The position numbers and the translations under genes were made by a program. 51,966 nt of DNA, taken from an uncultured Granulosicoccaceae bacterium (GTDB lineage: Bacteria; Pseudomonadota; Gammaproteobacteria; Granulosicoccales; Granulosicoccaceae). Below are positions 1-51,966 of this stretch, one piece after another (the stretch's first letter is position 1; the number at the start of each line of letters is the position of its first letter). The notes beneath the pieces are model-generated. The model was not told where the DNA came from and did no database searches. It worked only from the letters and a program-made list of their open reading frames with translations. The stretch lies in NCBI GenBank assembly GCA_938020525.1, contig CALIHW010000104.1, positions 1-51,966 on the forward strand, written 5' to 3'.

Positions 1-104
1 TAACAGCGAATTAAGTCGCCAGATAGACTTGGTAATTACGTATCTTACAAGCCGCACTTTGGCTGGATGCGCAAGCTTATCCCCCCTACGAAAATATGGC
101 AGCA

Positions 105-1331
105 TCAGTATTCGAGGCGCGGAGTATTCATTGGTGCAAGGCGTAAGGATAATACAAAACTTATAAATACCATTGTGGCAAGTAATACAAATGCCCATTG
201 GTAGCTGCCAAGCTTGTCAAAAATCAGGCCGGTGACAATTGGCAATAACGATCCGCCGACAGTACCGGTAAACACAATGACACCGAATATCGCTCCGTGT
301 GATCGCATTCCAAAGTACTCTGCTACCGTAGGTGATACCACTGTAAACATACCACCATGCGCCATTCCATACAGTGCACCAAATGCGAACAACAGCTTGC
401 CACTCTCTATAAAGAGCAGTGATACAATACTTACAAACAACAACACCAGACAAAAGTTATAAGCACGTTTACCACCAATTTTGTCGACAAAGCGGCCTAT
501 AAACAAACGCCCGGCAATACTGAATGCAGCAATAACAGATAATATTGATGCGGCCTGTGCAGGGCTTAAGCCACTATCTATACCGTGCGGTACAATATGA
601 GTGGGTATCGTGATCACCGACCCGAAAAAGAAAAACTGCATCGCACAAAGCACCCATATTGCACTATCCTTTTTTGCCTCTGACAACGAGATCCCCTGAC
701 GGCTTGCAGGCACTCCCCCCAACCCATCCGATTTATTCTCGCCTGGTTTATTCCCAACTGAATTCTTCGACTCAAATGGATTAAGTCCAATCAGCCATGC
801 TCCTGTTAAGAGAATTGCAGCGGCACCTATGCCCTGCAGCAAAAAAGCGCTACGCCAACCGACAGCGGTAATCAACGCTACAGCAATTACCGGGACAGAC
901 ATCTGACCCAACGCAGTTCCAACCTTAACAATACCGCTCATCACACCACGTCTGCGCGGGAACCAACGCGCTATGGTTGATAGTGTGACTACATCATGTG
1001 ACCCAAGACCAAGTGCAACAAAAAGCGAGTAAATCAACAACAGTTGCCATGGAGCAGATAAAAAATACATTAGTATGTAAGCGCAGCTCGTACACAGAGC
1101 AGTAAAGAGTAATACTCCCCTCGGCCCAAACTTATCACTGAGTTGCCCTGCCACAATAGCGAAAAAACCCATATTAAAAAATGCTATTGCACTGGCAGCC
1201 GACAATAGAGTGCGTGACCAACCGAACTCAGCTTCAAGCACAGTAAAAAACACACCGTATGAAAATACACAACCGATGGTTACCGCCTGCACCAGAACAG
1301 CTCCGACAACTATCAGATATCTTTTATCCAT
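105..1331 (-). CDS. MFS transporter, oxalate/formate antiporter or monocarboxylate-type
   Basis: This is a twelve-helix major facilitator protein of 408 residues from the chosen start. The first helix, the FSYGVFF segment and the following LEAEFGWSR stretch resemble the OFA/monocarboxylate subgroup. The loop between helices 2 and 3 has the MFS signature in the form GQLSDKFGPRG, and a second copy (GRFVDKIGGKRA) sits after the central hydrophilic loop, as expected of a two-fold repeat. It probably moves a small organic acid across the inner membrane, but the substrate cannot be read from sequence. The open frame extends to 1373; I prefer the ATG at 1331 because it begins MDKRYLIVVGA directly before helix 1 and a purine-rich stretch precedes it. 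It stands alone, with about 390 bases between it and the divergent lipoprotein gene. Confidence 0.9.
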   Translation of the reverse strand: MDKRYLIVVGAVLVQAVTIGCVFSYGVFFTVLEAEFGWSRTLLSAASAIAFFNMGFFAIVAGQLSDKFGPRGVLLFTALCTSCAYILMYFLSAPWQLLLIYSLFVALGLGSHDVVTLSTIARWFPRRRGVMSGIVKVGTALGQMSVPVIAVALITAVGWRSAFLLQGIGAAAILLTGAWLIGLNPFESKNSVGNKPGENKSDGLGGVPASRQGISLSEAKKDSAIWVLCAMQFFFFGSVITIPTHIVPHGIDSGLSPAQAASILSVIAAFSIAGRLFIGRFVDKIGGKRAYNFCLVLLFVSIVSLLFIESGKLLFAFGALYGMAHGGMFTVVSPTVAEYFGMRSHGAIFGVIVFTGTVGGSLLPIVTGLIFDKLGSYQWAFVLLATMVFISFVLSLRLAPMNTPRLEY

Positions 1332-1720
1332 CTTTCTTACTTCCGATGTCGGGCAACACGTTGTACGAATCAAAATTTGGCAGTAGTGCAGCCAGGTGTT
1401 TAAGTTTTGTTGTATGTATTCTGGCTATTATTGCAGTTTAGGCCCGCCACAAGCACGGCCCAATGCTTTTAAAATTCTTTTGGGTAATCGAAGAACAAGT
1501 AGAATTGCTATAGCACGCAACGCTGACTGGGGCTGAGCAACAGTGTTACACAGACGCACGTGTTAACGATCACTTACACTAGGTTGATACTGACGGCACA
1601 CAATACCGTAAAAGTACGTGCCTGCAATTATATTGCGGTTAGAAACATCGTCGGGCTTTTCCCGGTGATTCCCCGCATGATAAATTACTGATCCGCTTTA
1701 TTGATTTTCGGAGTATTTTG
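1332..1720. other. Intergenic region between divergent genes
   Basis: About 390 bases separate the minus-strand MFS gene from the plus-strand lipoprotein gene and must hold both promoters. I see no convincing -35/-10 pair and no RNA gene. A small hairpin-capable stretch (GCAAT-TAT-ATTGC) lies at 1624-1636. The only clear signal is the GGAG ribosome-binding site at 1710-1713, seven bases before the ATG at 1721. Confidence 0.5.
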
Positions 1721-2356
1721 ATGATTTACCCACGCATTGCACTTGCCATCACCACAGGTGTTGCGATAGCTGCCTGCAGTCCGTCCGGCAACCCTCACCT
1801 TGATATGTGTATGAAAATAACCAGTAACATCCTTAACAGTGATGTTGAGTTTGGTGAGATATTGGAGTCCAAAAACAAAAGAGAAATGCGAATGACGCTT
1901 CCTTACACCAGCAATGGTGCCAGCAGCGAGGCACTGTGTGTATTTGCGGTAGAAAACGCCTCTAACGAAACTTACAGGACAGCGCCAAAAGAAGTCACTA
2001 TTGATGGCTTAAAACTAGGTACAAAAGAATTGATGCGCGCTTCACTGGCATCAAGCAAAGATGTACTCGAGGACACCGCAAACGAGACAACCAAACAGGC
2101 AGCTGCCGCCGCTGAAGAAGCCAAAGTAATGGCAAGTGAAGCAAAAGATAAAGCAGCCGAGCTCGCAGATGAAGCTAAAGTGAAAGCTGCTGAGCTGGCA
2201 GACGAAGCTAAGGCAAAGGCCGGAGAAGTTGCTACCCAGATTAAAGATTCAGAAGCAGTAACACGAGCTAAAGATCTGGCAGGCGAAACCACCAATAAGG
2301 CAAAAGCTGCCATTGTAGAAGGTGCCAAGGCAGTTCAACAGAAGCTTGAGAACTAG
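1721..2356 (+). CDS. Lipoprotein with apolipoprotein/LEA-like helical repeats
   Basis: This is a predicted lipoprotein of 211 residues. The signal peptide ends in an AIAAC lipobox with Cys19. Residues about 20-105 form a globular part with two further cysteines. From about residue 120 the chain is alanine-, lysine- and glutamate-rich with 11-residue periodicity (units such as KAAELADEAKV), which predicts a long amphipathic helix as in apolipoprotein A1-like and LEA-like proteins. Two adjacent 33-base copies (2150-2182 and 2183-2215) show that this part grew by tandem duplication. A TTG three bases upstream is also open, but the GGAG spacing supports the ATG. Such helices often bind membranes or lipids; the actual role is unknown. 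The gene is monocistronic and followed by a hairpin. Confidence 0.85.
   Translation: MIYPRIALAITTGVAIAACSPSGNPHLDMCMKITSNILNSDVEFGEILESKNKREMRMTLPYTSNGASSEALCVFAVENASNETYRTAPKEVTIDGLKLGTKELMRASLASSKDVLEDTANETTKQAAAAAEEAKVMASEAKDKAAELADEAKVKAAELADEAKAKAGEVATQIKDSEAVTRAKDLAGETTNKAKAAIVEGAKAVQQKLEN
2150..2215 (+). repeat. Two 33-bp tandem repeats inside the lipoprotein gene
   Basis: Two consecutive 33-base units encode KAAELADEAKV and KAAELADEAKA. They differ mainly at third codon positions, so the duplication is not recent and the peptide has been kept by selection. Confidence 0.8.
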
Positions 2357-2374
2357 GAGTCTGCTTAAAGAAGC

Positions 2375-2394
2375 AACGCGGCAGATGCCGCGTT
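2375..2394. terminator. Hairpin after the lipoprotein gene
   Basis: A perfect 8-bp stem, AACGCGGC paired with GCCGCGTT, with an AGAT loop lies 18 bases after the stop codon. The following sequence is only weakly T-rich, so it is a possible rather than classic intrinsic terminator. It could act for both strands, because the gene at 2489-2770 converges on it. Confidence 0.6.
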
Positions 2395-2413
2395 GATTAC
2401 TAAGTTACCCAAT

Positions 2414-2460
2414 TAAGTAAGCCGCTTGGTAAGTAAGCAGTTTGTAAGTAAGCCGCTTGG
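2414..2460. repeat. Three imperfect 15-16 bp tandem repeats
   Basis: TAAGTAAGCCGCTTGG occurs at 2414-2429 and 2445-2460, with a degenerate 15-base copy, TAAGTAAGCAGTTTG, between them at 2430-2444. The array lies between two convergent genes, and its function is unknown. Confidence 0.75.
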
Positions 2461-2488
2461 GCTTCACCTGGAAGGCAATACTGAAAAG

Positions 2489-2770
2489 CTAAATTACTCC
2501 GGCAATTCGCAGACAAACAATCACTGCCACCATCAAAAGCACAGTGAGAAAAATCTGCCAGCGCGTATGACTTAGCTTACTGATACTGCCTAGCAAATAA
2601 GATACAACCAATGCACTACCGAAGGGAATCGCTGCGCGAATCATCGACTTGAATTCATTGCCGGTGCTCGCGAACGCATAAGCAAACACACCGGCCGTCA
2701 ACACCAGCGTAATAAATATTGCTGCCAGCCGAAAACCCCAGCCGGCAGCTTCTTTTGATTTACGCGCCAT
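2489..2770 (-). CDS. Small membrane protein downstream of the lipase
   Basis: This 93-residue protein has a basic N-terminus (MARKSKEAAGWGFR) and three likely membrane helices at about residues 14-34, 45-62 and 71-92. It starts only three bases after the lipase stop codon, so it is almost certainly translated from the fadL-lipase transcript. I recognise no family. Position suggests a role tied to lipid uptake or envelope maintenance, but that is inference. The overlap-free but very tight spacing and sustained hydrophobic pattern make it a believable gene. Confidence 0.7.
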   Translation of the reverse strand: MARKSKEAAGWGFRLAAIFITLVLTAGVFAYAFASTGNEFKSMIRAAIPFGSALVVSYLLGSISKLSHTRWQIFLTVLLMVAVIVCLRIAGVI

Positions 2771-2773
2771 TAA

Positions 2774-4780
2774 TTAAGGCGATTCACTACTTAAAATCAC
2801 AGACGGATCGGTGATGTCGATCAGCATACCACCACTCCGAGCGAATACAGCCACTTGAGTTTGCATCTCGACAGTAGCCGCCGGACTAGCCGCGGGATTT
2901 AACAATGAACCATGATCACCAGCGATAAAGCGCACTATTCCAGGTTCACCTGTATCAGATGACACTTGATTAAGCCCCATAACACGCGCCAGCGCAGTAC
3001 TGCCAGCTAACGGCGCACCATCGACTGTGTTGGGTACTGTCTGATCAGACGGTATACCAGCAGCCTCGTCACCAACCACTTCCATCATATGGATGCGATA
3101 CATGCTTGCAGCTCGAGCACCGAAGTTAATCGGATCACCACTATCGACAATAGTTTGCGCGCTAATAACAAACTGGCTGAACTCTGATGTGCCCGGAACG
3201 ATTCGAGCAGCCTCAAGGCCAGCAAGAATGGGATCTCTAAATGCTGGTGACGCTAAGGTCATCGGCACAAGCCCGGCTGCAGGCATGGCAAGACTAACAG
3301 AAGTCAATGAATCATCGAATGCAGCGAAGGTTGTAGCAGCAGTGCCACCAAGCGAAAAGCCGATTAGTGCTTTACGACTAGAATCAAGCGGCACAGCTCC
3401 GATGTTAGCAATGCTTGCACTCAGCACCAGTAAGTCAGCAACGCTCTGGCGCAGGTTATCACGCGTTGTAAGGAGCTGCGCTGGTGAGTAGAAATGCGTA
3501 CCGCTGCTGTCTGTGATGCCATCGGGGCCAGGAGCTCCAGTGGTGTTATTCGCAAGATCGATTTCAAAGGTTCTTTCGAACTCTGTACGAAAACCATTCT
3601 CCGTGTCTGTAATGCCGTGCATGGGCTGATCAATTGCAATCACTGCATAGCCAACCCCTGCCAATGCATCTGCAATCGCCAGCATATCGGTTCTGTCACG
3701 GGTGATACCATGGACAAAGATCGCCACAGGCCAACCTGCATCAGGTATCTCCTGACCAGAATTAATATTCGGCACAGTCATCATCACCGGAATTGTCTGA
3801 TCACTGGTCCGCACCGGCATAGAGTTAAAGCGTGTAAGGAAGCTACCCTCCTGTGAGTCACCAGCCGGTGCACCCCGCCAGAAACTGCTGACCCCTACCG
3901 GATCATTCACGTTGGCGGGTGCCGTCAAGTAGTAAGGCACCTGAAGCTGTCCAACATATACATCTGCAGCACCACGACCACCGACATCACTGGTTGTTAA
4001 GCCTACTGGCTGGACACCAATCACACCCGGCTGAGTCGCCGCGGCAACTGACTGCAACACAGGCGTAATAGACTGCGTTTTAACATTCCATATTTGCACA
4101 ATAGAGGCTCGCTCAACACCCGCAGCTTCGGCAACCTGCAGCATTGCTCCATTGGCTAGCCGAACCCCCTCCAGCTGTGCAAAGTCACTATTTTCCAATG
4201 AAAGCTGACCTGAAGTTAGCCGGAAAATAGAATTGACTGCAGGCATACCTGAAGTGTCAGTAACACCATTGGTGACAACTACCATGTAGTCGGTACTTTC
4301 TGCGAAAGGCACCAGTGGCTGAACTGCCAGCGTAGTTTCTCTGGACACAACCGGTACATAGGTTTGGGGCGGTACCTCACCAACCAGACCAATCACAGCG
4401 CCAGCAGTTGGAGAGTCAGGATTACCGTCAGTAGTAACCTCAAACACCCTCACTGTTTCACCGCGAAGCAGTGTTGCTGCATCCAATGGTGATGAAAAAC
4501 TACTTGTTAAGGGTTGCGTTGTAGAGAATCCATCAAGCGTGTTCAATGCTACCCGTGGATTACCGAAGTCGGCCGGGTCATCGTTCGCACCAAGCGGAAT
4601 ATTCAGCGTACCATCCGTACTTCCCGCAAAAAACAGAGATGTAGGGAAAGGCAGTGGAGGTGGATCAGCTGCAGCACGGGCATCAGCGACACTCTCCTCG
4701 AAGTCGTAATCAGTTGGGTCAGAGCAGCCACTCATTGCAATGAAAGACGCTAGTAATGGCAGTGTATATATTAGCTTCAT
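2774..4780 (-). CDS. VolA/Pla-1-type surface lipase lipoprotein
   Basis: This 668-residue protein resembles the bacterial virulence-factor lipase family (Pla-1/VolA). The signal peptide ends in AMSGC, so Cys19 would be lipidated. The N-terminal half (about 40-330) matches the non-catalytic domain of these lipases. The C-terminal half is an alpha/beta hydrolase: an oxyanion-type segment FVHGITRDRTDML precedes the nucleophile elbow GFSLGG with Ser476. A late GDHGSLLNP segment is a candidate for the catalytic histidine. In Vibrio cholerae, VolA is a surface lysophospholipase co-expressed with FadL. Here FadL also lies immediately upstream in the same operon, so the likely job is to release fatty acids from host or environmental phospholipids. 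A GGAG lies nine bases before the ATG. At 668 residues it is shorter than the Vibrio proteins as I recall them. Confidence 0.85.
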   Translation of the reverse strand: MKLIYTLPLLASFIAMSGCSDPTDYDFEESVADARAAADPPPLPFPTSLFFAGSTDGTLNIPLGANDDPADFGNPRVALNTLDGFSTTQPLTSSFSSPLDAATLLRGETVRVFEVTTDGNPDSPTAGAVIGLVGEVPPQTYVPVVSRETTLAVQPLVPFAESTDYMVVVTNGVTDTSGMPAVNSIFRLTSGQLSLENSDFAQLEGVRLANGAMLQVAEAAGVERASIVQIWNVKTQSITPVLQSVAAATQPGVIGVQPVGLTTSDVGGRGAADVYVGQLQVPYYLTAPANVNDPVGVSSFWRGAPAGDSQEGSFLTRFNSMPVRTSDQTIPVMMTVPNINSGQEIPDAGWPVAIFVHGITRDRTDMLAIADALAGVGYAVIAIDQPMHGITDTENGFRTEFERTFEIDLANNTTGAPGPDGITDSSGTHFYSPAQLLTTRDNLRQSVADLLVLSASIANIGAVPLDSSRKALIGFSLGGTAATTFAAFDDSLTSVSLAMPAAGLVPMTLASPAFRDPILAGLEAARIVPGTSEFSQFVISAQTIVDSGDPINFGARAASMYRIHMMEVVGDEAAGIPSDQTVPNTVDGAPLAGSTALARVMGLNQVSSDTGEPGIVRFIAGDHGSLLNPAASPAATVEMQTQVAVFARSGGMLIDITDPSVILSSESP

Positions 4781-4797
4781 TAGATCAGACTCCAGTA

Positions 4798-6174
4798 CTA
4801 GTCAAATTGCACAGTAACTTGTGCACTTAAGATATTAACGTTGGTTTCAAACTCACCACGTAGTGTTGTGCCACCCGGTGATTCGCTGGCATTATCCAGT
4901 GGTGTATCGTCGACCATCAAGTGCGCAAAACCAACATCAAAGCCAACTTTCTGATTGTGTTGATAGCCCACCCCAAACGATAGCCAGGTTCTATCACTAG
5001 TTGGAATCCGTGGTGTTCTTAGTTGCGGTGAAGGAACAGGATCCTGATCAAATGCAACCCCACCACGGAAAGTCAGCTGATCACTGAATTTATAGTTTAT
5101 CCCGCCAGATACACGCCAGACGTCTTCGAACTCCAGCGTGTTAAAGGTGTCTGGCTGCAAGCCTTCAAATTCAATTCGCAATTCATCGAAGCTACTCCAG
5201 CCGGTCCATGTTGCAGCAGCTAGCAATTCGACTTGATCATTCACCTCATGTGCGCCAGCAAACATCAGCGTTGGCGGCAAACTCGCATCTGCAGTTGCCG
5301 GACTATCAACAAACAAAGGTAAGCCACCATCAATGATTGCTTGAAAGGCTGGGTTGTTAGTGAATTCACCGGTGCCATCTAGCTCATGCTCTATGCCATG
5401 ACGGTAGGCAATTCCGAGCTTGGTGCCGACACGAGGTTTGTAAAGTAATCCAAGATTAAACGACAGAGCGGTACTGTCTCCCTCAACTTCTGCCAAACCA
5501 TCAAGTGCCTGTACGCCAGAATTTTCTAATCCCAACTGAATGCAAGTATCTACAGGCAATGACCCCTGAGTGACAAGCCCCAGACAAGTACCACTGGAGT
5601 CATAAGCGCTACCCAGAGTTGCACTTAAATTCTGGATACTGATACCACCGCCAATACTGAGGTTTTCGTTAACCAGATAAGAAATCGATGGATTAATATC
5701 TAACGCTGCAACCGCTGACTCGATGGCCTGGTATCTGCCCACCCACGCAGGATCATAATCACTTGAGTTACCGAATGGCACACCAAAGCCGACCCCCAGA
5801 GTTACTCCGTTCTTTAGCGGATGCACATAGTAGAGATTGGGAATCACGGACGTACCACTGGCATCAACGGTACTGGCAGTAGCAAAGTCCGGGTTTACAA
5901 ACCCACCACCAAACGAGTTGTTTAACGTAGTGCCACGATCAGTAAAATCACTACTAACACCGATAACATGGCCGGCGACCAAAAGCTGCGGTTGTTTCAA
6001 CTCACTCATGCCGGCAGGATTAAACCATATGGTCGACGCATCATCACTGACAGCCGCAGCACCCGCATAGGAATTGCCGAGTCCGGATGCTCCGTGCTCT
6101 ATGAGCGCAAAACCCCCGGCCAGGGACGCCTCACTAGCCGCCACAGCACATATCAAAATACAGGCTTTTCGCAT
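4798..6174 (-). CDS. fadL: FadL-type outer-membrane long-chain fatty acid transporter
   Basis: This is an outer-membrane beta-barrel protein of the OMPP1/FadL/TodX family, 458 residues. A signal peptide ends near ASLAGG. The mature N-terminus has the family hatch motif: SGLGNSYAGAAAVSDDAS leads into TIWFNPAGMSEL, where NPAGM is a strong FadL hallmark. The rest alternates amphipathic strands and ends ILSAQVTVQFD with a terminal aromatic residue suitable for BAM recognition. It should pass hydrophobic substrates, most likely long-chain fatty acids. The open frame reaches a TTG at 6180, but I prefer the ATG at 6174 because GGAGAG lies upstream at good spacing. It is the first gene of a three-gene unit with the lipase 17 bases downstream, so supply and import of fatty acids would be co-expressed. 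Confidence 0.93.
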   Translation of the reverse strand: MRKACILICAVAASEASLAGGFALIEHGASGLGNSYAGAAAVSDDASTIWFNPAGMSELKQPQLLVAGHVIGVSSDFTDRGTTLNNSFGGGFVNPDFATASTVDASGTSVIPNLYYVHPLKNGVTLGVGFGVPFGNSSDYDPAWVGRYQAIESAVAALDINPSISYLVNENLSIGGGISIQNLSATLGSAYDSSGTCLGLVTQGSLPVDTCIQLGLENSGVQALDGLAEVEGDSTALSFNLGLLYKPRVGTKLGIAYRHGIEHELDGTGEFTNNPAFQAIIDGGLPLFVDSPATADASLPPTLMFAGAHEVNDQVELLAAATWTGWSSFDELRIEFEGLQPDTFNTLEFEDVWRVSGGINYKFSDQLTFRGGVAFDQDPVPSPQLRTPRIPTSDRTWLSFGVGYQHNQKVGFDVGFAHLMVDDTPLDNASESPGGTTLRGEFETNVNILSAQVTVQFD

Positions 6175-6355
6175 ATTCAATTCTCTCCAGAAATTTATTT
6201 ATTATCAGACGCTTGCGCTGGTTCCCAATACTAACAAATTGGGATACACCATCGGATGCACCTGTGCGACAGTAAAAAGGTGAATTATTCATTAATATTA
6301 ACAGCAGCTATACTTGATTATCCCCGTTGTAAGAATGCAGGCATAAGAAGCCACT

Positions 6356-6925
6356 ATGAGACTGATAGAAATGGAATTGGCGACGTTAAAATTTCGCCCG
6401 GTGATCTCCGGATTTGTGTTCGGCTTGGTTATGAATGGCAACACTGCACTCGCAAATAACTTCAATATCGATGTCGACAAAGAAGATATTGCCGTTGAAG
6501 CCACTAATGCGAGCCTGACTGAATTACTTCAGGAACTCGAAAAACTCACGGGAATACCAATCAATTTTGTCGCCGAAACCGATGAACGAGTGACCCTGAG
6601 TGTTGGCATGACCTCTGTTGCAAATGCCATCAGTAAAATTACCCCCAATCATATGATCGTGCACGAGAATCAGAACGGCAAAGAAGTCATCAAAGAACTG
6701 ATAATAATTCCCGCCAATTCCGATCTTGCCAGCGGCGGCTCGGGATCAGCTTTCTTACCAAACGGAAACCCTGCACCTGCCATCGAAGAGCCTCAAGTGA
6801 CCCAGCCAGAAGCAGCAACCCAGGCAGATCCAAATCAGGCAGATCCAAGTCAACCATCTGATCAACCATTGGCTAGCGAGCCTGTAACTCTACAGCCTCC
6901 TGCCCCGGATGGTCGGGTTAACTAG
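6356..6925 (+). CDS. Stand-alone periplasmic STN/secretin-N-like domain protein
   Basis: This is a 189-residue exported protein. An N-terminal hydrophobic segment followed by NTALANN suggests a signal peptide cut near residue 33. Residues about 38-110 resemble the STN (secretin and TonB N-terminus short) domain: a VDKEDIAVEATNASLTEL strand-helix start, LLQELEKLTGIPINFV, VTLSVG and a closing strand before IIPAN. The C-terminal third is rich in Pro, Gln, Ala and Asp (repeated QADPNQADPSQ) and probably disordered. STN domains normally sit at the start of secretins or TonB-dependent transducers; here no barrel follows. It is divergent from fadL with 181 bases between them. It could be a periplasmic adaptor or pilotin-like partner, but I cannot name one. 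Confidence 0.7.
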   Translation: MRLIEMELATLKFRPVISGFVFGLVMNGNTALANNFNIDVDKEDIAVEATNASLTELLQELEKLTGIPINFVAETDERVTLSVGMTSVANAISKITPNHMIVHENQNGKEVIKELIIIPANSDLASGGSGSAFLPNGNPAPAIEEPQVTQPEAATQADPNQADPSQPSDQPLASEPVTLQPPAPDGRVN

Positions 6926-6947
6926 AAAATTGCAGGTACATGATCTA

Positions 6948-8945
6948 CTAGCCTGCAAGACCTGTTGCAGTGGCGAGAATAATTGACTCAAAGAACGTCA
7001 CCTGACCACCTTCTTCAACTGAGTTATCGCACCGATCAGTTTTTACGACTATCTCGGATCCACCCGCCCCAATCGCTTTTTGTGTCGCGAGCTCGGTCGC
7101 AACTTGAGTTGCCCACCGAGCTGCGAGTTCGAGATTTTCAAACTCCCTTTGTTCCTGCGGAGCATGCACAATGACGCTGTGCCCTGCCAGTGGACTAATG
7201 GTTATTTGTGCGGTCTGACGCACCACACCCACAACCGCTCCTACTGCATTGGCAACCTCTGCATGCTCTGGTACCACAACCTCAACATCCATAAAGTCTG
7301 CTATTGGCGGATAGAAGCTTTGCGCAGGTGCACCAATACCAATGACCGGCACATTGAGTCTTGCCGTCAATCCCATCCACTGTTTATCGTTAACACCACT
7401 TTCATCGGTAAACATTCGCTCTAAAAGCTTCTTGTTATGAGAATTTAGAGGTCTGCCGAAGACCCCTTCAGCGTCATTGATCATCGCAGTCATCAAACAT
7501 AAAGCGGATTGTCGAGATGTCTGCTGCAACATACTTCGGCTAAAAGCCTTCGGATTCTCGTAGCTCTGACCAAGATTAAATTCACTATAGCGACTCAATA
7601 GAGTCGCCCCCAGAAGCGACGCCTCTGCAGACCAGTCTTTTTGCCATTCACAAACATGAGCAGCATCTGTCGGGGTGAAACCCGCAAGCGTTAGAATACC
7701 CATCTCAATAAGTCGCCTCATCGCAAGCGAGAAATGCCGCTCTGCAAAAACTGACTGCATAGATTGCGGATGATTTTTAACTTCGTTTATTAACGAGCGT
7801 TGCTGACTAGTAAGTCGAGCCGCATCATCAGGCTCGTTCATCAATACAATAAAACGCGCCATGTTTGTTTTAGTCCATGGTGCATCAACAAACTCTTTCA
7901 GGTCATCTACTATTTGCGGATGCCTGGCTGCTAACACACACAGCGGCATGACTTTGTTAGGGCCGATTGTAAACTTGCGCTGCTCACGGTCGTACAGAAT
8001 TTCACTGTCACCACCAAGGCCGTGAGTATCAATCTTTACCGCTTCCACCATGGTACGCCAGCCGTTAACACTCGCACCTTCACTGCTCAGTACCGGCTCA
8101 CCATTTTTAATAAGGGCCACATCTGTGGTAGTGCCACCGATATCCGACACCAGCATGTCAGGCTTATCTGCCAGAAACTGTGCACCTACGACACTCGCGG
8201 CGGGACCAGACAATATAGTCTCTACAGGCGAGTGCTCTGCAAAATCGGAACTTACCAGGGTGCCGTCACCACGTACCACCATAAGCGATGCATCAATACC
8301 GTGATCCCTCATTGTCTGACGGGTGGCGATGATGAGATTTTTAATTAATGGTATTAGTCTGGCATTAATAAGTGCGGTCAATGCTCTGCGCGGCGCATCT
8401 AAAGATGCACTGAGCTCATGACCACAGGTAACCGGTAAACCCGTCACTTCAAGCAGCTCTTTACGTAAGGCAACTTCATGTGACGGATTTCGAACTGAAA
8501 ACATACCCGATACGGCAACCGCAGAGATCGACCCACCAAGCTCGACTATCTGCCGTACAACCGAGTCGACATCTAACTCACAGTTTTCCAAACCGGCCGC
8601 ATCATGCCCCCCTTGCGCCATAATCACTGGCATATCGCGTGATGCCTGATCAAGATTCGCCAATGCTAGCTGCGATTCCCGATAACCCAACAATACCAAC
8701 GCCGCCTTAGCACCATGACCTTCAACAATTGAATTGGTGGCAAGCGTTGTAGACAAACAGACAAGACTAACGTCTTTGGGATCTTCTTCAAGGAGTGTCG
8801 CTCCTATAGAACTGGCAATTCCTTCAATAAGATTATGGCGGGTAGTGAGTGATTTCGATTTCTTGAGCACAGCTTTTGACGCAGCATCAACCAGCACCGC
8901 ATCAGTGTAGGTACCACCTGTATCAATTCCAAGACGCAGACTCAT
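6948..8945 (-). CDS. Hydantoinase/oxoprolinase A-type protein
   Basis: This is a 665-residue member of the hydantoinase A/oxoprolinase family, which are ATP-dependent ring-opening enzymes of the ASKHA fold. The N-terminal phosphate-binding loop is clear (LGIDTGGTYTDAVLVD), and the second (MLVSDIGGTTTDVALI) opens the hydantoinase core. The longer open frame would add 43 residues unlike the family, so I place the start at the ATG at 8945, giving MSLRLGIDTGG. In characterised systems HyuA acts with a HyuB subunit encoded next to it; none is present here on either side. It may act alone as in related acetone-carboxylase or oxoprolinase-like proteins, or its partner is elsewhere. The substrate is unknown. 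Confidence 0.88.
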   Translation of the reverse strand: MSLRLGIDTGGTYTDAVLVDAASKAVLKKSKSLTTRHNLIEGIASSIGATLLEEDPKDVSLVCLSTTLATNSIVEGHGAKAALVLLGYRESQLALANLDQASRDMPVIMAQGGHDAAGLENCELDVDSVVRQIVELGGSISAVAVSGMFSVRNPSHEVALRKELLEVTGLPVTCGHELSASLDAPRRALTALINARLIPLIKNLIIATRQTMRDHGIDASLMVVRGDGTLVSSDFAEHSPVETILSGPAASVVGAQFLADKPDMLVSDIGGTTTDVALIKNGEPVLSSEGASVNGWRTMVEAVKIDTHGLGGDSEILYDREQRKFTIGPNKVMPLCVLAARHPQIVDDLKEFVDAPWTKTNMARFIVLMNEPDDAARLTSQQRSLINEVKNHPQSMQSVFAERHFSLAMRRLIEMGILTLAGFTPTDAAHVCEWQKDWSAEASLLGATLLSRYSEFNLGQSYENPKAFSRSMLQQTSRQSALCLMTAMINDAEGVFGRPLNSHNKKLLERMFTDESGVNDKQWMGLTARLNVPVIGIGAPAQSFYPPIADFMDVEVVVPEHAEVANAVGAVVGVVRQTAQITISPLAGHSVIVHAPQEQREFENLELAARWATQVATELATQKAIGAGGSEIVVKTDRCDNSVEEGGQVTFFESIILATATGLAG

Positions 8946-9479
8946 TTTAGCTCGAGACCCATTCAGCTCACTCTTTAGAAGCACGAATAGTGACAGCTGC
9001 CAGAACACAGATTTCCCTGTAAACGACAGCTGATTGTCAGTGCTATCGGGTTCACAAAACCGACAGTCAATCAAACGAGAAGATCTTTACGTTTTAGGCA
9101 TCTGAAAGTGCAGCTGCCCTGGCTATTGGGAACAGAGATTTAATCAGTCAAGCGCTTGTCGGAAATGCTCCCACCGGCGCCACAGCATAGAACATCCGCT
9201 CTACTGTTTCATCGGCAAAGGTTGTATTGACACCCGTTGGTTCCAGCACTCTGCTCGGCGCATCCATCGCTCTTGGTGGAGCCAGTTTTTCCGCTGAAAA
9301 AATCATGATTACATCCACCGCCAACATCAACGATGACAAACGTTCAACAGGTGAGACCGTACACGGCATAGCTCAGTTATTGCCTGGCTCTATCTAAACT
9401 GAGTCAGTATCGCCCTCTACTAATCCGGTAATTCGGTAAATTTTACTTAGCCTGAGCTAGTGCTACATACTTAGCGATG
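8946..9479. other. Gap with a possible decayed reading frame
   Basis: About 530 bases lie between the pilE stop and the hydantoinase start, both on the minus strand. Read on the plus strand from about 9097 to 9396, one frame is protein-like on both sides of a single TAG at about 9166: ALAIGNRDLISQALVGNAPT before it, and SALGGASFSAEKIMI-like and ANINDDKRSTGETV-like stretches after it, ending at a TAA near 9396. I cannot name the family and there is no obvious start, so this may be a gene remnant or chance. No terminator for the pil operon is clear; ACTGAGTCAGT at 9398-9408 is a small palindrome. Confidence 0.3.
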
Positions 9480-9884
9480 CTAATTCCAGTCACCGGTTTT
9501 CTTACCCTTACTATTTAGCGTCATAACCTCGCCTGCCGGTTGCTTACCTTGCGCGGTTGCTGTCACCTCTACACAACGGCGAATAGATGCACCACAAGCC
9601 TTCATCTCGCTTATTTTGAACCTGCCGGTTTCAGTTTCAAGTGTCGCACCATAGTTGAGATCTGTAAGATCAGTAGTGTAGGTAACTTCTTTGCGATAGA
9701 ACTGCTCCTGCCTTTCCATCACTTCCAACAGTAATGCAGAGGCTTCTGATCTGCCGACTTTATGCAGATACTGAGTGTATGAAGGAACAGCAATTGCGGC
9801 GATTATGCCGATAATCGCCACAACGATCATGACCTCAATTAGCGTAAAACCTGGAGCCCGCTTAATCATCGCTTTAATTTTCAT
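9480..9884 (-). CDS. pilE: PilE-type minor pilin (type IV pilus)
   Basis: This is a class III pilin of 134 residues. The prepilin leader is followed by the cleavage and methylation site [22 protein letters not shown], with Phe+1 and Glu+5 intact, then the single hydrophobic helix and a Tyr-rich alpha-to-beta transition. Two cysteines ([10 protein letters not shown]) lie near the C-terminus. Two starts are possible (9884 and the ATG at 9869, giving MIKRAPG), both leaving a usable leader. It is the last gene of the minor-pilin operon and overlaps the end of pilY1 by 11 bases, so translation is coupled. It should be cleaved by PilD and join the pilus priming/tip complex with PilV, PilW, PilX, FimT and PilY1. 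Confidence 0.92.
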
Positions 9885-12800
9885 CTAGCTCTACCCAACC
9901 TGTTCGCCTAAAACGTCTGAACGCTTCATTGTTAGTGATTTCCTTTAATGGCGTGACGCCACCGGGATCCAAGAACAACGGTGCACCACTCTGCCCGGTA
10001 TCGATTATCTGTCCGCTCGCCAGAAGCCCTTTACCTACCACGATGAAATCGTCAGGGGCCGCACTAAGAGAATCCGGCACCGAGCTCTCTCCATCCACCA
10101 AGCTAGTGATATACAAGCGAGTATTACCAATATCAAAGTTACAGTTCGCGCCACCCATAAGCACCGGAGGAACATAAGAGTTTGCAAAAATGAGATTGCT
10201 GGTCACCAGAGTTGGTTGAAGTATTTTTTCACCTAATTGAAAGGTTCTGAAAAAGCCATAAGCGTCAGTGGTAGTACTGTTCGTGTCACTGACATTCTTC
10301 AAAATATCTTCACTGGCAGTGATCACACTGTGATCACCCGCAGCGTCAGTCACATACCTGTAGTCAAATTGCTTATCACCACTTGCATCGAATCGAAATG
10401 GTGCCTGGTTAACCCAGCGATCTTTTATCGCATAGAGCCGATTCAGATTTGGTTCTTCATACAAAGGGCTGGAGCGCATGCCGGATCCAGTCACAAGACT
10501 GAAAAAGGCAGTGCTAATGTTGGTACCACTGATGACCACATCAATCGGATTAAAAAATCTAAGTGATTGCCCGGCAGGCGACAACTCAGCTATCTTACCG
10601 CCTGCGACATGAATCTCTTCGAGGTTGTCACCCTCACTGCCAAAATCAACCCGCCAAACATCACCACCAATATCAACAAAAAACAACAGATCAATATAAC
10701 CATCCAGATCTGTGTCAACCGGAACCGGGGTTGATGGAATGCTGTGATTCATGTCGGTAAGATTCAGTTTGTGATCCGTACCGTTGCCAACAGACCACTC
10801 TAATGCACCCGTTGCAGGGTCTACAAAGTAGACAGCGTTTCCATGACTATCTTCAGGAACTGTCATGCCACTGTAGTCGAGAGTCTCTTCGTCATAGATT
10901 GAAGCGTTATAGCCACCTGAAAACATCAGCAGATCTTTGCTTTGACAGTCATCAGGGCAATTGTATTGAACACTCACCATTTGCGGCTTTGACCAGGTCT
11001 GTGCCAGATCGGCAAAGCCTGCTGTTCCACCGTCACCGCCTGTGATTTTCCACATGACCGAAAACGGATCATTGAGAGAAGGATCAGTCAAACCATCAGA
11101 CACATCAAGTGCATAGACCCTGTTACCACCGCGTCGTTCTGTCATGTAAAGCCATGCATTATCAACATAGAAGTCGTAATCAGGCTGATCAATCCTTGTG
11201 GTGTGCAGTGTGAACTCACCATCTAATCCGTATACGTGATCTGAACTCACTTCATTGTCGAAATATTTTTTTATATTGCCAAGGTGCTCTTCGGGTGTGT
11301 AAGACCAAAGCTCAATACCAGTCTCCGGATCAATCGCATGCAGGACGCCCATATTATTCGCAGAGTAAAGTATCTCTCCAACTTCTCCTGGAGTAGTATC
11401 GTCTGTGCCACTTATGGCCCAGTAACTTGCAACCAACGGGCTGTTATGCAGAGAGTCTGCAACAAAGTTATGATTTTCATCGTTGGCTTCCACAGCTGCA
11501 GCAATCGACAACGACGCGTCATTAGCCGCTGCTAACGACTCCACCGCAGCATCGCTTTCCGCTTGCCTGGCAGCATCAGCATCAGCTCTTGCAATCGTGG
11601 CTGCAGCACTTGCATTAATCGCGTCACCGTCGGCTGCTTGCCATATGTCAAAGAGTGCTACAGGATCACCAGTGTTGTTGGCAACTGCATCGTTATACGC
11701 ATTTTCGGCATTATCTGCCGCAGTGCGTGTAGCAGACTCCAGCGCAATTGCATCTGCCTCAACTAACGCCGCAGCCTCAGCAGCAACAGCTGTTTCTGCC
11801 GCGACAACAGCAGCCGCTGCGGCCGCTGCATTTGCTGTATCCTGAGCGTCAATTGCAGCAGCGGCAACGAGTTCATCAAACCCCTCGGCATCACGACCGA
11901 GAGCCCATGAAACCAAAGTATCACGCTCTGTTTCATCAGCCGCACCCAGACTCTCTGGCGGCAGCGTGTCCAGTTCATCCGCGGTTACTTTAACAGTGAC
12001 ATGATTCGCGCTGTTGTCATCGGTATACCAATGCCGATCGGTATAGTCGGGCAACTTATGCGCAAATCCGCCCTGTGGTATTGAAGCACCGTCAGCTGTT
12101 GCTGACCAAAGGCTTTGAGAACTCGCGTTTATAGATCCTGCATCATCCAGCAAAGGAATATTGTTAGCATCTACAATTACGGTTTGCGTTTCTCCTGTCA
12201 CATCATCAGTTATCTCACTCAATGTGTATTTTTTAATGTTGCCGTTCCATCGTACGCTTTCACTGGACAGAAACTGCTCAAAATACAACTCACCACTATG
12301 ACGACTCTCGTTAAACGAGTTAACTGGTGCCGTGGGTGCCGCGAATGTTGTTCCGATGCCTTCAATAATAGTACGGATTGCATCGACAAGTCCTTCAGCT
12401 GACTCGACTTCAAAATAAGTACCAGAACCAGCTGAAGCTATTGATTCCAGCCATGGGTCAGAGAAATTAAAACCAATAGTGTGAGTGTGAGCGTTGTTAA
12501 TGCCATTGATTGGGCTAAGATCTTCCTTAAACAGATGCTCGGCAATTTCTTGTCCGCACTTTCTAGAATCATCGTAGACTGGAGTCCCATCTGCGTTTGT
12601 TATTGACAGACCATTTTCGTCTAATAATCTCACCTCATCACATGCCCCCCCATCAATAACGCTCTCAACTTCATCAACAATATTCAATAGCGCCGTTGGC
12701 TGACCATCTGTCATGACAATAATATGATTGGCCTGACATTCATGATTTATCGGTGACTGATAAAAACCAGTCGGGCCACTAAGTTGACCACGCAGATAGT

Positions 12801-13278
12801 CACGACCATGCCAAAGTGCTGTCTGCGTTCCCGTAGCACCAGCTGGCACCATCGCGTCTATTGCATCGAGCAAATCATCTTCAATAGCCTCTATATCGCC
12901 AATAGGCACTGTTAGCTCAGGTGTTGATTCGAATTCGACAATACCAACGTTGACTCCTTCAAGAGCAGTTACAAGCAGCCTTAGGGCCGATTGCACTTTT
13001 TCCATTCTCGTAGGACCAGTATCATCCGCACCATCTCTGAAACTCATTGAGCCAGAGTTATCCAATACAAACAGTATATTCGGCGGAGAAGATTCAGCGC
13101 TAAAAAAGATATCGGTATCGTCAGCACTTACGCCAGCTGAATAACTCAATACCGATGCAATAAAAAGCACTTTGAGTTTTGGCAACTCTTCGCGGTACGT
13201 AAACCGGCTTAATACAGATGAAAGTAACTTGTTCAATTTTAAAATCACCTTGAGAGTCAATCTGTTTATGGCCAACAA
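9874..13278 (-). CDS. pilY1: PilY1-like pilus tip protein with alanine-rich insertion
   Basis: This is a PilY1 homologue of up to 1134 residues. An N-terminal signal-like segment ([18 protein letters not shown]) precedes a von Willebrand A domain with the MIDAS motif DNSGS at residues 73-77. The C-terminal half is the PilY1 beta-propeller (from about 608), with a calcium-loop motif DTDLDGYID at 855-863. Between the conserved WALGRD (458) and the propeller start lies an insertion of about 140 residues (roughly 464-606), more than a third alanine, that is predicted to form long helices. PilY1 caps type IV pili and is involved in adhesion, pilus dynamics and surface sensing. The start is uncertain: the longest frame begins with TTG, and a GTG at 13248 would remove the overlap with pilX. 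It sits between pilX and pilE in one operon. Confidence 0.93.
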
Positions 13279-13790
13279 TAAACATAACGTTGGCGCTGCC
13301 TGGATTTTATGCTGCCAATATTGTTTACACGCCCATCATCCAGCGAAGCGGTAGTCTCTATCACTCCTGCAATTTGCTTTACCTTACCGATACTCTCCCC
13401 GAAACAGCCAATACCGGAATCTGCTCGATCACCCCTGATCTCAGATGCAGTAATATTCACATCTTCTGGATTAGTCAGAACCTTATGGGTAGTGTCGTGC
13501 CCGATATGAACCCGCATATCTTTACCGTTGCTACCGGTGGCAAGCAGGCTATCGATAATCGGGTCATCATCAATTTGCTCATTATCGTTTACCGTATAAA
13601 TCTGCAAATTTGTCTCGCTTGAAGCAGCGTAGAACACCTTCTGTCTAAATTGTTCGTTTCTGACCACAGAAGACTGATTCATCACATCACCCATGGTTCT
13701 TACACCAAGCAAGGTAAGAACAAGCAGTGCTACCAAAGCAACAATTAGCGCCGCACCGGACTGTCTTGAATGGTCTGGTTTTATATTCAT
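13266..13790 (-). CDS. pilX: PilX-type minor pilin
   Basis: This 174-residue protein has a prepilin-type N-terminus: a hydrophilic leader ending RQSG, then AALIVALVALLVLTLLGV. Unlike the other pilins here it lacks Glu+5, a known trait of PilX/GspK-type minor pilins, which are thought to cap the filament. The remainder has the family pattern, with a QKVFYAASSETN segment after the helix and a C-terminal cysteine pair region (GCFGES). Its ATG overlaps the stop of pilW by four bases (ATGA), so the two are translationally coupled. It belongs to the priming complex with PilV, PilW, FimT and PilY1. Confidence 0.88.
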   Translation of the reverse strand: MNIKPDHSRQSGAALIVALVALLVLTLLGVRTMGDVMNQSSVVRNEQFRQKVFYAASSETNLQIYTVNDNEQIDDDPIIDSLLATGSNGKDMRVHIGHDTTHKVLTNPEDVNITASEIRGDRADSGIGCFGESIGKVKQIAGVIETTASLDDGRVNNIGSIKSRQRQRYVYCWP

Positions 13791-14593
13791 GGCAATTTGT
13801 TGTTGATTGTTATGGTTGTCGTGTAAACCTTACGCGACACCCTGTCTGTGAATACAATTTCTGGCGAATCAAAGAGCTGATAGGTTCTGGCTTCTTCCCT
13901 TTCAGAGCCGGAACCATCTACCCCATCAGACACCAGCAGGGCAAGCTTTACGGAACGGACTCGATCCCACGCCAGCTTTTCCTGCTCCTCTGAAAGACCT
14001 GCTGAAGCTACCTGAGATGCATCGACAAACTGGTCTATGATTCCGTCAGCATTACTGACGCCATAGAGTATCTGCAACTGCTCTATTCCATCAATCAATG
14101 ACTCCGCCGGGTCGGTGCTTAACCAACCCTGATTAGTCACACTGTAGCCACGACACAAAAGCTCTGAATCAACAACACTGAATACATTAGCAATTTGCTC
14201 ATTTTCATCAACGTCTTGACCAGCACAGTCTTGCAAGTTCCAGGGCACCATCTGTATTGCTATCTGGTCGGAGTCTCCTGGCGCGTCACCGTTGTAGGTG
14301 CAGGGATCGTCGGAATCATTAGGATCAGTACCACCACAATCACCGAAAAAAAATGGAACGACAGTTCCGATCGGATTATGACTGCCAGCTTGCCGAATGA
14401 ACTGAGAGAGATAAGAAGTTGCAAATGTCGCATTGGCTTCGAGTGAGGTATCTGTACCCTGCTGCTTGAAGAGCTTGGTCGATGTGGAAAGATACTGCAC
14501 AACCATCAGACTAATAAACAACCCGATAACGATCGCAATCATTAACTCAATCAGATTGAGACCATGCTGTTTACAATACAGATTCAGTCTCAC
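13787..14593 (-). CDS. pilW: PilW-type minor pilin
   Basis: This 268-residue minor pilin has a leader ending KQHG, then [24 protein letters not shown], with Glu+5 present and Leu at +1. It is followed by a Ser/Thr-rich region (FKQQGTDTSLEANA) and a long C-terminal globular part with several cysteines, as usual for PilW. The length is in the expected range, longer than PilV and FimT. Both ends overlap the neighbouring pil genes by four bases through ATGA junctions. It is predicted to sit in the inner membrane and to assemble into the tip-initiating minor-pilin complex. Confidence 0.9.
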   Translation of the reverse strand: MRLNLYCKQHGLNLIELMIAIVIGLFISLMVVQYLSTSTKLFKQQGTDTSLEANATFATSYLSQFIRQAGSHNPIGTVVPFFFGDCGGTDPNDSDDPCTYNGDAPGDSDQIAIQMVPWNLQDCAGQDVDENEQIANVFSVVDSELLCRGYSVTNQGWLSTDPAESLIDGIEQLQILYGVSNADGIIDQFVDASQVASAGLSEEQEKLAWDRVRSVKLALLVSDGVDGSGSEREEARTYQLFDSPEIVFTDRVSRKVYTTTITINNKLP

Positions 14594-15150
14594 GGTATAA
14601 ACCTCAAGGTCATTGAGTCTCTTTTTGGATCAGCTGTAAGATCGTCATCGACTGATCTTGCAAACCAACTGGTCTCTATGACTACTTGTGCTGCAAACTC
14701 GTCACAGCTTGTCGTCGGAGTCACAACGCCGGTAACTGCATCCGGGTACTCGCAACTAATCTCCACCATCCACTCTGCCACTTGTTTGTTATAGCTTCCT
14801 GTACTGGCGTGATCTGTGTCACCGGCGCAAAATACTTCGTACATATCGAAGGCTGCGATCTGACCAACAGTTCGACCTATCACTGGGGTATCGCAGTAGT
14901 CATCGTCTTCGTTATAAGTTCGCAGATAATCTTTTGGTGGGATACCATTGCTTCTGATCGTGTCTGCTATATCCTGGGACTTGGCTATCACGTAACTGCG
15001 CTGCGTAGAATCCATAGTCGAACTCATCGTACGCAATTGCAGCCCGGCCATGCCGACCACACCCAGCGCAAAAATTACCAGCGCGACCAATACTTCAATT
15101 AAGCCGATGCCGCGCTGCCGCGAACGATTATTGAGCACAGCTTGCCTCAT
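14590..15150 (-). CDS. pilV: PilV-type minor pilin
   Basis: This 186-residue protein has a prepilin leader ending SRQRG, followed by IGLIEVLVALVIFALGVVGMAGLQL, the distinctive PilV N-terminal helix with a Gly-Met-Ala-Gly break. Glu+5 is present. The C-terminal part holds several cysteines (CDTP, FCAGD, SCEYP, SCDEF) that may form disulfides in the periplasm. It overlaps fimT by 23 bases upstream and pilW by four bases downstream, so it is inside the same polycistronic unit. Family assignment comes from both the N-terminus and its place between fimT and pilW, the order seen in many gammaproteobacteria. Confidence 0.9.
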   Translation of the reverse strand: MRQAVLNNRSRQRGIGLIEVLVALVIFALGVVGMAGLQLRTMSSTMDSTQRSYVIAKSQDIADTIRSNGIPPKDYLRTYNEDDDYCDTPVIGRTVGQIAAFDMYEVFCAGDTDHASTGSYNKQVAEWMVEISCEYPDAVTGVVTPTTSCDEFAAQVVIETSWFARSVDDDLTADPKRDSMTLRFIP

Positions 15151-15628
15151 CTTCCAGCGGTCCTTCTGTGATTTTGCCTACACGGTTAACGCTGATCAGT
15201 CTGCCGTGTGTGTTATTGGTTGCTGAAGTACAAATACCAATCGTGAACGGGCCATTCGAATCTACCCAGCCGCGCGAATTGAAAGTAACGGAATTAGAAT
15301 CAAAGCTTGTATCAACAGCCACCTTACCCCGGCCTTCAGAAATCTTTACCTCCTCGTCACCGGCTGATTCTTTTACGATTAACTCCCCTGCCCAGTTGCC
15401 ATCAGCAGGCCCGGTGATAATAACAAGCGTCCCACGCGAACGCGCTTCACTGCGAGCGACCTTCAACAGAGAAGTAATTCTTCGCGATTCAGATAACAAC
15501 GATGTCCGGTCAATGAAAGCACCGTATTGAGGTGCCGCCAGACCAGCGAGGATGCCAACGATTACCACCACGATCATTAACTCAATAAAGGTGACACCGG
15601 AGTTTCTTTTTAAGGCTGAATGCTTCAT
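15128..15628 (-). CDS. fimT: FimT/GspH-type pseudopilin
   Basis: This 166-residue protein has a leader ending RNSG, then VTFIELMIVVVIVGILAGLAAPQYGAFI, a class III prepilin helix with Glu+5; position +1 is Val rather than Phe. The C-terminal domain resembles GspH/FimT, including SRRITSLLKVARSEARSRG after the helix and a conserved late NSRGWVDSNGPF segment. It is the first gene of the minor-pilin operon. FimT-type pilins take part in pilus assembly and, in some species, DNA binding during natural transformation. The basic patch KVARSEARSRG would suit that, but this is inference. The 167 bases upstream are shared with the divergent pilin gene and must contain the operon promoter. Confidence 0.88.
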   Translation of the reverse strand: MKHSALKRNSGVTFIELMIVVVIVGILAGLAAPQYGAFIDRTSLLSESRRITSLLKVARSEARSRGTLVIITGPADGNWAGELIVKESAGDEEVKISEGRGKVAVDTSFDSNSVTFNSRGWVDSNGPFTIGICTSATNNTHGRLISVNRVGKITEGPLEDEASCAQ

Positions 15629-15795
15629 GTCCAGCGGGTCTGGCCTCAGAACAATGCGATCACAGGGTTTCGCAATAGTCAGGCCAATCGACTGAGATCC
15701 AATTAGCGCTGATAACTTCGATTTTGCTAAATAATCCCGCGCCTTGGCCGATCACCCGTTAGTAGACCGACCAGCCAACCTTTATGGAGTGCGCA

Positions 15796-16197
15796 GTGCA
15801 GAATCGACAAACCGGCTTCACCCTGATCGAATTGATGATTGCGATTGCGATAATTGGCATTCTGGCCGGCATTGCTCTACCTCAGTATGGCAAATACATG
15901 AGCAACGCTCGCAGGACTGATGCGCATGTAGATCTACGGGCTGCAGCCCAGGCATTGGAGCGGTGTCGCACCAGACACTTCAGCTATATAGCTGCTGCAT
16001 GCGCATTCACAAAGGAAGATACAGAGCAAGGCCACTACGAAATTGAATTGGAAAACGGCGCGACAGCAACTAGTTTTTCCCTGAAAGCCACAGCAAAGCC
16101 TGGTGGTGCTCAGGCAAACGATACCGGTTGTACTGTCTTGAAAATCAATCACAAGGGTGAAACGCTACCGGCTCCAGCCACCGCAGATTGCTGGTAA
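15796..16197 (+). CDS. Second PilE-like pilin, divergent from the pil operon
   Basis: This is a pilin with the site [31 protein letters not shown], carrying Phe+1 and Glu+5. I place the start at the GTG at 15796 rather than the in-frame ATG at 15784. The GGAG formed inside ATGGAG lies six bases before that GTG, and the leader MQNRQTG then has the usual short length. This gives 133 residues. Four cysteines follow (two after the helix, two near the end, the last in the final CW), suggesting two disulfides and a C-terminal D-region. It could be a major pilin or another minor pilin. It is transcribed away from fimT and ends before a hairpin shared with the cold-shock gene. Confidence 0.88.
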
Positions 16198-16215
16198 AAC
16201 AACCTCCAACAAATA

Positions 16216-16243
16216 AAAACGGCCGACATAAGCCGACCGTTTT
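16216..16243. terminator. Bidirectional terminator between pilin and cold-shock gene
   Basis: An AAAACGG stem pairs with CCGTTTT around an interrupted inner CG pair. On the plus strand it ends in TTTT, and on the minus strand likewise, so it can terminate the pilin gene and the convergent cold-shock gene. It starts 19 bases after the pilin stop. Confidence 0.75.
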
Positions 16244-16268
16244 GAGCATTACTTAAACAGCAATACCA

Positions 16269-16478
16269 CTACGCAGGTGTTACTTCCTCAGCCTGCGGGC
16301 CTTTCTGGCCTTCTGTTTCGACAAAAGACACGCTTTGGCCTTCTACCAGGGTGCGACGTCCTTCGCCAATGATTGAACGAAAGTGGACAAATAAATCACT
16401 ACCGCTTTCCCGTGAGATAAAGCCATAGCCTTTCTCATCGTTGAACCACTTTACGGTTCCTTGTTGCTTCTCAGACAT
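16269..16478 (-). CDS. CspA-family cold-shock protein
   Basis: This is a single cold-shock domain of 69 residues, a typical length. The RNP1-type motif appears as KGYGFI (lysine-glycine-tyrosine-glycine-phenylalanine-isoleucine) and the RNP2-type motif as LFVHFRSI; the opening [17 protein letters not shown] is characteristic. It binds single-stranded RNA or DNA and melts mRNA structure. A recognisable promoter (-10 at 16664-16669) lies about 180 bases upstream of the start codon, giving the long structured leader expected of a cold-regulated csp gene. It is monocistronic and bounded downstream by a bidirectional hairpin. Confidence 0.95.
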
Positions 16479-16657
16479 TGTGAATCAGATCTCTATGTAA
16501 CACGCGCTACTTATATTAAGCACTTCTATCTAAACAGCCGACTAACGCCGGCGATGAACACCAACGTGGCGGGCTTGAGTTTGGAGTTCAGGGCAGTAGG
16601 AGTTCTCACACGCGGACCACACAATCACAAAAAACCCACGCTTACATCCACGCGGTT
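16479..16657 (-). promoter_or_regulatory. Predicted long 5' leader of the cold-shock gene
   Basis: If transcription starts about seven bases after the -10 box, the mRNA has a leader of about 180 bases. Long leaders of this size act as temperature-responsive elements in cspA of Escherichia coli. I infer the same kind of control here from length and gene family; I have not identified a cold-box sequence. Confidence 0.5.
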
Positions 16658-16663
16658 ACCAGT

Positions 16664-16691
16664 ATTATATGTGCTAATCCGGCAAAAACAA
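16664..16691 (-). promoter_or_regulatory. Sigma-70-type promoter for the cold-shock gene
   Basis: Read on the minus strand there is a perfect TATAAT -10 box (16664-16669) and a TTGTTT -35 box (16686-16691), 16 bases apart. It points toward the cold-shock gene about 180 bases away. The rest of the gap up to the regulator start at 16824 shows nothing clear. Confidence 0.6.
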
Positions 16692-16823
16692 CAAAAAAAC
16701 AGAAGCTTAGCTATGTGCGAATCGGTTAAACGCTGAAATAGATCGATACCAAGTACCGAATTACCGAACCGGCGATAGTCATTTTTATCGTAAATTCGTC
16801 ATCACGCTGGTACTCTTGGAACA

Positions 16824-17822
16824 ATGAACGATCCAATAACGCAAACTTCTGCCCCACCCCACTCAGCAGCAGCACCGATAGAGATCGGCTTCCTGTTAAC
16901 ACCGGACCTTGCCATGCTGGCATTCGGCTCAGCAGTTGAACCGTATCGAGCAGCCAACGTCACCTCTGGCAAAGAACTCTACCGCTGGACGTTTTTGACA
17001 GACGACGGAGATCAGATTAGAGCAGGCAATGGCATCACACTGACACCAGATCAAAAACCTGACGCCAAAGATCGATTCGATCGTATATTTGTTTGTGGCG
17101 GCGTGAATACACAGCTATATAAACCCGAATATTCAATACGCTGGTTACAGCATCAGGCGCAGCGTGGCACCTGCATCGGCAGCATCAGTACCGGCGCATG
17201 GTTACTGGCTCACGCGGGATTATTGCAGGACACTCGCTGCACAATTCACTGGCAGAGCATTGATGCATTCCGTGAAGCATACCCTGACATAAAAGCAGAT
17301 CCCTCCGTATACGTGATTGAGAACAATCGCTGTACCTGCTGTGGTGGTACCGGTGCTTTCGACATGATGGCGCACATCATCGCTGAAGACTATGGTGATG
17401 AAGTCGTCACGGATGTATGTACCTGGTTGTTTCATGATCGCGTTCGTATGGCGACCGATGTTCAAGGTGTTGCACAACACACAGCCCTCGCAAGAAAGTC
17501 ACCGAAACTGGCAGCTGCATTCAGAGTAATGTCAAACCACATCGAAGACCGATTAACTCCAGGTGAGATCGCAGCCCAGATAGGCGTATCGCAAAGACAA
17601 CTGGAGCGTCTATTCCAGCGCCACATGCAATGCACACCACAACAAAAATATATGGACCTGCGATTGCAACATGCAAAGCGCCTTCTAATGGAGACAAGCC
17701 TGCCCATCCTTGATGTATCAATAGCAGCAGGCTTTACCAGTCAGTCGCACTTTACGAAGTGTTACCGTGAAAGATTTAAATGCACACCTAGGTCAGAGCG
17801 AGTGGGTCACACAGTATCCTGA
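16824..17822 (+). CDS. GlxA-family AraC-type transcription regulator
   Basis: This 332-residue regulator has an N-terminal DJ-1/PfpI-like domain (about 18-190) fused to a C-terminal AraC HTH (about 225-325). The segment IEIGFLLTPDLAMLAFGSAVEPYR resembles GbdR/CdhR-type regulators of glycine betaine and carnitine catabolism. At the position of the DJ-1 nucleophile the sequence reads GSISTGAWLL, with Ser122, so it is a sensor domain and not an enzyme. The HTH part contains LTPGEIAAQIGVSQRQLERLF and a second helix pair ending in FTSQSHFTKCYRERF, which are typical. No betaine or carnitine genes are nearby, so its targets lie elsewhere. It converges with rmuC, 16 bases apart. Confidence 0.92.
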   Translation: MNDPITQTSAPPHSAAAPIEIGFLLTPDLAMLAFGSAVEPYRAANVTSGKELYRWTFLTDDGDQIRAGNGITLTPDQKPDAKDRFDRIFVCGGVNTQLYKPEYSIRWLQHQAQRGTCIGSISTGAWLLAHAGLLQDTRCTIHWQSIDAFREAYPDIKADPSVYVIENNRCTCCGGTGAFDMMAHIIAEDYGDEVVTDVCTWLFHDRVRMATDVQGVAQHTALARKSPKLAAAFRVMSNHIEDRLTPGEIAAQIGVSQRQLERLFQRHMQCTPQQKYMDLRLQHAKRLLMETSLPILDVSIAAGFTSQSHFTKCYRERFKCTPRSERVGHTVS

Positions 17823-17838
17823 ATACAATAAGACTACG

Positions 17839-19188
17839 CTAACCCTTTGCAGCTTGCCCCTTCGCGTTTTGGCTTTTAGATATTGATTTGCTACTGACGG
17901 CACCAAGCTCCTGCAGTTGTCGGGCACGGCCAACCAGATTACCTCGCCCGGTTGCGAGCTTGCGGCGTGCATCGTCACAGCTTTGCATCGCGCTATTAAG
18001 CGCTGCTGAAATATTATCCAGCTCTGCTACAAACCCGTTAAACCGATCCACCAGTTCACCCGCCCTTTTGGCTATAACACGCGAGTTCTTATTCTGCAAT
18101 TCACTGTGCCAGACGTTTTGTATGGTTCTGCAGGTAACCATCAATGACGAGGGTCCTACCAATACTACATCACGATCATAAGCTTCTTTATAAAGCGACT
18201 GATCAAACTCAAGGGCCGACTGCAACGCCGCATCTACAGGAATAAACATCAACACGAAGTCCAGCGAGCTCACTCCTTCAAGCGACTCGTAGTGCTTTGC
18301 ACTCAATCCATCAATATGCTTTTTAATAGATTTTACATGCTCACGCAACAGCCGCTTTTTGGAGTCGGCATCACAAGACTCTAGCAGTGACTTTTCATAG
18401 AACTTAATTGATGCTTTGGAATCGATAATGATTGATTTTCCGCCAGGTAAATACAACAGCGCATCCGGTCGTAATCTGACACCTTCACTACTTTGCAGTG
18501 ATACTTCTCGATCGTACTCCTGACCTTTAGTGAGTCCGGCACGTTCAAAAACGCGCTCCAGTATTAATTCACCCCAACTACCAAGCGTCTTATTATTACC
18601 ACGCAGTGCGTTACTCAGATTTATCGCATCCGAGCTGATTCTTTCATTTAACGTCTTAAGCTGACTGATTTCCGCTTTCAACAGGTAACGGTCTTTCTGT
18701 TCCTTTTCATACACTTCTTCAATGCGTTGTTTAAACTCGCCTATCTGCTCGCGCAGAGGTGTTAACAGATGCTGCAGATGTACTTCAGTCTGCTCCGTCA
18801 TTCGATGACTGTTATCAGCAAATACTCTCGCAGATATTGCCTCTATTTGGCCCTTTAATTCCTGGTTACGCTTTTCGAGCAACACGACCTGCTGTCTACC
18901 CGCCACCTGCTGTTGCTGCAACCGCGCTCTGGAAGTATCGATGGCACTGCGCAGTGAATATTTTTCTGCAATGGCACACTCCAGTTCCTGTCTGCAGTTC
19001 AGCAACTGTGCTTCTGTCGCGGTCAGACGATCCAGCCGCTCCTGTGACAGCGCTACTGCCTCTGCTTCACGAATACCTGCCCGGCGCGCACCGGCACCAG
19101 TATAAATCGCACGCATCGACCACCCGGCAAGCAATCCGACCACAGCCCACAGGATAACCATCAGATGCACCGAACTCATTGAGATCAT
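17839..19188 (-). CDS. rmuC: RmuC-family DNA recombination protein
   Basis: This 449-residue protein has a single N-terminal membrane helix (VILWAVVGLLAGWSM), a long Glu/Gln-rich coiled coil (about 35-165) and the RmuC nuclease-like domain. In that domain the stretches LGSWGELILERVFERAGL, RPDALLYLPGGKSIIIDSK and LDFVLMFIPVDAAL are strongly conserved; the latter two carry the PD-(D/E)xK-like acidic and lysine residues. RmuC limits inversions at short inverted repeats. The open frame reaches a TTG at 19218; I prefer the ATG at 19188, which follows a purine-rich stretch. It is monocistronic. The C-terminal tail (SKSISKSQNAKGQAAKG) is low complexity. Confidence 0.95.
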   Translation of the reverse strand: MISMSSVHLMVILWAVVGLLAGWSMRAIYTGAGARRAGIREAEAVALSQERLDRLTATEAQLLNCRQELECAIAEKYSLRSAIDTSRARLQQQQVAGRQQVVLLEKRNQELKGQIEAISARVFADNSHRMTEQTEVHLQHLLTPLREQIGEFKQRIEEVYEKEQKDRYLLKAEISQLKTLNERISSDAINLSNALRGNNKTLGSWGELILERVFERAGLTKGQEYDREVSLQSSEGVRLRPDALLYLPGGKSIIIDSKASIKFYEKSLLESCDADSKKRLLREHVKSIKKHIDGLSAKHYESLEGVSSLDFVLMFIPVDAALQSALEFDQSLYKEAYDRDVVLVGPSSLMVTCRTIQNVWHSELQNKNSRVIAKRAGELVDRFNGFVAELDNISAALNSAMQSCDDARRKLATGRGNLVGRARQLQELGAVSSKSISKSQNAKGQAAKG

Positions 19189-19343
19189 TCTTTCACTGGA
19201 TATTGTGCTATTTGACAAAACTGAACACTACATCCTGTAAAAGTAGACCAGTTTAGAAGGATTGCCAGTTAAGTGTGGTTTTGAAGAGGGATTGAACAGA
19301 CAGACTCGCTCTGGGATACAATCTGCGTCTAACCCACTCAGCT

Positions 19344-20396
19344 TTGCCCCCGGAACTTAACGCTTTGAATATCAAAACAGAGGCATTGATAATCGGTGCC
19401 GGCCCGGTCGGATTATTTCAGGCGTTTGAACTTGGATTACTCGGTATAGAATGCTGCATTGTCGAGGCACTCGATCACCCGGGCGGCCAGTGCACAGAGC
19501 TCTATGCTGACAAACCTATCTACGATATTCCTGGCATTTCATATACCACTGCAGCGGATCTCATTGACCAATTGCTGGAACAAATAAAGCCGTTCAATGT
19601 AAACATCCACTACCGAGAGACGATTGAGCAGCTTGAAGAAACTGATCAGGGCTTTATTGCAACGACGGCTACGACCTCAACATTCAACGCCAGGCAGGTG
19701 TTTTTAGCTACAGGTGCGGGAGCATTTACACCGGTAAAGTTGAGAACTGAAGGTATTAACCGCTTTGAGGGCACCCAAGTTTATTATTCTGAACTGGCAG
19801 ATGCACGCTTAAACGAAAAATCCGTTGTCGTAATCGGTGATGCTCAAGCCGCCGTTGATTGTGCCATCCATTCGAGCAAACACGCCTCTAACGTTATATT
19901 CCTGCACCGCAAGAGAAGACTGGTAGCAAGTGATCAAAGTCTGACAGAGCTCGCAACACTAAAAGACAGCAAGAATATTCAACAAATAAAAGGCAAAATC
20001 ACCGACTTCGATGGAACGGATACTCTAAAAGAAATCACTATTCAACAAAGCAAAGAACTAACGACGAAACATCCAACAGACTTGTTGCTCGTACGACAGG
20101 GAAATTCTCCCAAGCAAAGTGATCTATCGTCCTGGAACATCACCACACATGCTCGACAGGTACCCGTTGATGCAGCAAACTTCGAGACAAACAAAAATGG
20201 CGTTTATGCTGTCGGAGATATCAACAGCTATCCTGCAAAAAGAAAGCTGATACTATGCGGTTTTCATGAGGCAACACTGGCAGCTTTTGCGGCAGCTGCA
20301 AAGCTTAGACCCGGAAAGCCCATTCACTTACAGTACACAACCACAAGCACGGAACTCAGACAAAGGCTTGGCGTAGCGACTACAGATCAAGGATAA
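19344..20396 (+). CDS. Ferredoxin-NADP reductase, thioredoxin-reductase-like
   Basis: This flavoprotein of 350 residues belongs to the thioredoxin-reductase-like ferredoxin/flavodoxin-NADP reductases. The FAD-binding GxGxxG appears as [20 protein letters not shown], followed by [18 protein letters not shown], which is diagnostic of this group. There is no redox-active CxxC in the central domain, which separates it from thioredoxin reductase. The NADPH loop ([14 protein letters not shown]) is present but its first Gly-rich positions are altered to [14 protein letters not shown] near the end is the second FAD motif. It should pass electrons from NADPH to ferredoxin or flavodoxin. The start is a TTG in the longest frame, with GGAAC upstream of a second TTG, so the exact N-terminus is unsure. 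It is followed by a YcaR-like gene seven bases later. Confidence 0.9.
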
Positions 20397-20403
20397 ATTC
20401 AGC

Positions 20404-20595
20404 GTGAAACTCGACAGAAGAATACTCGACATACTGGTATGCCCTGTCACCAAGGGTAAACTGGTACAGATAGACAATGAACTATGGAGCAAGCAGGCGG
20501 GGCTCGCGTACCCGATCAAAGACGGCATTCCCGTAATGCTCGAATCCGATGCGCGCAATTTATCTCAGGAAGAGCTGGACTCGATAAAAAATTGA
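20404..20595 (+). CDS. Trm112/YcaR-like small protein (UPF0434)
   Basis: This is a 63-residue protein of the Trm112p-like/UPF0434 family. The N-terminus [18 protein letters not shown] and the later [19 protein letters not shown] are family hallmarks. Only one of the metal-type cysteines (CPVTKG) is present, as in most bacterial members. In eukaryotes Trm112 activates methyltransferases; bacterial roles are less clear, and it often sits beside kdsB/lpxK. Here it follows the ferredoxin reductase gene by seven bases and is probably cotranscribed with it. A hairpin terminator follows. Confidence 0.9.
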
Positions 20596-20620
20596 TACAC
20601 AACAACTTAGCCAAATAAAA

Positions 20621-20658
20621 AAGGGGCCTGACCATATCTATGGACATACCCCTTGATT
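20621..20658 (+). terminator. Rho-independent terminator
   Basis: AAGGGG pairs with CCCCTT outside an inner CCATA/TATGG stem, and ATTTTTAG follows. It lies 25 bases after the YcaR-like gene and may serve the convergent secreted-protein gene as well. Confidence 0.75.
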
Positions 20659-20721
20659 TTTAGCAGTTGTATTCCTAATTAAAAGATTACACTGATACAA
20701 CCGTATCGCTTACAACTGCGG

Positions 20722-21414
20722 TTATAAATTTACAGGCTGACTGATAACTTCCGAAAAAGCTTCCATCACACCACCACCTGCTTTAATTTCTTTTCGTAGC
20801 TGGAAGTATAACTTGCCCTTGCCAAGATCAGTGCTCTTTGGAGAGTACTGAAACACATCACTATAAGTTAACCATTCAGCGCCTTTAAATTCCGGATCAG
20901 TGCTTACACGATAATGCGTTGGCTTACCTTGACTGTAAGAGAGAAAAGCGAAACCGTCATTACCGCTCGGGAAATACGAAAGCGCTGTGATCTGCAAAGG
21001 CCAATCATCTTCATATTTTTCAGCTGTTATACCGGGTTTCAAATCTACGTATTTAAGTGCACGACATTTGCGACTGGAAATTCCTTCTGTAATTAAAACA
21101 TCAGCAATGACATTGCCGTCCGTCGCAGGGTTACTCAGAGCAAGTCCGCGATAGTTCTTTTTAGACACGGTAATAAGCACAGAACCGGCTGGTACATTGT
21201 CGTACAACGCGATACCTGAATAAGTCGTCACACCGGTACCATATAGGTTTCTATCAGCGGCAGTTCCGAGACACACAGATGCGTTTGCAACTGGCAGTCC
21301 GGTATTAGCGTCCAGAACCCGAACACCAAACTTGCCAGCATGGGCCACCGAAGACATCGCAAAAATCGCGATACAGGTCAGGACGAGTTGAATAGTTCCG
21401 GTCCAAAATCTCAT
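20722..21414 (-). CDS. Secreted protein with carboxypeptidase-regulatory-like domain
   Basis: This is a 230-residue exported protein. A signal peptide ends in SSVAHA|GKFG. Residues about 28-110 look like a carboxypeptidase-regulatory or PEGA-like beta sandwich: GVRVLDANTGLPVANASVCL opens it, and GIALYDNVPAGSVLITVSKKNYRG closes the first sheet. The C-terminal half (about 125-230) is unassigned; it reads SYFPSGNDGFAFLSYSQG and later GKLYFQLRKEIKAGGG and appears beta-rich. GGAG lies nine bases before the ATG. There is no operon partner. A periplasmic or surface role is likely, but I cannot give a function. Confidence 0.8.
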   Translation of the reverse strand: MRFWTGTIQLVLTCIAIFAMSSVAHAGKFGVRVLDANTGLPVANASVCLGTAADRNLYGTGVTTYSGIALYDNVPAGSVLITVSKKNYRGLALSNPATDGNVIADVLITEGISSRKCRALKYVDLKPGITAEKYEDDWPLQITALSYFPSGNDGFAFLSYSQGKPTHYRVSTDPEFKGAEWLTYSDVFQYSPKSTDLGKGKLYFQLRKEIKAGGGVMEAFSEVISQPVNL

Positions 21415-21867
21415 AAGTATTCACTCCAAATAGCGAAGCCGCGTCTGGCACGACTGATTTTCCGGAGTGTAACAATTTGGACACTATACGTCAATATTTT
21501 GACATACAGAGAAGTGGATTTAGAGACAGATTTCACTAACTCCAGGTACGGCGAAGACCAGAACCAGTTCGCCGCAGACAGAGCCATCAGCTTATATTGG
21601 CGCAGAGATCTGGACCATTACACCGATCACATCGGTCAAAATTACCCGGTCCAAAAAGCTGAAATCATGCACTCCCATGGTCGTGGCAAGCTGAAAACTC
21701 CAACCGCCCATGACAAAAGACCGGCAGCTCATAGCGAAAATTTGAACTTTGTCACGAAAAGCGTCAAGTTTAAATCTTTGACCGTCGATATCGATGGAAA
21801 GCCTGCACTCTGTACCAACCTGCAGTTTAAACACAATGGCGCTAGCGCCCAGGAATGCGACCGTCCC
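21415..21867. other. Gap with open frame continuous into the GNAT gene
   Basis: About 450 bases lie between the secreted-protein start and the GNAT ATG. The GNAT frame is open through all of it and back to 21340, and in-frame GTG and ATG codons occur (for example GTG at about 21511 and ATG at about 21667). The translated extension has no recognisable domain, and its composition does not look strongly coding. The start of the minus-strand gene needs a promoter here. I therefore treat it as intergenic, with an N-terminal extension of the acetyltransferase as the alternative. Confidence 0.45.
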
Positions 21868-22347
21868 ATGGACACCAGACAAACAAACATCACGCTGGCG
21901 CATGTCAACGATGCTTACAGCATCGCTACGATGTCACGCGACATTATTGAACACGGCCTGCAATGGAACTGGACGCCTGAGCGCATCGGACGCTGCATAC
22001 TCTCGCCAGATATCAACGTCGTCACCGCTAAGGACTGCTCTACCGTAGTCGGGCTTGGCGTCATGTATTACGGTTACAGCAAAGCACACCTGAACCTGCT
22101 TGGTGTCGATGCCAGCTGGCGCTCTCTCGGTATTGGCAACCGACTGCTGATGTGGCTGGAGCAATGCGCTATTACCGCCGGAATTGAACACTGCCAACTG
22201 GAAGTACGGCAATCAAACGATTTTGCGCGGAAATTCTATAGCAATCACGGGTACGCTGAAATCGAAGTAGTACCTGGCTACTACCAGCGCAAGGAAGATG
22301 CAATTCGAATGTCACGTTGCCTGCAGCAACCACATCTGCTGAAGTAA
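21868..22347 (+). CDS. GNAT-family N-acetyltransferase
   Basis: This is a GNAT acetyltransferase of 159 residues from the ATG at 21868. The acetyl-CoA pyrophosphate loop is LLGVDASWRSLGIGNRLLMWLE, which has the R/Q-x-x-G-x-G/A pattern as RSLGIG. The C-terminal ARKFYSNHGYAEIEVVPGYYQ is the standard GNAT closing strand and helix; GYYQRKEDAIRM resembles the RimI-like subgroup that acetylates amino termini or small amines. The substrate is unknown. The frame continues upstream without a stop, but similarity to the family begins just after this ATG (TNITLAHVNDAYSIATMSRD). It is 269 bases from ygiQ. Confidence 0.85.
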   Translation: MDTRQTNITLAHVNDAYSIATMSRDIIEHGLQWNWTPERIGRCILSPDINVVTAKDCSTVVGLGVMYYGYSKAHLNLLGVDASWRSLGIGNRLLMWLEQCAITAGIEHCQLEVRQSNDFARKFYSNHGYAEIEVVPGYYQRKEDAIRMSRCLQQPHLLK

Positions 22348-22676
22348 CGCGTTTAGACCACCTGATCGTGAGCCCGGTGCCAATAAAACTTCGACGCCGG
22401 TAAACTGTGGGGTCATATCAAAGCCACGAAATCGCCCTTGCCGCGCTTCTTTTTTGTTTTTTAAATCATCCGGAGTCCGGGTGAGCGCTAGAGCGCACAG
22501 ATATGCAGGGCCACCGGCAGGGCATGTCAGAGCGACGAGAACCATAAGAGCCTCAGGCGTCGGCAAAGCAAACACGTTCATCACTTCAGCCAAGCAGCAA
22601 TCCTGCTACAGCACCATTGCTGTACACTATGAGTCTTCATATGCGCACATCCATGCAACCGGTGCGACGAGACCCC

Positions 22677-25040
22677 ATGCCCGCAATCCAAGATCGCAAA
22701 GCCAGAACAAATCCAGCCTCATCGCACACTGCACGGGAGCTCTACTCTTACCCGCGCTATTGGGCAGAGTGCTTTGGCAGTGCTCCGTTTTTGCCTATGT
22801 CTCGTGCAGAGATGGACACACTCGGCTGGGACAGCTGCGACATCATCATTGTCACGGGTGATGCCTACGTTGATCACCCTAGCTTCGGTATGGCTATTAT
22901 CGGGCGATTACTAGAGGCACAGGGATTTAGAGTCGGAATTATTGCACAGCCAGCATGGGATAGTGCAGAACCATTCAAAGCGCTGGGCAAACCCAATCTG
23001 TTTTTTGGCGTTACTGCTGGCAACATGGACTCTATGATCAACCGCTACACTGCTGATAAAAAAATTCGTAGCGATGATGCATACTCTCCAAATGATATCG
23101 GTGGCCAGCGCCCTGACCGCTGCTCACTTGTTTATGCACAACGGTGCCGTGAAGCGTTTAAAGATTCACAAATTGTTTTGGGTGGCATCGAAGCCTCTCT
23201 CAGACGCATTGCGCACTACGATTACTGGCAGGACAAAGTAAGGCGATCAATTCTGGTAGACGCCAAGGCTGACATTCTTCTTTACGGTAATGCAGAACGT
23301 GCACTGGTAGAAATTGCCCACCGTGTGGCGGCAGGCGAAGCTATAAAAGATATTAAAGATGTTCGTGGCACTGCCTTCATGACAAGCACTGTGCCTGAAG
23401 ACTTAAAGATCATTGATTCAACCAGCATTGACACACCGGGCAAAGTAGACAAACACATTAGCCCGTATGAAAACACAGAAACAAAAAACACAGAAGACCA
23501 GAATAAAAATGATAATAAATCACAAGACAACCCCATAACTCTTACCTTCAAAAAGAAATCAGAACTTACAAAAGATCAACGCATACAACGCAATACCGAA
23601 CTTAGAAATAAAGCTGCAATAAGACTACCGGATTTTGAGCTAGTAAAAAAAGATCCGGTTCTTTATGCACATGCAAACAGGGTGCTGCACCTTGAAACCA
23701 ATCCGGGTAATGCACGAGCGCTCATTCAAAAACACGGTAATCGGGAACTCTGGCTGAATACACCTCCCATCCCGCTGAGTACTGAAGAGATGGATTATGT
23801 ATTCGATCTACCCTATGCCAGAGTGCCTCACCCGGCTTACGGTGATGCACGTATACCCGCCTATGAAATGATTCGCTTTTCAGTCAACATAATGCGTGGC
23901 TGCTTCGGAGGCTGCACTTTCTGCTCTATCACTGAACACGAAGGTCGAATCATCCAAAGCCGTTCAGAAGACTCTATTATTCGAGAAATAGAAGCCATGC
24001 GTGATGTACCCGGTTTTACCGGCGTCGTTTCTGATCTTGGCGGCCCGACTGCCAACATGTACCGACTTGCCTGCAAGTCAAAAACCATTGAATCTGCGTG
24101 CAGGAAGCCTTCGTGCGTATATCCCGGCATCTGCCCTAACCTCGATACAGATCATTCGTCACTAATCAAGCTATACCGACGCGCCAGAGAACTACCCGGC
24201 GTTAAAAAGATATTGATTGGCTCGGGTCTGCGGTACGACCTGGCTGTCGAATCACCCGAGTACGTAGAAGAACTTGTAACGCACCATGTGGGCGGTTACT
24301 TAAAGATTGCGCCGGAACACACCGAACGCGGCCCATTAGATAAAATGATGAAGCCAGGCATTGGCACTTATGAAAAATTTAAGCAGCTGTTTGAAAAGTA
24401 CTCAAAGAAAGCCGGTAAAGAGCAATACTTAATACCCTACTTCATCGCAGCACACCCGGGAACCACAGATGAAGACATGATGAATCTTGCCATGTGGTTA
24501 AAGCAAAATGGCTTCAGAGCTGATCAGGTACAGAATTTTTACCCGTCACCAATGGCGACAGCGACAGCCATGTATCACTCGGGTAAAAACCCGCTGGCAA
24601 AAGTCAGTCGTGACAGCGATGGGGTACCCATAGCAAAGAACACAAAGCAGCGTCGCTTGCACAAGGCTTTTCTGAGATATCACGACCCTGACAACTGGCC
24701 AATGCTGCGTGAAGCATTAAAAACAATGGGACGTGCAGACCTGATCGGCAATGGTAAGAAACACCTGATACCGCACTGGCAACCAGAGCCTGGCAGCTAT
24801 CGAGCGCATAGAAAGAAGAATAGAAACAAACAACCGGAAGCTGGCACCGTGTTAACGCAGCATACCGGCCTGCCACCGCGTGAAGGTGTTAAAGCCAAAG
24901 AGAAAAGTTCAAAGACTGCAGGAACAACCGCTGCCAACAAACGGCGACGTAGTAGTACTACTAATGACCGGACAAACCACAGCAATACAAGCCAGACTAA
25001 GTTAAATCATAGAACTAACAAGACTGGAAAGCGTAGCTGA
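22677..25040 (+). CDS. ygiQ: YgiQ-family radical SAM protein
   Basis: This is a large radical SAM protein of the UPF0313/YgiQ family. The N-terminal cobalamin-like part is very conserved ([40 protein letters not shown]). The 4Fe-4S motif is CFGGCTFC, the unusual CxxxCxxC spacing, with cysteines 409, 413 and 416 in a 787-residue protein. The open frame extends upstream to a TTG at 22617; I choose the ATG at 22677 because it leaves an N-terminal leader closest to known members. A hydrophilic Asn/Lys insertion (about 265-305) and a long basic, Thr/Asn-rich C-terminal tail of about 80 residues are lineage-specific. The reaction is not established for the family. It stands alone and converges with the next gene. 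Confidence 0.93.
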
Positions 25041-25055
25041 TCAACGATCATCAGC
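25036..25055. terminator. Possible bidirectional hairpin
   Basis: GCTGAT pairs with ATCAGC around an eight-base loop, overlapping the ygiQ stop codon between two convergent genes 37 bases apart. There is no T-run, so this is weak. Confidence 0.35.
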
Positions 25056-25077
25056 CACACTACCAGTCCACCGCTAA

Positions 25078-26811
25078 CTAACGGGTTTGAATTTCGATTT
25101 CCATCTGGTTCCACCGATAGTTGATTGAGTGACTTTCACCATTGGCGTTTAGCATTGCATCTGACCAGATAAGCGTCATGGTACGCCCATCTTCACTTAT
25201 CCATTTGGGCGACAGCTTTGGTTGATAGGTCAGATTTTGGGAATTATCTGCAGTCCAGTAGTCAGTGTAATAAATCTGCTTCCAAGGCCCATAAGGGGTA
25301 TCTGAGTACCAAAAACCAAGACTACCAGGGCGGCTGTGCATCCATACGTTGTAGTAGTCAACTGTGGAATTTGTCCGACCACGTCCACCGTATGTACCAC
25401 CGTTAACCATTATGTATTTCTGCAGACCCGGGTTCCAGACTACTGAAGGCAACCAGGAGTAGAAGCCAAAATACTCACCGGCGTTGTTACGCGCCGGCAG
25501 CACTATATTGGGCTGACGAGCTTCCAAATTGCCACTCCAGGTGGGAGTACTGCCGTTCCAGCCGCTGAAGTACTGCCACGCGGATCGATTACCGACCTGG
25601 TCTTCAGGGACCCTTGCCAGCAACAACTGGTTAGTACTGACTCCTTCGGGTGAGTAAACGTAGACAAAGCCATCCTTCGAGGCTCGATGATCCTGACCGC
25701 TCTGTACAAAAGAAGCAAAGGCAAATGGCCATGCCGTCTTGCCTTGACCATTGCGGCCGCTCTCTTCAAAGAAAAACATTTCCTGGTGGATTAGGTCTTC
25801 CCGACCAATATCCCATCGACTGAGATAACGATCGTTGTTGTTGCGATCAACACGGTGCCAATTATTGCCGGAATCATAAGAACGCAGCATCTTCATGCCT
25901 CGAAATGGCCCTTGAGACCAACCGTCCCCTTGTGTCTTTGTAACCAGTGAATACAAAACACCTTTGACTGACAGCATCCCATACGCAAACCACCCATCAC
26001 CGCTCTTTGCGAAATTCGGATATTCGGACACTTCTGATCGAGAAAAATTATTAGCGTCACCATGAATCTTGTACAGCCGACTGTGATAACTCCGCCCCGT
26101 GTTTAACCAGTCGCCATCGTCCATTGCAGTTACCACGCTATCGTCGGCAGCCCATGTTTGACACCAGTTATCTCCTCTGCCGTCGATTCGACGCAAAGTG
26201 GAACGATTAAATTGGACACCATTAGGTGTTGCGCCGAAATTCGACTGCACCCGAACCACCGTGCCACTGGTTGAATTGTTGGCTGACGAATTAACCCCCA
26301 CCAGGCAACTCTGACCGTTCTCGTAACCCCAACCATCACCATCAGAGTCTGAAACACCAGAGCTGCAAGCAGGAACTCCGGCTATTGATGTCGCAGTGGA
26401 CGACGCAGTGTTGATTGCCCCGTTGTTGCCCACCAAACAACTCTGGCCGTTCTCGTAACCCCATCCATCACCGTCAGAATCGGAGACACCATCACTGCAA
26501 GCTGGAACTCCAGGAATTGCCGCAGATGATGATTGGCCGGACACCCTGCAGCTCCGACCCAACTCCCAACCCCAGCCGTCACCGTCAAAATCGGTCACTG
26601 ACGAGCTACACTGCGGCGCAGAACCAGAACCTGAGGCACAACTAGAGCTAGACGCTGCCAACGATCCTGGCGCAACACAAGAAACACCGTTTTCCCAACC
26701 CCATCCATTTGAGTCAAAATTACCGTTAGCGTTTTGACACAGTGGTACAGAAAACGATGCACCACTAAACAAAACCGTACATAAAACCAGATAAGGGCTA
26801 GAAATTTTCAT
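25078..26811 (-). CDS. Secreted CBM10-like/DUF4185-type propeller protein
   Basis: This is a 577-residue exported protein. A signal peptide (about 1-21) is followed by four short cysteine-framed modules at about 25-45, 68-88, 105-125 and 149-169. Each carries GWGWEN or GWGYEN before a second Cys, preceded by DSDGDGWG in the later copies. They resemble carbohydrate-binding module family 10, with an added calcium-type Asp pattern. Serine-rich linkers join them, as in secreted polysaccharidases. Residues about 190-577 look like a five-bladed propeller of the DUF4185 type, a group that includes GH183 arabinanases (SYDSGNNWH, FYSWLPSVVWNPGLQKYIMV, YSDTPYGPWKQIYYTDYW). It is probably a cell-surface or secreted polysaccharide-active protein. 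Catalytic residues were not identified. It stands alone. Confidence 0.75.
   Translation of the reverse strand: MKISSPYLVLCTVLFSGASFSVPLCQNANGNFDSNGWGWENGVSCVAPGSLAASSSSCASGSGSAPQCSSSVTDFDGDGWGWELGRSCRVSGQSSSAAIPGVPACSDGVSDSDGDGWGYENGQSCLVGNNGAINTASSTATSIAGVPACSSGVSDSDGDGWGYENGQSCLVGVNSSANNSTSGTVVRVQSNFGATPNGVQFNRSTLRRIDGRGDNWCQTWAADDSVVTAMDDGDWLNTGRSYHSRLYKIHGDANNFSRSEVSEYPNFAKSGDGWFAYGMLSVKGVLYSLVTKTQGDGWSQGPFRGMKMLRSYDSGNNWHRVDRNNNDRYLSRWDIGREDLIHQEMFFFEESGRNGQGKTAWPFAFASFVQSGQDHRASKDGFVYVYSPEGVSTNQLLLARVPEDQVGNRSAWQYFSGWNGSTPTWSGNLEARQPNIVLPARNNAGEYFGFYSWLPSVVWNPGLQKYIMVNGGTYGGRGRTNSTVDYYNVWMHSRPGSLGFWYSDTPYGPWKQIYYTDYWTADNSQNLTYQPKLSPKWISEDGRTMTLIWSDAMLNANGESHSINYRWNQMEIEIQTR
26300..26745 (-). 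repeat. Four CBM10-like module repeats
   Basis: Four copies of an approximately 21-residue, two-cysteine module lie within the propeller protein gene. Copies three and four are nearly identical in DNA (PACS-GVSDSDGDGWG and YENGQSCLVG shared), which indicates recent duplication, while copies one and two are diverged. Confidence 0.8.
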
Positions 26812-27249
26812 TGCTTCATAAAGATTTAGTTAAAATTTAGATCGACTGCCATTCTCGGACATTCCGAAACATAAAAATGCAGGCTGCGTCTAAAAGCAGG
26901 TTAGCGCGGCATTACCATAAATTAATGACTCATTCCCGATAACTGCATGAACCCCACTTCGACAAAGGTGCAAATTAAAGTACGTCACCGTCGCTCGGTA
27001 GCGTGCGGAACTATGCAATGAATAAGACAAACAAAACGTAAACATTTACTGCAAACTAACTATCTTGCCACTTAAGCTTAAATCACCAAGATAAAATTAA
27101 AACAGCACACATTAAACGCTGATCGCGTACCCATTCATCGGTAATAAAACGCTTGCTTCTGGCCGGTTACAATTCGGACTTACTCACCGCAACACCACCA
27201 TGTGCCGGTATCATCCTCGCACAGTCATCACGTCTAACTCGGATTCTGC
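26812..27249. other. AT-rich divergent intergenic region
   Basis: About 440 bases separate the minus-strand propeller gene and the plus-strand low-complexity gene. It must hold two promoters, but I see no convincing consensus boxes, no RNA gene and no hairpin. No strong ribosome-binding site precedes either start codon. Confidence 0.5.
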
Positions 27250-28941
27250 ATGCTGGAACTTCATACCACGCCGCTGATGTGGGCAACACTTTTGTTGCTG
27301 TTTTTTATTTGTCTCTGGTGGTTTATTGTTGAGTGGGGTTTTAGCAAATCCGCCTCCAATATACCCACTACTAAAAAGCCTGCGGCACCAAGTCAACAGC
27401 ACCGCCAGACAAACACGGATCAAGAGCACCACTCTATACAGGCAAAATCAGCAATAGCCCTGCAACAAGCGGATGGACATCCTGCCAGTCCGCCAATCAG
27501 CCGCCCCAACAAAAACGCAACCAACCAACTACAGCAACAAAATCGAGAGGCTTTAAAGCAAGGTCGAAATACCCCAAACAAAACATCAATTAATCAAAGC
27601 AGCACTTCAACCAGCATTCCAAAGAAAGACAGTCAAACAAGGCAACATTGCAGTACTAAGCCTGACAAGAGCACTGGCGTTACACCAGACAGCGCCCCGA
27701 GTGTAAAAAACAGCCAGACCACTACAAGCACCCAAAATCTTCAGACTCAAAAATCCAACCAGAAAATTGCAAATGCAACCGGTCGGCAAGAGCACCCTGC
27801 AAGCTCACAATCTAAACTCACGAATAATGGTAACGCTCAAAACTCTGGTGTAGAAACGATTAAGAGCACCAGTTACAGCCTTGATCCAGAAGCAGCTACC
27901 ACCATACAGAATACTTGCAGCCAACAAACTCCGGCGCACACTGTGGCAAAAAATACAAAGCCCACTCAGGCGTTACCTCAACCAGTCAAACGCGTCAGCC
28001 ACTCAACTAATTCCGACTGCCACAAGCTTACTGCATCACCGACAAGGGTTGAGAAACAAAAACCTGTTTCTACCACTACCGATGCAGCACAATCTTCTGA
28101 CAATAAAACATCCGGTACAACATCAAAATATCAAACAGCAGCGAAGGCGCGACATCCTTCATCCAGAAGCGAAGCATCGCTTCAAGTTCCAAATCCGGCA
28201 GCACACAAAACCCGCAAACATCAGACAGAGCTGAAGAAGTCGGCACAAAATCAGAACAACAACTCCACCAGCCAGCAAGCGCTGAATAAAAACGCGGAAC
28301 CAGTTACTTCTACCATCCAGAAGCCCCACGAAGACAGCAAGCAACCTCTTAAGATTGCATCTGTAAAAACCACAGAGTCTACTGCACCTGCCACAAGGCA
28401 AGAGGTGCGATCAAACCACGGGAATAAGACAAAAAACAGCAGCAATACGATACCATTCAATAAGTATCAAAGGCCTGGTTCGCAAAGCCCTGGCTCAAAA
28501 AACCTTGGCTCAAAACACCCTGGCACACAAAACCGTGGCACACATCGAAAACAATCTTCTATAGAAGTAGCAGTGGCACTGCAAATCTCTGAGATTCAAC
28601 CTGAGCTATCTCAAGCGCCGATTGCAAAACATCTTGAAGAAAGCGTCAATACCAAGCACGCTTCTACACCAACAAGCAACAGCCATCTTGATGAGACAAG
28701 ATCCCGATCAGGCAGCCCTATTGTAAAGGCCGCAGACGAAAATCCAGCAGTTGATGGTGACGCAGCACTAAGGGCACAGTTAGCTTCTAGCGAACGACTG
28801 ATAAAGTCGCTTCAGTCCACGCTCAACAGTGTGCAAAACGACCCTTCAGATATCACATCGACAGCTACGCAAAAACCACGGCAACACAACAGACCATCAC
28901 TGTTAAGCAAAGTCCGTGTGCTCGACCATCCAAGAACGTGA
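27250..28941 (+). CDS. Membrane-anchored low-complexity (disordered) protein
   Basis: This 563-residue protein has one membrane helix near the N-terminus (TLLLLFFICLWWFIVEWGF, about 13-31) and then about 480 residues dominated by Ser, Thr, Gln, Asn, Lys and Ala with almost no hydrophobic residues, so it is predicted to be intrinsically disordered. Five imperfect five-residue units (PGSQS, PGSKN, LGSKH, PGTQN, RGTH) lie at about 409-432. Near the end DAALRAQLASSERLIKSLQS looks like a short coiled coil. The layout (anchor, long spacer, short terminal helix) recalls ZipA or TonB in shape only; no domain of either is present. The reading frame is intact despite the bias, and no alternative frame is better. 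Function unknown. No partner gene is obvious; the ABC operon begins about 200 bases later. Confidence 0.7.
   Translation: MLELHTTPLMWATLLLLFFICLWWFIVEWGFSKSASNIPTTKKPAAPSQQHRQTNTDQEHHSIQAKSAIALQQADGHPASPPISRPNKNATNQLQQQNREALKQGRNTPNKTSINQSSTSTSIPKKDSQTRQHCSTKPDKSTGVTPDSAPSVKNSQTTTSTQNLQTQKSNQKIANATGRQEHPASSQSKLTNNGNAQNSGVETIKSTSYSLDPEAATTIQNTCSQQTPAHTVAKNTKPTQALPQPVKRVSHSTNSDCHKLTASPTRVEKQKPVSTTTDAAQSSDNKTSGTTSKYQTAAKARHPSSRSEASLQVPNPAAHKTRKHQTELKKSAQNQNNNSTSQQALNKNAEPVTSTIQKPHEDSKQPLKIASVKTTESTAPATRQEVRSNHGNKTKNSSNTIPFNKYQRPGSQSPGSKNLGSKHPGTQNRGTHRKQSSIEVAVALQISEIQPELSQAPIAKHLEESVNTKHASTPTSNSHLDETRSRSGSPIVKAADENPAVDGDAALRAQLASSERLIKSLQSTLNSVQNDPSDITSTATQKPRQHNRPSLLSKVRVLDHPRT
28474..28545 (+). 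repeat. Five 15-bp tandem repeats
   Basis: Consecutive 15-base units, CCTGGYWCRMAAARM-like, encode P/L/R-G-S/T-K/Q-N/S/H pentapeptides within the low-complexity membrane protein. The last unit is 12 bases before divergence. Confidence 0.75.
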
Positions 28942-29140
28942 TACAAAATCAACTGCCTGAAAGGCTTACATATAAACCGGAACAACTGGAACATTAAGTG
29001 GCGTACTGAGCAGTAGCGCTCTACCCAAAATGGAACGGCACAAAATAGAACGGTAAAAGAGTCTCATTAGCCATTACTAATGACCGCAACTAAGGTCGCT
29101 CTCGGGTTACACTTGCTACTGGTTCCCACCTTGAGCTGCT

Positions 29141-30115
29141 ATGCCGCCCATTGTCGCTATAAAAGATCTCTGTAAGACCTATGCCTCAGGGCATCAGGCA
29201 TTGAAAAATATCAATCTCGATATTAAACGTGGAGAGATCATAGCCCTGCTCGGGCCTAATGGTGCAGGCAAAACCACCCTGATTTCCACTATCTGCGGCA
29301 TCGTATCACCGACCTCTGGCACGGTCACTGTTGACGGTCACGACACCGTCCGGCATTACAGGAAAACTCGCAGCCTGATCGGTCTGGTACCTCAGGAACT
29401 TACCCTGGGTGCGTTTGAAAAAGTTGAAAACACCCTTGCCTTCAGCCGCGGTCTGTTTGGAAAAAAGCCAGACCCTGCTCACATCGAAAAACTGCTAAAA
29501 CAATTATCCCTCTGGGATAAAAAAGACTCAGCACTGATGATGCTGTCTGGTGGTATGAAACGGCGGGTTTTGATTGGCAAGGCGTTGTCGCACAGCCCGA
29601 AGGTTTTATTCCTTGACGAACCCACCGCAGGTGTCGATGTAGAGCTGCGAAAAGACATGTGGAAACTTGTCAGCGACCTCAGAGAATCCGGGGTTACCAT
29701 TATTCTTACAACCCACTATATTGAAGAAGCAGAAGAAATTGCAGACCGGGTCGGCGTTATTAATAACGGAGAGCTACTGCTTGTCGAAGACAAGAACGCT
29801 TTAATGCAAAAGCTAGGCAGCAAGCAGCTTTCAATTGAATTGCGCGAGGCTATTTCATCAATACCAGAATCCCTGAACACGTATGAGTTGCAGCTTTCAG
29901 ACAATGGAACCCAACTGATTTATAGCTATGACGTCAAAAGCGAGCGCACCGGGATCACCGCTCTGCTACAAGCAGTTAATAAAGCAGGACTGCAACTGAA
30001 AGATCTACATACTTCCCAGAGCTCACTGGAGGAAATATTCGTCAATTTGGTCAACGACCGACAGACCCCGCCGGATCCTTCCAAGGAAACACACCCAATG
30101 AAGGACGCTCTATGA
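29141..30115 (+). CDS. ABC-2 exporter ATP-binding protein (YadG-like)
   Basis: This is an ABC ATPase of 324 residues. Walker A is GPNGAGKT at 38-45, the signature LSGGMKRR starts at 135, Walker B is VLFLDEP at 155-161, and the switch histidine is in [17 protein letters not shown] and the general layout fit the YadG/CcmA-like group that pairs with ABC-2 permeases. The C-terminal extension of about 100 residues is typical and may contact the permease. Its stop overlaps the start of the permease gene by four bases. Together they should form an exporter, substrate unknown; polysaccharides, lipids or drugs are the usual cargoes. Confidence 0.94.
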
Positions 30116-30891
30116 ACTGGCAAGCTATCAGCGTGATTTATAAAAGCGAGATGCTACGCACCAGAAACACGCTATTGCAAAGTATCGCATCACCAGTTAT
30201 TTCCACCTGCTTGTACTTTGTGGTGTTTGGGTCAGCCATCGGCTCCCGCATTCAAACAGTCGGTGGTGTTGATGGTCAAGGCGGCGTTTCCTACGGTGTA
30301 TTTATTGTGCCGGGATTAATGATGCTGTCACTACTTACACAAAGCATCTCAAATGCCTCTTTCGGCATATACTTTCCCAAATTCACCGGTACGATATACG
30401 AAATCTTATCAGCACCAATTTCATTCTTTGAAGTGATAATCGGCTATGTCGGTGCTGCTGCCACTAAATCGATAATAATCGGCACAATTATTCTTATTAC
30501 TGCGAGTTTTTTTGTAGATCTTTCTATTGCTCACCCACTCTGGATGTTGGCCTTTTTTATCCTGACATGTGTCACGTTCTCACTCTTTGGTTTTATCATC
30601 GGCATGTGGGCTGATAGTTTTGAGAAGCTACAATTAATACCGTTACTTGTAATAACACCGCTGGTATTTCTGGGAGGCAGCTTCTACACAATTGACATGC
30701 TGCCACCACTTTGGCAAAAAATATCCCTGCTAAATCCAGTGTTGTATTTAATCAGCGGCTTCAGATGGAGCTTTTTTGAATTGTCTGATGTTAATCATGG
30801 CACCAGCCTGATTATGGTTCTTGCTTTCCTGTTTATCTGCCTTGGTATCGTCTGGTGGATGTTCAAATCCGGTTATAAGTTGCGTCAGTAA
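30112..30891 (+). CDS. ABC-2 type permease (YadH-like)
   Basis: This 259-residue integral membrane protein has six predicted helices. It opens with [19 protein letters not shown], and the first helix region reads [16 protein letters not shown]. The loop [33 protein letters not shown] is typical of ABC-2 permeases of the YadH type, and the late [18 protein letters not shown] is the conserved segment before the last two helices. It starts inside the end of the ATPase gene (ATGA overlap), and the following Nudix gene begins at its own last base. The three are therefore one translational unit. Confidence 0.93.
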
Positions 30892-31658
30892 TGAATGAAC
30901 TGGTAAACGAAAAGATTCTCGACAAGCCAATTGATGCAGCAACGGTCATATTGCTACGAAACCACAAAGCCGGATTGCAGACTCTACTACTTTGCCGAGG
31001 TAACAGCCGTACGGTTATGAATAGCGCATGGGTTTTTCCCGGTGGCAAAGTAGACAAAGCAGATTTGAACCAGGCAGACTCTATCCAGAGTAAATTAGCT
31101 ACCCCCGCTAAAGAACTACTCAACGAACCCAATCTGGGCAGTTCTCTAGCTGCCGCGCTGTTTGGAACAGCATGCCGGGAGACCCACGAGGAGACAGGCG
31201 TCCGCCTCGATCCGTCGCAGCTACAAACCTGGTCACGATGGGTTACCCCGAATGAGCCATCAATGATGAAAAAACGATTTGATGCACGTTTTTTTATCAC
31301 CGCGCTGCCGGACGGTCAGACTGCTATACATGATGGAACTGAAGCCACAGACAGCCAGTGGATCACCGCCCGCAAAGCCCTGCAAAACTACAAAGATTTG
31401 AAGATCGTACTCGCACCGCCCCAGATTATGACTTTAAATGCACTTACAAAATTCAATGACGTAGAGGAATGTCTTGACCATGCTTCGCGAACCCTCGCAT
31501 ACAGCATCCAGCCACAAGTAATCAAAACTAATGATAGCCGCACTCTCCTCTACCCGGGAGATCCAGCGCATACTGAAGCCCATCAACAGATGCCTGGACC
31601 AACGAGATTAATCTGGCACAAAGATCATTTTGAACCGCCCGGGGGTTTCAGCTTTTAA
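30891..31658 (+). CDS. Nudix hydrolase with insertion in the Nudix box (NUDT19-like)
   Basis: This is a Nudix hydrolase of 255 residues. The first half of the Nudix box (FPGGKVDKAD) has its glycines at 51-52, but the catalytic half, RETHEETG, starts at 96. The usual 14-residue gap is thus replaced by about 42 residues. Such an insertion is known in NUDT19/RP2p-type CoA diphosphatases, so it may cleave CoA derivatives. The magnesium-binding glutamates E97, E100 and E101 are intact. The gene begins at the last base of the permease stop codon (TAATG), so it is coupled to the ABC exporter. The link between exporter and CoA-type hydrolysis is unexplained. Confidence 0.88.
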   Translation: MNELVNEKILDKPIDAATVILLRNHKAGLQTLLLCRGNSRTVMNSAWVFPGGKVDKADLNQADSIQSKLATPAKELLNEPNLGSSLAAALFGTACRETHEETGVRLDPSQLQTWSRWVTPNEPSMMKKRFDARFFITALPDGQTAIHDGTEATDSQWITARKALQNYKDLKIVLAPPQIMTLNALTKFNDVEECLDHASRTLAYSIQPQVIKTNDSRTLLYPGDPAHTEAHQQMPGPTRLIWHKDHFEPPGGFSF

Positions 31659-31745
31659 ACGACCAACAGAACACCGGACATCAGTTGAAAGCATGTACCA
31701 CACAACATAGAATTTAAGAACTCTATTAACCTAACCGACAAATCA

Positions 31746-32381
31746 ATGATTACTGCAGCAGAAGCTCTGGTACGACTAAAAGAAGGCAACAAACGATTCG
31801 TTGCAGATGAGACCGGCAGCGATAAATTGCGCAACAGCAGCAGACGGCCTGAATTAGTTGCGAAACAAGAACCGTTTGCAATAATTCTTGGCTGCTCAGA
31901 CTCACGTGTACCAGCAGAGCTGGTCTTCGATCAAGGCCTAGGCGATCTATTTGTCATACGAGTAGCTGGCAATATCGTCGCGCCTTCACAGGTGGCTAGT
32001 GTCGAATATTGTGCAGAACAATTCAAGACACAGCTTGTCGTTGTTATGGGACATACAAACTGCGGCGCGATCAGCGCCACATTAAGTGAGCTTAATATTC
32101 CGGCTGATGAACGCTCAGAAAATCTGCATGCAATTGTCAACAGAATCCGCCCTTCAGTAGAAACCCTGCTTGAAACAGACCTGGTGAACAGACCAGATGA
32201 GTTACTAATCGCAGCGGTACGATCAAACGTCAGAGCGTGTGTTTCTCATTTGCAGCACGGCTCACGAGTACTGGAGCAATTAGCAGTCAGCAACGGCTTA
32301 CAGATTGTCGGTGCAGAGTATTCACTGGAGACTGGTAAAGTAGAGTTTTTTGACAACGAACTGAACGTCGCCGCCGAGTGA
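31746..32381 (+). CDS. Beta-class carbonic anhydrase
   Basis: This beta-carbonic anhydrase of 211 residues has all zinc and active-site residues visible: CSDSR with Cys50, Asp52 and Arg54, and GHTNCG with His103 and Cys106. FVIRVAGNIV and ASVEYCAEQF are also conserved. It should interconvert CO2 and bicarbonate in the cytoplasm to supply carboxylases or buffer pH. The 87-base gap before it and its own clear start suggest it may be read from the upstream operon or from a local promoter. The C-terminus SLETGKVEFFDN is typical of the clade that has Pfam Pro_CA only. Confidence 0.95.
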   Translation: MITAAEALVRLKEGNKRFVADETGSDKLRNSSRRPELVAKQEPFAIILGCSDSRVPAELVFDQGLGDLFVIRVAGNIVAPSQVASVEYCAEQFKTQLVVVMGHTNCGAISATLSELNIPADERSENLHAIVNRIRPSVETLLETDLVNRPDELLIAAVRSNVRACVSHLQHGSRVLEQLAVSNGLQIVGAEYSLETGKVEFFDNELNVAAE

Positions 32382-32796
32382 CGCCAATATAACAATATAA
32401 AATGGCCAGGTGAATATGGCCCTGTTTATACGGAATGGCTAAGACTGCCTGTGCAATATGACCCGGCAATATATTCTTGTGATTTAAAATGACCCGCAGT
32501 GCCGACACTTTTCGGCTTATCAATGTATTCGGTTCAAGCCGTTTGTAGTATTTGTCCGAAATTTGGTTGACACCGCGGATCCCGAATATCAAGCAAAATA
32601 CTGTGCCATAAAATCAAATAGCCGTTTCGGCCAGCCCCACTCTACTATCATGCAAAACGCAACTAGTTGTTCTGGTAACTTTCTCAAATCTTTCGAGGAC
32701 TGTAGGATTTCATCACACGTATGCCATTGCGAGCAGACCGCAGGCAACGTACTCTAATGTCGTCAAAGATCTAACATAATAATTGAGTGAACTACC
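32382..32796. other. Intergenic region before yaaA
   Basis: About 415 bases contain no gene that I can support. A weak hairpin, GGCCA with TGGCC around eight bases, at 32404-32421 might end the carbonic anhydrase transcript. A good -35 (TTGACA, at about 32567) is followed by AT-rich sequence, but no -10 at the right spacing; the yaaA promoter is not resolved. In Escherichia coli yaaA is OxyR-controlled; I cannot confirm an OxyR site here. Confidence 0.45.
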
Positions 32797-33573
32797 ATGC
32801 TTATTCTGGTCTCTCCTGCCAAAACACTGGATTTCGAAACTCCACCGCTGGTACCAGACAACACCCAGCCTCTGTTTCTGGACGATTCCCAGGAATTGAT
32901 CGATCAGTTGAAAAAACTCTCTACCGCCAAAGTTGGCAAACTCATGAGTATCAGCGACAAGCTCGCCAAACTCAATGCGGAGCGGTTTAAAGAATGGAAG
33001 CAACCACTAAAACCAGACACCGCAAAGCAAAGCCTGTTTGCATTTCAGGGAGATGTGTATACCGGCCTTGATGCAGCCACTATGAAAAAGAACGACATAA
33101 AATTCGCGCAGAAACATCTACGAATTCTAAGCGGCTTGTACGGAGTCTTGCGACCACTTGACCTGATGCTCCCCTATCGTCTTGAGATGGGCACCAAATT
33201 CGTTAACAAGCGAGGGCAAAATCTCTATCACTTCTGGGGAGACAGTGTCACAGACGTTCTCAATGCAGAGCTCGATAACATGAAAAAACCGATTGTAGTC
33301 AATCTGGCTTCCAACGAGTATTTTAAAGTTGTCAATAAACACAAACTGACTGTCGATACCATTTCACCTGTATTCAAGGATAAGAAAAACGGTGAGTACA
33401 AATTAATATCATTCTTTGCCAAGAAAGCCCGCGGTATGATGTCACGCTACATAATAGATAACAGGATTGTTTCGCCTTCTGACCTTAAAGACTTCGATAC
33501 TGCCGGTTATAAATACAATAAAAAAATGTCAACTGAGCTGGAACCTGTCTTTACTCGCGATAAAGCCGAATAA
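32797..33573 (+). CDS. yaaA: YaaA peroxide stress resistance protein
   Basis: This 258-residue protein is a clear member of the YaaA/DUF328 family. The N-terminus LVSPAKTLDFETPPL is the family signature, and LDAATMKKNDIKFAQKHLRILSGLYGVLRP, here abridged as its central segment, carries the conserved LSGLYGVLRPLD. In Escherichia coli YaaA lowers intracellular free iron and protects DNA under hydrogen peroxide. The length matches the family. Its stop overlaps the start of the next gene by one base (TAATG), so it is translationally coupled to a molybdoenzyme gene. Confidence 0.95.
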   Translation: MLILVSPAKTLDFETPPLVPDNTQPLFLDDSQELIDQLKKLSTAKVGKLMSISDKLAKLNAERFKEWKQPLKPDTAKQSLFAFQGDVYTGLDAATMKKNDIKFAQKHLRILSGLYGVLRPLDLMLPYRLEMGTKFVNKRGQNLYHFWGDSVTDVLNAELDNMKKPIVVNLASNEYFKVVNKHKLTVDTISPVFKDKKNGEYKLISFFAKKARGMMSRYIIDNRIVSPSDLKDFDTAGYKYNKKMSTELEPVFTRDKAE

Positions 33574-34700
33574 TGCAAAACCCGATACTCAACCCGCCGC
33601 AAAAGCAGCATCAGCATGGAGATTACAGCCTTTCAGAAGTCAGTCTCGCAAATCGCAATAGCGGAACCTTGCTCGAAACGCTGCAACACGACATAACTCC
33701 CATTGGTGCTCACTATTTACTTAACCACTTTGATGTACCGTATGTTAGTAACGCATCAGACTGGCAAGTAACAATATGCGGACAGGTCGATCAACCGTTA
33801 TCCAGAAGCCTTGAGGAAATAATAAGACACGCTACCCAAAACAGTCTGGCCAGAACTCATAGAGTGACACTCGAATGCGCTGGCAATGGCAGAGCTACAC
33901 TGGAACCACGATGGCCAAGCCAGCCCTGGCAGGTTGAAGCGGTGGGAACCTCTGACTGGTTTGGCATGCCATTAAAATACCTGCTGCAAGAAACTCAACT
34001 TGCCTCCAGTGCAAAGGAAGTCGTCTTTTATGGCGCAGATAAAGGCGTAGACGCCGGTACTATTCATCACTTCGCACGCAGCCTTTCTCTAGCTGATGCT
34101 ATGCATGATGACGTAATGCTTGTATGGCAAATGAATGACCAGGCGTTACTGCCGCAGCACGGCTTTCCATTACGGCTGATCGTACCCGGCTGGTACGGCA
34201 TGGCGAGCGTCAAATGGCTAAACAAGATCGAAGTTATTGATCACGCCTTCACTGGCCATCAACAGACAGGCACTTATGTCTACAGAAAAGACAGAGGAGA
34301 CAATGGCACGCCAGTGACTTCAATCAGAGTCAAGTCGTTGTTGGTGCCACCTGGAATACCGGACTGGAGTTCACGCAAGAGATTGGTAAAACCCGGAATC
34401 GTTCCATTAGTTGGCCGGGCATGGTCCGGCAACGGTGTACCGATTGTAAAGGTCGAATGGTATCGCGATAGCGAAGGGAGCGATGATCAATGGCACATAG
34501 CAACGCTCGAACCGTCAAAAAGCAAATATGCCTGGAGTAAATGGACTGCAAACTGGCACTCAACACCCGGAAAACATATCCTCTCTTGTCGCGCTACCGA
34601 TGCTTGCGGTAACACACAACCGCTCACACCTGCGTGGGATATCGCAGGCTTTGGCAACAACGCCGTGCAACAAGTTGAAGTTTGGTGCGAAGCTTTTTGA
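33573..34700 (+). CDS. Sulfite-oxidase-fold molybdopterin enzyme
   Basis: This 375-residue protein has the sulfite oxidase molybdopterin domain (about 40-240) followed by the Mo-co dimerisation domain (about 250-370). The molybdenum-ligand cysteine is Cys102 in LECAGNGR, and the later HGFPLRLIVPGWYGMASVKWL is highly conserved. It has no heme domain and, at 375 residues, no obvious Tat or Sec signal, so a cytoplasmic location is suggested. That is unusual, because bacterial sulfite dehydrogenases of this fold are mostly periplasmic. The true substrate could be sulfite or another small oxoanion or S-oxide. It is coupled to yaaA by a one-base overlap and followed closely by a ThDP enzyme. Confidence 0.9.
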   Translation: MQNPILNPPQKQHQHGDYSLSEVSLANRNSGTLLETLQHDITPIGAHYLLNHFDVPYVSNASDWQVTICGQVDQPLSRSLEEIIRHATQNSLARTHRVTLECAGNGRATLEPRWPSQPWQVEAVGTSDWFGMPLKYLLQETQLASSAKEVVFYGADKGVDAGTIHHFARSLSLADAMHDDVMLVWQMNDQALLPQHGFPLRLIVPGWYGMASVKWLNKIEVIDHAFTGHQQTGTYVYRKDRGDNGTPVTSIRVKSLLVPPGIPDWSSRKRLVKPGIVPLVGRAWSGNGVPIVKVEWYRDSEGSDDQWHIATLEPSKSKYAWSKWTANWHSTPGKHILSCRATDACGNTQPLTPAWDIAGFGNNAVQQVEVWCEAF

Positions 34701-34740
34701 TGAATAAAAACGGCCATACCCTTTGAATACCAGCAACCAA

Positions 34741-36297
34741 ATGAACGGCGCTGAAAGCCTTGTACACACCCTCATAGACAGCGGCGTTGAAGTTTGCTTC
34801 TCTAACCCGGGCACATCGGAAATGCATTTTGTTGCCGCACTGGACAAGGTGGCAGGTATGCGTTGCGTTCTCGGACTTTTTGAAGGTGTAGTCACCGGAG
34901 CTGCAGACGGTTACTACCGCATGACAGACAAGCCAGCAGCCACACTGCTACATCTGGGACCGGGCCTTGGCAATGGACTCGCCAACCTGCATAACGCCCG
35001 CAAAGCCAAAAGCGGCATTGTCAACATTGTTGGTGATCACGCAACCTATCACGTTGAATACGATGCACCACTAACCGCTGACGTTGAAGGCATAGCCAGA
35101 CCGATTTCAGGCTGGGTAAAAACCAGTAAATCTGCAAAAGAAGTAGCACAGGACGGTGCGCAGGCAGTGGCTGCCGCCAACAAATATCCAGGACAAATCG
35201 CCACTCTTATTCTGCCTGCAAACACAGCATGGGAGCCATCCGTTGGTCCGGCAACTGCGATAGCAACGCCTGCAACACCCAAAGCACCGACCGATCGCAT
35301 TGAAGCGATTGCAGATATCCTGAAAAGTGATGAACCAGCTGCGATTGTAATTACCGGATTCGCACTACGCGCAAAAGCACTGGAAACCGCCAGTAAAATT
35401 GCATCGGTCACCGGAGTGCATTTATACGGGCAAACTTCAAACGCCAGACTTGAAAGAGGTCGTGGCCGCGTGCCGCTAAAAACAATACCGTATCCGGTGG
35501 ATGCCGCCGTAGATGTACTAAGCCCTTACAAACACATCATCAGTTTGTCTGCCAAACCCCCGGTAGCATTCTTCGCCTATCCGGATAAACCAAGTGGATT
35601 ATACGCACCTGACTGCAGCACTCACGTACTTGCGCATGAATACGAGGATTGTGCCGCAGCGCTTGAAGAACTGGCAGAATGCCTGAATGCAAATGATGCA
35701 ACACCGGTGATCCAAAATGCTTCAGTTGCAGCAATACCTGCAACTGATGAGTTAAACCCGACAACTATTGCCTCGACAGTTGCACATCTGTTACCCGAGA
35801 ACGCGATCGTTATCGATGAATCAATAACTTGTGCACCGGCATTTTTTGATCAAACCAGCACAGCCGCACCACATGACTGGCTACAGATCTGTGGTGGATC
35901 CATTGGTGCCGGCTTTCCACTTGCTACCGGGGCTGCAGTCGCCTGTCCGGATAGAAAAGTCGTCGCTTTACAAGCAGACGGCAGTGGCATGTATACCTTA
36001 CAGGCACTCTGGACACAGAGCCGGGAGAACCTTGATATAACGACAATACTGTTATCCAACAGCGCTTACGCAATACTTAAGCACGAACTAAAAAATGTCG
36101 GCGCTGTATCCGGCACGCAGGCGGGCACAGTTGCCCTTGACATGATGGAACTCAACAGACCAAACCTTGATTGGGTGGCACTTGCGAAAGGCATGGGTGT
36201 AGAGGCGGGTCGAGCGACGACTGTTTCAACACTTGCAACAGAAATTCAAAAAGGCCTGCAGTGTGAAGGCCCCTATCTTATTGAAGCGGTCTTCTAG
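34741..36297 (+). CDS. ThDP-dependent enzyme, acetolactate synthase/benzoylformate decarboxylase type
   Basis: This thiamine diphosphate enzyme of 518 residues has three domains: Pyr domain (about 1-170) with the catalytic glutamate in NPGTSE, central domain (about 185-320), and PP domain (about 350-518). The diphosphate/Mg motif reads ADGSGMYTLQALWTQ...N, where the common GDG is ADG. Members of this subgroup are annotated as acetolactate synthase large subunit-like, but most lack the regulatory subunit and their substrates are unknown; a 2-oxoacid decarboxylase or lyase is more likely. A TTG start at 34723 is open too; the ATG is preferred because MNGAESLVHTLI aligns with family N-termini. 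It follows the sulfite-oxidase-like gene by 40 bases. Confidence 0.85.
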   Translation: MNGAESLVHTLIDSGVEVCFSNPGTSEMHFVAALDKVAGMRCVLGLFEGVVTGAADGYYRMTDKPAATLLHLGPGLGNGLANLHNARKAKSGIVNIVGDHATYHVEYDAPLTADVEGIARPISGWVKTSKSAKEVAQDGAQAVAAANKYPGQIATLILPANTAWEPSVGPATAIATPATPKAPTDRIEAIADILKSDEPAAIVITGFALRAKALETASKIASVTGVHLYGQTSNARLERGRGRVPLKTIPYPVDAAVDVLSPYKHIISLSAKPPVAFFAYPDKPSGLYAPDCSTHVLAHEYEDCAAALEELAECLNANDATPVIQNASVAAIPATDELNPTTIASTVAHLLPENAIVIDESITCAPAFFDQTSTAAPHDWLQICGGSIGAGFPLATGAAVACPDRKVVALQADGSGMYTLQALWTQSRENLDITTILLSNSAYAILKHELKNVGAVSGTQAGTVALDMMELNRPNLDWVALAKGMGVEAGRATTVSTLATEIQKGLQCEGPYLIEAVF

Positions 36298-36465
36298 CCC
36301 GGTTTATTCATCAGGCGACCAGTAAACATTGGCGAAATGCTATGAATACACTTCCAAACCGCTTTATTAGCACCTTTTACAAAATAGCAGTGTGTCTATT
36401 CGACGCCAGAAGAAAATCTGGAAGCCGAATCCTCATGAATTATCCAAGCTAGAGTTCCAAAAAAA

Positions 36466-37656
36466 ATGAATAGTAATCTACCTGGCGTTTCATCATTCAC
36501 AGATCGAATCAGCGGGGATGGCGCAGAAGCCTGGGACATACACCTGAAAGCCAGTGAGGCACTGGAGCGCGGCGAGGACGTTATCCTTCTCAGCATTGGT
36601 GACCCTGACTTCCCGACACCCGACGCTATAGTTAACCGAGCTGTCGAGGCACTGCGAGCAGGTGATACACATTATGCCGCAACCGCCGGACGGACCACTC
36701 TACGTCAGGCAATAGCGGATGATTTTCAACAACGAAGCGAGTTGCCAACTCATTATGACAATGTAGTCGTCTTTGCCGGAACACAAAACGCATTGTTTGC
36801 AACGAGCATGGTTTTATTGGAATACGGCGATGAGGTAATCGCACTTGATCCGATGTACGTCAGTTATGAGGCTTCATTGCAACTTGGCGGTGCAAAACTG
36901 ATCTGTGTGCCGCAACCAGCCGAAAACGCCTTCAGGCCAGACATGAATCTGATAACAGCCGCGATCACACCCGCAACTAAGGCCATCGTCATCACAACAC
37001 CGAATAATCCAACAGGAGTTGCCCTCACAAAAAGCGAGTTGCAATCCATCGCAGATCTGGCCATTAAACATAATCTTTGGGTAATCACTGATGAAATTTA
37101 TACCGACATTGTTTTTGAGACAGAACATTTTACGATAGCTGCCCTGCCCGGAATGGCCGAGCGTACCATTACCATAAACGGTCTGTCTAAATCACACGCC
37201 ATGACTGGCTGGCGAGTCGGCTGGACGATAGCGCCAAAACGCCTGACGCCTCATTTTGAGAATCTGACCCTGTGTATGCTGTACGGCATCCCAGGCTTTG
37301 TACAAGAGGCGGCAACCCATGCGCTAAAAGAACAACGGCACGCCAGCATTGAGATGCGTGACATCTATAAACGCAGGCGTGATCTAGTCTGCTCAGAGCT
37401 TGCCAATGCCGAGAAACTTACCGTCTTAAAACCACAAGCGGCAATGTATGTGATGGTAGACGTTCGTGCCTACGGGCTATCCAGCGGTGATTTCTGTCGC
37501 GAACTCTATGCAGCTACCGGTGTTTCTGTTCTGGATGCTGGTGCGTTTGGCAATAGTGCCAAAGGCTGGATTAGAATCTCCTACACACTCGATGAGGGCA
37601 CACTGCGAGACGGTTGTCGAAGAATCATCCATTTTCTGCAGCAGATTCACGGCTAG
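36466..37656 (+). CDS. PLP-dependent class I/II aminotransferase
   Basis: This aminotransferase fold type I protein of 396 residues resembles aspartate aminotransferase subfamily members. The PLP lysine is Lys242 in GLSKSHAMTGWRVG. NPTGVALTKSEL contains the conserved Asn and Pro-Thr-Gly segment, and ITDEIYTDIVF the Asp and Tyr that hold the cofactor. The C-terminal RISYTLDEG carries the substrate carboxylate arginine. It lies in the same direction as the ThDP enzyme with 168 bases between them, so it may be in a loose cluster with that enzyme and the molybdoenzyme. The substrate cannot be read directly. A clean terminator follows. Confidence 0.92.
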   Translation: MNSNLPGVSSFTDRISGDGAEAWDIHLKASEALERGEDVILLSIGDPDFPTPDAIVNRAVEALRAGDTHYAATAGRTTLRQAIADDFQQRSELPTHYDNVVVFAGTQNALFATSMVLLEYGDEVIALDPMYVSYEASLQLGGAKLICVPQPAENAFRPDMNLITAAITPATKAIVITTPNNPTGVALTKSELQSIADLAIKHNLWVITDEIYTDIVFETEHFTIAALPGMAERTITINGLSKSHAMTGWRVGWTIAPKRLTPHFENLTLCMLYGIPGFVQEAATHALKEQRHASIEMRDIYKRRRDLVCSELANAEKLTVLKPQAAMYVMVDVRAYGLSSGDFCRELYAATGVSVLDAGAFGNSAKGWIRISYTLDEGTLRDGCRRIIHFLQQIHG

Positions 37657-37707
37657 ATTCTGGTATTAGGTTGCACTTTGATAAAGTTATCTCGCGATCC
37701 TTGCAGC

Positions 37708-37732
37708 AAGCCTTCTTGGCACAGGCTTTTTT
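37708..37732 (+). terminator. Rho-independent terminator after the aminotransferase
   Basis: AAGCCT pairs with AGGCTT around a nine-base loop and runs into TTTTTT. It isolates the upstream cluster from the giant gene. Confidence 0.8.
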
Positions 37733-38006
37733 CATTAACAGATCGCCTGTCGGATGCTGCTTAGTAGTCTGGGTATACAACTACTGCTGATAACCGGCGT
37801 CGGTAGATCACAACAAGACTGTCAAAGGCCTGTCAGAGGGTAGAAAAATGCCGTATCAAATCCAGTCAACCAAACATCCTGCACGTCGACCAGATAAATC
37901 GTACCAGCTTTAGTCACAAGCTCACACGCTTCAGTCAAACAACTACTAATCAGATCACAGTTTCGACAAGATTCAACATGCTATGCAGAGCTCAACTACA
38001 CCAGAA

Positions 38007-38034
38007 TTGTAAGCGCTACAAGGGCATATATTAT
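38007..38034 (+). promoter_or_regulatory. Candidate promoter for the giant surface protein gene
   Basis: TTGTAA at 38007-38012 and TATTAT at 38029-38034 are 16 bases apart and lie about 100 bases before the start codon. This is consensus matching only. Confidence 0.4.
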
Positions 38035-38140
38035 GCACCTTCATAGATGAAATTCAGCACTGTCGTAAAGGACTGCAATTATTAGCCAGCAATCCTGATT
38101 TATTTTTTAAAGATGCTGTTTTTATCACTGGGATGTTACA

Positions 38141-41100
38141 GTGCCAAAACGCTCAAAAGCCAATTTGTCTCCGGCCGGTCACAAGACCAACAGGAAACAT
38201 AGAACTGCAGTGCTGGAATCGCTTGAGCAGAGAGTTCTCTTCTCAGCCGATATCGGTACGCATCATATGTTCGTGTACCAGCCAGACAATGAACTACATC
38301 TTGCAAGCTCCATTACTGTGGCCGCATCTGATAATGATTCGCTGCCACCCTCGCTGCTTACAGCGAATTCACTATCGGCCCTGCCATCTACTTTCGGTGA
38401 AATCACAACACCTATAGCCTTCGATGACGCAACCATAGATTCATGGCAAGGCGCACTTGCACCAGCCTCCTCAGCTGATATCACAAACAGCATTGGAGGC
38501 GGTTTGAGCCTGAACCAGGACGGTGGCAATGACGCATACCTCAAACCAGAAAACAGTACATTGCTTTTTTCAGGCTTGCAGCAGCTTACCTTTGAAATTC
38601 AAATTAGCTCTAACGAGCTACAAAGTGGTGATTCATTCGCTCACTATCGCACAGCGACCACTGATGGATTTAAACTTGAACTGGCAGGCACAGACTTTAT
38701 CCTGACTATAAACAACACCACAACCACTGCAGCAAGCATAGATTATGTCGCTGCATTAAATGACGGCGAGCAGCATAGTGTAACCACTACCTGGGATAGC
38801 ACGACTGGTGAGTGGCAGGTATTTATCGATGGCGAACTGGTTGACAACGGGACTGGCTCTTCAACTACAGCAATATCAAATGCAGCCGGTGTACTGGTAC
38901 TTGGTCAATCGCAAGGTGCACAGGAAGGTAATTTTGATCAAACTCAATCACTCAGTGCGACGCTGCATGAGGCGAGAATATTCAGTACTGTTCGCAGTGA
39001 ATTTGAAATAGGATCCTCTCACTTAAGCTCCATCCCCTGGAGCGAAACCGATCTAATCGCTAACTGGACATTCGACCATTTTTCATCAAACGGTGTTATT
39101 AATGACAGTGTTGCCGGTAATAACCTGCATGCACTGCATGTCACTGAACCGGGATTCACCACGAGCGACACATCTCTAAAGCTGCGTGTCACAGAAAACA
39201 CGCCAACCGGAACAGTAATTGGCACGGTAGCCGGAATAGATACGAATCGCGAAGCACAGATCAACGCAATCGTTGCATCAAGCGCAGATATCTATCATAG
39301 CGCTGAAACAGGATCATTTTATCAGGTTATCCACACTCCACAACTGCACATGGATGCTGTCGCAACCGCACAGACTATCCCATTGAATGGCGCTTACGGC
39401 CAATTATTGTCAATAAACTCTGCGACAGAAAATTCAACTGTTGTTGACATCATGAGCGATGCCGGCGTGTCTCAGACACACCTGAACGCTACGGACACTG
39501 ACGTTGAGGGTGACTGGAGATGGAGAGACAGTGGGAGCCTGTTCTGGAAAAACAGCAGTGACCATAATATTCCGGAAGATGGTGCTTACAGCAACTGGAG
39601 CACCACCAACCCGAATAACGTCAACGATCAGGACGTGGCAAAGATATTTGCATCAGATGGTCTTTGGGATGATGTGAAAGACTCCGCCACATTCAAATGG
39701 ATAATCAAATACGATGCCGATTCGGTTTTGAGCAGTAACGGTACATTCGGTAACCATCAACTCACTTATGCTATCGGTTCCCAGTCTGTTGCAAACACGT
39801 TTACGATAGACCCTCTCAGTGGTGAAATAAGCGTTGCAAATGGAGCTAACCTCAACTTCGAAATTCTGCCACTACACTCAATTCAGGTCGAAATAACTGA
39901 TCCCGATGGTAACTCGGTAAGTCAGCAACTCGATATTGCAATCACAGATGCAGCGGAATCCGATCAAGCCCCGACTAATCTATCAAATGGCATCCAGATA
40001 AACTCTGATGGTGGCAATGACACCTATCTACAAGCCGCCAATGGCAGTCAGATTCTAGGTGGATTGGATGAGCTGACGATCGAGTTCATCCTGCAGCTGG
40101 AAGCGCCACCAAACAACACAGCACAAACACTATTATCTTATGCTACAGCCGCAGAGAACAAAGAAGTACTGCTACAAGTTAGCCCAGCTGGCAACATTGA
40201 ATTCACTGTCAACGAAAACACCCTGACGACCATCGACAGTTTCCCCGAGCTTTATGACGGGCGGCTCCACACAGTCTCTGCTACCTGGAGCTCTAACAAC
40301 GGTGTTGCTTTTCTATATTTCGACGGCATCCTGGTGGCGACGGATACAGGTATTGCAAGTGGAAGTGTATTAGAGACCAACGGTTCTCTGGTGATTGGCA
40401 ATAGCCAGACAAGTCCGGGCAATGGTTTTTCATTTGACCAGGCGATGCATGCCACTTTGCATGACATTCGCATCTGGGATCACGCAAGAACAGATTCAGA
40501 AATTTCGCTCAACAGCTACTCAAAATATTTGACTGCCTCAGGGCTAATCGCAAACTGGCAAATGCATAGCATAAACAGCCAGGGAGAAATAACCGACGAG
40601 ATCAATGCTGAAATACTATCGATAAATCACTCAGTCGGCAGCGGTTTCATAAGCAGTAACGTGATCGAACGTCTAACTATTAAGGAAAAAAGTGCAGCAG
40701 GAAGTACAGTAGGTTTTGTCTTGCCAACCGATCAACTACTGTTTCAGGATGTTCTAACAGATGGCAAGCTGCTAAATGAGAATCCGCTACCAACCAGCAC
40801 CATTACCGTTTACGCAGGTGATTCTGTTGGTGACTGGAATGTAGCAGACGGATCAGTTGATTTTGCTTCACCAACAATAATTGCCGGCCCAAATGGCAGT
40901 CATGCAATCGAGTTGAGTGGCGATGATGCGGGAACCATCATCAGCACTTCATTTAATACTGTACCCGGGCAATCGTATACAGCATCCTTTGCCGCCAACG
41001 CCAATTTTGCACTAGCGGATACCAAGTACAAGGATTTTATCGTAAGTGCTGCAGGTCAATCGCAGCAATACAGCATTGAGCATATCGGAACAAACTGGAT

Positions 41101-44100
41101 TAACGAACACTGGGAGCGGCTTTCTTTTGTGTTTACCGCACAAGGGAACACTGCCGAACTATCACTACAGTCTCTTGACAGCAGTCCGTTCGGGCCATAC
41201 ATCGCCGACATATCAGTGACAGAAATTCCCGAAGCAGTGAATGGTATCTTGTCCACAACGCCGGATCTCACTTACAACCCAAACACTGGGAAGTTCTATA
41301 AATTTGTAGATACCCCTGTCCGAAATGATATTGCACTTAGCGCGGCAAGAGCCGAACTGGTCAACGGCGTAAGCGGTCAGCTATTTACCGTCAGGTCGCA
41401 ACTTGAAAATGAACTGGCCAGGCAGTACGCGCAGCAAAGTGGTAATCAAATCTGGCTCGGTGCAACAAGAACAGACACCTCGGGCACGTGGAACTGGCTG
41501 TCTGGCACCGACACGGCCGATCCGTTCTGGACCGGAGGGCGAAACGGTAGTGCCACTAGCACCAGCTATGCATCACACATGGGTCTTTCGGAGCAACCTG
41601 CAGAGGACTATATACGTTTGGCTGCAAACGGTGACTGGTATGACGCCAGCAACAATGGCCCATATAGCTACATTATAGAGTGGGACGCCGAAGCGGTAGT
41701 TGGCAACTACACCTACACGATGACGGATCTGTCCGAAAATTTCATCATTGATTCGAATACTGGCGAAATCACTGCAGCCACCACAAATACCCTGGACTTT
41801 GAAACCGCTCAGTCGCACACAGTCTCTATCACTGTTACCGACTCTAACGCCAACACTTACAGTAAATCGGTGATGATAGATGTGATTGATGTCAGTTCCG
41901 AGCTCAGCCTCGACCTACCAGCACTGCAAACCACGCCGGAAGACACATCACTGCTTTTCAATACCGCCAACGGCAATTCAATACGGGTCGACGATGACTA
42001 TGGTGCCGACACTCTGCTGCAGACTACATTATCAGTGACCGATGGCGTACTACAACTTCCTCCATCACCGGGGATAATGTTTATTGATTCAAACGGCGCT
42101 GCAACAACAAGCTCAGCGGCAAATATTCTTACTATTAGCGGCACAGAGACTAACACAAACAACGCACTGCAGAATCTTGTATATACGCCTGACCCTGCAT
42201 TTAACGGTACGGACAATCTGGCCATAAATACCACCACGGATGTGAACCTTGAAGCACACTACAGCTTCAACGACTCTACTGCCAATGACAACAGCTATGG
42301 CAATATTCGCAATGGCACCTATATAGGCGGCGCCAATACATCAATTGATTCTACTCGTGGCACTGTACTGGAGCTAACAGGCTCAGGCGATAGCGTTGTA
42401 GTCGCCTCAAACTTCGGCTCACCCGCCTCCATATCACTGGGTGGCTGGGTTAACTACTCAGGCACTGGTCAAGCAGACTTTATCTCTCTCGATGACCGAC
42501 TTACCATTTCACTAGACGATGCCATACACAATGGCGTCACTGCCAGATTCAAAACGCTCGGCAACAACACAGTAGAACTGCATACTGATACTGTCCTCAC
42601 AGGAATCGGCTGGCATCATATATTCTATGTGCACGACTCTTTAAACGGCATACATGCACTGTATATAGATGGAGAAAAAGCAGCAACGGCAACCATACCT
42701 GCACCGATTGATTACACTGGAATAAACAACACCTACCTCGGTACTAGCCAGGCCACCGGCCCGGTTACCAGCCCAGCTACCAACGATAACGACTTTATTG
42801 GTCAGATGGACGATATCCGGGTGTACTCAAGATCTGTATCGCAGGATGAAATTGTCGGCATCATCAACGGTGAAAATCAGATCGCCGGATTAATCCCGAT
42901 CAATATCACAGCAGTCAATGACGCACCCTACTTTACGACAACTCCACCTGTAATCAATCCAGCGGCAACGATCCCTGTCGTGGGGCAGACCAATGAAGAG
43001 AACCGTCTGACGGGGCTCTTCGTTGAAACAGTAGATATCGACAGTGGTACCAACTCTGTACTTACGACAATAAATGTCAATAATGGAATCATCAGCGTTG
43101 TAAACCTGACCGGTACTATCGTCTCAGGCGCCAACAGTTCTGCTGATCTGGTTTTCACAGGCACAATAAACGATATCAACACATCGCTGAGTAATATAAC
43201 CTTCACGCCTGACGCGGAATTCAATGGTCTTGCCACAATCACCATTGATATCAATGATCAGGGCAATACCGGCTCAGGCGGGGCTCTGAGTGTTTCTGAA
43301 ACACTTAATATCCAGGTGAATCCGGTAAATGATCCACCACTGCTTCAGTCACCTGAATCTACAGTAGTCACGTTTACCGAGAACAGCACCCCTGTTCCGG
43401 TTAGCTCGTTATTATCAATCACTGATCCGGACAACCTTCAACTGCAGTCAGCCACTGTTAGCATTATTTCTGGCTACATTGCCAATGAAGATGAACTATC
43501 GATCTCCTCGCAGCCAAATATTGTCAGCACCTTTGATAACACGACAGGCATATTGACTCTCAGCGGGCTCGCATCAATTACAGAATACGAAAACGCTCTG
43601 CGCGACATCACGTATCGCAATATCTCGGAAAATCCAACAATCAACAACAAGCAACTCAGCTTTAACATCAACGATGGCAATGTTTTCAGCGACAGCTGGC
43701 TGAGGCAATTGAACGTAGTAACTGTGAATGATGCACCCAGCCTATCCGGGATCACTACAACATCGCTGAATTACACCGAGAATGACGGAATACAAATTGT
43801 CAGTCCATCTATAGCGATTACAGATGCAGATGATACCAATATTAATTCCGCCACAGCTGAGATTATAAATAACCACGCGGGAGTGGAAGACTTGTTGTCC
43901 TTTACTCCGCAAGCTGGCATCAATGGTGTTTTCGATTCTATTAACGGAAAATTAACTTTCACCGGCAGTGCCTCTCTGAATGACTATCAAACCCTATTAC
44001 GCTCTGTTACATATCAAAACCAGAGCGAAGACCCGGATACTTTAACGAGAGTTCTTGGCTATACCGTCAATGACGGTCAATCTATCAGCAACACCGCAAT

Positions 44101-47100
44101 TCGAAATATTTCTATTACACCAGAAAATGACCCACCGATTCTAAACAGTATAGAAACGGACGCACTGACCTTTACAGAGAACGACAACGCAAAAACAGTA
44201 AGCTCATCACTTGAACTAACTGACGAAGACAACCAGACACTGGTATCGGCAGTAGTTCGAATTAGTACTAACTATGTCGATGGGCAGGATAAACTTCAGT
44301 TTAGTAGCCAGTCAGGTATAAGCGGTATATTCAATTCAAACACCGGAACTCTAAGTCTCTCCGGAGTTGCAACAGTCTCAGAATATCAAACGGCTCTTCG
44401 ATCGATCAGATACCTGAATGTCAGCGACAACCCCGACACATCAACGAGAGAGCTTACAATTACCGTTTCTGACGGCGCAGCCACCGGCAACCAGCAAATG
44501 CGTGAACTAACAGTAGTCGCTGTTAATGATGCCCCGGATATATCGTCAGTAGAAGCAGCTTCACTTGTCTATATCGAGAACGACCCAGCCACACCGATAT
44601 CTTCGAATATAAAAATCGACGATGTAGACCACACACAACTGAGTTCCGCCACAGTCTCAATCATCTCAAACCTTGATGAGTCTCAGGACATTCTCTCACT
44701 CGCCATACCGTCTCCTAGCAACATAAGTGGTAGTTACAATGCATCTGCTGGCGTACTGAGTCTGACGGGTAATGCCGCTATTTCTGAGTACCAGTCAGTG
44801 TTGCGCTCTGTTAGTTACCAAAATACGAGCAATGATCCTGATACTCAGTCAAGAACTGTAGAGTTTAAAATATCCGATGAAAACACAGACAGCAACACAG
44901 ACAGCAACACCGGCACCCGGAATATCGATTTAACCCCTGTGAATGATGCGCCTACTCTAACCAGTGCGGTGACTACACCACTCGCCTATCCAGAAAACGC
45001 CGGTGCAATCCCGGTGAACGCAGCGATAGCAATCCTCGATCCGGATGACACACTTATAGATTCGGCTACTATTCAAATCAGCAGCAACTATAACGCAAAT
45101 GAAGACATTCTTTCTATGGACTCAACGCCGGGTATCACCAGCGTCTATGATTCGATCAGCGGCACCCTGAGTCTAGTGGGTACCGCTACCATGCAGGACT
45201 ATCAATCAGCACTTCAGTCAGTCAGTTATAGCAACAGTAATCAAAACCCAGATACCGCTACGCGCACTATTATATTCAGCGTCTCTGACGGTCAACTGAC
45301 AAGTAATATGGTCCCTCAGGAAATTGAAATTCAGCCTGACAACAATGCACCTGCGATTGCCAACGTAGAAACTACCCCAGTTATCTATACCGAGAACAAC
45401 CCACTGACATCTCTAACCTCGTCACTATCACTGGGTGACGCAGATAACACCCACCTACAGTCAGCAATAATTAGCATCAATGCCGGATTCGATTCCTCTG
45501 AAGATATTCTGAATATGCCCGCTCAACCAGGAATCACATCTACATTCAACAGCAGTACAGGCCAACTACTGCTAAGCGGAGACGCAACACTCGCCGAGTA
45601 TGAAACTGCCATCAGATTGGTATCTTATACGAACAACAGCGAAAACCCCGGCACACAATCACGATCTATTACGTTTACAGTCACAGACGGACAACACACT
45701 AGCAACACTGCAACAAGAGCTCTAGAAATTATCCCTGTTAATGATTCGCCAACAATCGATCTGGGTGGAGCAAACGCGCCAATCCACATCGAAAGCACAG
45801 CCGGTACTATTGTATCTCCCGCACTAACTGTATATGACCTGGACAACACCAGCCTTCAATCTGCAACCGTTATTATAGGCAATAACTATAATCCAGCCGA
45901 AGATCAACTGGAATATATCAACCAATCCGGTATTGTCGGTGTTTTCGCCAATGGCGTGTTGTCTCTTTCTGGCAATGCCACCGTTGCTCAATACCAGCAA
46001 GCTCTGAGAACAGTCAGCTATCTAAACAATAGCGATGCGCCAGACGCTTCAACAAGAGAAATTTCATTTAGCGTAAACGACGGTCAAAGCAATAGTGTTA
46101 TCCAAACCATTGAAGTGGAAGTAGAAACTTCAAACGATGCTCCGGAGCTCACAAATACGGAGACAGCTTCACAGCTCTATATTGAAGGTGCCACACCAGT
46201 GCCGGTGACCTCAGGCATCACCCTGAATGATCTCGACAATACAAACCTCACCGCCGCGGTTATATCTGTAGTGAATGCTTCTCCCACAGATGACAGGCTT
46301 CTCTTTAACGATCAAAGCGGAATAACCGGAACCTACGATGTTAACAACGGCCAGCTACAACTCAGTGGAACAGCAAGCCTAGCTGACTATGACGCTGCGA
46401 TAAGGTCAGTTACCTACCAAAACCTATCTGAACATCCGATGGCAGGCACAAGAAACGTTGAAGTGACTGTTTTTGATGGCACAGACACCAGCAATAGTGT
46501 CACACGAGATCTCACCGTAATGCCTGTCAACGACGCTCCCATTGCATCTGATATTGAATTGACGCCAGTGTATTTCATCGAAAATTCTACTGCAGTTGCA
46601 ATCACAGACACAATCAAATTAAGCGATCCGGATCATAGTTTGGTGAGCTCAGCACAAATCAGCATCTCTGCAAGCTTCGCTTCAGCAGAGGATCAATTAT
46701 TATTCAACGATCAATCCGGAATAACAGGCAACTACAACGAGGCTACCGGCGAACTAAGTCTCTCAGGAACCGCAACACTTATTCAATATCAGGACGCAAT
46801 CCAATCGGTCCGCTACCTGAACATCAGTGAAGATCCCTCAACCTCTTCCCGAACAGTCAGCATTACAATTAGCGATGGCCAACTGAACAGTGAGACTACC
46901 ACGCGCGCCATTTCAATACATGAAATTAATGATCAACCTGTACTGTCCGACCCTGGGAATTCAGATTTGTCATTTCTGGAGAACACAGGCGCAATCGAAA
47001 TTCTACAAACACTACATATTAGCGATTCAGACAATGCAACCCTCCTGTCAGCCACGGTTTCTATTTCACCTAGTTTGACTGAAGATCAGTTACTCTTTGA

Positions 47101-49027
47101 GGATCAATCCGGAATAAGTGGAAGATATAGCAACGCTGGCAGTATTCTATCTCTCAGTGGAGCGGCATCAGTTATTCAGTATGAAAATGCTTTGCAATCG
47201 ATCACTTATACAAACCACAGCGACGCACCATCAGATGTAGTACGTATTTTGTCAGTTAACGTAGATGACGGCATAAGTAGCAGCAATGTCGCATCCAAAT
47301 CTCTCACCGTTATCCCGGTTAGTGACACCCCGGAGGGAGGCGATAGCATAATCAGCATCGCCGAAGATTCAGATTATGTTTTCCATTCGGCCAATTTTGG
47401 TTTTAAAGATCTTAAAGACGGCGATGCGTTTAGCAGCATCGTGATTACCACATCACCAAAGAACGGCACACTACTGCTCTACGGAGTCATCCAACCGCCT
47501 GATTCAATAATCAGCATCGCTGATATATCGACTGGAAAATTCACTTTCAGGGCAAACCCCAATAGCACTGATACAAGCAATTTTGGATTCCTGGTTCAGG
47601 ACAGTGGCAACACCCTTAATGGAGGTGCATTCACCGATCCAACCGAGAACTTCATCGCTATAGAATTAACTTCAATCAATGATGCACCGAATTTAATCAA
47701 CAATGGAATCACAGTTGATGAAGGCAGTACAATTGCAATCGATACAGACTCACTTACCGCCACAGATATCGAAAGCAATAGCGCTCAACTTGGCTTTACT
47801 CTACTACGAGTTCCAGAGCATGGAGTACTGAACCTGAATGGAAGCGCACTAGGCATTGACGACACTTTCACCCTGGCGCAAATAGAATCAAATGACATCA
47901 CTTACATACATAACGGATCCGAGACAGAGGCTGATTATTTCGAGATAGCGCTGCAGGACGGAGATAGCAGCCTACCCGTATTCGGGAGATTCAATATAAC
48001 CATCAATGAGAGTATTGATCCGACCCCTGTAGCCGCCGATGATAACTTTACAGTTCTATCTGGTTCAACACTAGATACCAGCGACTCACTGACATCCATT
48101 CTTGATAATGACCTGACGATAGAGAGCGATATTTCACTGTCAATTGTAACCGCACCGAAGCACGGTACATTGGTATTCAACCCTGACGGTACGTTTATAT
48201 ATCATCACGATGAAAACAGCACAGCTACAGCGGATGAGTTTACCTACCGGCTTACCAATCAGGATAACGTGTCTGCAATTGCCACCGTTTCAATCTCAGT
48301 CGAACCGCAACCGCAACCAGAGTTAGTAACAGCGCCTGAACCTGCTATAGCTCCGGTGATTGAGAAGATTCCTCAATCAAACATTTTGTCGATTGCGCCA
48401 GCATCTGTAAACACGATACCAATCACTGGTGGGACAGCTCAGATCATTAGCGCAACCGAATTTGAAGCAGTAGAACCGGACTCGATACAGCTATCCACCC
48501 AAAACCCGCCAGCGGACTCTGGACTCGAGACCATAGAAGGCTTCGATAGAGCAGCGGCTATTAACCTGGCAAGCGACAACAAGGCTCAACTGCCAATAGC
48601 ACGATTCTCACTTGAGGCACTCACAACAATTCAGCACAACAAACATGAGAAAATAACGGTTAGCTCCCATATTGATTCTTCGACCACCAATGTACTCAAC
48701 GTATCAATAAATGTAAGCTCAACACCATTGCAAGTGATCGATAACGAGAATTTTTCCCGATCACTAAGCAACCTGGCCGACGATCTGCAGAAAGCCAGTG
48801 ATCAGGAAAAAATGCGCCATGATGTAAATACTGATGCGTTATTTGGCGTTTCATTTAGTTTAACCGCCGCCTTCATTGGCTGGACTCTGCGCGGTGGCGC
48901 ACTACTGGGGAGCATGTTGGCATTGCAACCCTTATGGGCAAGTGCTGACCCTATAAAAGCGGCCAGTAAAATTCGCGACAACGACTCGACAAAAGAAGAC
49001 TCAAAGCTGGAGGAAATATTTGACTAG
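38141..49027 (+). CDS. Giant LEPR-motif multidomain surface protein (LamG, C-type lectin-like, cadherin-like)
   Basis: This 3628-residue protein starts at a GTG. A basic N-terminus leads to LESLEQRVLFSADI (25-38), a variant of the LEPR-XLL motif of giant gammaproteobacterial proteins; no classical signal peptide is visible. Modules in order: LamG (about 120-335), C-type-lectin-like (387-527), cadherin-like (528-605), LamG (617-835), choice-of-anchor/DUF642-like sandwich (867-1030), C-type-lectin-like (1047-1183), cadherin-like (1184-1252), Ig/cadherin-like (1253-1366), LamG (1368-1590), one NDAP-start domain (1592-1727), ten tandem repeats of about 133 residues (1728-3058), two more domains (3059-3290) and a VCBS/Ig-7-like domain (3290-3385). 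The last 65 residues hold a hydrophobic segment (GVSFSLTAAFIGWTLRGGAL) and a charged tail. There are no RTX nonapeptides and no type I signal. It is probably an adhesin. Confidence 0.9.
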   Translation: MPKRSKANLSPAGHKTNRKHRTAVLESLEQRVLFSADIGTHHMFVYQPDNELHLASSITVAASDNDSLPPSLLTANSLSALPSTFGEITTPIAFDDATIDSWQGALAPASSADITNSIGGGLSLNQDGGNDAYLKPENSTLLFSGLQQLTFEIQISSNELQSGDSFAHYRTATTDGFKLELAGTDFILTINNTTTTAASIDYVAALNDGEQHSVTTTWDSTTGEWQVFIDGELVDNGTGSSTTAISNAAGVLVLGQSQGAQEGNFDQTQSLSATLHEARIFSTVRSEFEIGSSHLSSIPWSETDLIANWTFDHFSSNGVINDSVAGNNLHALHVTEPGFTTSDTSLKLRVTENTPTGTVIGTVAGIDTNREAQINAIVASSADIYHSAETGSFYQVIHTPQLHMDAVATAQTIPLNGAYGQLLSINSATENSTVVDIMSDAGVSQTHLNATDTDVEGDWRWRDSGSLFWKNSSDHNIPEDGAYSNWSTTNPNNVNDQDVAKIFASDGLWDDVKDSATFKWIIKYDADSVLSSNGTFGNHQLTYAIGSQSVANTFTIDPLSGEISVANGANLNFEILPLHSIQVEITDPDGNSVSQQLDIAITDAAESDQAPTNLSNGIQINSDGGNDTYLQAANGSQILGGLDELTIEFILQLEAPPNNTAQTLLSYATAAENKEVLLQVSPAGNIEFTVNENTLTTIDSFPELYDGRLHTVSATWSSNNGVAFLYFDGILVATDTGIASGSVLETNGSLVIGNSQTSPGNGFSFDQAMHATLHDIRIWDHARTDSEISLNSYSKYLTASGLIANWQMHSINSQGEITDEINAEILSINHSVGSGFISSNVIERLTIKEKSAAGSTVGFVLPTDQLLFQDVLTDGKLLNENPLPTSTITVYAGDSVGDWNVADGSVDFASPTIIAGPNGSHAIELSGDDAGTIISTSFNTVPGQSYTASFAANANFALADTKYKDFIVSAAGQSQQYSIEHIGTNWINEHWERLSFVFTAQGNTAELSLQSLDSSPFGPYIADISVTEIPEAVNGILSTTPDLTYNPNTGKFYKFVDTPVRNDIALSAARAELVNGVSGQLFTVRSQLENELARQYAQQSGNQIWLGATRTDTSGTWNWLSGTDTADPFWTGGRNGSATSTSYASHMGLSEQPAEDYIRLAANGDWYDASNNGPYSYIIEWDAEAVVGNYTYTMTDLSENFIIDSNTGEITAATTNTLDFETAQSHTVSITVTDSNANTYSKSVMIDVIDVSSELSLDLPALQTTPEDTSLLFNTANGNSIRVDDDYGADTLLQTTLSVTDGVLQLPPSPGIMFIDSNGAATTSSAANILTISGTETNTNNALQNLVYTPDPAFNGTDNLAINTTTDVNLEAHYSFNDSTANDNSYGNIRNGTYIGGANTSIDSTRGTVLELTGSGDSVVVASNFGSPASISLGGWVNYSGTGQADFISLDDRLTISLDDAIHNGVTARFKTLGNNTVELHTDTVLTGIGWHHIFYVHDSLNGIHALYIDGEKAATATIPAPIDYTGINNTYLGTSQATGPVTSPATNDNDFIGQMDDIRVYSRSVSQDEIVGIINGENQIAGLIPINITAVNDAPYFTTTPPVINPAATIPVVGQTNEENRLTGLFVETVDIDSGTNSVLTTINVNNGIISVVNLTGTIVSGANSSADLVFTGTINDINTSLSNITFTPDAEFNGLATITIDINDQGNTGSGGALSVSETLNIQVNPVNDPPLLQSPESTVVTFTENSTPVPVSSLLSITDPDNLQLQSATVSIISGYIANEDELSISSQPNIVSTFDNTTGILTLSGLASITEYENALRDITYRNISENPTINNKQLSFNINDGNVFSDSWLRQLNVVTVNDAPSLSGITTTSLNYTENDGIQIVSPSIAITDADDTNINSATAEIINNHAGVEDLLSFTPQAGINGVFDSINGKLTFTGSASLNDYQTLLRSVTYQNQSEDPDTLTRVLGYTVNDGQSISNTAIRNISITPENDPPILNSIETDALTFTENDNAKTVSSSLELTDEDNQTLVSAVVRISTNYVDGQDKLQFSSQSGISGIFNSNTGTLSLSGVATVSEYQTALRSIRYLNVSDNPDTSTRELTITVSDGAATGNQQMRELTVVAVNDAPDISSVEAASLVYIENDPATPISSNIKIDDVDHTQLSSATVSIISNLDESQDILSLAIPSPSNISGSYNASAGVLSLTGNAAISEYQSVLRSVSYQNTSNDPDTQSRTVEFKISDENTDSNTDSNTGTRNIDLTPVNDAPTLTSAVTTPLAYPENAGAIPVNAAIAILDPDDTLIDSATIQISSNYNANEDILSMDSTPGITSVYDSISGTLSLVGTATMQDYQSALQSVSYSNSNQNPDTATRTIIFSVSDGQLTSNMVPQEIEIQPDNNAPAIANVETTPVIYTENNPLTSLTSSLSLGDADNTHLQSAIISINAGFDSSEDILNMPAQPGITSTFNSSTGQLLLSGDATLAEYETAIRLVSYTNNSENPGTQSRSITFTVTDGQHTSNTATRALEIIPVNDSPTIDLGGANAPIHIESTAGTIVSPALTVYDLDNTSLQSATVIIGNNYNPAEDQLEYINQSGIVGVFANGVLSLSGNATVAQYQQALRTVSYLNNSDAPDASTREISFSVNDGQSNSVIQTIEVEVETSNDAPELTNTETASQLYIEGATPVPVTSGITLNDLDNTNLTAAVISVVNASPTDDRLLFNDQSGITGTYDVNNGQLQLSGTASLADYDAAIRSVTYQNLSEHPMAGTRNVEVTVFDGTDTSNSVTRDLTVMPVNDAPIASDIELTPVYFIENSTAVAITDTIKLSDPDHSLVSSAQISISASFASAEDQLLFNDQSGITGNYNEATGELSLSGTATLIQYQDAIQSVRYLNISEDPSTSSRTVSITISDGQLNSETTTRAISIHEINDQPVLSDPGNSDLSFLENTGAIEILQTLHISDSDNATLLSATVSISPSLTEDQLLFEDQSGISGRYSNAGSILSLSGAASVIQYENALQSITYTNHSDAPSDVVRILSVNVDDGISSSNVASKSLTVIPVSDTPEGGDSIISIAEDSDYVFHSANFGFKDLKDGDAFSSIVITTSPKNGTLLLYGVIQPPDSIISIADISTGKFTFRANPNSTDTSNFGFLVQDSGNTLNGGAFTDPTENFIAIELTSINDAPNLINNGITVDEGSTIAIDTDSLTATDIESNSAQLGFTLLRVPEHGVLNLNGSALGIDDTFTLAQIESNDITYIHNGSETEADYFEIALQDGDSSLPVFGRFNITINESIDPTPVAADDNFTVLSGSTLDTSDSLTSILDNDLTIESDISLSIVTAPKHGTLVFNPDGTFIYHHDENSTATADEFTYRLTNQDNVSAIATVSISVEPQPQPELVTAPEPAIAPVIEKIPQSNILSIAPASVNTIPITGGTAQIISATEFEAVEPDSIQLSTQNPPADSGLETIEGFDRAAAINLASDNKAQLPIARFSLEALTTIQHNKHEKITVSSHIDSSTTNVLNVSINVSSTPLQVIDNENFSRSLSNLADDLQKASDQEKMRHDVNTDALFGVSFSLTAAFIGWTLRGGALLGSMLALQPLWASADPIKAASKIRDNDSTKEDSKLEEIFD
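43322..47314 (+). repeat. Ten tandem ~399-bp (133-residue) repeats
   Basis: Repeat starts (NDAP-type) fall at residues 1728, 1861, 1994, 2127, 2266, 2399, 2532, 2663, 2795 and 2928, with the array ending near 3058; spacing is 131-139. Shared elements in order are an ENxxAxPVSS-like strand, a D-D-L-SATV-IS-N strand, ED-L, SGI-G-YN, LSG-A---YQ-ALRSV-Y-N, and TR---V-DG. The copies are diverged in DNA, so homogenisation has not been recent. Confidence 0.92.
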
Positions 49028-49198
49028 TGGTCGTCCCAAATGGTACTCGAATACATTTCTTGGCTACATTCGCCCCGGCTGTGTTGAAACAGTTTGAAAT
49101 AACTCCATCATACGTAACGAAAATGATGGATATCAAAGCAACACCAGCACGCTTTAGCAGTGGCCGTGGTTCTACCGCGCAGTCCCCAGAGCCTTTAA

Positions 49199-50353
49199 TC
49201 AAAATATCTCTTCACGCAGTCGCCTCGATAACTCTGCACCCTCAATAATTCCGTAACGGGTGTACAAAGCATCAGCTTTTTGCAGTGATTGAATCGCGTC
49301 GGTCATGCTCACATTTGATCGATATAACTCTACCAGCACATCAGGTTGCCGACGATAGCGGGCGCGGCTCGATACTTTAGCAAGTGAATTCTCGGCCTTT
49401 TGTCTAAAGCGCCAGGCCTGCAAAGCATCTCCACGCGAGGATAACTGATTATATAGCTGTGCATAATCACGGGCCTCACCAATAGCTTGCACACTCGCCT
49501 CGTACTCCTGATAGTGGCTACGTATTTGACTGGACAGTTCCTTAGAATCCACCCTGGAAAGCCCTCCCGCTATCATTTTTTCCAATAGCTTATTGGCAGC
49601 GTTAAGATTACCCGATGTAGCATGTAGTTTTATTGCTTCCCTGCCCGCAGTTTCTGCCTCAGCTACATTGGAGCTTGCTCTATAGCTGCTGAAGAGCGTT
49701 TCATATGCGCTTGCTGCCGCCCCGTATCTGTGCAACCTAAGATTTGTTTGTACAATCTCTTTCAGCTGACCTTCGGCTTGCTGGAATTGTCCGTTACTGA
49801 CCTTCCATCGGGATATTAGTAGTTGGTCGTAGGCATCTGAAGTTTGTCTGGCTCTTTTTCTGGTGTACAAATGAAGACGCCCGATCTGTACATGAATACC
49901 AGCAACGCTAACTCCATCACCCAGCTCTTCATACAGTTCAAGAGCCTCTGACAGATACACCTCAGCCATTCCCAGCTCACCCTGCTGCAGCGCCAACTCT
50001 CCGAGCTCACCAAGATTAAATGCAAGACCTGCATTATCCAAAGCACCCGCAGCTTCTACCGCACGATTTAGCAATTCGTTCTTAGCTAGCGTGAACTCAC
50101 CGGCAGCGCTGTAGGATTCTATCTTTGGCGACAATGATGGTTTAGTGGCAGATATTACTTCATCGATTTTTGCCGAAATAGAGAACGGTGATATCGAGGT
50201 TGCGGATTGAGGGACACGTTGCACCAGGTCACTTTTGCTAATCACGAACTGCTGAGCCAGATAGAGCAGTCCAATACTGCTGACAACAATGCCGGCTGAC
50301 TTAAGCCGCCTGCCCAACCAGCGTTTACGCGCTTTCCATCCATCACTGCCCAT
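49199..50353 (-). CDS. Membrane-anchored tetratricopeptide-repeat protein
   Basis: This 384-residue protein has a basic N-terminus and one membrane helix (IVVSSIGLLYLAQQFVI, about 22-38). The rest is helical and repetitive. TPR-like motifs are visible at ALDNAGLAFNLGELGELAL, GMAEVYLSEALELYEELGDG and further copies (ASAYETLFSSYRASSNVAEA). TPR arrays mediate protein-protein contacts, so it probably presents a binding surface in the periplasm. The ribosome-binding site is unusually strong (GGAGGACAAC directly before the ATG). It converges with the giant gene, 171 bases apart, and no partner is clear. It is not a known named family to me. Confidence 0.8.
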   Translation of the reverse strand: MGSDGWKARKRWLGRRLKSAGIVVSSIGLLYLAQQFVISKSDLVQRVPQSATSISPFSISAKIDEVISATKPSLSPKIESYSAAGEFTLAKNELLNRAVEAAGALDNAGLAFNLGELGELALQQGELGMAEVYLSEALELYEELGDGVSVAGIHVQIGRLHLYTRKRARQTSDAYDQLLISRWKVSNGQFQQAEGQLKEIVQTNLRLHRYGAAASAYETLFSSYRASSNVAEAETAGREAIKLHATSGNLNAANKLLEKMIAGGLSRVDSKELSSQIRSHYQEYEASVQAIGEARDYAQLYNQLSSRGDALQAWRFRQKAENSLAKVSSRARYRRQPDVLVELYRSNVSMTDAIQSLQKADALYTRYGIIEGAELSRRLREEIF

Positions 50354-50478
50354 GTTGTCCTCCAGTGAGCGAAAACAATGCCCTGCCTGAATCCCTAGAC
50401 TAGCAGATCACGGTAAAGCCAACAAAGAACGGGCCAGCAGCCGCACAGCTACTGGTTTAGTGTGATGCCTCAAGGCGA

Positions 50479-51369
50479 CTAGCCAGCCAGGCTGATGGCC
50501 TCGGCGATTGCATCTGTCTTCTGAGCTGGCGCCATAATGTGCACACCGGCAAGCCCGGGAATTTCTCGATACTGCTGAATTAACTCCGAACAAAGTTTTC
50601 TGCCTTCAGCTTTCGCATCACTGGCTTGCTCGAGACGTTTGATCGTATGCTCCGGTATGGTTACGCCATAAAGGTTGTCATTCATCCAGCGCGCTGATTT
50701 AGCCGATAGTATTGGACCGATACCCATCAGCACCCCAAGCTTTTCAGTAATACCTTCATCTTTCAACCTACTGATATAACGTCTGGCAACTTCAGGCTCA
50801 AAGCAAAACTGTGTTTGCGCAAACTGAGCACCGCTTTCGATCTTTGCAAGCAGTCCTTCAGGTTTCCAGTCTGCCGGTGGATCTATTGGCATATCTGCAG
50901 CCCCCACGAAAAACGGTGGTGGCTCACTGACCGACTTACCCGATGGCAGCATGCCGTCTTTTCGGAGCGCAGTCGCAACTTGCATTATTTGTCGTGAGTC
51001 GAAATCAAATACTGGCTTAGCTTCTGGTTGATCTCCTTTCGCAGGATCATCACCCATCAACATTAAAAGGTTATAGCATCCATGCGCTGCAGCACCGAGA
51101 AGATCTGCGGTTAATGCAATTCTATTCCGGTCACGACAAGTGATCTGTAACACAGGCTCATGACCATCCGCGGCGAGCAGTGCAGCTGCCGCAAAGCTGC
51201 TCATAGTAGTTGAGGCGCCAGCGCCATCAGTTACATTAACTCCGTCCACAATACCGCGCAGCACAGATGCCTCTTCCAACAATTGCTTGCGAGTGGCTGA
51301 AATTGGTGGAACTATCTCTGCAGTAATCGCAAAGTCGCTATTTTTTATTTTGTCACTGAGTTGCGTCAT
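50479..51369 (-). CDS. metF: Methylenetetrahydrofolate reductase (MetF-like)
   Basis: This is a MetF-family protein of 296 residues from the ATG at 51369; the longer frame (to 51399) would add ten poorly matching residues. The TIM-barrel signatures are recognisable: ITAEIVPPIS with the catalytic-type glutamate, GVNVTDGAGASTTMSSFAA, LMLMGDDPAKGD and GAQFAQTQFCFEP. It is FAD-dependent in most bacteria and reduces methylene-THF to methyl-THF. The sequence is more like the divergent MetF group found with C1-demethylation or clostridial systems than Escherichia coli MetF, so a role in methyl-group catabolism is possible. It is divergent from an acyl-CoA dehydrogenase gene, with 142 bases between. 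Confidence 0.88.
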   Translation of the reverse strand: MTQLSDKIKNSDFAITAEIVPPISATRKQLLEEASVLRGIVDGVNVTDGAGASTTMSSFAAAALLAADGHEPVLQITCRDRNRIALTADLLGAAAHGCYNLLMLMGDDPAKGDQPEAKPVFDFDSRQIMQVATALRKDGMLPSGKSVSEPPPFFVGAADMPIDPPADWKPEGLLAKIESGAQFAQTQFCFEPEVARRYISRLKDEGITEKLGVLMGIGPILSAKSARWMNDNLYGVTIPEHTIKRLEQASDAKAEGRKLCSELIQQYREIPGLAGVHIMAPAQKTDAIAEAISLAG

Positions 51370-51511
51370 CCTGTACCTCGCCTTCGCGGCTACGTTCACT
51401 TGAGTTTTTATCAGCTTACAATTTGCAGCTGTTTTGTTATTGTAACCAGACGACTGTTCAATACTTTACAGTGCCTGTTTTCGTTGATTTCCACTCCAGA
51501 GCCGATACCGC

Positions 51512-51966
51512 GTGAGTTACAAGAAAAGACCAATCTACGACGCTGAACACGACCTCCTACGTGATGAATTACGTCGCTTCCTGGAGCAGCACGCCGTCCC
51601 CCATCTCGATCAATGGGAAGCTGATGGGCATGCTGCCAGATCGTTCTGGAACCAGCTCGGCGAATTTGGTGCTCTGTCTGCAATGATTCCTTCAGAGTAT
51701 GGAGGGACCGGTGCAGATATGCGAATGGCATCAGTTATCTATGAAGAGATAGGACGCTGTGGTGTCGCCGGCGCCGGCGGTATCGGCGTGCATGACATCG
51801 TTGCTTATTACCTGCAGCACCACGCAAGTGAAGAATTAAAGCAAATATGGTTACCTAAAGCTGTCAGTGGTAATGCATTGTTTGCTGTAGCCATGACTGA
51901 GCCCGGCGCTGGATCTGACCTGCGCGGCATAAAAACCAGCGCTGAGTTATCCGGTGATCACTACAC
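51512..51966 (+). CDS. Acyl-CoA dehydrogenase (5' part, cut by window end)
   Basis: The first 151 codons of an acyl-CoA dehydrogenase are present, and the gene runs off the window. It begins with a GTG at 51512; an in-frame stop occurs just upstream and no ATG is available. The N-terminal helical domain is clear (DELRRFLEQHAVPHLDQWEA, ALSAMIPSEYGGTGADMRMA) and the FAD/substrate-loop motif is LFAVAMTEPGAGSDLRGIKT. It oxidises an acyl-CoA at the alpha-beta position. Which acyl group cannot be judged from this part. Confidence 0.93.
   Translation, partial: MSYKKRPIYDAEHDLLRDELRRFLEQHAVPHLDQWEADGHAARSFWNQLGEFGALSAMIPSEYGGTGADMRMASVIYEEIGRCGVAGAGGIGVHDIVAYYLQHHASEELKQIWLPKAVSGNALFAVAMTEPGAGSDLRGIKTSAELSGDHY

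Follow-up and report, generated by a model that had tools for sequence, protein, structure and literature searches.

A giant LEPR-type protein with a lectin-like head in an uncultured Granulosicoccaceae bacterium and its probable link to a fused PqqD-M50-HlyD protein

Introduction

RTX adhesins such as LapA and SiiE are exported by type I secretion, and giant size, acidity, a cadherin-like rod and a lack of cysteine are typical of adhesins of the LapA/BapA/SiiE kind. Accessory Sec (SecA2) exports giant serine-rich adhesins in Gram-positives. LEPR-XLL (NF012209) has so far served in databases to label bacterial proteins of very large size and is defined by its motif alone, and the motif is given no function in the accessible parts of PMC10868602 and PMC9611531; in the former, a Vibrio LEPR-XLL protein carries RTX and serralysin domains at its C-terminus, and type I secretion may accordingly serve some members of the LEPR group.

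Here we describe an LEPR giant encoded in a 51,966-nucleotide stretch of DNA (the window; contig CALIHW010000104.1, assembly GCA_938020525.1) from an uncultured Granulosicoccaceae bacterium. The same genome carries, on a separate contig (C90), an operon whose core is a previously uncharacterised fused PqqD-like/M50/HlyD protein (the reader), accompanied by GAF-HlyD, HlyD and, optionally, a truncated SecA, and encodes four LEPR giants. This set shares with type I secretion (HlyD-TolC-ABC) the HlyD adaptors, an efflux protein in one operon type (type 2) and a giant, acidic, cysteine-poor cargo, but differs in its N-terminal leader-like motif, in the lack of RTX repeats in the window protein and in that no ABC exporter was seen in operons of the window's own family. 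As in accessory Sec, a second SecA is linked with giant adhesins, but this SecA is short, optional, paired with M50/HlyD and found in Gram-negatives. RiPP recognition elements (PqqD, lasso peptide B1) have the same fold, and the PqqD-like domain of the M50-HlyD protein holds the same N-terminal reader position, but here it is fused to an M50 protease and HlyD, and its partners are giant ORFs rather than small peptides. The window protein resembles other LEPR-XLL proteins in N-terminal motif, giant size and repeats, but here the motif is linked with a reader protein and falls into two subtypes. No account of the LEPR/PqqD-M50-HlyD combination was found in a literature search whose scope lay outside preprints and most subscription journals.

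Architecture of the giant protein

The gene (Table 1) is one uninterrupted open frame of 10.9 kb, as the first-pass annotation had proposed, and the nearest upstream in-frame stop (TAA at 38108) makes its GTG the earliest possible start. The N-terminal LEPR-like motif, three LamG domains, two C-type-lectin-like domains and cadherin domains named in that annotation were all recovered with Pfam and NCBIfam profiles; a DUF642 domain, a hydrophobic C-terminal tail and the complete absence of cysteine from the 3628 residues had been overlooked. The ten-copy rod was likewise recovered as nine aligned units with 32–48% identity (mean 41%) and a period of 131–137 aa, and a tenth probably occupies the sole double-length gap (263 aa). 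Rod matches include the tandem-95 repeat (1.4e-36, nine stretches) and Cadherin_3 (4.2e-25); a DNA repeat finder missed the units, their divergence at the DNA level being too great.

Table 1 Features of the gene for the LEPR giant and its product; residue borders marked ~ are approximate.
Feature	Residues	Position	Strand	Basis or remark
Gene for LEPR giant surface protein	3628 aa	38141..49027	+	GTG start, TAG stop included
LEPR-XLL-type motif VLESLEQRVLFSAD	24-37 (profile match to 39)	38210..38257	+	NCBIfam profile
LamG/pentraxin-like domain 1	~111-325	38471..39115	+	Pfam, AlphaFold model, Foldseek; borders approximate
C-type-lectin-like domain 1	~378-536	39272..39748	+	NPN 490-492, WDD 509-511
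Cadherin domain 1	~538-606	39752..39958	+	Pfam
LamG/pentraxin-like domain 2	~613-817	39977..40591	+	Profile and Foldseek
DUF642 (choice-of-anchor-C-like) domain	~878-1030	40772..41230	+	Pfam/NCBIfam
C-type-lectin-like domain 2	~1040-1188	41258..41704	+	EQP 1151-1153, WYD 1166-1168
Cadherin domain 2	~1189-1255	41705..41905	+	Cadherin_FAT4_N stretch 1189-1250, below model cut-off
LamG domain 3	~1388-1580	42302..42880	+	Laminin_G_3 4.3e-15 for this copy alone
Rod of ten ~133-aa cadherin-like repeats	~1730-3062	43328..47326	+	Unit alignment; tandem-95 and Cadherin_3 matches
C-terminal cadherin-like/bacterial Ig domains	3184-3385	47690..48295	+	Cadherin_3, Cadherin_4, Big_9 (Pfam)
Conserved hydrophobic C-terminal tail GVSFSLTAAFIGWTLRGGALLGSMLALQPLWASADP	3569-3604	48845..48952	+	Tail profile; followed by charged end

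Pfam matches in the head comprise Laminin_G_3 (2.5e-36 over three stretches), Pentaxin (7.4e-32), Lectin_C (1.8e-11, two stretches), Cadherin (5.7e-9) and DUF642 at residues 886–1026 (3.7e-11; 43.5 bits, cut-off 27), the last region also matching TIGR04362 (choice of anchor C) at 79.2 bits, below its cut-off of 120. An AlphaFold model of residues 90–1255 (mean pLDDT 80.9, pTM 0.43) predicts confidently folded LamG and C-type-lectin modules, rather than one unrelated fold, with their mutual placement not confident; this fold test, together with Foldseek, covers the first two LamG copies, the third being a family match. The folds are like those of pentraxins and collectin-type C-type lectins, with target-side Foldseek TM-scores of 0.81 to human CRP, 0.77 to PTX3, 0.80 to CL-K1 and 0.82 to SP-D. 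Unlike these, however, the head is bacterial, lies on one chain with DUF642 and a cadherin rod, and keeps the canonical mannose-type EPN/WND pair in neither of its copies. EPN occurs in the second C-type-lectin-like domain of 8 of the 15 relatives whose alignment reaches it (7 of these 8 also with WND) and is absent there from the window protein and its closest relatives (L010–L013). The earlier proposal of a head that recognises a glycan or glycoprotein is upheld at the level of fold by profiles, AlphaFold and Foldseek, and relatives keep the head modules, but the conserved ligand residues gave a mixed to negative answer; the folds suggest, rather than demonstrate, carbohydrate binding.

The LEPR motif stands at the extreme N-terminus of this giant repeat protein and was assigned to type 1 from its first E and S. 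The NCBIfam LEPR-8K profile, which spans just 24 positions, scores 16.2 bits in the protein scan and 24.1 bits in the genome scan, below and above its cut-off of 17, and on both scores together with motif position and protein size we file the protein as a putative member of LEPR-XLL. The LEPR-headed frames associated with the reader run from ~700 codons to over 19,000 (longest 19,427), and among 14 control genomes the profile matches one, that of Deinobacterium chartae, a match seen on its own, the partner gene aside. No classical hydrophobic signal peptide was found in the first 90 residues of the window protein, whose best 15-residue hydropathy is 0.86 against 1.81–2.19 in three HlyD signal peptides. 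The motif, which the first-pass annotation had seen correctly but used as a mere label, proved the most informative part of the protein.

At the other end, the conserved tail is hydrophobic, with the pattern W..[RQ].[GA]...S......P.W...D, and a tail profile run against the genome recovers that of the window protein with E 1.2e-25, though the 13 rows from which the profile was built include this very tail.

The reader protein and its operon

That no partner is apparent holds true inside the window: no export partner was recognised among the annotated neighbours (carbonic anhydrase, YaaA, molybdopterin oxidoreductase, TPP enzyme, aminotransferase, TPR protein and MTHFR-like protein), and a family scan found no RNA families there. 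It does not hold for the genome, in which the C90 operon likely encodes the export partner. The N-terminus of the reader is PqqD-like, with Pfam PqqD matching 31/43 members at E ≤ 0.5 (best 2.1e-6) and PqqD the top match in a PDB profile search (4.4e-4); the C90 reader itself scores below gathering thresholds for both PqqD (5.2e-4, 20.7 bits; threshold 23.4) and M50 (17.2 bits; threshold 27.2). The N-terminal AlphaFold model (mean pLDDT 85.5) has three strands plus helices, and Foldseek ranks first for it two lasso B1 structures that include leader peptides (6jx3 and 5v1u), at probability 1.00 yet with E 4e-3 (none ≤1e-3). The M50 site-2 protease residues H227, E228 and H231 (HExxH) and D329 are invariant in 43/43 readers; hydropathy was not decisive for membrane topology. 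Over the N-terminal and M50 regions the reader aligns with NF041824 (daptide intramembrane metalloprotease; 1.3e-48 and 166.1 bits for the G027 homologue, below the cut-off of 300) and with LiaK/YydH (NF058609), but these models span fewer positions (379 and 246), the match stops before the HlyD part and their genomic partners are others.

In two genomes (G027 and G028) a run of GAF-HlyD, M50-HlyD, SecA-like and HlyD genes ends in an LEPR giant, and four more (G015, G016, G024 and G031) have a giant at the same place whose N-terminus is LEPR-like by eye and untagged by the pattern. Among named strains, Methylomonas sp. LW13 (locus L170) has a type-1 operon with an LEPR giant nearby. In the window's own genus, LEPR or tail ORFs adjoin none of the 10 operon loci examined, though the giants are kept alongside the operon. 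An outer membrane efflux protein is encoded in the type-2 operon of G003, with a related ORF in G024; within the C90 operon itself no outer-membrane-factor gene was recognised. The operon SecA is short (~665–740 aa; no wing/scaffold family in the three scanned). We rejected the idea that an accessory SecA is always needed: 8 of the 35 relatives with M50-HlyD have one, 27 show none, and none was found in the window's genome, whose sole SecA match at E ≤ 1e-50 has a 920-codon frame.

Co-occurrence of operon and giants

Among 57 relatives, M50-HlyD (E < 1e-100) is present in 35 and the tail in 34; both occur in 34, the tail alone in none, M50-HlyD alone in one genome of 75% completeness (G043) and neither in 22. 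Both are lacking together in genomes from two of the family's genera (g6: G018 and G021; g4: G029). Across 299 Pseudomonadota, an LEPR ORF of at least 800 aa at E ≤ 0.01 is found in 39/72 genomes with M50-HlyD and 0/227 without (52/72 and 1/227 at E ≤ 0.05), in counts whose Fisher statistics treat genomes without regard to kinship; it was unseen in 33/72 genomes with M50-HlyD at the stricter threshold and in 20/72 at the looser. With no length limit at E ≤ 0.05, LEPR matches appear in 9/227 reader-less Pseudomonadota, eight of them in frames shorter than 600 aa and the ninth, in G083, in a frame of 1014 aa. The same pattern recurs in the 148 genomes of the phylum to which the Nitrospiraceae genome G373 belongs, with an LEPR ORF of at least 500 aa at E ≤ 0.05 in 17/22 genomes with M50-HlyD against 0/126 without; dropping the length limit adds matches in 3/126 reader-less genomes, all in frames of ≤355 aa. 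A survey of named loci kept 80 of at least 567 related stretches. The LEPR motif is visible in 18/80 flanks (16 by a strict pattern, L110 and L143 by a looser one), the upstream giant is cut by the locus edge in 24 others, and 43/49 genomes, representing 49 of the 62 loci without a visible motif, have LEPR at E ≤ 0.05.

The operon and the LEPR giants thus co-occur in two phyla, and they are also neighbours: in genomes with M50-HlyD, LEPR ORFs lie within 10 kb of its gene in 35/74 cases in Pseudomonadota (≥800 aa) and 19/24 in the second phylum, where 11/24 lie within 400 bases. Two reader clades pair with two motif subtypes in all 55 neighbouring pairs: beside type-1 readers the motif carries S (20) or A (5) in 25/25 cases, beside type-2 readers D in 30/30, and an extra E precedes it in 25/25 type-1 against 1/30 type-2 cases. 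Reader types were fixed by bit score before the 55 motifs were read, the idea of a pairing having come from one case seen earlier (G024). The pairs comprise every Pseudomonadota case within 10 kb (35), the full set of 19 from the second phylum and a 378-aa ORF (G373:C46); G303, G190 and G274 (10.8–15.5 kb away) and three cases at least 35.9 kb away were left out of the motif reading. A tree of 40 of the paired readers and three own-family readers separates the two types (support 1.0/0.966). The 55/55 pairing lends indirect support to binding of the LEPR leader by the PqqD-like domain, although inheritance of the operons as units could, in place of recognition, account for part of it.

Proposed export route and alternatives

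We consider it likely, with some confidence, that the window protein is a giant, modular adhesin displayed on the surface and that its LEPR motif serves as a leader, recognised by the PqqD-like part of the M50-HlyD protein; the LEPR tag probably assigns this protein, together with many giants like it, as cargo to a hitherto undescribed export and processing machine. A lectin-like head of three pentraxin/LamG, two C-type-lectin and one DUF642 domains would be borne on the cadherin-type rod, with the hydrophobic tail anchoring the giant at the envelope, and the LEPR motif would be a sorting leader rather than a lectin feature. Once the C90 protein had read this leader, PqqD-M50-HlyD with GAF-HlyD, periplasmic HlyD and an outer-membrane factor may form an envelope-spanning route or a processing station, the M50 intramembrane protease cutting a membrane-inserted signal (either the stretch around the LEPR leader or the tail) and SecA supplying energy, the truncated accessory form where an operon has one and the housekeeping SecA in the window's genome. 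Leader binding, cleavage, translocation, anchoring and the outer-membrane factor are steps that we infer.

Ordinary type I secretion of an adhesin like LapA, BapA or SiiE, with a C-terminal signal addressing an ABC exporter and an M50-HlyD operon that does no more than share hosts, would account for the giant, acidic, cysteine-free chain and its cadherin-like rod, and this reading draws further weight from the Vibrio protein with RTX domains (PMC10868602) and from an LssB/HlyB-like ABC protein (E ≤ 1e-120) in 13/34 tail-positive relatives, six of them above the LssB cut-off. However, the other 21 lack such a match, all three tail-negative family members have one, and none was found at that threshold in the window's own genome (93.3% complete; 16/133 and 16/135 first-look candidates scored). 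The window protein moreover has no GGxGxD repeats, and the conserved tail is hydrophobic and accompanies M50-HlyD in 34/35 cases, so that a type I route for this protein is disfavoured and we judge it improbable. General Sec export with a separate outer-membrane step, in which PqqD-M50-HlyD only processes or releases the giants in the manner of a sorting protease outside the conduit, is a better candidate, if still a rather doubtful one: some operons include an accessory SecA (though not in the window's genome), the catalytic residues of the reader are invariant, the hydrophobic tail could be an intramembrane substrate and own-family operons have no visible ABC exporter, but the lack of a classical signal peptide in the window protein speaks against it, and the two HlyD-type proteins beside the fusion, with the efflux protein of G003 and the related ORF of G024, favour a conduit. 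Least probable is an operon that makes and exports a small modified peptide, with the LEPR giants as co-inherited bystanders; the PqqD-like domain and the similarity to the daptide protease NF041824 agree with it, and the 90–100 aa floor of our ORF lists means that a small precursor would have escaped notice, but the NF041824 match falls well short of its cut-off, the giants are kept with the operon in the window's genus even where they adjoin none of its loci, and in the second phylum LEPR ORFs are often immediate neighbours of M50-HlyD.

Returning to the LEPR motif as a leader for the PqqD-like domain, we see an even chance of a dedicated Gram-negative secretion system, new to us, in which a RiPP-type reader, a site-2 protease and HlyD pick giants by their LEPR leader, with no ABC ATPase and at least two specificity classes. 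That these classes are LEPR..(L/F)(S/A) and LEPR..FD seems to us equally balanced, as does a spread over Pseudomonadota, the phylum of Nitrospiraceae and, by the names of reader loci, Desulfobulbaceae and Omnitrophota. With a single conserved reader assigned to the motif, the LEPR-XLL label would become a testable sorting signal, and the link predicts which giants take the route as well as two specificity classes; if true, RiPP-style leader recognition would reach beyond small peptides, to proteins thousands of residues long. It may also point to how hosts such as this bacterium display lectins; PMC8944128 describes Granulosicoccus, whose name places it in the same family, as the dominant symbiont near the kelp surface.

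C-terminal ends of other giants

The tail was ruled out as a general signal for LEPR giants. In the 80 named loci its profile matched two ORFs (L155 and L132, the latter running off its locus); the 24 upstream giants with a visible C-terminus gave no match. Short (G)LIDW/VNW-like ends, by a pattern written post hoc, occur in 17/24 other giants against 19/436 control ORFs and are noted here only as a lead.

Architecture of the giant protein

The window protein adds a new member to the LEPR-XLL giants, very large open reading frames carrying the N-terminal LEPR motif (NCBIfam NF012209). As the first-pass annotation had proposed, it is the product of one real, uninterrupted frame (Table), and the three LamG domains (LamG/pentraxin-like), two C-type-lectin-like domains and cadherin domains (two) described there are backed by Pfam, NCBIfam and PDB sequence searches, which also assign the rod to tandem-95; a sequence family search added a DUF642 domain at aa 886–1026, which that annotation had not named. 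The rod indeed comprises ten units of ~133 aa, nine of them alignable (mean identity 41%) and the tenth deduced from a double-length gap. In an AlphaFold model of the head (aa 90–1255; mean pLDDT 80.9), the low pTM (0.43) means that the modules are reliable but their arrangement is not. The head folds resemble human CRP and PTX3 (Foldseek TM-scores on target 0.81 and 0.77), as well as CL-K1 (0.80) and SP-D (0.82). The protein has zero cysteines and a strongly acidic composition. Each of 24 sister giants, some of them truncated at contig ends, contains 0–4 cysteines, while 24 comparison ORFs (700–1250 aa) at these loci have a mean of 7.2 per 1000 residues.

EPN and WND form the canonical sugar/calcium pair of C-type lectins. 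The head was aligned with 18 relatives, 15 of which extend into the second C-type-lectin domain; EPN occurs there in 8 of the 15 and is joined by WND in 7 of those 8. Among the eight, locus L024 was retrieved because it matched the head's first half, which makes its place in the alignment doubtful. The window protein has EQP and WYD at these positions, its closest relatives (L010–L013) lack EPN in this domain, and its own first C-type-lectin domain has NPN and WDD. For the glycan-recognising head of the first-pass annotation, the fold makes a lectin function plausible, but the residues of the window's C-type-lectin copies do not support canonical mannose-type binding.

Giants of the genome and their C-termini

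The window's own genome (4.53 Mb, 224 contigs, 93.3% complete) encodes four giants of about 3600–4040 codons: that of the window (contig C104) and those of C25, C52 and C103. In the genome scan, three scored above the NF012209 cut-off and one just under it; all four carry the N-terminal motif (in the divergent form IEALSNRVLFSAD on C103) and the hydrophobic C-terminal tail W.[LV]RGG......P.W...D. C52 also holds an orphan tail, GYVIWLVRGGLLISSVMASLPAWRTIDPLPVL, in a frame of 88 aa that follows no giant ORF; it is apparently what is left of one more LEPR giant. The RGG tail is missing from giants of other clades; among 80 named loci, 17 of 24 upstream giants have a short (G)LIDW/VNW-like end (a pattern made after looking), and those of L144, L152, L169 and L173 share a DFV.H......RNPNA stretch besides. 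Both are possibly alternative C-terminal signals. The longest open frame in the Pseudomonadota LEPR listing has 19427 codons.

A likely partner operon co-occurring with the giants

Genomes G027 and G028 have a gene run of GAF-HlyD, a fused PqqD-like/M50/HlyD protein (M50-HlyD, the reader), SecA-like and HlyD that closes with a LEPR giant. A giant holds the same operon place in G015, G016, G024 and G031, where its N-terminus is LEPR-like by eye and was missed by the search pattern; only G016 of these four has the SecA-like gene. The operon of the window's own genome has neither SecA nor adjoining cargo. In each of the 10 loci of the own genus retrieved for this operon, a PAS-GGDEF-EAL protein comes next after it, a hint that c-di-GMP may control the giants. 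A convenient model is the compact but complete system of Desulfobulbaceae bacterium BRH_c16a, whose 877-aa cargo bears both LEPR motif and tail.

As judged from sequence profiles and a structural model, the N-terminal part of the reader is PqqD-like. Of 43 members, 31 match Pfam PqqD (the own reader at 5.2e-4, below gathering score), and PqqD is the best PDB profile match (4.4e-4). The model (mean pLDDT 85.5) has three strands and then helices, and its top two Foldseek matches are structures of lasso-peptide B1 proteins in complex with their leader peptides (E 4e-3, probability 1.00). Domains of the PqqD-like kind, also called RiPP recognition elements, are known to bind such peptides. In the M50 part, HExxH and the distal aspartate are kept in 43/43 members.

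Reader and giants occur together. Among 57 relatives, M50-HlyD (E<1e-100) was found in 35 and the tail in 34, with both in 34, M50-HlyD alone in one (75% complete), the tail alone in none and neither in 22; the two are absent together in members of two genera within the family. Across 299 Pseudomonadota genomes, 72 with M50-HlyD, LEPR ORFs of ≥800 aa were present in 39/72 genomes with the gene versus 0/227 without it at E≤0.01, and in 52/72 versus 1/227 at E≤0.05; with any length allowed (E≤0.05), the counts were 57/72 and 9/227, 8 of those 9 lying in frames <600 aa. In the phylum to which a Nitrospiraceae genome belongs (148 genomes, E≤0.05), LEPR matches occurred in 17/22 genomes with M50-HlyD versus 3/126 without, the latter three in frames ≤355 aa, and in 17/22 versus 0/126 when restricted to ≥500 aa. 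Fisher values for the length-limited tables, which ignore kinship, were 2.6e-29 (Pseudomonadota) and 3.1e-18 (the Nitrospiraceae phylum). Genomes found solely through the M50-HlyD gene had a LEPR match (E≤0.05) in 43/49 cases versus 1/14 controls. In genomes with M50-HlyD, LEPR ORFs lay ≤10 kb from a gene for it in 35/74 (Pseudomonadota) and 19/24 (the Nitrospiraceae phylum) cases.

Two reader types pair with two motif subtypes

By score, the full-length M50-HlyD matches form two classes (≥576 and ≤499 bits), and a FastTree phylogeny of 40 readers plus three from the own family splits by type with support of 1.0 and 0.966. Type-2 operons G003:C113 and G024:C125 add an outer membrane efflux protein (by Pfam in G003, by similarity of the ORF in G024). 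A type-2 motif in G024 prompted a pairing test: scores set the type of the other readers, after which all LEPR motifs lying ≤10 kb from a reader were inspected. At position x of R.[LMF][LFYM]x, each of the 25 type-1 motifs has S (20) or A (5) and each of the 30 type-2 motifs has D; an additional E precedes the motif in 25/25 and 1/30, respectively. Both reader types coexist in four genomes (G508, G455, G373 and G151), where each type is again paired with its own motif. The window motif, VLESLEQRVLFSAD, belongs to type 1, and so does the genome's sole full reader. This pairing supports recognition of the motif by the reader but does not prove it, because operon co-inheritance could yield the same pattern.

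Proposed export route

The window protein has no classical hydrophobic signal ahead of the LEPR segment. Most likely, the PqqD-like domain would hold this segment at the inner membrane. SecA, of the housekeeping type in this organism, would push the chain out, the chain would pass or dock on HlyD adaptors, and M50 would cut a membrane-embedded signal; the protein is probably retained at the envelope by its clade-specific tail, either until that cut or permanently. Type I secretion of the giant is disfavoured, as searches at E≤1e-120 yielded no LssB/HlyB exporter for the own genome or for 21 of 34 tail-positive relatives. Within the M50-HlyD route, the system may be a conduit or a mere sorting protease, the sequence evidence fitting either role. 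A reader-protease-adaptor system with giant cargo is undescribed in the open-access literature searched; its parts are of known kinds and, as far as searches show, their combination is new.

Other features of the window

The VWA protein of the pilus-type cluster (Table) is PilY1-like, and the CBM_10 protein is possibly secreted and polysaccharide-binding.

Table. Coordinates of the giant gene and of further features in the window, its genome and compared loci
Feature	Location	Strand	Details
LEPR giant gene	window 38141–49027	+	single open frame, 3628 aa, GTG start, TAG stop
Type IV pilus-type cluster	window 9874–14593	-	VWA protein with PQQ-type stretch, PilW
CBM_10 protein	window 25078–26811	-	two CBM_10 stretches, DUF4185 stretch (below cut-off)
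563-aa ORF	window 27250–28941	+	no Pfam match at E≤0.01
Orphan tail	L042:12624–12818 = C52:42623–42817	-
Own operon	C90		GAF-HlyD 628 aa; M50-HlyD 731 aa; HlyD 279 aa; PAS-GGDEF-EAL 1096 aa
PAS-GGDEF-EAL protein after the operon	L083:6278–9568
LEPR motif of the 19427-codon frame	G115:C115:112865–112924	-
BRH_c16a system	L155:8241–20929		GAF-HlyD, M50-HlyD, SecA-like, HlyD, cargo, GGDEF protein
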